Virus record (IMG/VR): IMGVR_UViG_3300008107_000787
Span: 1-29,184 of that record
DNA from: a virus
DNA: 29,184 nucleotides
Reading direction: 5' to 3' (one strand)
Shown here: positions 1 to 29,184 of the stretch, one piece after another
Layout: every line of letters begins with the position of its first letter
Numbering within the stretch: position 1 is the stretch's first letter
The notes under the pieces: model-generated
What the model was told of the DNA's origin: nothing
Database searches by the model: none
Seen by the model: only the letters and a program-made list of their open reading frames with translations
Translations under genes and position numbers: made by a program

Positions 1-2466
1 ACCGCTCACGTCTCCTCCGTTGATGGTTATAACTCCGCCATAATTAGTTGCAGGGCCGCCACCATCTACGTTCAATAGTGTAGTGCCTGTAGGGCCTGTT
101 GGACCTAGTAAACCCTGACTTCCTGTTGGTCCTATTACACCTTGAGGTCCAACCTCACCTGTAGGTCCCTGTAGACCAGTTAAACCTTGTGGACCTGTAG
201 CTCCAGTTGGTCCGATTGCTGCAGCAACAATTACTTGCCAACCAGCTGGGTCATCTAAAGGAGTAATGCCAGCGGTAGAAGCATTATTTCTGCGTAGGTA
301 CGTTCCTTTTAATGTAGGTGTGTCGTAGAAAACTGCTTGACCAGGTAAATAAGAAATACCGTTTTGCCAAGTTCCAATAACAGTAAATGGAGTCGGACCT
401 GTAGCACCAGTAGGACCTGGAACAGTTGAAGCCGCACCAGTTGCACCAGTTGGGCCTTGAATACCTGTTTGTCCAGTAGGACCTGTTGGTCCTTGAACAA
501 AACCTGCGTTAATCCACGCAACACCTTGCCAAATATATAACTGTCCTTGAATTAAATATCCGTCGCCAGTTGCAGGATTGGTTATGGTTGCAGTTAATTG
601 TTGGAACGTATCAAACGAACCAAGAATTGCAAGACCGCGTCCTTGAATACCTGTTGGACCAGTAACACCTTGAGGACCTTGAATACCTGTAGGACCTGTT
701 ACACCTTGAATACCTTGAAGACCTTGAGTTCCTTGCGCACCAGTTGCACCAGTTAAACCTGTTGGACCAATTGGTCCTTGAATTCCTTGAATACCTTGAG
801 GTCCTTGTGGACCCGTGTCTCCTTGAGGACCAGTGACACCTTGGATACCTTGAATACCTTGAGCACCTGTTGGTCCTTGAATTGCGCCAGCACTTGCCCA
901 GTTAGAACCAGCCCATACAAATAGAACACCGTTAACAAGATAACCGTCGCCAGTTGCACCAACTGGATGTGCGGTTTGTAAATCGCTTAGTGAGTTGTAG
1001 GAACCAAGAATAAAGATTCCAGCACCTTGAGGACCAGTAGGTCCAGTAGCACCTGCGGTACCAACAGAGCCTGGAGTACCAGCAGTTCCTTGTGGACCTG
1101 TAGGGCCTTGAATACCTTGCGGCCCTTGTGCACCAGTAGGACCAATAGCGCCTGGAAAACCTGCAGAACCCTGAGGACCCGTTGCTCCACGGTCTCCTTT
1201 TACATAGAGTGCCCAACCGCTTCCATCAGTGTTAGGCGTAGTACCAACAGTAAATTGTGATGTGTTAGTTAATACCCAAATTTCAGAGTTATAAGTAACT
1301 CCATTGTTTAGAGCATATGTTGCTAGTGAGCTCCAAACACCTTGGTCTGTATAAGTAACACTTGTTACAGGACGTGTAGTTCCAGTAGGACCTGTAGGAC
1401 CAGGTACTGTAGAGGCCGCTCCAGTTGGACCAGTAGGACCTTGAGAACCCTGTGCACCTGTTGGACCAATAGGACCCTGTGCACCAGTAGCTCCAGTTAA
1501 ACCAGTAGGACCAGTTACGTTTGATGCAGCACCTGTAGGACCAACGGCACCTGTAGGACCTGTAGGTCCAATCAAATTGGAAGTAGCAACCCACCCAGTT
1601 CCAGGTCTCCAGAAATGAAATGTTGTACCAATAAAGGCGGTATCACCTTGAATAAGCGTTACATCTGGATGCGCTAAATTAAGAGCTTGTAGGTCAGCAA
1701 AAGTTCCTAATAGTGTAAGTGATTTACCTTGAGGACCAGTAGGTCCAGTAATAGAAAGACCTTGTGCACCAGTAGCACCTGTGGGTCCAACAATACCAGC
1801 AACACCAGTAGGACCAATAGGACCAGTCTCACCGCGTGCACCTTGTGGACCTGTTGGGCCTTGCGGACCAGTAGGACCAGTATCACCTGTTGTACCAGTG
1901 TTACCAACAGGACCTTGTACACCTTGCTGTCCGCGTGGACCAGTAGGACCTGTTGTTCCAGCAGGACCAGTTGGTCCTTCTAGATTACCTACGTTTTGCC
2001 AACCACCAGTAGATGGGCCGTTTAACGTAGGGTTCCAAATAATTAAATTGCCATTAGCAAGAAGATAAGCATCGCCTGGATTACCAGTTGGATGTGCTGT
2101 TTGTAAATCGTTAAGTGTTGGATACTCACCACGAATAGTAATTACTTGTCCAGATGGTCCAGTAGGACCAGTGGCTCCTTGAAGACCAGACACACCAGAA
2201 GGACCAGTTGCACCAGTTGGACCCGCATTACCTTGGATACCTTGTGGACCAGTTGGTCCTGGAGCTCCAGTAGGACCTTGAGGGCCTGTTACAGAAACGC
2301 CAGCAGCGCCCGTTGCACCTGCTGGTCCTGTTGCACCTGTTCTACCAGTAGGGCCAGTTGGTCCTGTAGGACCAGTGCCGCCTGTAGGCGCAGGAGAAGT
2401 TGGACCAGTAGCGGTTGGGTACCAAGCGCTGTTATCTGGACCTACTACATAAAGTTCTTCTGACAC
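1..2466 (-). CDS. Collagen-like phage fibre protein with interspersed globular modules (C-terminus beyond window)
   Basis: An open frame runs from a GTG at 2466 to the left edge with no stop (822 codons visible). The GTG lies one base after the stop of the upstream gene. Long G-X-Y tracts ([20 protein letters not shown]) are typical of phage collagen-like fibres, which trimerise. At least six non-collagen modules interrupt them, at about residues 106-160, 246-296, 366-422, 482-525, 608-653 and 691-746. Modules 1, 4 and 5, and more loosely 2, share an LGSY..LxDLQTAHP..GDGYLxxGxLxxW pattern. Modules 3 and 6 (W..xATYxxNxxVTY) look like CBM5/12-type carbohydrate-binding folds. This suggests a trimeric tail or head fibre that binds surface glycan. 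Position at the distal end of the head operon fits. The receptor-binding role is inference. Confidence 0.85.
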
Positions 2467-2467
2467 T

Positions 2468-3526
2468 TTAATCCACCGTTACCTGTTGGGTTACAAATAC
2501 TTGACCCTTTAAATACGTGTGCTCCCAGGTAGGGTCATTTGCCCTGGTTGCTTGTAAATCCCAAAACGCACGAACAGGCAGATATTTAGTTTTATCGCTG
2601 TTTAACGATATCTTAATTCTTCCTTGTGCTGCATTTAGAATTGTAACATCAAAGGTGGCATATCTAGCTGGTGAATTTGGATAAGTACGAATTTCTGCCT
2701 TCCAGTCAATACCAGTAACATCAAAGGCAAAGTCAATAATTTGTTCGTAATAGTCGCCCTGGTACATAACAATGTCGTAAACTTCTGCGGTAGTTGGCGG
2801 AGGTGTATAGCCAAGTACATCGTTAGGAAGCCAAACTCTCTCTGGCTTTCTACTGTCGTCAATCTCCTGACCAATGTATATGGGAACAAGCTTATTAGTA
2901 CGTCGGCTAGTACGACGTAGGGTTCCAATTTGAATACGCCATAGGCCAATATTAAGAGCTGCGCATAATTGCTTGTATTGTTCCCAACGTTGGTTAACCA
3001 TATTAGTTAACTGTTCATATCTTTGAGAACGAGGAATCATAACGCCATCTGGAGCCATGATGTTAATATCAAAAGCAGCATCGGTTGAGAGTGCCCATAA
3101 AGCTTCAATGACTGCAAGAATAGCAATTGGATATTCTTCTACAGGTTCAATACTTTTAATTGTTACACGAGTTCCGTATTTATCGGTACGCTCGTGAGTG
3201 TGCTGGTCTATAGCAGTGTTAATAAAACGTTCAATATCGGAGTCTGTAAAGTATCTGTAACTAACTCCGTGAACACTAAGAATGTTTCCAGCATCTAGTG
3301 GTTCTCTAAAATGAATTATGCCTTGGTCTTTTTCTAATTTATAACCAGAAGGGGCAGGAACGGCCGCGTCAAGAACGGTAACATAAAGAGTATACGGTTC
3401 TACAGGCTTAGTGTTTAAATAAAAGTCTTTAGTAGCGCCATCAGCGGTGGCAACGAAATTAAATTCTTTAGGTAGGTCTCCTAGTTCAAGACGCACTCTA
3501 GACACTAGGTCGGACATTAAAGCCAC
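2468..3526 (-). CDS. Virion structural protein, probable head-to-tail or neck protein
   Basis: A 352-residue protein. The start is GTG at 3526, with AGGAG nine bases upstream; an ATG three codons later has poorer spacing. The N-terminus ([13 protein letters not shown], then a beta-rich part around residues 20-100) resembles the opening of phage head-completion or neck proteins, and an aromatic-rich helical part follows at residues 105-190. It lies after the capsid gene and directly before the collagen-like fibre, the usual place for connector or fibre-attachment proteins. I do not recognise a named family. The neck role rests mostly on position. Confidence 0.6.
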
Positions 3527-3563
3527 TTAATTCATCTCCTTTACTACATTGACTAACGAAACA

Positions 3564-3581
3564 GCGGACATTTCTGTCCGC
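3564..3581 (-). terminator. Short hairpin with GAAA tetraloop between head genes
   Basis: GCGGACA and TGTCCGC pair perfectly over 7 bp around a GAAA (GNRA) loop when read on the minus strand. Only a mixed T-rich tail (TGTTTCGTT) follows, so it is at best a weak terminator. It may instead be an mRNA-processing or stability element that lowers expression of the downstream gene relative to the capsid genes. Confidence 0.4.
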
Positions 3582-3612
3582 CGCTCCGCCGAATTAAGTG
3601 TAAGTCCCTAGC

Positions 3613-3978
3613 TTAGATAACTCCAGCTAGATAGCCTTTTTCCTCAAGGTGCTGAGCAACTTGACGAGACACTTTGTATTTTTGTCCAGCTTTAAAGCTG
3701 TAGTAGTTTCCTGCTCCAAGGGTCATTGATTCGATGTCTTCTACAACACGGATAACGACTGACTCATCGCTTTTGTCAATAACTGTTGGGTCATCAACAA
3801 TAACAGTTGGTCTGTTAGGAACAGTAGCGTCAACTACTTCTGTTTCCAGTTTAATTTGTGCTTCGGCAGTAGCCATGGACATTTCCTGTGCACGAGCAGC
3901 AAGCGCTTCAGCATTATCTGCTGCAAGCTTTTCGCGACTACGTCCAGTAACATCTGTTGGTTTTACTTTACTTGCCAT
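3613..3978 (-). CDS. Small head-associated protein of unknown function
   Basis: A 121-residue protein starting at ATG with TAGGAG upstream. Residues 1-60 are hydrophilic and Ala/Glu-rich, probably helical. The C-terminal 35 residues (YYSFKAGQKYKVSRQVAQHL then EEKGYLAGVI) form a compact module resembling a short domain seen at the end of many small phage proteins, in which a K-Y-K-V segment is followed by an amphipathic helix. It lies between capsid and neck genes, flanked by hairpins on both sides. A head decoration, head-completion or connector role is possible. No catalytic residues are apparent. Confidence 0.65.
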   Translation of the reverse strand: MASKVKPTDVTGRSREKLAADNAEALAARAQEMSMATAEAQIKLETEVVDATVPNRPTVIVDDPTVIDKSDESVVIRVVEDIESMTLGAGNYYSFKAGQKYKVSRQVAQHLEEKGYLAGVI

Positions 3979-4016
3979 TTGTATTCTCCTAATTAGTAAC
4001 TCGATGGGGGTAAGTA

Positions 4017-4041
4017 GGGGGCGGTTTTTAAGACCGCCCCC
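4017..4041 (-). terminator. Very stable GC hairpin directly after the major capsid gene
   Basis: GGGGGCGGT and ACCGCCCCC form a 9-bp stem around a 7-nt loop, 9 bases beyond the capsid stop codon. No U-run follows on the minus strand (TACTTACCCCC), so a classical intrinsic terminator is unlikely. A barrier to 3' exonucleases protecting the abundant capsid mRNA, or partial attenuation, fits better. Confidence 0.5.
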
Positions 4042-4049
4042 CGCTTGAA

Positions 4050-5021
4050 TTAGTTGGTTTCTGCAATAATTACAGACTGGTCAGTGATTAGACCAAGACC
4101 GAAGATTGAGTACCAAGCAAGAGCATGCTCACGACCGAAGTCAAGAATACCGCCATCGCGGGTGATGTAACCGCCACCAGGAGTTACTGTTGGGTTAGCA
4201 ACAGTTGTATCCGCAGTGTAGTTAGTACCAGCACCGCCTGCGACCTTAAGAACCTGTGTGGTCTCAATGAATACGCAGTCATATAGACGGCCAATTTCGC
4301 CAAGCATGAAGTTGCCTGGAGCAGCGTACTTGGTAACTTCGATAAACTCTGGGTTATCGCGTAGGCTACGGCTCTGGTGTGGGTGAACGAACGCCACATA
4401 GGTTTCACCTAAACGTGGGATGTTCTTGGTTGATAGGCTCTCAACTGCATCCTTGACAGTATGTGGTGTCAAGTAGCTAGCGCCAGTCATAGCTGCACGG
4501 TTTGCTGCGGTTGTGCCGTATGCATACCAGTTGTTGACTGCTGAGAGGTTGCTGCGGTCTTCACCATAAATGGTGGAGGTTGCTGCATATAGTGTGTCGC
4601 GTGATAGCTGGTCTAGATAGATAGCCATGTTACGACCAAGTAGACGTGAGGCTGACGCCATTACGTCATCAAAAGAAGCATTGAGAAGAAGTTCTGACAC
4701 AGCAAGAGCATAACCATGCTCGGTTACTGTGATTGAGAACTGCTGTGCAGTCAATGCGTTTGTCTGCATACGAACACCTTCAACAAGGCTATTAGCGAAG
4801 CCGAGGTTGTTGTAGCGTAGGAAATTAATCTGTAGACCAGGTGCAACACCAAGTTCAGTCTTCTTGACTGCGAACTGCTCAAAGCGAAGGATAGGCATAG
4901 CCTGGAACAAGATTTCCTTGGACCAGATTGTCTGAATCGCCTGAGTCAGCTGGGTGTTAGTACCTGAGTATGCTGTTGGGGCTGCGGCAAGGTTGCCAGT
5001 ACCCGTAATACCAGATGCCAT
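4050..5021 (-). CDS. Major capsid protein, N4-gp56 family (HK97 fold)
   Basis: A 323-residue protein with the features of the N4-gp56 capsid family. Near the N-terminus is IWSKEILFQAMPILRFEQFA, followed by a T-E-L-G..PG segment with FLRYNNLG. The E-G-V-R motif and ITVTEHGYALAVSELLLNAS come before a long helix that includes LGRNMAIYLDQ. Further on are YVAFVHPHQSRSLRDNPEF and a GNFMLGEIGRLYDCVFIE strand. These proteins form the icosahedral shell. Length is a little short for the family. It follows the scaffold-like gene, as expected, and has AGGAG ten bases before the ATG. A strong hairpin follows the gene. Confidence 0.92.
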   Translation of the reverse strand: MASGITGTGNLAAAPTAYSGTNTQLTQAIQTIWSKEILFQAMPILRFEQFAVKKTELGVAPGLQINFLRYNNLGFANSLVEGVRMQTNALTAQQFSITVTEHGYALAVSELLLNASFDDVMASASRLLGRNMAIYLDQLSRDTLYAATSTIYGEDRSNLSAVNNWYAYGTTAANRAAMTGASYLTPHTVKDAVESLSTKNIPRLGETYVAFVHPHQSRSLRDNPEFIEVTKYAAPGNFMLGEIGRLYDCVFIETTQVLKVAGGAGTNYTADTTVANPTVTPGGGYITRDGGILDFGREHALAWYSIFGLGLITDQSVIIAETN

Positions 5022-5064
5022 TTACTTGTGACTCCTTATTAGTTTGGTTTTGGATTTGTTGGGT

Positions 5065-5844
5065 TTAACCGAACAAGCCGCGAGACTTACCACGAGCGGC
5101 GTCGCTCATGATTCGTTCTCTGTATTTTGCGTATTCGTTCATCGACATTGACTGAATATCTTCAGCCGTAAAGTTTCGTGAGTCCGATTGTGTGTCCAGT
5201 GGTCCAGCTGGCGGGGTGGTTACCCTTGTCCCCGTCATTTCTCTCCTTGCGTTCTGCATCGCACTTTGCGCAGATTCAAGAATTCTTGCTGAACGCTCTT
5301 TTAATCCTTCAACTGATGCATCAATCTCTTCGCGAGTATTTCCGCTAATGAGGTCAATGAGTTCAGGAATAATGTTTTCGCGTTCGCTATCTACACGCTG
5401 TGTGCGGTAGTTCTGGAGGTCAGCAAAAGACTTTTCGCGTTCCAGAAGAGCAAAGGCACGTTCACGCTCTTGGCGCTCACGCTCCAACTGCTCCTGCCAC
5501 TCTTGTTCCTTAGTTTTAAGTAAAGAACGAACATCCATGTCGTTCTCAAGAGCTTCCTGCTGTTGCTTAGCTTTTGCTTCTGCTTCAGCAGCACGTGCTG
5601 CTAGTTCAGCTTCACGTTCCTTCTTGATTGCATCGAGTTCTTCCTTCAGCTTATCAATCTGAGGATAGAGTTTTTCCTTTTCTTGGCTACGAACTCTAGC
5701 CAAATCATCTTCCGTATAAAACTTGGAAGTTGCCTTAGTAGTAGGTGCGTCAGCGACAACAGAGTTGCTTGACGACTCAGCTACGACTGGAACTGTCCCT
5801 GCTTCAGCCGCAAAGGCTTCAGCATTAGCTTGTGCTGTTTCCAT
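5065..5844 (-). CDS. Capsid scaffold-like protein
   Basis: A 259-residue, highly charged protein that should be mostly coiled coil: residues about 45-175 are dominated by Glu, Lys, Arg, Gln and Ala (KLKEELDAIKKEREAELAAR, then ERERQERERAFALLEREKS). The N-terminal 40 residues are Ala/Ser/Thr-rich, and the C-terminal part (SMNEYAKYRERIMSDAARG) is short and basic, as scaffolds often are where they touch the capsid protein. Position between portal and capsid genes is the classical scaffold position. No protease domain is visible. The scaffold role comes from composition and synteny. Confidence 0.8.
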   Translation of the reverse strand: METAQANAEAFAAEAGTVPVVAESSSNSVVADAPTTKATSKFYTEDDLARVRSQEKEKLYPQIDKLKEELDAIKKEREAELAARAAEAEAKAKQQQEALENDMDVRSLLKTKEQEWQEQLERERQERERAFALLEREKSFADLQNYRTQRVDSERENIIPELIDLISGNTREEIDASVEGLKERSARILESAQSAMQNARREMTGTRVTTPPAGPLDTQSDSRNFTAEDIQSMSMNEYAKYRERIMSDAARGKSRGLFG

Positions 5845-5908
5845 ATGTATCCTTTACATTCTAGGGGTCGTTATCCGATGTGAGAGCACGTATGACCTAA
5901 CGTTGTTT

Positions 5909-7375
5909 CTATTTTTGCGTTTTAATACGAAAATGTCTGCGTAAACGCTTTACTTTTCGTACTCTTCTGGTACTAAGTTTCTCTGTTGGGAACTCTTCTC
6001 CCAAAGTACGAAGGGCGCCTTCCTTGGACTCAAGACCAAGGGAAAGCATGGATTGAACTTCGTTAAGAGCAATAAGCTTATCTAATGGCAATGGTTGTGG
6101 GAAATGAACGTAGGTTAAATAAGTTAGAGGGTCGTGTGGGTCAAGTCTGTCTACCTGGCCCTTCTTTAATTTAACGTTGCGGGTTGGGTCCCAAACCATC
6201 ATCTCTGGTTCTTTAATAGCAATACTGCGAAGAATTAGGTCATTAATTCTTTCTAGACCGCGAGCGTATTGAATAATCTTTTGGTGGTAGCGGTTCATCA
6301 AAGGCTGGAACTGAATAGATAAAGCCACGCCTGATGTATTAGAAATAGGCTGTGCCTGTCCAAGTGCTGTTTCTGGAACACCAATCATTTCGTGCATAGA
6401 CTTTTTAAGCATAGCTAAGAATTCCATAGCGCCCTTAAGTCCTTGTGCTCCGCCTTCTAGGTTTTCTACTTTTGCATCTTTTGGTAGACCGCCCCAGACT
6501 TTGTTAGCGCCCTTTTCCAATTGTGAAGCTTTGGCACCAATGATGACTGTGACGGGAGCAGCGTGATAATTAACGATGTCAGCGATATCAGTAGCAGTCT
6601 CGTTATAAGTGCGGTTAATATTAATAACGTCATGGCAATCAGCAAGGCCCCAAGGAGAACCGCTAACGCGAACATTTGGAATGTGAACAATGGGAATAAC
6701 ACCAAGCGGGTTAGGGCGCGAGTCAATGAGTTCATCATTTATATACTCCTCAATAATGTCATCAGTGAGGATTTCAGTATAAGTAAACACTTGACGTGTA
6801 CCTTCAAGAGAAGTGCCCCAAAAACGATACTTTAATTTAAAGCGTATAAGGCGTTCACGGTCATGTGGATGAAACTCTGGAAAACAGAACGACGCGTTTA
6901 GTGGGAGAATACGAACACGACCTGGATGTTGAAATCCTGAAGTATCTGTCCAAGGTTCTTCGTATGCAACCTTTACAAAGCAGTCACCAGATACAGTTCC
7001 CTGCTGACCCATTTCCCATAGGACTGTTGCCTTGTTGTTATCTACTTCCCATACACGTTCTAGAATGTCTGGAACAATAGCTTCTGTTTCTTTTGGTGAA
7101 CGGAAGTTTACCCCTTTACCAAAAGTAAAGTTAATAATAAAGTCTGTAAATGCTCTGTAGTAATTAAGTACTAACTGTGCATCGCCAACCTGGCGGCGAT
7201 AGGAGTAATGGTGGCCCAAATACATAGCCCAGTTAAGAGAATAACGATTAAGACGCGGACCATGAACTTCAAATTCTTCATCTGCAAGCTCCACCAATCC
7301 TAGCGGGGAAATGGAAATAGTTAAGTCAGAGGACGCTGCCCTATAACTTGGGGGAGAAAAATCAATGCCGCTCAA
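5909..7375 (-). CDS. Portal protein
   Basis: A 488-residue protein between terminase-side genes and the scaffold, the normal portal position. It begins at TTG (7375), preceded by AAGGTGG. Portal-like features are the HHYSYRRQVGDAQLVLNYYR helix near residue 60 followed by FTDFIINFTFGKGVNFRSP, and the later MIGVPETALGQAQPISNTSG segment ahead of a long helix (LMNRYHQKIIQYARGLERIN) that would be the clip/crown region. It forms the dodecameric DNA gate at one capsid vertex. The very basic C-terminus (RRVRKVKRLRRHFRIKTQK) may touch DNA. It resembles SPP1-gp6-like portals in size and order. Confidence 0.88.
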   Translation of the reverse strand: MSGIDFSPPSYRAASSDLTISISPLGLVELADEEFEVHGPRLNRYSLNWAMYLGHHYSYRRQVGDAQLVLNYYRAFTDFIINFTFGKGVNFRSPKETEAIVPDILERVWEVDNNKATVLWEMGQQGTVSGDCFVKVAYEEPWTDTSGFQHPGRVRILPLNASFCFPEFHPHDRERLIRFKLKYRFWGTSLEGTRQVFTYTEILTDDIIEEYINDELIDSRPNPLGVIPIVHIPNVRVSGSPWGLADCHDVININRTYNETATDIADIVNYHAAPVTVIIGAKASQLEKGANKVWGGLPKDAKVENLEGGAQGLKGAMEFLAMLKKSMHEMIGVPETALGQAQPISNTSGVALSIQFQPLMNRYHQKIIQYARGLERINDLILRSIAIKEPEMMVWDPTRNVKLKKGQVDRLDPHDPLTYLTYVHFPQPLPLDKLIALNEVQSMLSLGLESKEGALRTLGEEFPTEKLSTRRVRKVKRLRRHFRIKTQK

Positions 7376-7426
7376 CTATCCACCTTTTTCTAAAAACAAC
7401 CAGGAAAGGGTACCACGCTATTTATA

Positions 7427-7735
7427 TTAGCGGAAGCGTTCGCCTCTGATATTACCCTTACCCACCTTCTTGGTGACCTTCTTTTTTTGTTGGTCTTCCT
7501 TCTTTTTCTTTTCTTCAGCGGCGTAGTCGCGAAAACGAGGGTCTACTTCTTTCTTAGATTTAACATATTGACCACCAAGTTGATTGTAACGGCTACGAAC
7601 CCAGTGAGCAGCGGCAGGGGAAGGATAAGTGGTGAATTTGGCGCGAGCCTGCGCAACAACCATGTTGTAAAGTTTTGGATTAGCAGGTTCCTGCTTTTCC
7701 GTCTTCTTTACTTCTTTACCTTGAATCAGTGCCAT
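7427..7735 (-). CDS. Small basic protein next to portal gene
   Basis: A 102-residue, Lys-rich protein. A compact conserved-looking core lies at residues 19-60 (NPKLYNMVVAQARAKFTTYP, then SPAAAHWVRSRYNQLGG). Small phage proteins with a F..YPS..A..W....Y...GG pattern are common near head and packaging genes, and I believe some are catalogued as DUF5872-like. The C-terminal third is an unstructured Lys/Glu/Arg tail ending in GNIRGERFR. Nucleic-acid binding is plausible from charge alone. AAGGA precedes the ATG, and a hairpin separates it from the upstream gene. Confidence 0.7.
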   Translation of the reverse strand: MALIQGKEVKKTEKQEPANPKLYNMVVAQARAKFTTYPSPAAAHWVRSRYNQLGGQYVKSKKEVDPRFRDYAAEEKKKKEDQQKKKVTKKVGKGNIRGERFR

Positions 7736-7758
7736 AGTTAATCCTTAAAGAGAGCCAA

Positions 7759-7783
7759 CCCTGCACTTAGATACGGTGCAGGG
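7759..7783 (-). terminator. Hairpin between two small head-module genes
   Basis: CCCTGCAC and GTGCAGGG form an 8-bp stem around a 9-nt loop in the 65-bp gap after the gene at 7801-8199. No clear U-tract follows on the minus strand (TTGGCTCTCTTTAAGG). It is best described as an intercistronic hairpin or weak attenuator. Confidence 0.4.
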
Positions 7784-7800
7784 GTGGCGCGGACTCTTTT

Positions 7801-8199
7801 TTAGTCTTCGACTACTGCTGGGTTAGACTTGTACTGGCGAGCGCCGTTGCGAACTTCTTGTTCGAAGCGGTTGTCGCCGTGGTCTGCAAAAGCGCCTGAA
7901 GAAAACTCTGAGAGATTCTGTGGTGCTTCTACCCATGCAGCTGAACCAACATGTGCACGTTCGCGCATTGTTTCTTCTGCGGTCTTTGTGTGCACTGGCT
8001 TGTTACGATTAGGGCGTCCTGCAGCTGGCTCGTAGCCTTGCATAGCGCCGTTAGTAAACTGTGTTGGGATATCTGTATCTGTTGCTAAGCCTTCTTCAAA
8101 ACGAAGTGGGCCGCGCTGTCCAGGAGTCGCTGCGGAAACTTTACGGTCGTAAATATTTCCTGGACGCTCAGGGAACTTAGGTGTTGGGGCAATTGCCAT
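7801..8199 (-). CDS. Hypothetical protein between terminase and portal genes
   Basis: A 132-residue polar protein rich in Pro, Gly, Asn and charged residues, with no membrane segment or Cys. It starts MAIAPTPKFPERPGNIYDRK and probably is largely extended. AAGGAG lies at good distance before the ATG. Its place between terminase and portal, in the same operon, suggests a packaging or virion role. I do not recognise the family. Confidence 0.65.
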   Translation of the reverse strand: MAIAPTPKFPERPGNIYDRKVSAATPGQRGPLRFEEGLATDTDIPTQFTNGAMQGYEPAAGRPNRNKPVHTKTAEETMRERAHVGSAAWVEAPQNLSEFSSGAFADHGDNRFEQEVRNGARQYKSNPAVVED

Positions 8200-8258
8200 T
8201 TTTATACTCCTTATTAAAGGGTTGAGGACCTCGTATAAAAGTGTCCTACGTATTGGCC

Positions 8259-8274
8259 GTAAAGTCAGGCTAAA
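8259..8274. repeat. Copy 1 of a 16-bp intergenic repeat after a stop codon
   Basis: Read on the minus strand this is TTTAGCCTGACTTTAC, starting about ten bases after the terminase stop. A copy differing at one base occurs at 12378-12393, immediately after another stop. No function is known. Confidence 0.5.
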
Positions 8275-8281
8275 GTGGTAA

Positions 8282-9880
8282 CTACCTAGAAAAGAACGGG
8301 GACGTAGAGACCTCTACAGAAGGCATGGTCATATCCAAGGTTAGGGATACGGCTATGGCCAAACTATCGGCATAATCATCGTGGGCATGGGCTTCGTCAG
8401 GGGCATGGGCAAGAAAGTTTGGTCCAGTAAATTTAGTTTCCAAATCTGTCATTTGTTGGTAAAAACGCTTCCATGTGCGCAGTCTTCTAGTTTTGGCGTG
8501 TGCAGGCCAGCCAATCATTCGCCTGTCAATTAGTGCTTTTAAGTGTTTCCAACGTTTAGATTGTTCAGGTTGGCTACTAGTTAAGGCATGAACCTCTGCT
8601 CGTGGGAGGAGGAGTTTGAGTCTTTGTGCAACCGCATCACCCACGCCGTTAGCGTCAACGCCAACAGCAAGTACGTCATAATTACCCAAGAAGTTAGTAA
8701 TTTGAAAATATTGGTCTTCCCAGTCATCACCTTGTAGCTCCAGCCAATTAAGGACCCTGTGGTCAAAATATCCAAACTCATCTGGGCGGTCCCAATCTAC
8801 CCAGACAACTGTTACAACTGTAGAGTCTAACTTACGGGCTGGGTCAATACCAACTACCACTGGAGAACGGTGCCAAGCCTTAACGGTTTCCTGAGAAGTG
8901 TCGCCCAGCTCATCCATAATAGCTGAGGTTACAAACATACCTCGTTCTAGTAACCACTTGCAGTTATACGACATTTGGAACTCGTCAGAGTCCTCACCAA
9001 TACGCAACATCTCTTTCTTGATGAACTTTGCGTAGTTAGCATTGAACTTAGAAACATCCTTATAGTCCCACTCAAAATGATTCATACGTACAGACCTTGC
9101 TGTTTGTCTGCGCTTATTTAACTGAATAGAACGGTAAAAATTGTTCTTAGAAGTTGTTGGTGTACCAGTCTTAACCATAGTTCCTGAGTAGTACGCCAAC
9201 ATAGGAGAGATAGATTTAGATACTACAAAATCGTCTGCTTCTTGACACTCGTCAATAACAATAAGATGGAAGGACTTGGACTCAATCTTTGCACGCGGGT
9301 TAGCAGTCATCATCATGAGGCTACTACCTGAGTTTTTAAGTTTAATCTGTCGTGTAACTCCAGGGACTTTTCCAAGGGAATCATCAATCTCTGGGTCGCC
9401 TAAAATCTCTTGTGCACGCTCACTAGTAAGTCTATTAACAGTTCTACCAAATAGCGTTTCTACCTGACCTTCAACAGGAGCAAACATGCCTACCCAAATA
9501 CCGTCTTTAAACTGACCCAATAAGTCTGGATACATTTTTGCTAAACGTGGCAAAAGAACCATCAATGTTGCTACGGTATTAGCAATAGTTTCTGATTTAC
9601 CTGACTGACGTGCAGCTAGTGCTGTAATTTCTTCACCGTCGTTAATAATTACGGACTCAATGATGCGACGCGCAAGCGGCATTTGATATGGGTGTAGCTC
9701 ATGCCCAACAAGGGCGTTCATAAAGGTAATTGTTTTATCTACAAGTTTTTTTACAAACTCTTTAGAAAGCTCATCAAGTTCTTCTTCAACCTCTTCAGGA
9801 ATACTATCTTCATCCTCCAGCTCATCGTCTGGAAAAAATTGGTCGTCTTCTTCATCTTCTAGCACGTTGTAATTCTCCAT
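8282..9880 (-). CDS. terL: Terminase large subunit
   Basis: A 532-residue DNA-packaging motor. The ATPase half has Walker A at residues 91-96 (RQSGKS) and Walker B at 206-211 (LIVIDE), followed by CQEADD; a later TGTPTTSKN segment fits the coupling motif. The RNase-H-like nuclease half shows GIDPAR (Asp346), GVDANGVGD (Asp409) and HDDYADSLA (Asp501/502/505), the expected acidic triad. The N-terminal 40 residues are extremely acidic. There is no Shine-Dalgarno before the ATG. A TAAACT hexamer ends six bases upstream and an intrinsic terminator sits just before that, so this message may be leaderless with its own promoter. No small-terminase gene is obvious beside it. Confidence 0.95.
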   Translation of the reverse strand: MENYNVLEDEEDDQFFPDDELEDEDSIPEEVEEELDELSKEFVKKLVDKTITFMNALVGHELHPYQMPLARRIIESVIINDGEEITALAARQSGKSETIANTVATLMVLLPRLAKMYPDLLGQFKDGIWVGMFAPVEGQVETLFGRTVNRLTSERAQEILGDPEIDDSLGKVPGVTRQIKLKNSGSSLMMMTANPRAKIESKSFHLIVIDECQEADDFVVSKSISPMLAYYSGTMVKTGTPTTSKNNFYRSIQLNKRRQTARSVRMNHFEWDYKDVSKFNANYAKFIKKEMLRIGEDSDEFQMSYNCKWLLERGMFVTSAIMDELGDTSQETVKAWHRSPVVVGIDPARKLDSTVVTVVWVDWDRPDEFGYFDHRVLNWLELQGDDWEDQYFQITNFLGNYDVLAVGVDANGVGDAVAQRLKLLLPRAEVHALTSSQPEQSKRWKHLKALIDRRMIGWPAHAKTRRLRTWKRFYQQMTDLETKFTGPNFLAHAPDEAHAHDDYADSLAIAVSLTLDMTMPSVEVSTSPFFSR

Positions 9881-9886
9881 ATGAAA

Positions 9887-9892
9887 AGTTTA
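9887..9892 (-). promoter_or_regulatory. Possible -10 box for a leaderless terminase transcript
   Basis: TAAACT on the minus strand matches TANNNT and ends exactly six bases before the terminase ATG, which lacks any Shine-Dalgarno. This is the geometry of leaderless starts common in actinobacteria. No good -35 box is visible. Confidence 0.35.
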
Positions 9893-9896
9893 GAGG

Positions 9897-9929
9897 AAAA
9901 CAAAAAACCTGGATGTTGAAACCCAGGTT
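9897..9929 (-). terminator. Intrinsic terminator upstream of terminase
   Basis: AACCTGG and CCAGGTT form a 7-bp stem around a 10-nt loop on the minus strand. The right arm runs into TTTTTTGTTTT, a classical U-tract. It separates the lysis/accessory genes from the packaging and head module and lies only 16 bases before the terminase start codon. Confidence 0.75.
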
Positions 9930-9984
9930 CTTTGGCCATCACACGGGAGAGGAAGAGAGAGGCAGAACTAATTCTATCATAATC

Positions 9985-10227
9985 CTATTTGATAGTCACT
10001 CGGCGATGCAACTCGTCAATGACTGCGTGGAGGGCTTCAGAGCCCTTTAGGGCCTCATCAATGTAAACCTGGTCCCTTTTCTTTGAATATCCAGATAAAC
10101 ACTTGGATATCTCAATCAGAGCCTGCTCAGCCCACATCTCTAACTCAGCTGTTGGAATCCTAGATACTCGTTTAGCCACTTTTTCAGGGAAAGGCTTTAC
10201 CCACGGTTCCTTTTTAAAAAAACTCAT
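9985..10227 (-). CDS. Small helical protein upstream of terminase
   Basis: An 80-residue protein. Four in-frame ATG or ATG-ATG options lie at 10239-10227; the one at 10227 is chosen because GGAG lies six bases before it and the protein then begins MSFFKKEPW. The core is two or three helices (ELEMWAEQALIEISKCLSGY, then EALKGSEALHAVIDELHRR), a pattern I associate with small conserved actinophage proteins. Being last before the terminase it could be a small-terminase candidate, but no DNA-binding motif is evident and a terminator intervenes. It overlaps the upstream gene by 14 bp. Confidence 0.6.
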   Translation of the reverse strand: MSFFKKEPWVKPFPEKVAKRVSRIPTAELEMWAEQALIEISKCLSGYSKKRDQVYIDEALKGSEALHAVIDELHRRVTIK

Positions 10228-10504
10228 CATATGCTCCATCTTCAGGTACCCAGGCTTTTCTGCCTTTCATAGCATCTAAGAATAGCCTATCAATAGCGTC
10301 TTCGTCATCAGGCGCCACATTTGGGGTTTTATAAAACACCCCACAGTAATAACCAGGCTCAGTAAACGGAGCTCTAAATACTAAACACTTTCCCTTCCTA
10401 TACGGGAAGTCGGTTTCTTGGGTAGAACCTAATTCTAAAATGGGTAGGGCTTTTTTATGCCAGTATCTAAGTTTGCCAACATATAGTGGTCCGATTGACT
10501 TCAT
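10214..10504 (-). CDS. Hypothetical protein, mixed alpha/beta
   Basis: A 96-residue protein with GGAG nine bases before its ATG. The aromatic-rich first half (PLYVGKLRYWHKKALPILEL) and the acidic C-terminus (WVPEDGAYDEFF) are distinctive but match no family I can name. It is sandwiched between the KTSC-domain protein and the small helical protein, with tight spacing on both sides, so it is in the same operon. Confidence 0.6.
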   Translation of the reverse strand: MKSIGPLYVGKLRYWHKKALPILELGSTQETDFPYRKGKCLVFRAPFTEPGYYCGVFYKTPNVAPDDEDAIDRLFLDAMKGRKAWVPEDGAYDEFF

Positions 10505-10507
10505 ATA

Positions 10508-10993
10508 TTAAAACTCCGTATCTGCCTGCATTCTTTTTGATACCTCAGCTGCATAACTTAACATCTCTTTAGAAGATGCGGAAAGTCCACCATCCTCTGG
10601 TAAGTCTGAGACGTTTGCTGGTCCCATGTCTGGCCATTTGTCTAAGCCGCTTTCTCTTAGATATTTACCAGTTGATTCTGTTGTCTGTAAGTTTTGCCAA
10701 TGTATAGGTGGGCAATTTCTATACTCCCACCAAGTACCGTCTCTAAATACCACATATAAAACTTTAGTTTCTGAATGATAAGCAATTGCTTGCGCTCTTG
10801 GGCGTGAAGGGTTAGTAGTGTTAGCAGACCTTTGTCTAAACCCCTGAGAGATTTCCATGGGGATAGCGGCAGAGAACGCCTTATCAATTGGAGATTGAAC
10901 GCCAAGTTTTTCAGCAAATGCCTGAGATAGGTTTAGTACTCGATTTGCGTTATCGGCGGAGCGTTTGTAATAACCGCTATTCTTCTTCGGCAT
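10508..10993 (-). CDS. KTSC-domain protein
   Basis: A 161-residue protein. Residues about 66-117 match the KTSC pattern: A-I-A-Y, then a strand LYVVFRDGTWWEYRNCPP and the terminal T-E-S-T-G-K-Y motif corresponding to the family's S-x-G-K-Y end. KTSC domains are small beta domains, named from lysyl-tRNA-synthetase C-termini, that occur in many phage and bacterial proteins; their function is not settled. The N-terminal 60 residues are basic and polar, and the C-terminal 35 are Ser/Glu-rich. The start overlaps the end of the upstream zinc protein by 17 bp, suggesting coupled translation. Confidence 0.75.
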   Translation of the reverse strand: MPKKNSGYYKRSADNANRVLNLSQAFAEKLGVQSPIDKAFSAAIPMEISQGFRQRSANTTNPSRPRAQAIAYHSETKVLYVVFRDGTWWEYRNCPPIHWQNLQTTESTGKYLRESGLDKWPDMGPANVSDLPEDGGLSASSKEMLSYAAEVSKRMQADTEF

Positions 10994-11258
10994 CTTCGGC
11001 TACGTCCTCGCAAACATGGTCTTTAGTCTCAGACTGTAGCACTTTTTCAAAACAACGGGCACAACGCATTACGCGTTCAAAGTTATTTTGAACAGTGCCG
11101 CCAATAGGTACATCTGACCCATCTTCATCATAGGCAGACTGATAGTCAGTGACTATCCTCTGTTCCCTAAACAGTTCTCTAGGAAAAGTGCCCTGAGGCT
11201 CAGTTATACGGTCTGGTACTGGGTGTACCTGTACAGCCTGTTTTCTAATTACCTTCAT
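10977..11258 (-). CDS. Small protein with C-terminal CxxC...HxC zinc site
   Basis: A 93-residue protein. The start MKVIRKQ at 11258 is preferred over an upstream in-frame codon because it gives a 14-bp overlap with the preceding gene, as elsewhere here. Cys66, Cys69, His81 and Cys83 form a likely zinc site, followed by a very acidic tail. The middle part (PQGTFPRELFREQRIVTDYQ) is unassigned. It belongs to the run of five small genes between lysis and packaging modules. Function unknown. Confidence 0.65.
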   Translation of the reverse strand: MKVIRKQAVQVHPVPDRITEPQGTFPRELFREQRIVTDYQSAYDEDGSDVPIGGTVQNNFERVMRCARCFEKVLQSETKDHVCEDVAEDAEEE

Positions 11259-11472
11259 CTGCCGAAGACGCTTCTGCTTTTGCTTCAGCCTTCTTCTTTG
11301 GTTTATCAGAGTCTGGAAGCTGTTCAACTAATGGAAAGTGACCAGCCTCAGCTCTTTGCAGTAGCCAGGTTGGAAGACAGTCTGTGCAGTAGTTAACAGG
11401 GTTTACACCTGGGTCTGCACATGTATAGGATGCGGAGTTATCGCAGTTATCGCATTGAGTTTTGCTTGCCAT
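11245..11472 (-). CDS. Small zinc-ribbon protein
   Basis: A 75-residue protein with Cys7-x2-Cys10, Cys18 and Cys29-x2-Cys32, enough for one zinc ribbon. A Lys/Glu/Ala-rich tail follows. The ATG has AAGGGGAAG at good spacing. Similar short ribbons recur across this genome. It overlaps the downstream gene by 14 bp. It could bind nucleic acid or act as an adaptor; there is no evidence for an enzyme. Confidence 0.7.
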   Translation of the reverse strand: MASKTQCDNCDNSASYTCADPGVNPVNYCTDCLPTWLLQRAEAGHFPLVEQLPDSDKPKKKAEAKAEASSADEGN

Positions 11473-11483
11473 GTGTCTTCCCC

Positions 11484-11765
11484 TTACTTCTTCTTAGCTG
11501 ACTTTTTAACTTCAGCTGCAATTTTTTTTGTAATTTCTTTTGCCGCAGCGTCTGCAATGCGACCAAATGCTGGGTCTTTCTTATTTACCCAACGAAGTGC
11601 AACAGGCACTAATGATGCCCATAGTGCGTTAGCAACTAAAAGCCATTCTGATGCACCGAACTCAAGAGGGGTTGCAACTCCACTTGTCTGCATGACAATC
11701 ATCACGGCACCAATAACTTGACCAAGCAGGTTACGTGCATAGGACTCAATCATAGCTTTATTCAT
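11484..11765 (-). CDS. Holin-like membrane protein (two segments), downstream of endolysin
   Basis: A 93-residue protein with two hydrophobic segments at about 14-32 (GQVIGAVMIVMQTSGVA) and 42-60 (LLVANALWASLVPVALRW), then a Lys-rich cytoplasmic tail (KKIAAEVKKSAKKK). Size, topology and the R-W-V-N-K-K-D-P-A-F-G exit from the second segment fit actinophage holins. It follows the endolysin by 9 bp, with AAGGAG before its ATG. Together with the one-segment protein at 12394-12639 it may form a two-component hole or a holin/antiholin pair. Confidence 0.78.
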   Translation of the reverse strand: MNKAMIESYARNLLGQVIGAVMIVMQTSGVATPLEFGASEWLLVANALWASLVPVALRWVNKKDPAFGRIADAAAKEITKKIAAEVKKSAKKK

Positions 11766-11774
11766 GTTATCTCC

Positions 11775-12332
11775 TTATTTTACTGGCTGCTTGCAAGTAG
11801 GACAGATATTACTTTCAGCTGGGGCAGCAGCAGGTGCTCCAGCAAATTTTGGACGGCCGAAACCAACGATTCCAACCTGAAGTTTCTTAGCATTGTTTTT
11901 CTTATAAGCGCGAATTTTCTTGCAGCACTCGCCGCCGTTGCGCTGATTACCTTTAGGGTCTCCTGCTGTGTTTCCTTCTACGCAGGTTACAGTTCCGTCA
12001 CCGTTATCTTTAATAACAATACCTACGTGAGAAATGCGGTCTACGCCGTCTGCGGGAAAATCAAAATATACGATATCTCCAGGCTGTGGATTATCTTCAT
12101 GCCAGCGACCAGTTTTTTTAAAAGCTTCTGCGCCTGCTGGGGTATAAACAGTATTAGGAACTTTAACGCCAGCTTCATTGGCGCACCACATTACAAAGCT
12201 GCCACACCATGGCTGATAATTTGCTTTTGTAAATTTGCCATACTTGGTCTCATTGTCTTTAGGACCTTCAATATAGCCAACCTCGCCAAGCGCGACTTCT
12301 ACTAGTCGGGCGGCGGTACCTTGTTCTGCCAT
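11775..12332 (-). CDS. CHAP-domain endolysin with C-terminal Cys pair
   Basis: A 185-residue protein starting at the ATG at 12332, six bases after AAGGAG; an in-frame TTG just upstream is too close. Residues about 8-125 form a CHAP (Cys/His amidohydrolase-peptidase) domain that cuts peptidoglycan peptides: the catalytic Cys lies in WCGSFVMWC (about residue 43), His in ISHVGIV (about 102), and the polar third residue in CVEGNT. The C-terminal part ends in an Ala/Pro linker and CPTCKQPVK, a half zinc ribbon. No cell-wall-binding repeat or signal peptide is present, so release would depend on the flanking holins. Confidence 0.88.
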   Translation of the reverse strand: MAEQGTAARLVEVALGEVGYIEGPKDNETKYGKFTKANYQPWCGSFVMWCANEAGVKVPNTVYTPAGAEAFKKTGRWHEDNPQPGDIVYFDFPADGVDRISHVGIVIKDNGDGTVTCVEGNTAGDPKGNQRNGGECCKKIRAYKKNNAKKLQVGIVGFGRPKFAGAPAAAPAESNICPTCKQPVK

Positions 12333-12377
12333 CAAAATCTCCTTTTAGGTCACCTACTAGTGTGCCCCAGGAGAAAT

Positions 12378-12393
12378 GTAATGTCAGGCTAAA
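12378..12393. repeat. Copy 2 of a 16-bp intergenic repeat after a stop codon
   Basis: Minus-strand TTTAGCCTGACATTAC begins immediately after the holin stop codon and matches 15 of 16 bases of the element at 8259-8274 behind the terminase gene. Confidence 0.5.
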
Positions 12394-12639
12394 TTACTCT
12401 TTTCCGTCTTCTAGGTGCTGGGTAAAACGCCCCTCTAGACGGGCTACCGAGATGCGAAGGTCGGTGAGCTCCAAGTGAATCTTATTAACGGTGTCTTTTA
12501 TTGAGGAGCCTCCATTGGGCTTCAACTCGTGAACAAAGTTCTTTAGATAATTCTTTAATATCCATGATGTAGCCGCAATGATTGCGGCTCCAAAAGCTGA
12601 CAAGCTAGCTAGCGTAGCGGCCCATTCTGCAAAAGACAT
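12394..12639 (-). CDS. Holin-like protein with one membrane segment
   Basis: An 81-residue protein. It has one hydrophobic segment at about residues 6-29 (AATLASLSAFGAAIIAATSW), then a short basic stretch and a coiled-coil-like C-terminus (IHLELTDLRISVARLEGRFT). GGGGAG stands six bases before the ATG. This layout matches small phage holins or spanin-like membrane proteins found directly before endolysins. It is the first gene of the lysis cassette, with a non-coding region of about 200 bp in front that could hold its promoter. Confidence 0.72.
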   Translation of the reverse strand: MSFAEWAATLASLSAFGAAIIAATSWILKNYLKNFVHELKPNGGSSIKDTVNKIHLELTDLRISVARLEGRFTQHLEDGKE

Positions 12640-12824
12640 TTACTGCTCCCCATGGTAGTTTAAATTAGAATACGCGTGTATGTTGTCCGTGTAGCAATAA
12701 AATGCAGAAATACCGTATTTATATTAAATACTGAGATTTTAATTATGTCAGCGTAAAAAAATTATTTTTTCTATGCGTGGCTTAACTTGACCGTTGCTGT
12801 AACTCTGTGGCAGTCTAGAACCTG
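12640..12824. other. AT-rich non-coding region between divergent lysis genes
   Basis: No gene fits here. The stretch separates the minus-strand holin from the plus-strand transglycosylase and must contain regulatory signals for both. A notable AT island (around 12757-12771, a run of A then a run of T) could melt easily. I could not assign a convincing -35/-10 pair for either direction. Confidence 0.5.
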
Positions 12825-12848
12825 AAAGGCTCCAGCAATGGAGCCTTT
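12825..12848 (+). promoter_or_regulatory. Leader hairpin before the transglycosylase gene
   Basis: AAAGGCTCC and GGAGCCTTT pair over 9 bp around AGCAAT. It lies 10-15 bases upstream of GAGAGGAG, the Shine-Dalgarno of the gene starting at 12874. One T follows the stem on the plus strand, so attenuation is possible but termination looks weak. The layout resembles the leader hairpins of the plus-strand units further right. Confidence 0.5.
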
Positions 12849-12873
12849 TGCCACTACTGAGAGGAGCAATCAA

Positions 12874-13422
12874 ATGCTTAATATCAGCAAAGAGCAAAAC
12901 AGCCAACTGGCAATTATCATGGTTTATGTCATGGTACTGATTGGTAGCCCATTTGTAATTGCAGCAGCAAGAGCGGATGTGGGTACACAAGAAGCGGTAC
13001 GACCTATAGTCGTAGTCGAAGACCCGTTAGCTGACTTTAAGAATGCCAAGTCGTTAGACAAGGCGGAACTTAAAGACCTGCTTCAAGCAGTCGGGTTTGA
13101 GGGAAAGGCCCTCAGGACTGCTTGGGCCGTAGCGATGAAAGAATCGAACGGCCGACCTATTGCCCACAACGACAATACGAACACGGGAGATAACTCATAT
13201 GGCATCTTCCAAATCAATATGCTTGGTGACCTAGGAGCGGATAGGCGAGAAAAATTTAACCTACAAACTAATAAAGAACTCTTTGACCCCGTGACTAACG
13301 CAAAAATTGCGTATCACATGTCAAATAGAGGAGCTGACTGGACATCGTGGAAGGTGTACCCAGGGCAGACAAATGGAGAAAGATTTGAAGACTTCTATAA
13401 GGAGTTTCCGACAATAAACTAG
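12874..13422 (+). CDS. Membrane-anchored or secreted lysozyme-like transglycosylase
   Basis: A 182-residue protein on the plus strand inside an otherwise minus-strand region. The start at 12874 follows GAGAGGAG; an in-frame ATG at 12838 lies in a hairpin with no Shine-Dalgarno. Residues 12-33 (LAIIMVYVMVLIGSPFVIAA, ending ARAD) form a signal peptide or anchor. Residues about 78-180 resemble a lysozyme-fold transglycosylase: a helix ending in A-M-K-E-S-N-G with Glu90 as likely catalytic acid, SYGIFQIN at 108-115, then PVTNAKIAYHMSNRGADWTS. It should cleave peptidoglycan glycan strands. It could help lysis or be a host-derived wall hydrolase. It ends one base from the convergent gene. Confidence 0.8.
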   Translation: MLNISKEQNSQLAIIMVYVMVLIGSPFVIAAARADVGTQEAVRPIVVVEDPLADFKNAKSLDKAELKDLLQAVGFEGKALRTAWAVAMKESNGRPIAHNDNTNTGDNSYGIFQINMLGDLGADRREKFNLQTNKELFDPVTNAKIAYHMSNRGADWTSWKVYPGQTNGERFEDFYKEFPTIN

Positions 13423-13423
13423 C

Positions 13424-14239
13424 TTAAAAGAAAAAGCCCCCTGCGGAAGCAGCAGCCCAAGGGGTGATAGTAATTGTTGCTGTTGTTGCAACGCCTGCTG
13501 CACCAGCTGCAGTGCTCTGGGACTTGATAGTTCCAGCAACTGCCACAACTGAGCCTGTAATGCCTGTGAGGGCCAAGACTGTGGTTGCTGTAGTTGTAAC
13601 TGTGAAGGTGTTGTCTGTAAGGCGTGTAACTGTGTATGTTCCGTTGACTGAAGCATCGACAGAAGAAAGCGTAACCTTGTTGCCAGTAACGTAGCCGTGT
13701 GAGGCTGCGGTAATGGTTGTGGTTGTCTGACCAGCTGTGCGTGCTGCTGCTGTAACGGTTACAGCTGCGTTAGTAGCTGCTGAAGCCGTTGTAATGTTAG
13801 CCAACTCGTAACCAGCATCGCGTAGTTCGTCAATAGCTACTGCTGTGGTATCGCCAAGTACGCTAGGAACGATAATGTTTCCAAGACCTACGCCATCAGC
13901 TGCTGTTAGAGCAGTTGTTGACTCAACCTTACCGCGCTGACCAGTAATTAAGCCGCCGTTAGCAGCGTTAGTTACTGTGAACTGAAGAGCGTTTGCGCTA
14001 GCTACAGTTGCGCTTGCAGTAAATGTTGGATAGCCTGACCATCCAGCTTCTACGTTTGCGTGATTGTCAAGAGCTGCGTCAAGACGAGCGCTTGCTACTT
14101 TTGTAGTCTGTGCCCAACCGTAATCGCCAGTTGAACCACCAGTGTTGGTGACTGTAGCCGCACGGTCGTCGTTTGGCTGCATAGGGAAGTTGCCCCATAC
14201 AAAATCGACGGCCTGTCGACCTGAAGAATCTGTTGCCAT
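13424..14239 (-). CDS. Virion structural protein with FCCH-like beta domain
   Basis: A 271-residue Ala/Thr-rich protein with no Cys. The N-terminus (SSGRQAVDFVWGNFPMQPND) is typical of phage structural proteins. Residues about 165-225 contain an A-S-H-G-Y-V-T-G-N-K-V-T-L then N-G-T-Y-T-V and N-T-F-T-V-T-T pattern, matching the FCCH-like (ubiquitin-activating-enzyme-named) beta domain seen in many phage tail and baseplate proteins. It may be a fibre or capsid accessory protein. Its last codons (GGC TTT TTC TTT TAA) coincide with the U-rich tail of a hairpin, so the gene seems to encode its own terminator. Confidence 0.72.
   Translation of the reverse strand: MATDSSGRQAVDFVWGNFPMQPNDDRAATVTNTGGSTGDYGWAQTTKVASARLDAALDNHANVEAGWSGYPTFTASATVASANALQFTVTNAANGGLITGQRGKVESTTALTAADGVGLGNIIVPSVLGDTTAVAIDELRDAGYELANITTASAATNAAVTVTAAARTAGQTTTTITAASHGYVTGNKVTLSSVDASVNGTYTVTRLTDNTFTVTTTATTVLALTGITGSVVAVAGTIKSQSTAAGAAGVATTATITITPWAAASAGGFFF
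13427..13462 (-). terminator. Terminator embedded in the last codons of a coding region
   Basis: On the minus strand CCCC...GGGG plus CTGC...GCAG form a bulged 8-bp stem, followed by CTTTTTCTTTT. Stem, loop and U-tract all lie inside the 3' end of the structural gene at 13424-14239 and encode its final residues. It would stop transcription before it runs into the convergent plus-strand gene. Confidence 0.55.
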
Positions 14240-14310
14240 TTTGTACCTATTCTCTAGAGTGGTAGTGAACGCCTGATATCGGGGGCGCCTTACCTATTGT
14301 CTAAGAGTAT

Positions 14311-15333
14311 TTACGGTCTGTCAGGCTTAAATACTGGTGCGTCTGGAGAGGGTAGAGGGGGCATGCCGTTTCTGTTTGGTCTTGGTGGCATTCCCAAAGC
14401 TTTACCTCGTGCATTAACCGTATCGTAGTAAGCGTCTGACATATCTAAGAAACGCTCATCTATTTCAGTCACTTTAAAAAATTCTTTTACTTTTTCTATA
14501 GGCACGTCTTCTAACCCAGCTAGAAGTCTGCCAAGGTGGTTAGTAGCCCTTAGTACATGGTCCCAATAAGCGTTTTCTCTTTCATCACCCCAAGGCCGTA
14601 AAGCTGCCTTTGTATAGTTTCGTCCCCAAGAATCATGGTGTTGATGAAAAACGTCTCTAGCCCCAATTGCGTATATAGACCAACCCTTTGAAAACGTTCT
14701 TATAGATTGATTGAACTCCTCAGTACTAAAAGCCCCAATCCCATCTACTCCGACTTCATCTATCCAAGCTTTTGGAGCAAACATGTACATACAAGTGGTC
14801 CAATATGTTTTTGCAACCTCTGTTCCAGTTAATTCTCTATACCCAGGAAATTCATATCCTGGAACTAAGTCTTTATACCAAACAGCTCTTTGTCCAAACT
14901 TGTTGGTTTCTAGTTCTATATCTACATTTCCTTCTTTATCTATAAAATAAGAAGGAGGCGCATAGCAAATTAATACTTTTTCTTCTGAAAACGCCGCTTC
15001 TATATATTTATAGTTTTCGTACCCCCTTATATCCCACCCTTTACGAGCTCTAGAATGGGAATCAAACTGAACAAAGTAATCATAGTTAAAATCTACCTTT
15101 GTAGCTAAGTTTCTTGCCCAACACAGCCCGCCATAATATTTATCGGAGGAAAAATATCTGTAAATTAAATTTTTTTCTGGAATAAAAGAAAAATCTTTAG
15201 GCGCTTCATCCTCATCAACTAAAGAAAACACAATAGAATCTTTAAACTCGCAAGTGTCCCAAAGACTCCTCACAGTTTCAAAAAACTCTGGGTCTTTGTA
15301 GTTTACGATGCTTACCAGCAGTTTTGGGGTCAT
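14311..15333 (-). CDS. GlcNAc-transferase-like glycosyltransferase (Skp1 Gnt1/GT60-type domain)
   Basis: A 340-residue protein starting at the ATG at 15333, two bases after the preceding stop and behind GGAA. The fold is GT-A-like: LVSIVNYKDPEFFETVRSLW opens the domain, YYGGLCWARNLA follows, and YDYFVQFDSHSRARKGWD (residues about 85-101) holds the D-S-H that replaces DxD in this family. FSTEEFNQSIR near 203-212 and a His-rich F-H-Q-H-H-D at 229-234 complete it. This pattern belongs to the GlcNAc family known from Dictyostelium Gnt1, which attaches GlcNAc to hydroxyproline on Skp1. The donor and acceptor here are unknown. The C-terminus is Pro-rich. It is the last gene of a coupled five-gene cassette with two oxygenases. 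Confidence 0.8.
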   Translation of the reverse strand: MTPKLLVSIVNYKDPEFFETVRSLWDTCEFKDSIVFSLVDEDEAPKDFSFIPEKNLIYRYFSSDKYYGGLCWARNLATKVDFNYDYFVQFDSHSRARKGWDIRGYENYKYIEAAFSEEKVLICYAPPSYFIDKEGNVDIELETNKFGQRAVWYKDLVPGYEFPGYRELTGTEVAKTYWTTCMYMFAPKAWIDEVGVDGIGAFSTEEFNQSIRTFSKGWSIYAIGARDVFHQHHDSWGRNYTKAALRPWGDERENAYWDHVLRATNHLGRLLAGLEDVPIEKVKEFFKVTEIDERFLDMSDAYYDTVNARGKALGMPPRPNRNGMPPLPSPDAPVFKPDRP

Positions 15334-15335
15334 TT

Positions 15336-15605
15336 TTATTCCGTATCGTGGGTTGGGGCCCATTTATGAAGTGGACAGTAGGCTTTTGCTAGTTTTACTT
15401 TTAAATGCATAACACAACCACATTTTTTACATTGACCAGTAAGGGGCATTAACTCAGGACAAGACCTGCAGATAGACAACCTGTCTGAAGCAACGTCATC
15501 CGTTGCCCTAGGCTCAGAGGTTTTTAGTAAATCCCACGGCCTAACTGGTTTGGGGAGGTTTTTACCCTTATCACTGTTTCTAAATCTATCTGAAATTTTG
15601 CTCAT
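15336..15605 (-). CDS. Small zinc-binding protein of the modification cassette
   Basis: An 89-residue protein with Cys46-x2-Cys49, Cys59-x2-Cys62-x-Cys64 and Cys77, in the order CRSCPE, QCKKCGCVMHLKVKL, CPLHKW. I know this C-x2-C..C-x2-C-G-C-x-M..K..CP-x-x-x-W pattern from cyanophages and other tailed phages, usually beside 2OG oxygenases and glycosyltransferases. The first 40 residues are basic and probably flexible. ATG overlaps the upstream stop (4 bp) and the glycosyltransferase follows after 2 bp, so it is translationally coupled. Role unknown; a structural adaptor or partner is possible. Confidence 0.75.
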   Translation of the reverse strand: MSKISDRFRNSDKGKNLPKPVRPWDLLKTSEPRATDDVASDRLSICRSCPELMPLTGQCKKCGCVMHLKVKLAKAYCPLHKWAPTHDTE

Positions 15606-16330
15606 TTAAACGTCTTCTTCTCCCACATGTTTTCTTGATACATTCCTGAAAAGGAAGAGTTTATCAGATTTAGCCTATCACGAACTTCCTGACTTCTTTC
15701 CTCTACGATTTCAGAACTCCACTCTTCTCTTTTAAAGGGTATAGCCTGAGCAATAGGAGTTCCTCGTTTAATAATTCCTTTATAGTTTTTCTTTATGTGA
15801 AAAGGTAAAGCTCCAGCCGAAGGCATGCTGTCTGTGTCTATAATTCCAGTCATTGTTACAAAAGGAAGGTCTGGTCTATGGGCTGGGGTAATAATAAGTG
15901 TGCTATATCCCTCTGGGGTTACGGCGCACCAAAAAGGAACCCATCTTAAAATATCCTCACAAAGGTTGTCATCTATAGGGTAATCTCCAACCTGCTCTGG
16001 GTTGTGCGTTAATATAAACTCGTAACGAGGGTTTCTCCACTTTAATTGAATGTCTTTTGGATTTGTAGTGTCTATAAATATATCTACGGGACATAGAAAG
16101 TAATACCCAGTGGTAAACGTATCAATCATAGACATGCACTTCTTACCAGTTACGTTTAAAAAATGACCACCATTTGGAGAATCGTCAATAGCTTTTACAA
16201 CTTCTGGCTTTTGAGTTAAGTAAGGCGGAAGCTTTCTAAACCATTCTGGCATCATTGTCCGAACGGGGACTGGAGGAGGAGCAAAACCTCCTACTTCCTC
16301 GTCAGTAGGATAAAACTTAATTACTGGCAT
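15602..16330 (-). CDS. DUF6065-like protein
   Basis: A 242-residue soluble protein. The order of motifs fits the DUF6065-like family as I remember it: GKKCMSMIDTFTTGYYFLCP near residue 62, W-V-P-F-W then PEGYSTLIITPAHR (about residues 138-153), GIIDTDSM, and RGTPIAQAIPFKREEW near residues 189-204. This suggests a cupin-like beta barrel, but I see no clear metal-binding His set. In phages such proteins often sit with Fe(II)/2OG oxygenases. Its start shares one base with the preceding stop (TAATG). The function is unknown; it may help prepare or present a substrate. Confidence 0.7.
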   Translation of the reverse strand: MPVIKFYPTDEEVGGFAPPPVPVRTMMPEWFRKLPPYLTQKPEVVKAIDDSPNGGHFLNVTGKKCMSMIDTFTTGYYFLCPVDIFIDTTNPKDIQLKWRNPRYEFILTHNPEQVGDYPIDDNLCEDILRWVPFWCAVTPEGYSTLIITPAHRPDLPFVTMTGIIDTDSMPSAGALPFHIKKNYKGIIKRGTPIAQAIPFKREEWSSEIVEERSQEVRDRLNLINSSFSGMYQENMWEKKTFK

Positions 16331-16923
16331 TACATCACAGCGTTGTGTCTAGCCATTATTGTTTTGTAGTACTCCGCTCCTTTGGTGTGATACCAGTGGT
16401 CTGGTTCTGCATAGTGTAGAAATATCATATCTATTATATTTGTATCTTTTTCTGGATATGGTCCGCGCCAATGAAGTTGGTCTTCTCCATAAAAACACAA
16501 AGCTTGATTTGGTTGCAATATGTACTCTTTATCCTCAACGTACAGCGGCCACTCAACCATTTGTGTTAAACAAAGGTCAATCGTATATGTGCAAGCATTG
16601 CTGTCTTTATGGCGCAATAAGTTAGCTCTAGCACCTTTGTACTTTACGTAGCAAGCATATGTGGGTAGAAGAGTTTGGCTGTCAAATATATCTCTTGCTT
16701 TTTGCTGACATTCCTTTAATAGGTCGTCTGGCAAGGTACTTGACCCAGGCTTTAACATAAAACGGCCAAAACCTCTATCGTAACTAAGCTCATCCAAAGG
16801 GTAGTTAGTAACCGTTTCTACAACCTCTGCAAATCTAGTTGGCTCTAGCACGTCACTTACTATAATTGGGTCTTTTACAATTGGGCGAGTACCCATATCC
16901 GCATCATCAGAAAAATATTTCAT
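16330..16923 (-). CDS. Fe(II)/2-oxoglutarate oxygenase-like protein 2
   Basis: A 197-residue protein. The start at 16923 gives an ATGA overlap with the preceding gene; an upstream in-frame ATG at 16950 has no Shine-Dalgarno. A double-stranded beta-helix is suggested by NLLRHKDSNACTYTIDLCL with His105-x-Asp107 as the first two metal ligands, and GEDQLHWRG with His151 as the third and Arg153 as a possible 2OG contact. The closing strand is IIDMIFLHYAEPDHW. It is more divergent than the oxygenase before it. It may hydroxylate a protein side chain or a sugar. It ends in TAATG with the next gene. Confidence 0.7.
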   Translation of the reverse strand: MKYFSDDADMGTRPIVKDPIIVSDVLEPTRFAEVVETVTNYPLDELSYDRGFGRFMLKPGSSTLPDDLLKECQQKARDIFDSQTLLPTYACYVKYKGARANLLRHKDSNACTYTIDLCLTQMVEWPLYVEDKEYILQPNQALCFYGEDQLHWRGPYPEKDTNIIDMIFLHYAEPDHWYHTKGAEYYKTIMARHNAVM

Positions 16924-17537
16924 AAATGAGTTGTGTCTTCCAGTATCCACATAACCACAGCATACTTTGTTCCATCAGTTACTGGGTGAGCTATATGTGC
17001 ATAAATGTAGTTAGAAGGAAAGAAAATCATAGAATTAGCTGGTGGCTTTAACTTATACCCAAAGTATGGAAAGTCAATTTCTCCACCCTCATACTCATTA
17101 TTAACATACCAAACTAAAGATAATACGCGGTTATTTCCTCCCCCAGCATCTGCGTGCATATCGTATTTTTGACCAGTTTGATATCGTAGAATAATAGGGC
17201 TTACTGGAATTTCTCCAGAATTTACCGTTGGGTAATATTCTTTATATTTGTTATACGCATCTTGAATGTTATTAATTAGTTTTACTGCTAACTGTCCTCC
17301 AGCATTTAAATCTGGATTTTCTAAAGTAGCCCAATCTGCTTGAAGATGAATAGATGAGTTGGTTCTAGCCTCATGTACTTGAGTTCCAGAGGTAGGAGAA
17401 CCTACGGTAGCTCGTTTCCACCTAATTACTTTAGATGGTGAATTGCCTACTGTTTCTATGTCTTGTACTAGCTCTTTATAGTCAGGGACTATGTTCTCAA
17501 ATAAAACTATCCCTGGTGCAACGATTTTTGATTCCAT
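16920..17537 (-). CDS. Prolyl-4-hydroxylase-like 2OG-Fe(II) oxygenase
   Basis: A 205-residue protein opening the modification cassette, with AAAGGA before its ATG. The catalytic barrel is clear: YQTGQKYDMHADAGGG gives His128-x-Asp130, LSLVWYVNNEYEGGEIDFP is the typical strand with the E-G-G-E-I/L motif, and IAHPVTDGTKYAVVMWI gives His184 and Lys191, the residue that binds the 2OG carboxylate in prolyl hydroxylases. This is the P4H-like class, which hydroxylates proline or other side chains using Fe(II), O2 and 2-oxoglutarate. Many phages carry such enzymes without known substrate. Here a collagen-like fibre and Pro-rich surface proteins are candidate substrates. Confidence 0.86.
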   Translation of the reverse strand: MESKIVAPGIVLFENIVPDYKELVQDIETVGNSPSKVIRWKRATVGSPTSGTQVHEARTNSSIHLQADWATLENPDLNAGGQLAVKLINNIQDAYNKYKEYYPTVNSGEIPVSPIILRYQTGQKYDMHADAGGGNNRVLSLVWYVNNEYEGGEIDFPYFGYKLKPPANSMIFFPSNYIYAHIAHPVTDGTKYAVVMWILEDTTHL

Positions 17538-17547
17538 ATTAGGTCCT

Positions 17548-19332
17548 TTACTTATTGTGAACTAGTATACCCTCTGCGAAGAACATATCATAGGGCTCGG
17601 TGCTAAGAGTACGAACTTTAAATCTAATGTTTGGAGCATAAGTAATGCTTGTTATAGGGACCCAAGTCTCTAAATCTCCATCAAACAAGAGGTCTCCTTC
17701 TACAAGCTGAGCGGCGCGAGTATAGTAATAGCGCCCATCAGCGGCTTCTTTTGCAACAAATGGGTGAGAGCCCGTTACATGAATTCTATTATTAATAGTG
17801 TAGCGGCCAGTTTCTTCCCACTCCCTGATATTAACAATTGTTGTTATATCTAGTTCACGATAGGTAAAGCTGTCTGAAGACCAAGTATCCACAATTAAGT
17901 CTGCGTTTGGGTCGTCTGGGTCAATCTCCTCAAAGCGTGCAGAAATAACCTGGTCACCAATTTTTAACTCAGATAACCTTTTATCCCCATTTGGAGTAGG
18001 AATCATGCTGTCAATAGATAAGCAGTAGTAAGGGTATTGCGGTCTTGGCGCCTGCGGAGTACCACCAACGCCTGTGTAGAAATACTCTGGCCACGGTGCA
18101 AATGGTTGAGATGGTGGAGTAGGGGTTACAACTACTGGTGCGGCAGTTGGAGTTGGTGCAGTTGTTGGCACAGGACCAGTAGGTATACATCCTCGACCAA
18201 CGCCAGCAAATCCAGTGCCTGGAGGGCAACCAAAAGCGTCAGGTCCAGGAGCAGCAGTTGGAGTTGGAGCAGTAGTTGGAGTCGGAGCAGCTGTTGGAGT
18301 TGGGGCAGGTTGGCAGTTTCCTGGGTACCCCGAAGTTGGAACAAACGAGTTGGTATATATGCAATATGTGGTGTTTGCATCATAGGGACCGCTTGTGGTG
18401 CAAGGACTTCCAGTATTTCTTGGGGAACAGTAAGTGCTTCCGCAGGGGTCGAATTGATTTTGAAACCAAGTACCGTTATTGCAAAATCCTGCGTCGTCAT
18501 CTTGGCAACATGTTACTGGTGGAGCAGTTGGAGTTGGAGAAGCACAGCCGTTAACTGTAACAACTCTTGGCGTTGTTGTTCTTCCACAACAAGGGTCTGT
18601 TTGGTTAATTACTAAATTTGCTCCAGAACAATAGCTAGTTCCAGTGTCTTGGAAACAACTTGTGCAGGTACTACCACTAGGTGATGGAGCAGGCGCAGGC
18701 GCAGGCGCAGGTTGAGTAATACCGACAACATTAGACGGGTTTGATTCAGCACTGGTTCCGTTTGCGTTTGTAGCAGTAACAACAAAACTATAACTATTGC
18801 CGTTAGTTAATCCAGTAAAGGTAAGAGAGGTACCAGAAGTTGTTAGAGTTGTACTAGTTCCAACAATCTTTACAGTATATTGAGTAACTGTTGAGCCGCC
18901 GTTAGCTGGGGCGGACCATGAAACTGATGCGGTGCTTCCAGTATTTAAATTAGAAGCTGAAACGTTTGTAGGGATATTGGGTTTTGTAGTAGCTCTAATT
19001 GGTCCTCTGCCAGCTGAGTTAGGTCCAGTACTACTTTGATTTCTAGCCTTAACTGTATAAGTGTACTCAATACCAGAACGAAGACCAGTAACATTTCCAG
19101 TTGTTGTTAGCCCAACCTGTGTAGTAATAGTTGCACCACCGTCAGATGGAGTAGCAACAAGGTCATAGCCTACAAGCGGTGATTTTCCATCAAATGTAGG
19201 CGCAGTCCATGTTAGGTTACACGCACCGTCATCAAAGTTTCTATTAGACCCAGTATCAGTTGCTGAGGTTAGAGTTGCTACACCAGGCGGTACTTTTTTC
19301 TGGGAGTCAACTGGTCCGACTCTAATTAACAT
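17548..19332 (-). CDS. FN3 / Cys-rich / Hint-domain virion protein
   Basis: A 594-residue protein whose ATG shares a base with the preceding stop (TAATG). Residues about 15-116 and 118-207 are two fibronectin type III domains. A Pro/Ala linker leads to a Cys-rich part (223-340, over fifteen Cys) and P-T-P-T-A-A-P repeats (343-405). From Cys437 to the end is a Hint domain: Y-C-L-S-I-D-S opens it, TGSHPF with Thr520/His523 is the TxxH block, and it ends in I-L-V-H-N-K, with the stop right after Lys594. Hint domains self-cleave at the N-terminal Cys by an N-S shift. With no C-terminal extein, splicing is impossible, so cleavage or hedgehog-like transfer of the FN3 part is likely. Exposed on the virion, by inference. 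Confidence 0.85.
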   Translation of the reverse strand: MLIRVGPVDSQKKVPPGVATLTSATDTGSNRNFDDGACNLTWTAPTFDGKSPLVGYDLVATPSDGGATITTQVGLTTTGNVTGLRSGIEYTYTVKARNQSSTGPNSAGRGPIRATTKPNIPTNVSASNLNTGSTASVSWSAPANGGSTVTQYTVKIVGTSTTLTTSGTSLTFTGLTNGNSYSFVVTATNANGTSAESNPSNVVGITQPAPAPAPAPSPSGSTCTSCFQDTGTSYCSGANLVINQTDPCCGRTTTPRVVTVNGCASPTPTAPPVTCCQDDDAGFCNNGTWFQNQFDPCGSTYCSPRNTGSPCTTSGPYDANTTYCIYTNSFVPTSGYPGNCQPAPTPTAAPTPTTAPTPTAAPGPDAFGCPPGTGFAGVGRGCIPTGPVPTTAPTPTAAPVVVTPTPPSQPFAPWPEYFYTGVGGTPQAPRPQYPYYCLSIDSMIPTPNGDKRLSELKIGDQVISARFEEIDPDDPNADLIVDTWSSDSFTYRELDITTIVNIREWEETGRYTINNRIHVTGSHPFVAKEAADGRYYYTRAAQLVEGDLLFDGDLETWVPITSITYAPNIRFKVRTLSTEPYDMFFAEGILVHNK

Positions 19333-20120
19333 TAGGCGCTCAAATCGCCAAGTAGAGTCCAGGTATTCTCAGCAAGCTTTATAAGAGTGGCTGCTGACCA
19401 CTGCGTTCTTAAGTTTGGACCAGGAGTTGCGCCTAATACAACTGTGCCAGATTCTCCAACAAACGTTACATTTTGGTTTTGTCCACGAATAAAAGTTATT
19501 TGAGAACCAGTTGGAAAAGCTTGGCTAGCATTTAGAGGAATAGTCACTGTTAAAACCGCACCAGTGTTAATACACCAAAATACTTTGTTTTTATCAGCTA
19601 ATACTAATGAAAAATTAGAAGATTTTTGTTCAATTGTTGCGTCTTGAGGAATTGCGGTTACGCTACCAATAATGTTGGTTGCGTTTATGGTGCCAGTATA
19701 TAATCCAGTAGGGGTAACAGCCGCTTGAACAACTCCAATGTCATTTTGCCATTCTTGAAGGTTTGCAGTCTGATTTTGAGCCCCTCGTACAATAATTCCG
19801 CGATTTGCTGAATTACCAGTGTCAACTCTGTTGCTATTAGCACCGTCTGCAGTTTTACGCAGATACTGAGTGTGTGAATCAGCTACAACACCGTTTTCAA
19901 TGTTAGCAATACGTGCAGAAAGGCTTCCGTATGTAAAGGAGCTGGCGACAAAAGCGGTTGTAGGATTAGCAGCAGTAGAAACATGGGGGTTTGTACCAAT
20001 AATAGACTGCATAGCAACTACCTCTTCTTGTAAAGAGTTGGGGTGCGAAGCGTCTACGGTGTCGGTGATATTAAACTTTGTATCAAATACTCGTACCGAA
20101 CCTGGATATGATGCTGCCAT
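19332..20120 (-). CDS. Tail-fibre-like or receptor-binding protein
   Basis: A 262-residue protein with AAAGGA upstream. It starts MAASYPGSVRVFDTKFNITD followed by A-S-H-P-N-S-L-Q-E-E-V-V-A-M-Q, a signature of phage tail-fibre N-termini. A helical stretch and repetitive beta part follow (RTVDTGNSANRG region), and the C-terminus (ITFIRGQNQNVTFVGESG... NTWTLLGDLS) resembles the beta-domain that ends many such fibres. It precedes the Hint protein with a one-base overlap, so the two are translated together. It may be the FN3-Hint protein's structural partner. Confidence 0.78.
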   Translation of the reverse strand: MAASYPGSVRVFDTKFNITDTVDASHPNSLQEEVVAMQSIIGTNPHVSTAANPTTAFVASSFTYGSLSARIANIENGVVADSHTQYLRKTADGANSNRVDTGNSANRGIIVRGAQNQTANLQEWQNDIGVVQAAVTPTGLYTGTINATNIIGSVTAIPQDATIEQKSSNFSLVLADKNKVFWCINTGAVLTVTIPLNASQAFPTGSQITFIRGQNQNVTFVGESGTVVLGATPGPNLRTQWSAATLIKLAENTWTLLGDLSA

Positions 20121-20137
20121 TGTAGTCCTTTCAAATA

Positions 20138-20296
20138 CTAATTCTGGCTTTCGCCATTTGGTCCTTTGCCTGGCTGGTTCCAGACGACAATACTAGGTTT
20201 TTCTTTATCCGTTGTAAAGAACTTACGTAAACCAAATCTAGAGTCTTGAACCTGTATTGGTCTAGGCTCTGCTTGTAAAAACTCCTTATATCTCAT
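20138..20296 (-). CDS. Tiny protein ahead of the fibre gene
   Basis: A 52-residue frame whose ATG overlaps the preceding stop as ATGA; an in-frame ATG 18 bases upstream is possible but less well placed. It begins MRYKEFLQAEPRPIQVQDSR and ends GPNGESQN. Basic, no Cys, no membrane segment. Position and stop/start coupling support it as a real gene. Function unknown. Confidence 0.6.
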   Translation of the reverse strand: MRYKEFLQAEPRPIQVQDSRFGLRKFFTTDKEKPSIVVWNQPGKGPNGESQN

Positions 20297-20469
20297 GGGG
20301 ACCAACGGTTCCATTGTAGCGCATGAGTGTCTTTAGGCTTAATAGGTGACATGACAAAGGTTTTACGGTCCCTAAATTGGCGAGACGCCGTATCTGCCTT
20401 AACTGAAGAGGTAGTTGAGGCGGTAATTTCTGATTTTATAGAAGCCTTGCTTCTTTTACGCTTTGCCAT
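20293..20469 (-). CDS. Tiny basic protein
   Basis: A 58-residue frame starting MAKRKRSKASIKSEI. It overlaps the 3' end of the Lys-rich gene upstream by 14 bp and the start of the next gene by 4 bp (ATGA). Strongly positive N-terminus, Ser/Thr-rich middle and a Trp-containing end (HALQWNRWSP). Possible nucleic-acid binder; no family recognised. Confidence 0.6.
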   Translation of the reverse strand: MAKRKRSKASIKSEITASTTSSVKADTASRQFRDRKTFVMSPIKPKDTHALQWNRWSP

Positions 20470-20845
20470 TGAATTGTTTGCCCGTTAAGTTAACTGGTGG
20501 TAGGTGTGAGGTATCAGAACCTACACTTTTATACTCTGCTGACAACGCTTTTTCAGATTTTGGTTTAGAAGATACTGCTTTTTTAGCTGGTGCTTTTTTT
20601 GCAGGTGCTTTTTTAGCTGGAGCAGGCTTAGTTGATGAGGTTTTTACGTATCTATTAGCTTTTTGTTGCTCTTTAGCTTTATTTTTGTAAATTGCTTTAG
20701 TTGCTGATTGGGTTGATGCCATTTTTGGCATAGATTTGCGAGAACCAGTGCTAGCTCTAGAGCTAAGAGCCTCAATTCCGCTTGCAGCTACGCCTTTGCT
20801 GCCACCGCCTTGCCCACCAGAGCGCTTATATCCCTTACTCAGCAT
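20456..20845 (-). CDS. Lysine/alanine-rich basic protein with PAKKA repeats
   Basis: A 129-residue protein. The ATG at 20845 is chosen because GGAG lies seven bases before it; an earlier ATG touches the GGAG. A Gly/Ser-rich basic N-terminus (SKGYKRSGGQGGGSKG) leads to a triple P-A-K-K-A repeat (K-P-A-P-A-K-K-A-P-A-K-K), like the tails of histone H1-like and actinobacterial DNA-binding proteins. It may bind DNA or be a virion protein; the repeat is the only clear feature. A terminator-like hairpin separates it from the membrane gene upstream. Confidence 0.65.
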   Translation of the reverse strand: MLSKGYKRSGGQGGGSKGVAASGIEALSSRASTGSRKSMPKMASTQSATKAIYKNKAKEQQKANRYVKTSSTKPAPAKKAPAKKAPAKKAVSSKPKSEKALSAEYKSVGSDTSHLPPVNLTGKQFNGKA

Positions 20846-20877
20846 TGTCATACTCCGATTGTAGGTGCTTTCTAATA

Positions 20878-20917
20878 GTAAAACCGCATAAAGCACCCGT
20901 TAGAGTGCCTTATGCGG
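20878..20917 (-). terminator. Intrinsic terminator after the membrane-protein gene
   Basis: CCGCATAAGGCAC and GTGCTTTATGCGG form a 13-bp stem with one mismatch, followed by TTTTAC on the minus strand. It lies between the stop at 20934 and the start at 20845. Confidence 0.65.
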
Positions 20918-20933
20918 CTTAGTTTTTAAGGAA

Positions 20934-21344
20934 CTAGTCCTTATCCCACTCGTCGTCTGGGTCATGTGCGTCTGGTTGGTGATTTCCAACCTTAGCTGGA
21001 GCAGCTGACAGCTCTTCTGCGGCTGCATAACTAACTGCGCCTGTTCCAGCAGCAATTGTGATGTTGTGCCCGTTTTGCTTAGCTTCTACTTGAAGGTCAG
21101 CTGCGCTCTTAGCCTTTGTATCAACTGCAGCAAATGCCGCGTTAATTTCGTCAAGGTCAAGCTTGCCGTCATTCATAAAGCCACGTGCTAGCTTCTCTAC
21201 TACTGCGGCAACAGCGGTAAGACCAGCAACAGCAACAGCCGTTAAAGTGTCCACGCCTGCAATTGCTCCAGCACCAATAACTGAAAGTCCGCTAGCTGCA
21301 AAAGTAGCAACAATTCTTAATAAAATATTACCTATTGATTTCAT
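20934..21344 (-). CDS. Small membrane protein with EF-hand-like loop
   Basis: A 136-residue protein. Residues about 8-48 contain two hydrophobic, Ala/Gly-rich segments (ATFAASGLSVIGAGAIAG, then LTAVAVAGLTAVAAVV), a holin-like topology. Just after them DGKLDLDEINAAF resembles an EF-hand calcium loop. The tail is acidic (HDPDDEWDKD). Actinophage genomes commonly carry such proteins away from the lysis cassette. It could be another holin or a membrane adaptor. ATG overlaps the preceding stop (TAATG). Confidence 0.68.
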   Translation of the reverse strand: MKSIGNILLRIVATFAASGLSVIGAGAIAGVDTLTAVAVAGLTAVAAVVEKLARGFMNDGKLDLDEINAAFAAVDTKAKSAADLQVEAKQNGHNITIAAGTGAVSYAAAEELSAAPAKVGNHQPDAHDPDDEWDKD

Positions 21345-21526
21345 TAATCTTCTTCCTTTGGGTTACGAATAGGGTAAGTAATTGCCCAAGCACCAAGGCT
21401 GAACAAAATTGCATACCCAACTACTGTCTTAGCGCTACCGTCTAAAACGACCCAGGCAATGAACATTCCAAGAAGTGTCCAGGTTTGCTCAATAAAGTCT
21501 CGTGCTAACTTCTTAATTAGATTCAT
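21344..21526 (-). CDS. Short membrane protein
   Basis: A 60-residue protein with two hydrophobic segments (about 14-29, LLGMFIAWVVL, and 36-50, GYAILFSLGAWAI). Ends K-E-E-D. It overlaps the large surface protein's stop (ATGA) and hands over to the next membrane gene by TAATG, so all three are coupled. It could be a holin or small membrane partner of the secreted protein. Confidence 0.65.
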   Translation of the reverse strand: MNLIKKLARDFIEQTWTLLGMFIAWVVLDGSAKTVVGYAILFSLGAWAITYPIRNPKEED

Positions 21527-24297
21527 GGCTTGCGTCTCCTAACGGCCCTACTATCTCCAGAAGGTGCTCCACCTCCAGAGTTACTGCTCCCCCCACCACC
21601 ACTTGGTGCGGGTGAACCACCGACTGCTGCACCGACTGCATTAAGAGCCGCTCCAGCAGCGATAACAGTTGCAACCACCATTTTGGTTGCTTCTTCTCGT
21701 TCTTCTGGAGACATATCAGCACCGATATTTCCGAGTGCTGTTAAGACCTGACCTGGGTCATCGAATATTGCGCCAATGAGTTCTGCGGGGTTCTCTAATA
21801 AGACTAGCGCCGCAGCAACCTCTGCTTCAATTATAACGGGATTACCGTTCTCATCAGTACGAACGTCGACTGGAGTTTGAGGAGGTAGGTCTTCATAGGT
21901 TAATCCAGCTTCCTGCAGAGCCTCAACACTAACAACCTCTCCAGGTTCTAAATTAGAAACCAAAGCTTCTACAACGGCGGCCTTTTCTTCATCTGTAAGC
22001 TTTCCGTCAGCCAGTGCTTCACTTATTACCTCATCTGGTGTATTATCAGAAGATGTTTCTTCCAACGGATTATCTTGCTCTTGTTCTTCTGACTGTGGCT
22101 GTTCTGATTCTTCAGTATTACTCTCGCTTTGAGACTCGTCAGTTTCGCCGCTTTGTTCGGGGTCTGTTTCTGGTGACTCTGGGTCTGTGGTTTGCTGTTC
22201 TTCTTCTGAGTTTGTAGGTTCTTCAGATGAGTCTTCAGAACTATCAATATCATCATCAGATGTGTTACTCTCATCTTGTTCAGGCGTATCATCAGTTGAT
22301 TCTTGCTCGTCAGGAGATTCAGGATTCTGGTCAGATTCCTGATTGGATTCTTGGTTTTGAGCCTCATCTTCGGAAGGCTCTTGAGATTGTTCCTGACCTT
22401 CAGGTTGAGATGGAGAATCGGGCTGAGGTTCAGTATCAGTTGGAGGAAGAGGATTAGATGGACTTTCAGAATCTGTCTGAGGAGGAGTGGTTGAAACATC
22501 GTCAGAAGGAGACGTTGGAGTTCCTGGATTTGCAGGCTCAGTTGGCGTTGAAGAAGAAACTTCTGGTTGAGAAGGAGTTGCAGGAGGCGGAGTTGTCGGC
22601 TGAGGCTGCACGACAGGCAGTTGAGAAACAGCAGTGGCGACTACACTCGCAACCTGAGTAGATTTTTCTACCGCAACATCTGCAAGAGTATTAGCAGTAT
22701 TTAAAGCAGCATTAGCTGCAGAAGTAGCAGTTGCTGCATCGTTTGTAACCTGTGTAAGAACAGCAGTAGTTGACACAACAGCAGCATCAGCAGTAGTTTT
22801 CTCAGCCTGGAGGTTAGACAATGTTTGAGTTTCTGTTGTTAATGTGGTCTGAGATGTTGCAAGTGCTGTCTCTGCTGTTGTTTTCTCTGCTGTAAGGGTT
22901 GTAAGAACAGCAACTTCTGCTGCTTTAACCTCTGTCTTATCAGCAACTACTGCTGTTTGAGTTTCAATTTGAGCGGTTAAAGTTTCATTGGTTACATTAG
23001 TCATTGTTTGTACAGGCTCACCTGCAACTTCACGAACACCAGTGCGTTGCGGATACCAAAGATTAGTGGTGTTTCCAGCAACCGTTCCCACACCAGTCCA
23101 CTCACCAGTTGTTGGGTTTACTGTCATTTTCCAATTAACGTTGGTTATGGGGCTGTTGTTGTCACCAAACTTCTTTAGGTTCCAATCAACTTCTAAAGTT
23201 GTTTCTGTAGTTTTAACAACTGTAGAAGTTCCTGCGCCAGCATTCATATAGTCGCTGGCAAATACTGAGATGCTTGGTCCATTAGGAAAATCCCACCAGA
23301 TATGGTCTCCAGTGCCAAATGTAATAGTTGCCTTTGAAGTTACGTAAATCTGGCTATCTGCACCCTGACCGTTGTATACGGTGTCTCCCATTTTTATATC
23401 AAAAGGCGTTTGAATTTTAGTTGATGCATCATACATAACTGGAAGGGTGGTCGTAGTAACGTTTGGCGTTACTACTGGCTCTGGGGCTACGTATCCTGTA
23501 GTTGTATACGTTTTAGAATCGGCTGGGGTATTTTGAAGTTCTGTTAGAGTAGTTTGAGCGTTAGTAAGGTTAGTTGTAGCAGTGGCTACTACGGCAGTTT
23601 GGCTCTCTACTGCTGCTGTAGCTGTGACAACTGTTGCAGTTGCTGATTCCACAGCGGTTGTGGCTGTTGCAACAACAGTAGTCTGTTCAGTAACTGCGGT
23701 AGCTGCAACAGCAGCTGTAGTGGTAGCGGTTTCTACAGCTGCTGCGGCAGGTGCTATAAGTGCAGTAGCGCTTTCAGCAGCTTGCACTAAAACAGTTGCA
23801 CTCTCAACTGCTGTCTGTGCAGTTGTAATTGCAGTTGTTGCTTCTGTAACAGCTATTACAACTGCGGTGTCAGAAGAAACCGTAGTTGGTATAATTGTGT
23901 TTGCTACAGTTGCCGTAGCAGTTTCAATCTTTTCTTGTACGGAGGTAACAGTAATTGGTTCAGGACTATTTGTTGGTGTGGCTACTGGCTCTGCCGATTG
24001 CATGGTTGATTGGTTGGGCGATGGCGATGAAGTATCTGAAGCTGAAGACGATTGTGGAGCTGAATCAGTTGAAGAAGAGTTTGAAGAACTCTCACCAGTT
24101 GATTGAGGAGCTGACGTTGGTTGTGGAGAGGCTTCAGAAGAAGTAGTTACTGTAGCCCCATCTACAGGAGCTGGGCTTGGGGCAGGGGAAACTACCTGCT
24201 GGTCAGTAGCAGGTTCTTCAGCATGCGCAGTTGATTGACCAAGTAAAAATAGAAATGTTGCGAGGAATAGTGCTGCGAAAAATCGCAGAAATATAAT
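21523..24297 (-). CDS. Large secreted surface-type protein, apparent ATT start
   Basis: A 924-residue protein if read from an ATT at 24297. An in-frame TAA immediately precedes it, no ATG, GTG or TTG opens the frame near there, and AGGGG lies eight bases upstream. The first ATG is at codon 99 and would remove a good signal peptide (I-F-L-R-F-F-A-A-L-F-L-A-T-F-L-F-L-L-G-Q-S-T-A-H-A, cleavage before E-E). Then come a Ser/Pro linker, Ala/Thr-rich coiled-coil-like repeats (about 120-260 and 440-560), a beta domain near 270-430 (GDHIWWDFPNGPSISVFASD), a Pro-rich and very acidic Ser/Glu/Asp stretch (565-755), a helical domain (ALADGKLTDEEKAAVVEAL ... IGADMSPEEREEA) and a hydrophobic segment with Gly/Ser and RRRKP tail. 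Function unknown; likely cell-surface or virion adhesin. Confidence 0.8.
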   Translation of the reverse strand: MIFLRFFAALFLATFLFLLGQSTAHAEEPATDQQVVSPAPSPAPVDGATVTTSSEASPQPTSAPQSTGESSSNSSSTDSAPQSSSASDTSSPSPNQSTMQSAEPVATPTNSPEPITVTSVQEKIETATATVANTIIPTTVSSDTAVVIAVTEATTAITTAQTAVESATVLVQAAESATALIAPAAAAVETATTTAAVAATAVTEQTTVVATATTAVESATATVVTATAAVESQTAVVATATTNLTNAQTTLTELQNTPADSKTYTTTGYVAPEPVVTPNVTTTTLPVMYDASTKIQTPFDIKMGDTVYNGQGADSQIYVTSKATITFGTGDHIWWDFPNGPSISVFASDYMNAGAGTSTVVKTTETTLEVDWNLKKFGDNNSPITNVNWKMTVNPTTGEWTGVGTVAGNTTNLWYPQRTGVREVAGEPVQTMTNVTNETLTAQIETQTAVVADKTEVKAAEVAVLTTLTAEKTTAETALATSQTTLTTETQTLSNLQAEKTTADAAVVSTTAVLTQVTNDAATATSAANAALNTANTLADVAVEKSTQVASVVATAVSQLPVVQPQPTTPPPATPSQPEVSSSTPTEPANPGTPTSPSDDVSTTPPQTDSESPSNPLPPTDTEPQPDSPSQPEGQEQSQEPSEDEAQNQESNQESDQNPESPDEQESTDDTPEQDESNTSDDDIDSSEDSSEEPTNSEEEQQTTDPESPETDPEQSGETDESQSESNTEESEQPQSEEQEQDNPLEETSSDNTPDEVISEALADGKLTDEEKAAVVEALVSNLEPGEVVSVEALQEAGLTYEDLPPQTPVDVRTDENGNPVIIEAEVAAALVLLENPAELIGAIFDDPGQVLTALGNIGADMSPEEREEATKMVVATVIAAGAALNAVGAAVGGSPAPSGGGGSSNSGGGAPSGDSRAVRRRKP

Positions 24298-24338
24298 TTA
24301 TTTATCCCCTAAATATTAATTTGTTAGTACAAATTTTA

Positions 24339-24536
24339 TTATAAACGATTTAAATAATTTAAGGGGTCAAACACATCTACTGATTGGTTAAGAAGTGCTG
24401 AACGTTTATCTTTTGCGTGATGACCGCAAAAATATAACTCACCATTCATAAATGTAAATACAACTTGAGCAGCAGCGCTGCAAAGGTCACACCTGTCCGC
24501 TGTCGTAAGCTCTTTAGATTTTACAACAGTTTCCAT
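24339..24536 (-). CDS. DUF7455-like zinc-binding protein
   Basis: A 65-residue protein. L-T-T-A-D-R-C-D-L-C (Cys16, Cys19) and E-L-Y-F-C-G-H-H (Cys37, His39/His40) match the small actinobacterial DUF7455 pattern, a single zinc ribbon. Such proteins are encoded in many actinobacteria and their phages; their function is not established. AAAGG lies before the ATG, and it is the gene just ahead of the secreted protein. Confidence 0.78.
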   Translation of the reverse strand: METVVKSKELTTADRCDLCSAAAQVVFTFMNGELYFCGHHAKDKRSALLNQSVDVFDPLNYLNRL

Positions 24537-24538
24537 AA

Positions 24539-24892
24539 CTAACCTTTCTTCTTTTTTGCTCTAAATTCTTTTTTATTAGGCAAACCTAAATCTTTTGCTA
24601 CGGCTCTGCGGCCTTCTTTTTTTGTAGTATCTGCAGGAGGACCTCCTGGACGAGTACTTACTTGAACGTCTGTTTTCCACTTTAGGTCGCCCTCTTTAAG
24701 TAATGAGCGAGGACCTTCGTTATGTCTTTGAAAATTTCTACCCTGTGCTGCTACGTTTTTCATAACATCTTGCGGTGTACCCGAGTAAACAGAGGTTGTT
24801 CCAGACTGATATATTTGTTTTCCTTCAACAACGCTGGGAGCCTTTACATGGGCTGCAGCCGCTACAAATTGAGACTCTGAACGCTTATCCAT
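24539..24892 (-). CDS. Basic hypothetical protein
   Basis: A 117-residue protein with a Lys/Arg-rich C-terminus (KKEFRAKKKKG). ATG shares a base with the preceding stop (TAATG) and it ends two bases before the next start. The central region holds VKAPSVVEGKQIYQSGTTSV and DLKWKTDVQVSTRPGGPPAD. No membrane segment, Cys or known domain. It is likely a small virion or DNA-associated protein judging by charge, but that is weak. Confidence 0.6.
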   Translation of the reverse strand: MDKRSESQFVAAAAHVKAPSVVEGKQIYQSGTTSVYSGTPQDVMKNVAAQGRNFQRHNEGPRSLLKEGDLKWKTDVQVSTRPGGPPADTTKKEGRRAVAKDLGLPNKKEFRAKKKKG

Positions 24893-25176
24893 TATCGTCT
24901 CTTCATTTCTCTTTCTTTGGTTGCTTTAGCATTACGCATTTGAGCACCAAAACGCTTCATATGGTCGCCACTTACAGGGCCAATAGTATCTCTGCGTGGG
25001 TCAGTTGATGGACCAGCTGTTAGAACGCGTTCAGCTCCAGTACGACCAGTGTTGTAGTCATACTCAGTAAGCTCTGCACCAGTCATGTTGCGACGCTTAG
25101 TAGCTTCACCAATCTGCTGTGCTAGAGCAGCCTTGTGTAGGTCAGATAGGTCATCACCTTTACGATAGATAGGCAT
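24892..25176 (-). CDS. Charged hypothetical protein
   Basis: A 94-residue protein beginning MPIYRKGDDLSDLHKAALAQ, with mostly helical, highly charged composition and a basic end (ATKEREMKRR). Both ends are coupled by TAATG. No recognisable domain. Part of the small-gene run. Confidence 0.6.
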   Translation of the reverse strand: MPIYRKGDDLSDLHKAALAQQIGEATKRRNMTGAELTEYDYNTGRTGAERVLTAGPSTDPRRDTIGPVSGDHMKRFGAQMRNAKATKEREMKRR

Positions 25177-25391
25177 TAGTAGCTGCCACCATCATATGCG
25201 CTACCTGGTTTTGGACGAGTAACACCTGATGCGCCTGCTGGCATTGCGCCTCCTCTAGAAGAGTTAACTTTATCTGCAAGTCTTTCACGATAAGGGGCGC
25301 CATATGGCTCAGTACCTGCGCCTTTTGTTCTAGGCTTTGAACCTGCAGGAATTACATTAACACTTTCAAACTGTCTTGAGGTAGGGTTCAT
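25176..25391 (-). CDS. Gly/Pro-rich basic hypothetical protein
   Basis: A 71-residue protein, rich in Gly, Pro, Ser and Arg and presumably unstructured. ATG overlaps the HNH gene's stop as ATGA; its own stop shares a base with the next ATG. No known family. Confidence 0.55.
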   Translation of the reverse strand: MNPTSRQFESVNVIPAGSKPRTKGAGTEPYGAPYRERLADKVNSSRGGAMPAGASGVTRPKPGSAYDGGSY

Positions 25392-25678
25392 TTTTCGTTC
25401 TCCTTCTTTCCTGCTCGGCGTTTGTTTTCCTTAGCAGTATTCTTTCCGTGTTTCAATGCTCTTAAGTTTCCTTTAGAGTCATTGCTATGATTGTTATCTT
25501 TATGGTCAACATCTGTCCCTCGAGGTAGCTTTCCATTCTTCGATTCATAATCGGCACGGGCCTTATTCTTCGAAGTAGTAACCCATTTACCGCCTACTTT
25601 TTTCTTGTAGACGTAGATTGGACGACCTCCGTTCTCTTTGGAGCCTTTGTAAGGTCCAAATTTCTTAGTAGTTGCCAT
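25388..25678 (-). CDS. HNH-type nuclease-like protein
   Basis: A 96-residue basic protein. The second half has the HNH-like signature: Asp58-His59 in DVDHKDNNHSND, then N71-L-R-A-L and Asn80 in K-H-G-K-N, similar to short HNH proteins in phages. The N-terminal half (FGPYKGSKENGGRPIYVYKK) is basic and probably binds DNA. It is not beside the terminase, so a packaging role is less clear. It may be a free-standing endonuclease or homing-type remnant; the full motif appears present. Start overlaps the preceding stop (TAATG). Confidence 0.75.
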   Translation of the reverse strand: MATTKKFGPYKGSKENGGRPIYVYKKKVGGKWVTTSKNKARADYESKNGKLPRGTDVDHKDNNHSNDSKGNLRALKHGKNTAKENKRRAGKKENEK

Positions 25679-25833
25679 TACTTAGAATCCTTTGGTCTGC
25701 TTGCTTCCGAACATCCATGATGGTCGGGATGAAAGGTTTGGTCAGATGATTTAGTCTTAACACTTAGAACCTTTCCTCGAATCTCTCTCCCACAATTATC
25801 GCATGTAGGAAACTGGCTGTCTTTCGATTTCAT
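25678..25833 (-). CDS. Small LIM-like zinc protein
   Basis: A 51-residue protein. C11-x2-C14 with P-T-C-D-N-C-G-R-E-I and a later F-H-P-D-H-H-G-C (His35, His38/39, Cys41) fit a half LIM-type zinc finger. Both ends overlap neighbours by one base (TAATG), which supports the frame. No function known. Confidence 0.68.
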   Translation of the reverse strand: MKSKDSQFPTCDNCGREIRGKVLSVKTKSSDQTFHPDHHGCSEASRPKDSK

Positions 25834-26045
25834 TACACAAAATTTGGATATGAAGGTTGCTGTGGTGGCTGTTGTTGGGTTCCGCCGTCTTTTTGACCTT
25901 GTACCATGTTTGCCACTCTACCAGCTACTCCAGCTTCTACTCCACGCACTGCTCCGCGTGTTGCAGCTTTTCCAACACTGGAGCCGCCTACACGTGCAAT
26001 CATAGGCGCTAATCTTGCTACTGCTGCTCCAACTGCTGGTAACAT
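25833..26045 (-). CDS. Ala/Gly/Val-rich small protein
   Basis: A 70-residue protein beginning MLPAVGAAVARLAPMIARVG. Hydrophobic but regularly interrupted by Arg, so it may be an amphipathic helix on a membrane rather than a spanning one. A Gln/Pro-rich tail ends it. Coupled on both sides by TAATG. Confidence 0.58.
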   Translation of the reverse strand: MLPAVGAAVARLAPMIARVGGSSVGKAATRGAVRGVEAGVAGRVANMVQGQKDGGTQQQPPQQPSYPNFV

Positions 26046-26293
26046 TATCGTTCTCCTCTATTTCTGAATGAGTTATTTAAAACATCACTTGCTTGTTCAG
26101 ATACATTGTATCTTCCATATGTTGGACGCGGACCCGAAAACATACCATTACGGTCATTTCGAAACTCATTGACGCGACTGCGTTTCTGCTTCAACGGAGG
26201 CTTTTTTTTCGTGTTTACACCTTTTTTATTTGGCATATCATTGCCAAAAGCACGCTGAGCTTTATTGCGTCCTAACGCTGGGTCGTTAATCAT
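26045..26293 (-). CDS. Basic hypothetical protein
   Basis: An 82-residue protein. The ATG at 26293 is preferred over an in-frame GTG slightly upstream because it overlaps the preceding stop as ATGA. Very basic and Asn/Arg-rich (KKKPPLKQKRSRVNEFRNDR), with no fold I recognise. May bind nucleic acid. Confidence 0.6.
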   Translation of the reverse strand: MINDPALGRNKAQRAFGNDMPNKKGVNTKKKPPLKQKRSRVNEFRNDRNGMFSGPRPTYGRYNVSEQASDVLNNSFRNRGER

Positions 26294-26460
26294 ATGCTCC
26301 ACCACCCTACGGTCTTGTATGCGTCAGGGTTATCCTTTAACCACTTCTTCATCATTATGTTCTGTAATTCCCAATCGGTGCGGTGGGTAAGACGACCACA
26401 TGCGCTACAGATGTCCTCATCTGTCTCTTCATACACATGACGGCAGAATGAAAGAGTCAT
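26290..26460 (-). CDS. Small zinc-finger protein
   Basis: A 56-residue protein. The start at 26460 shares a base with the preceding stop (TAATG). Cys6-x-His8 and Cys18-x2-Cys21 with I-C-S-A-C-G-R-L-T-H-R-T-D-W form a zinc site of a type common in tailed phages. Trp-rich end (TVGWWSI). Function unknown. Confidence 0.66.
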   Translation of the reverse strand: MTLSFCRHVYEETDEDICSACGRLTHRTDWELQNIMMKKWLKDNPDAYKTVGWWSI

Positions 26461-26720
26461 TAACAATCCCATTTACGTAGGGAAAGAGCTTTACGTGTTG
26501 GTTCTCCATTAGGTTTCTTCATTGCGCCTGGCATACCGCCCATACGTGCGCAGAATGATTTACGACGTGCAGCACTCTTAGGTGACTTCTTAGCCTGCTT
26601 TGCGCTTACTGGTGGCTTTAGATTATGTCCCTCTGCTTTTGCACTGGCACGGCCTTTTGCATTAAGACCGCCTTTAGGGTTCTTACCTTCTTTGCGTTGC
26701 CACGCTGGTGACTTAGCCAT
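26460..26720 (-). CDS. DUF6321-like basic protein
   Basis: An 86-residue protein starting MAKSPAWQRKEGKNPKGGLN at 26720, behind AGAGGA. A-W-Q-R-K-E-G-K-N-P-K-G-G-L-N-A-K-G-R, R-R-K-S-F-C-A-R-M-G-G-M and the final A-L-S-L-R-K-W-D-C match the order of the small phage family I recall as DUF6321, widespread in marine and freshwater tailed phages and probably DNA-associated. It overlaps the Cys-rich gene before it by 8 bp. Confidence 0.75.
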   Translation of the reverse strand: MAKSPAWQRKEGKNPKGGLNAKGRASAKAEGHNLKPPVSAKQAKKSPKSAARRKSFCARMGGMPGAMKKPNGEPTRKALSLRKWDC

Positions 26721-26814
26721 AGTTCCTCTTTTCACAAAAACATGAACAAGCGTTTTCTGTGCAAAGTCCGTAAGCGTCTAAGTTATGTTCGCACTTATTA
26801 CAGATGTCGCTCAT
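26713..26814 (-). CDS. Very small Cys-rich zinc-ribbon protein
   Basis: A 33-residue frame, MSDICNKCEHNLDAYGLC and so on, with Cys at 5, 8, 18, 23, 25 and 27. ATG overlaps the preceding stop as ATGA, and its end overlaps the next gene. The regular Cys spacing and the coupling support it despite its size. Confidence 0.55.
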   Translation of the reverse strand: MSDICNKCEHNLDAYGLCTENACSCFCEKRNYG

Positions 26815-27011
26815 TTGTCGGGATTCCCCATCTTTAGAGCTTCATCAACATGCTTTTCAAAAGCTTCGTTGCGCGATGACCTGTCTAATGCGATGGGGAC
26901 CGTTTTGCCCGTAAGTTCTTTAACTCTTCGCGTTGCGGATAAGTCAATGACTCTACGGGAATCGTTGGAGCGGCTTACGATGCCTTTTGCAATAGGGCCG
27001 AATGGTTCCAT
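26811..27011 (-). CDS. Hypothetical helical protein
   Basis: A 66-residue charged protein, probably helical, starting MEPFGPIAKGIVSRSNDSRR. AGGAG lies some 11 bases before the ATG. Its second half (DRSSRNEAFEKHVDEALKMG) is one amphipathic helix. No family recognised. Confidence 0.55.
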   Translation of the reverse strand: MEPFGPIAKGIVSRSNDSRRVIDLSATRRVKELTGKTVPIALDRSSRNEAFEKHVDEALKMGNPDK

Positions 27012-27025
27012 AACTTAAGTATCTC

Positions 27026-27253
27026 CTATTCTTGATTGAGCGTACGGATATATGTCACATAAGTCTCTGTAAGCATATGTATTAACTGAGGGCTAGTTTC
27101 AGGGTGTTTTTCCTCAAAGTGTCCCTTCCACGCGACTGCTCCCCACTCCAGTCTTCCACATCCGTTATTTACATCAGAAAAGATAATACGAGCAAAACGT
27201 GAGACACGCCCAGGGCAATCCAGGCTATCGTTCAGAAAGTTAATAAAATCCAC
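27026..27253 (-). CDS. YozE-like small protein, first gene of the minus-strand series
   Basis: A 75-residue protein. Its pattern F-I-N-F-L then R-F-A-R-I-I-F-S-D, W-G-A-V-A-W-K-G-H-F-E-E and a C-terminal Y-V-T-Y resembles the small helical YozE/SAM-like family, with modest confidence. The first possible start in the frame is GTG at 27253; there is no Shine-Dalgarno, but TACCCT ends seven bases before it, so this mRNA may be leaderless. It lies at the boundary with the divergent plus-strand units. Confidence 0.6.
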   Translation of the reverse strand: MDFINFLNDSLDCPGRVSRFARIIFSDVNNGCGRLEWGAVAWKGHFEEKHPETSPQLIHMLTETYVTYIRTLNQE

Positions 27254-27458
27254 GGCAAATAGGGTAAAAGGGCAATCTAAATTAAAAAGGGTAAGCGCAA
27301 AGAACTTATTCGGCTACTGCCTGGTAAATGTACCTTTTAAAAATATTTTGGGACTCCACCGCAATCGCGCCGTCGGGCTACTGCCCACCCCACCCATATG
27401 TAGGTGCTCGTAAAGCCTGGCGGCTTCCTTAGTTATCCACAGACTTAAGGGTGGGGGG
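27254..27458. other. Divergent non-coding region between minus- and plus-strand transcription
   Basis: No gene fits. It holds the putative leaderless promoter (TACCCT, 27261-27266 on the minus strand), two copies of GGCTACTGCC about 64 bp apart (27312-27321 and 27376-27385) and one TTATCCACA box (27433-27441). It is the switch point between the two operon systems. Confidence 0.6.
27261..27266 (-). promoter_or_regulatory. Possible -10 box for a leaderless start
   Basis: TACCCT on the minus strand matches TANNNT and ends seven bases before the GTG at 27253. There is no Shine-Dalgarno and no convincing -35. If used, it could drive the whole small-gene run. Confidence 0.35.
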
Positions 27459-27475
27459 TGTGGATATGTGGATAA
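27433..27475. promoter_or_regulatory. Cluster of DnaA-box-like sites
   Basis: TTATCCACA (27433-27441), TGTGGATAT (27459-27467) and TGTGGATAA (27467-27475) lie within 43 bp in opposite orientation. These match the consensus DnaA box TTATNCACA or its complement. Two of them also overlap promoter A. They could be DnaA sites of a phage origin or host-controlled switch, or simply promoter elements. Confidence 0.45.
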
Positions 27476-27487
27476 CATTGTTATAAA
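27459..27487 (+). promoter_or_regulatory. Promoter A of the plus-strand modules
   Basis: TGTGGA (27459-27464), 17 nt, TATAAA (27482-27487), followed by TCTG. The same pair recurs at 28266 and 29045. Transcription would start near 27493, giving a leader of about 80 nt with a hairpin. Confidence 0.6.
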
Positions 27488-27540
27488 TCTGAGACCATGT
27501 GCGCTTGCGTATGTTAGGGCTATCGCATATGTTTATCTCA

Positions 27541-27557
27541 GTGGGCAAAGCGCTCAC
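27541..27557 (+). promoter_or_regulatory. Leader hairpin A
   Basis: GTGGGC and GCTCAC (with one G-U pair) form a 6-bp stem around AAAGC. It ends just before AGGGG, the Shine-Dalgarno of the gene at 27574. Equivalent hairpins occur in leaders B and C. Confidence 0.45.
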
Positions 27558-27573
27558 AGTTAGGGGATATAAA

Positions 27574-27762
27574 ATGTCAGTAAGTCCAAGCGAGGCTAGA
27601 AGCGAGGCTATCGCCTTAATTCTTAAACTTACCGCGCCTGATGTTAGAAACTCAGTTGAGTCTCTACTAGCAGGGGTTGTAAGCAACGCATACTCTCAGG
27701 GTATGGCTGATGGTTTCACCAAGGCTGCCGATATCGTCGGCAATATGAAGGCCTCCGCATGA
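27574..27762 (+). CDS. Small helical protein, module A gene 1
   Basis: A 62-residue protein. The ATG at 27574 is chosen for AGGGG eight bases upstream; longer in-frame starts exist without a Shine-Dalgarno. Mostly helical (SEARSEAIALILKLTAPDVR, then AYSQGMADGFTKAADIVGNM). ATGA overlap with the next gene. Function unknown. Confidence 0.65.
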   Translation: MSVSPSEARSEAIALILKLTAPDVRNSVESLLAGVVSNAYSQGMADGFTKAADIVGNMKASA

Positions 27763-27986
27763 TTGCCCGATTTCTAGACCTACTTAGCGAGCGCCGACGC
27801 GCTCGCTATGTAGGGCCTCATGACCTGAACTCACCCGTGGGGCGCTTGATGTGGTTCATGGAGGATAAGCCACGCATACGCTACACCAAGACTCTCTACA
27901 CAATAGACATGGCGATTGAAATTATCACCCACCCACGCAGGGCGCAGGTGTTATACAAGGAGTGGAGGTCTGAGCTCCATGCTTGA
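27759..27986 (+). CDS. Basic hypothetical protein, module A gene 2
   Basis: A 75-residue protein beginning MIARFLDLLSERRRARYVGP. Rich in Arg and aromatic residues, without Cys. The second half (KTLYTIDMAIEIITHPRRAQ) could be a helix followed by a loop. ATGA overlap with the preceding gene. No family recognised. Confidence 0.62.
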   Translation: MIARFLDLLSERRRARYVGPHDLNSPVGRLMWFMEDKPRIRYTKTLYTIDMAIEIITHPRRAQVLYKEWRSELHA

Positions 27987-28149
27987 TTATGAAACACGGG
28001 TGTGCACTTGGGAGGCTAATGGGTGCAACGATAAGCCTCACGAATACCGCGCCGTAGTTGGATGCGATAGGTGTGCAGGACATGGCCCTAGCCATGAGCC
28101 ATTCACACGAGGACATCAACCTCATTGCACAATGAGTTGTTGTTTCTAG
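27979..28149 (+). CDS. Cys/His-rich zinc protein, module A gene 3
   Basis: A 56-residue protein with Cys9, Cys16, Cys29-x2-Cys32, His35, His39 and a Cys-rich end (H-C-T-M-S-C-C-F). GGAGG lies about ten bases upstream and it overlaps the previous gene by 8 bp. Zinc binding is likely. It is the last gene before the module terminator. Confidence 0.62.
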   Translation: MLDYETRVCTWEANGCNDKPHEYRAVVGCDRCAGHGPSHEPFTRGHQPHCTMSCCF

Positions 28150-28152
28150 ACC

Positions 28153-28188
28153 AAAGGCCCGAGACTTCCCCCTCGGGCCTTTATTATT
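28153..28188 (+). terminator. Intrinsic terminator of module A
   Basis: AAAGGCCCGAG and CTCGGGCCTTT form a perfect 11-bp stem around an 8-nt loop, followed by ATTATTT. A strong intrinsic terminator four bases beyond the last stop. Confidence 0.85.
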
Positions 28189-28265
28189 TAGGGCGCCAAA
28201 CCCGAAGCCTGCCAAAGTTTGTGTTGGCCCACCCACCCCGTTCTATAGGGAGTTGTTGAAGAGAT

Positions 28266-28294
28266 TGTGGATAACTTTTAGAAATCGTTATAAA
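28266..28294 (+). promoter_or_regulatory. Promoter B of the plus-strand modules
   Basis: TGTGGA (28266-28271), 17 nt, TATAAA (28289-28294), then TCTG, the same layout as promoters A and C. The -35 continues as TGTGGATAA, a DnaA-box match. Confidence 0.6.
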
Positions 28295-28348
28295 TCTGTA
28301 ATCGTGTCGGCTTGGTGTTGTTGGTGTGTTGTTATATTGTTATCTCAT

Positions 28349-28365
28349 AAGCGCAAGGGGCGCTT
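28349..28365 (+). promoter_or_regulatory. Leader hairpin B
   Basis: AAGCGC and GCGCTT form a perfect 6-bp stem around AAGGG. It lies shortly before TAGGTAGG, the Shine-Dalgarno of the gene at 28385. Confidence 0.45.
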
Positions 28366-28384
28366 ATAGAATAGGTAGGTTGTT

Positions 28385-28528
28385 ATGTTCGGCAAGTGTG
28401 GAGTATGTGATACCTCTGAGAATATCGTATTCTCAGGCGTGGACGCGTTTCTTTTAGAGTGCATGGAGCAAATCGAGCGCATTTGCTACGATTGCGCCAA
28501 TGAACAGAAGGCAAAGGTGTCCGCATGA
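28385..28528 (+). CDS. Small zinc-ribbon protein, module B gene 1
   Basis: A 47-residue protein with Cys5-x2-Cys8 and Cys34-x2-Cys37, a zinc ribbon with a helical spacer (DAFLLECMEQIERICYDC). TAGGTAGG precedes the ATG by five bases. It overlaps the next gene as ATGA. It is too short for a name. Confidence 0.65.
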   Translation: MFGKCGVCDTSENIVFSGVDAFLLECMEQIERICYDCANEQKAKVSA

Positions 28529-28749
28529 TGTTTTATAATGGTTTCAATCTGTTGATTGACCTTATTCTTGCTGGTGTTGTTTTCTTCTTCTCTTACCGCG
28601 CTGGCTGGTTTCGCGGTTATAGTGAAGGACAAGCGGACGCGGTCTGTGATGATTGCGAGCGCATGCACAAGTTAGAAGCGGAATACGCTTATGACTCATG
28701 GATTGACGCACGAATTGAGGAAGACTTGGAGGCAAAACATGGCTACTAA
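28525..28749 (+). CDS. Small membrane protein with CxxC, module B gene 2
   Basis: A 74-residue protein. Residues about 8-26 (LLIDLILAGVVFFFSYRAG) form one membrane segment, followed by a charged soluble part with Cys41-x2-Cys44 and an acidic helix (WIDARIEEDLEAKHGY). ATGA overlap with the preceding gene. Function unknown. Confidence 0.66.
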   Translation: MMFYNGFNLLIDLILAGVVFFFSYRAGWFRGYSEGQADAVCDDCERMHKLEAEYAYDSWIDARIEEDLEAKHGY

Positions 28750-28918
28750 GTGGCACCGCGCCACCTACAAGGCGCACGCGGAAATCATCAAACAACTGAT
28801 GAACCCCGCAAATGAGGAAGTATTAAAAAAGGTTGCCTACGAGTTGGCGATTATCTACGGCGCAGATAACGGCAACTTTCAAAGGGATAAGTTTCTCACC
28901 GCTTGCGGTGTGAAGTAA
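28739..28918 (+). CDS. Small basic/helical protein, module B gene 3
   Basis: A 59-residue protein starting at the ATG at 28739, which follows GGAGG by about six bases and overlaps the upstream gene. Mostly helical, with MATKWHRATYKAHAEIIKQL and a distal NGNFQRDKFLTACGV. Function unknown. It is followed by a very strong terminator. Confidence 0.65.
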   Translation: MATKWHRATYKAHAEIIKQLMNPANEEVLKKVAYELAIIYGADNGNFQRDKFLTACGVK

Positions 28919-28934
28919 CAACCCCCTAACCAAG

Positions 28935-28965
28935 AAGCCCCGCAGAAATGCGGGGCTTTTTGTTT
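28935..28965 (+). terminator. Intrinsic terminator of module B
   Basis: AAGCCCCGCA and TGCGGGGCTT form a perfect 10-bp stem with a GAAA tetraloop, followed by TTTTGTTT. A textbook intrinsic terminator. Confidence 0.9.
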
Positions 28966-29039
28966 GTGTTGAGGCTATGGGCTGGGCGTGTGTGTTCTTA
29001 AAGCTTGTGAACACACAGCCCATAGCCCCAACACAAACA
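28961..29039. repeat. Large imperfect inverted repeat after the module B terminator
   Basis: Three pairing blocks: TGTTTGTGTTG (28961-28971) with 29029-29039 (11 bp), GGCTATGGGC (28973-28982) with 29018-29027 (10 bp) and TGTGTGTTC (28989-28997) with 29009-29017 (9 bp), around an 11-base loop containing AAGCTT. The total span is 79 bp with 30 paired bases. It begins inside the terminator U-tract and ends six bases before promoter C. Possible roles are an RNA element, a protein-binding cruciform, or a second terminator for opposing transcription. Confidence 0.6.
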
Positions 29040-29044
29040 TTGCC

Positions 29045-29074
29045 TGTGGATAATTATCTGAAGATTGTTATCAA
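29045..29074 (+). promoter_or_regulatory. Promoter C of the plus-strand modules
   Basis: TGTGGA (29045-29050), 18 nt, TATCAA (29069-29074), then TCTG. Third copy of the same promoter type; the -35 reads TGTGGATAA. Confidence 0.55.
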
Positions 29075-29114
29075 TCTGTTATGCAGAGAATGAGATAGTA
29101 CTAGCGCGTCCTAT

Positions 29115-29147
29115 GATAGGCTGGCCATTGATAGGCACCCGCCTATC
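29115..29147 (+). promoter_or_regulatory. Leader C hairpin with two alternative pairings
   Basis: GATAGGC (29130-29136) pairs perfectly with GCCTATC (29141-29147) around ACCC. A second GATAGGC at 29115-29121 could pair with the same right arm, so two mutually exclusive stems are possible. The right arm lies 12 or so bases before AGGGGAG. Confidence 0.4.
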
Positions 29148-29168
29148 CTTATGCGAAAGGGGAGAATC

Positions 29169-29184
29169 GTGGCTCATAACCTCG
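29169..29184 (+). CDS. Start of the first gene of module C (cut off)
   Basis: GTG at 29169 follows AGGGGAG by four bases, and the frame stays open to the window edge (M-A-H-N-L). Too short to name, but position in the module pattern supports a start here. Confidence 0.4.

Follow-up and report, generated by a model that had tools for sequence, protein, structure and literature searches.

Organisation of the gene block

The window, i.e. the whole stretch of 29,184 nucleotides that was analysed, carries a block of five minus-strand genes with overlapping junctions in the program-made ORF list, in the order P4H-type oxygenase (P4H), second oxygenase (OX2), DUF6065 relative, zinc protein (ZN) and PF11397 glycosyltransferase (GT). 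The features are listed with the evidence for them in brackets.

1-2466, minus strand: collagen-like fibre gene, at least 822 aa, running off the window (PF01391, triplet counts)
13424-14239, minus strand: conserved protein '271', downstream island boundary (comparison of relatives)
14311-15363, minus strand: PF11397 (Gnt1-family) glycosyltransferase, 350 aa, probably starting at the internal ATG 15333 (PF11397)
15336-15605, minus strand: zinc-ribbon-like protein, 89 aa, CxxC...CxxCGC...CP (PF19668 DUF6171, phrog_13558)
15602-16330, minus strand: DUF6065 relative, 242 aa, suggested dUTPase/dCTP-deaminase-like fold (phrog_7084, hhalign, predicted structure)
16330-16950, minus strand: OX2, second 2OG-Fe(II)-type oxygenase, 206 aa, probably starting at the internal ATG 16923 (predicted fold, HxD..H)
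16920-17537, minus strand: P4H-type 2OG-Fe(II) oxygenase, 205 aa (PF13640, 3itq, alignment of 10)
17548-19332, minus strand: FN3 tail protein, 594 aa, proposed substrate (fn3 match, composition, Pro-rich neighbour test)
19332-20120, minus strand: minor-tail-like protein, 262 aa, upstream island boundary (phrog_8780)

All five genes of the run described in the initial annotation are present and kept in relatives; the complete set occurs in the same order in 14 of 17 close relatives, and contig ends truncate it in the remaining L005, L008 and L014. The overlaps of 31 bases between P4H and OX2 and of 28 bases between the zinc protein and GT arise because the starts were placed mechanically, and internal ATGs at window codon 10 of OX2 and window codon 11 of GT agree with the homologues. 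The cassette genes are under purifying selection, with dN/dS values of 0.02-0.23 against four relatives, which are rough, dS being above 1 with three of the four, and which lack two entries for the zinc protein.

The two oxygenases

The first gene belongs, as initially proposed, to the P4H-like 2OG-Fe(II) oxygenases, since its product scores well over the cut-off of PF13640 (E 1e-15, 58.9 bits, cut-off 27) and contains the HxD...H triad; it also matches the solved prolyl 4-hydroxylase 3itq in a search of PDB sequences (E 8.6e-7). Among the ligands originally named, His128, Asp130 and the 2OG-binding Lys191 (Lys or Arg among relatives) stand, but the distal iron ligand is His181, which aligns with the 3itq histidine and is invariant in 10/10 aligned homologues, and not His184, which is replaced by Asn in L018. 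NCBIfam PKHD-type matches are below the cut-off, and the sequence does not separate prolyl from other hydroxylases.

For OX2, described earlier as oxygenase-like, no Pfam family scores over its cut-off, and the best phrogs (2954, 3531) carry the annotation ferrochelatase. The profile link between OX2 and the P4H alignment is weak (hhalign prob 1.1 only, yet with the HxD motifs superposed), so the fold was decided by structure. The predicted model (pLDDT 83.5) resembles PHD2 4bqy (Foldseek E 3.2e-7, TM-scores about 0.5), with Z 14.1-16.3 among the 50 matches listed. H114, D116 and H160 are invariant in 9/9 aligned sequences, as is R162 (H160+2), and the basic residue about 10 positions past the distal His varies. 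On the strength of the model and the triad, OX2 is predicted to be a 2OG-Fe(II)-type oxygenase with a double-stranded beta-helix fold. Both oxygenases look intact, the metal ligands being kept in each. No OX2 homologue was detected in isolated phages at E 1e-5.

The glycosyltransferase, the DUF6065 relative and the zinc protein

The earlier placement of the transferase in the GlcNAc/Gnt1 family is borne out by PF11397 (E 4.7e-16, 59.6 bits, cut-off 21), with which nine GT relatives from other cassettes score 73-170 bits. This family includes Gnt1, a polypeptide GlcNAc transferase. In the motif D101-S-H103, which we take to be a DxD-like metal-binding motif, D101 and H103 are invariant in 8/8 aligned sequences. 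The best match among PDB sequences has E 0.3, and the window GT has no homologue in isolated phages at E 1e-5; the GT of L020 has relatives in three large isolated phages.

The DUF6065 relative matches phrog_7084 (unknown function, E 6.5e-41). It is homologous to the DUF6065 proteins (PF19541) by profile comparison (hhalign prob 96.5, E 8e-10) but differs from them in scoring 14.4 bits, under the Pfam cut-off of 26.6, so that the former label survives as remote homology and not as a Pfam assignment. A fold of the dUTPase / dCTP deaminase superfamily is suggested here by the predicted model (pLDDT 83.0), which matches PDB dUTPases with Foldseek E 8.9e-4 and prob 0.99 (Z 10.7, rmsd 2.7, 119 aligned), the TM-score by model length being only 0.25-0.33 among the matches listed. 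Its GxIDTD and GTPIAQ stretches resemble dUTPase motifs 3 and 4. In one scan, none of three bacterial genomes with DUF6065 had a cassette-family neighbour, and literature searches returned no paper on DUF6065. The zinc protein, confirmed as part of the block, exceeds the cut-off of DUF6171 (PF19668, 29.9 bits, cut-off 27) and matches phrog_13558 (E 6e-17), with homologues in many island versions.

An exchangeable island beside a proline-rich tail protein

Tail-like genes flank the cassette, which is swapped in situ within one terminase lineage (29 loci); a second lineage set comprised the best 80 of 344 relatives, with TerL 85-93% identical to the query. Upstream, the island is bounded by the minor-tail-like protein (phrog_8780 minor tail protein, E 1.3e-13), and downstream by protein '271', which has a weak PASTA match below the cut-off. 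Alternative versions occupy the site in L082, L077, L084, L150, L110 and L101, among others, and some cassettes add sugar-nucleotide epimerases, a mannosyltransferase-like protein, a carbamoyltransferase or an O-FucT match below the cut-off. The block is best explained as one of the interchangeable versions of a tail-modification cassette residing in a tail-gene island. The phage and its island relatives are probably actinophages; the source phage is a freshwater phage.

The stop of the FN3 tail protein lies 10 bp ahead of the P4H start. The protein consists of two FN3 stretches (fn3 E 8e-26), a Cys-rich and Pro/Thr/Ala-rich linker with 45 Pro in residues 206-435 and PTPTAAP repeats, and a C-terminal Hint/intein-like domain running from C437 to the terminal VHNK (Intein_splicing match weak). 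The Pro/Thr-rich repeats initially put forward as candidate substrate are hence located in the very protein adjoining P4H, and a substrate role for it is supported by a survey of 27 non-redundant cassettes with the upstream ORF in view. At a threshold of at least 9 Pro in 40 residues, a Pro-dense ORF lies directly upstream in 18/27 cassettes, compared to 6/267 other ORFs of the same loci (Fisher 2e-17, relatedness not corrected for). By rank, the chosen upstream ORF comes first in Pro density within its locus in 18/27 cassettes, where the number of ORFs tried would predict 6.1; 0/20,000 simulations reach this count. The threshold is reached by 9/11 upstream ORFs within the window's lineage and by 9/16 outside it, the latter being judged tail-like by eye. 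The repeats vary between phages (PTPTAAP, PTPTPT, SPPPASPPPA, PPPVFTPPPVFT, FPPPFPPP, TPPIIAVTPP, FFSPPGFFAPP, and collagen GXY in L206).

No Pro-rich ORF lies upstream of the remaining 9/27 cassettes (L019, L020, L050, L051, L077, L108, L207, L218, L223); in L077 and L108 the contig ends close by, leaving a single short ORF in view upstream (150 and 126 aa), and L019 and L020 have no recognisable tail genes alongside. In L119 the tail protein at the site contains 11 Pro in 40 residues and the enzymes are absent, and non-Pro-rich tails without P4H or GT were seen twice only (L136, L143). A pairing of GT-bearing cassettes with Ser/Thr-richer repeats was rejected, Ser+Thr being alike (p 0.41) in 24 hand-picked representatives (13 GT-bearing, 11 P4H-only).

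Possible coupling of hydroxylation and glycosylation

P4H and PF11397-type GT both recur among 36 DUF6065 clusters. They occur together in 6, compared with 8.0 expected if independent, and apart in 22, GT being without a P4H neighbour in 11. This count tests association and not chemistry. As the pairing is no more frequent than chance, an obligatory two-step pathway is unsupported, both as a general rule and in the form first suggested, hydroxylation followed by GlcNAc transfer, and hydroxyproline need not be the GT acceptor.

Proposed substrate and mechanism

We consider it somewhat more probable than other readings taken together that the target of the cassette is the proline-rich linker in the adjoining FN3-Hint tail protein; a protein-modification role is supported indirectly. 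We infer that P4H, and probably OX2 too, would hydroxylate the Pro/Thr/Ala-rich, Cys-rich linker in the infected cell, the linker prolines being the likeliest P4H target, and that GT would put GlcNAc or a similar sugar on hydroxyproline and/or Thr/Ser of the linker. The DUF6065 relative and the zinc protein may be accessory, perhaps in nucleotide or nucleotide-sugar handling or in handling of the tail protein. This would yield a tail linker that is stiffer, decorated and quick to vary, for host recognition or protection.

The initial annotation had proposed the collagen-like fibre as substrate, its prolines being hydroxylated by P4H and the hydroxyproline then receiving GlcNAc from the transferase. 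Such a fibre is indeed encoded in the same genome, as the PF01391 match and the triplets attest, and scores over the cut-off in all six cassette-bearing window-clade records that extend to it (G000, G001, G005, G009, G010, G011), other close records ending before; moreover, P4H is homologous to bacterial P4H, and several P4H genes directly follow a collagen-like gene in L205/L206. However, the gene is located 12 kb away from the cassette and is kept without P4H (L077, L082, L084, L150), with the zinc protein as the sole cassette-family gene (L112, L136) and with the tail module absent (L107); it is found in 11/12 loci with gene '352', the twelfth (L076) ending inside '352'. In addition, Pro occupies the Y position, the usual collagen P4H site, in 3/142 triplets and the X position in 64/142. 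Because the fibre is retained regardless of the cassette and has few Y-position prolines, we reject it as the specific partner and regard this reading as unlikely.

An action of the oxygenases on a host protein such as EF-Tu or a ribosomal protein for takeover, with a separate role of the transferase, appears quite unlikely as well. P4H and OX2 are near enzymes of the PHD type and bacterial P4Hs, P. putida P4H 4j25 among them, and EF-Tu is a substrate of some bacterial P4Hs; against this stand the tail-module location, the several P4H-type genes in each of the cassettes L195, L205 and L206, the rapid exchange together with the tail protein and the proline-rich neighbour. We find it equally doubtful that the transferase decorates host surface glycans, thereby excluding other phages, with the oxygenases as unrelated passengers, although excerpts of two studies propose a role in host-surface glycans or DNA glycosylation for aquatic-phage (actinophage and pelagimyophage) glycosyltransferases (PMC10202952, PMC7029224). 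GT is repeatedly found alongside DUF6065 and also, within the lineage of the window, alongside tail genes. Its membership of the family of Gnt1, a polypeptide GlcNAc transferase, likewise speaks against this reading. Modification of DNA or nucleotides, like base J or hydroxymethylated, glucosylated bases, is highly improbable despite the dUTPase-type fold of the DUF6065 relative, its homologue close to ribonucleotide reductase and DNA methyltransferase in HF2 and a below-cut-off Tet_JBP match in the P4H relative of L212, as the better matches are to the protein-modifying families P4H and PF11397 and the window genes lie in a late tail module beside a proline-rich neighbour, not among replication genes.

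Wider implications and comparison with known systems

Beyond modification of the tail linker in this phage, we tentatively raise the possibility that tailed phages make hydroxyproline-rich glycoproteins by means of a mobile cassette (P4H-type oxygenases, PF11397 transferase, DUF6065, zinc protein) acting on the fast-changing proline repeats of the adjoining tail protein. These would constitute an independently evolved counterpart of plant extensin/arabinogalactan-type proteins, with which unrelated phages of aquatic habitats would construct and diversify the surfaces of their tails. If so, bacterial viruses would produce hydroxyproline-type glycoproteins; the P4H-type oxygenases, now merely auxiliary genes in phage family libraries, would gain a substrate and a purpose, and DUF6065 and DUF6171, two families of unknown function, a context. 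Pro-repeat tail proteins beside these genes are then predicted to carry +16 and sugar masses, and divergent enzyme-repeat pairs could serve as tools to hydroxylate or glycosylate proline-rich polymers in bacteria. Library searches returned no phage version of hydroxylation plus glycosylation, and the matches listed in literature searches included no pairing of phage P4H with proline-rich tails.

Plants, algae and a few protists are the main known sources of hydroxyproline-type glycoproteins. Plant extensins, in the excerpted literature, and likewise arabinogalactan proteins have similar-style Pro repeats (SPPP, TP, AP) together with P4Hs and glycosyltransferases; the system described here differs in its location in a phage and the bacterial cytoplasm, in its PF11397 transferase and in that its hydroxyproline is a prediction. 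For the glycosylation of mycobacteriophage virions we know of no oxygenase partner. Its targets are capsid or tail tube, unlike the linker proposed here. Phage-encoded transferases are suggested to decorate actinophage virion proteins (PMC11256854).

In Dictyostelium and Toxoplasma, the hydroxylation/glycosylation pathway of Skp1 (PhyA then Gnt1), as outlined in an excerpt of PMC3515798, likewise combines a P4H-type oxygenase with a Gnt1-family transferase. In the phage these are encoded in one gene cluster together with OX2, DUF6065 and ZN, P4H and the transferase are separable, and the target is probably a proline-rich tail linker. The original expectation that a viral two-step hydroxylation/glycosylation would be new is too broad because mimivirus L230 combines a lysyl hydroxylase with a hydroxylysyl glucosyltransferase (PMC9546862, in excerpt). 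According to the same excerpt, mimivirus collagen modification (L230, L593, R699) also joins a viral oxygenase and glycosyltransferase to a repetitive viral protein, but it concerns lysine in a eukaryotic giant virus with activity shown on collagen, whereas the phage system, known from its genes, would act on proline.

Cassette organization and protein families

ORF and family searches confirmed that the five genes which the initial annotation interpreted as a possible hydroxyproline-glycosylation cassette are real and positioned as described there. The cassette and the neighbouring genes are:

19332-20120: minor-tail-like gene, upstream edge of the island
17548-19332 (-): FN3-Hint tail protein, proposed substrate
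17537-16920 (-): P4H, P4H-type 2OG-Fe(II) oxygenase
16950-16330 (-): OX2, second oxygenase
16330-15602 (-): DUF6065 relative
15605-15336 (-): ZN, small zinc protein
15363-14311 (-): GT, PF11397 (Gnt1-family) glycosyltransferase
13424-14239 (-): conserved protein '271', downstream edge of the island

From P4H to GT the frames overlap by 31, 1, 4 and 28 bases when starts are assigned mechanically, and homologues suggest that OX2 and GT would start later. GT scans retrieved 21 loci, 17 close (64-100% identity, L002-L018) and four distant (26-30%, L019-L022). The complete set, ordered P4H-OX2-DUF6065-ZN-GT, is present in 14 of the 17 close relatives; in the remaining three (L005, L008, L014) contig ends interrupt the cassette and the visible parts are consistent with this order. 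The dN/dS values of the cassette genes between the window and four relatives are 0.02-0.23; dS is above 1 with three of these relatives, and for ZN two values were not computable.

P4H matches the PF13640 profile, and its best solved relatives are the prolyl 4-hydroxylases 3itq and 5hv0, which we take to be B. anthracis enzymes. Of the ligands originally assigned, H128, D130 and K191 hold; H184 does not (Asn in L018), its place being taken by H181, invariant in 10/10 sequences. For OX2, the profile search gave no family match above the cut-off; in structure comparison its model (pLDDT 83.5) resembles 2OG oxygenases, PHD2 among them (Foldseek E 3.2e-7, TM ~0.5; Z 14.1-16.3 among the matches listed). 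The HxD motif and the distal His are invariant in 9/9 aligned OX2 sequences; the alignment shows no conservation of a basic residue at the position that customarily binds 2OG. The placement of GT in the GlcNAc/Gnt1 family is borne out by the PF11397 match and a D-S-H motif (D101, H103) invariant in 8/8 sequences.

The DUF6065 relative is remote from Pfam DUF6065, scoring below the cut-off (hhalign probability 96.5). Its model (pLDDT 83.0) is matched over ca. 120 residues by dUTPases and dCTP deaminase (Foldseek E 8.9e-4; Z 10.7), and a viral structure library likewise yields a dUTPase/dCTP deaminase match. The DUF6065 relative of halophages is ~30% identical over almost the full length; in halophage HF2 (L054, 6896-7780) a ribonucleotide reductase and a DNA methyltransferase lie nearby, neighbours hinting at a nucleotide-related role of the fold. 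The small Cys protein ZN falls in DUF6171, and its cyanophage relatives likewise adjoin tail or virion genes. Synechococcus phage S-SRM01 (L058) carries an annotated flavin-dependent halogenase (3390-4847) amid tail-fibre/adhesin genes, with a ZN homologue nearby.

Exchange of cassettes and partners

The window, a virus record of 29,184 bases, most likely represents a contractile-tailed phage of aquatic actinobacteria, because by terminase its closest isolated relatives (54-55%) are Streptomyces phages such as BRock and GiJojo, GiJojo possesses a tail sheath gene, and WhiB, an actinobacterial regulator, occurs in 10/16 records examined of its terminase lineage. According to PMC10202952, a variable island in one pair of 'Ca. 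Planktophila' phages comprises part of a tail fibre and two collagen-like genes. Terminase scans (29 loci in one, the best 80 of 344 relatives in the other) revealed that within one phage lineage the cassette between the minor-tail-like gene and '271' differs between members.

Cassette families found at this site
Window type: P4H, OX2, DUF6065, ZN, GT (all five present)
L082: GT-DUF6065-ZN
L077, L095, L084: ZN-GT-DUF6065
L150: ZN-OX2-GT
L110: ZN-P4H
L101: DUF6065-ZN-OX2-P4H
L136: ZN as sole member

Ahead of '271' in L107, L109, L120 and L126, neither cassette genes nor an FN3-type tail gene was detected. Replacement transferases share 17% (L082) and 21% (L077) identity with the window GT, and PF11397 was confirmed for those tested (L082, L077, L150, L145). 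Sugar-nucleotide epimerases belong to the versions in L139, L144 and L143, accompanied in L139 by a carbamoyltransferase and an O-FucT match below the cut-off and in L144 by a mannosyltransferase-like protein. Carbamoyltransferase genes, possibly a further decoration step, stand beside cassettes in L139 (3787-5223, Pfam-confirmed), L210 (7402-7937) and L050 (7101-8537; both by eye), and an annotated one adjoins a GT relative in Xanthomonas phage XacN1 (L056, 7415-9712). In L110 (4542-4754), L150 (3962-4210) and L084 (3784-4038), the proline-rich tail gene is separated from ZN by the gene of a 70-84 aa protein with the pattern FAFxxxGDVF...GWTxDG, possibly a tail-assembly chaperone.

Elsewhere in the window, the capsid-like protein (4050-5021, minus strand; 323 aa versus 356 in close relatives), '271' (close relatives ~309-323 aa) and the portal (5909-7375, minus strand; 488 versus ~568 aa) are short, with assembly indels or a frameshift as a possible cause. 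A lysozyme/transglycosylase-like gene (12838-13422, plus strand; by eye) is inverted within the otherwise minus-strand late region, as also in L077, L078, L082, L083 and L205.

Scanning for DUF6065 yielded 79 viral loci, drawn from the 80 best of 109 relatives, plus three bacterial ones; together with the earlier loci, less six records of named phages, this made 162 DUF6065 genes in 36 clusters. Scoring a cluster for a neighbour if any member shows one (GT in 2/11 members of L192 and 2/10 of L210), missing neighbours beyond contig ends and entering a few loci with two DUF6065 genes twice, we counted 11 clusters with GT alone, 11 with P4H-type alone, 6 with the two together and 8 with neither, three of the latter bacterial. 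Because joint occurrence is 6 versus 8.0 expected under independence, GT and P4H appear to be separable and not bound to each other as a fixed pair. Combinations beyond the window's lineage include GT-P4H-DUF6065 (L192) and ZN-P4H-DUF6065-OX2-P4H-GT (L210), with PF11397 confirmed.

Candidate substrates

The ORF directly upstream of cassettes is repeatedly tail-like, as judged from an FN3 match or by eye, and in many cases rich in Cys; it carries a proline repeat that varies between phages.

Repeats of the upstream ORF
PTPTAAP (window), PTAPVTP (L009), TPPQPTPPQP (L018), PTPTPTPT (L150), SPPPASPPPA (L172)
PPPVFT (L190), FPPPFPPP (L195), APPF (L203), TPPVTPPV (L231), TPPIIAV (L210)
FFSPPG (L212, L229), FFAPPG (L232), AEPPVIII (L101), YYAAP (L082, L145)
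True collagen-like GXY run (L205/L206)

The test took cassettes in which GT or P4H is accompanied by one or more further families, gathered via DUF6065, GT, OX2 or terminase and made non-redundant by shared 5-mers. Upstream ORFs had to be 100 aa or longer and to end no more than 1.5 kb away, and the most Pro-dense of them was evaluated; 12 more cassette groups, not made non-redundant, have no upstream ORF in view. At least 9 Pro in 40 residues are found in 18/27 upstream ORFs versus 6/267 other ORFs of the same loci (without tree correction), and at least 12 in 13/27 versus 2/267; 9/27 cassettes have an upstream ORF without a proline-dense stretch. The 9-Pro level is reached by 9/11 upstream ORFs within the window's lineage and 9/16 outside. 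The upstream ORF is also the most Pro-dense of its locus in 18/27 cases, 6.1 being expected from the number of ORFs tried; the two sets of 18 differ slightly: in the window, L082 and L110 one other ORF is denser in Pro, and in L051, L207 and L218 the upstream ORF comes first at a low Pro count. The comparison with enzyme-poor tails from the cassette site comprised three: L119 is Pro-rich, L136 and L143 are not. Between GT-bearing and P4H-only cassettes the Ser/Thr content of the repeats showed no difference (p 0.41). An 826-aa protein of the window (21523-24003, minus strand) combines repeats rich in Val, Thr and Ala with a stretch rich in Glu, Ser and Pro; L107 (2-1342) has a Pro-rich protein at a similar position, so Pro-rich proteins exist away from the cassette too.

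The initial annotation had favoured the collagen-like fibre (1-2466, minus strand). Its gene is present in 11/12 loci with gene '352', the twelfth stopping within '352'; L077 and L082, where P4H is absent, are among the 11. A GXY ORF was flagged in L084, L150, L112, L136 and L107. In runs of at least three GXY triplets, the window protein has Pro at X in 64/142 and at Y in 3/142, Thr being the commonest Y residue (68/142). As the gene does not follow the cassette and Pro at Y is rare, the fibre is disfavoured as specific partner; its Thr may be modified, which is compatible with the data. The collagen idea would fit best another phage group, L205 (2937-7016) and L206 (1495-5053), where several P4H-type genes and DUF6065 come straight after a collagen-like gene.

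Mechanistic scenario and precedents

The FN3-Hint tail protein is our preferred substrate, as 45 of the 230 linker residues (~206-435) are Pro, and Ala, Thr or Ser precedes 26 of these. P4H, and probably OX2, would act on this linker, and GT would glycosylate Hyp or Thr/Ser. The C-terminal Hint/intein-like domain (C437 to the terminal VHNK) may enable self-cleavage or self-attachment of the protein. L077, L078, L082, L095 and L112 have related Hint tails, in which HN is followed by a short tail at the end; no Hint match was obtained with the tail genes of L084, L110 and L150.

The serial use of both activities is known as a model from Skp1, on which PhyA and then Gnt1 act (PMC3515798). In the open-licence literature we found no paper on such a phage cassette, its DUF6065 association or a proline-repeat link. 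Mimivirus L230 provides a viral hydroxylation/glycosylation precedent (PMC9546862); within the literature searched, the occurrence of such a cassette in phages, its pairing with DUF6065 and the connection to proline repeats are new.
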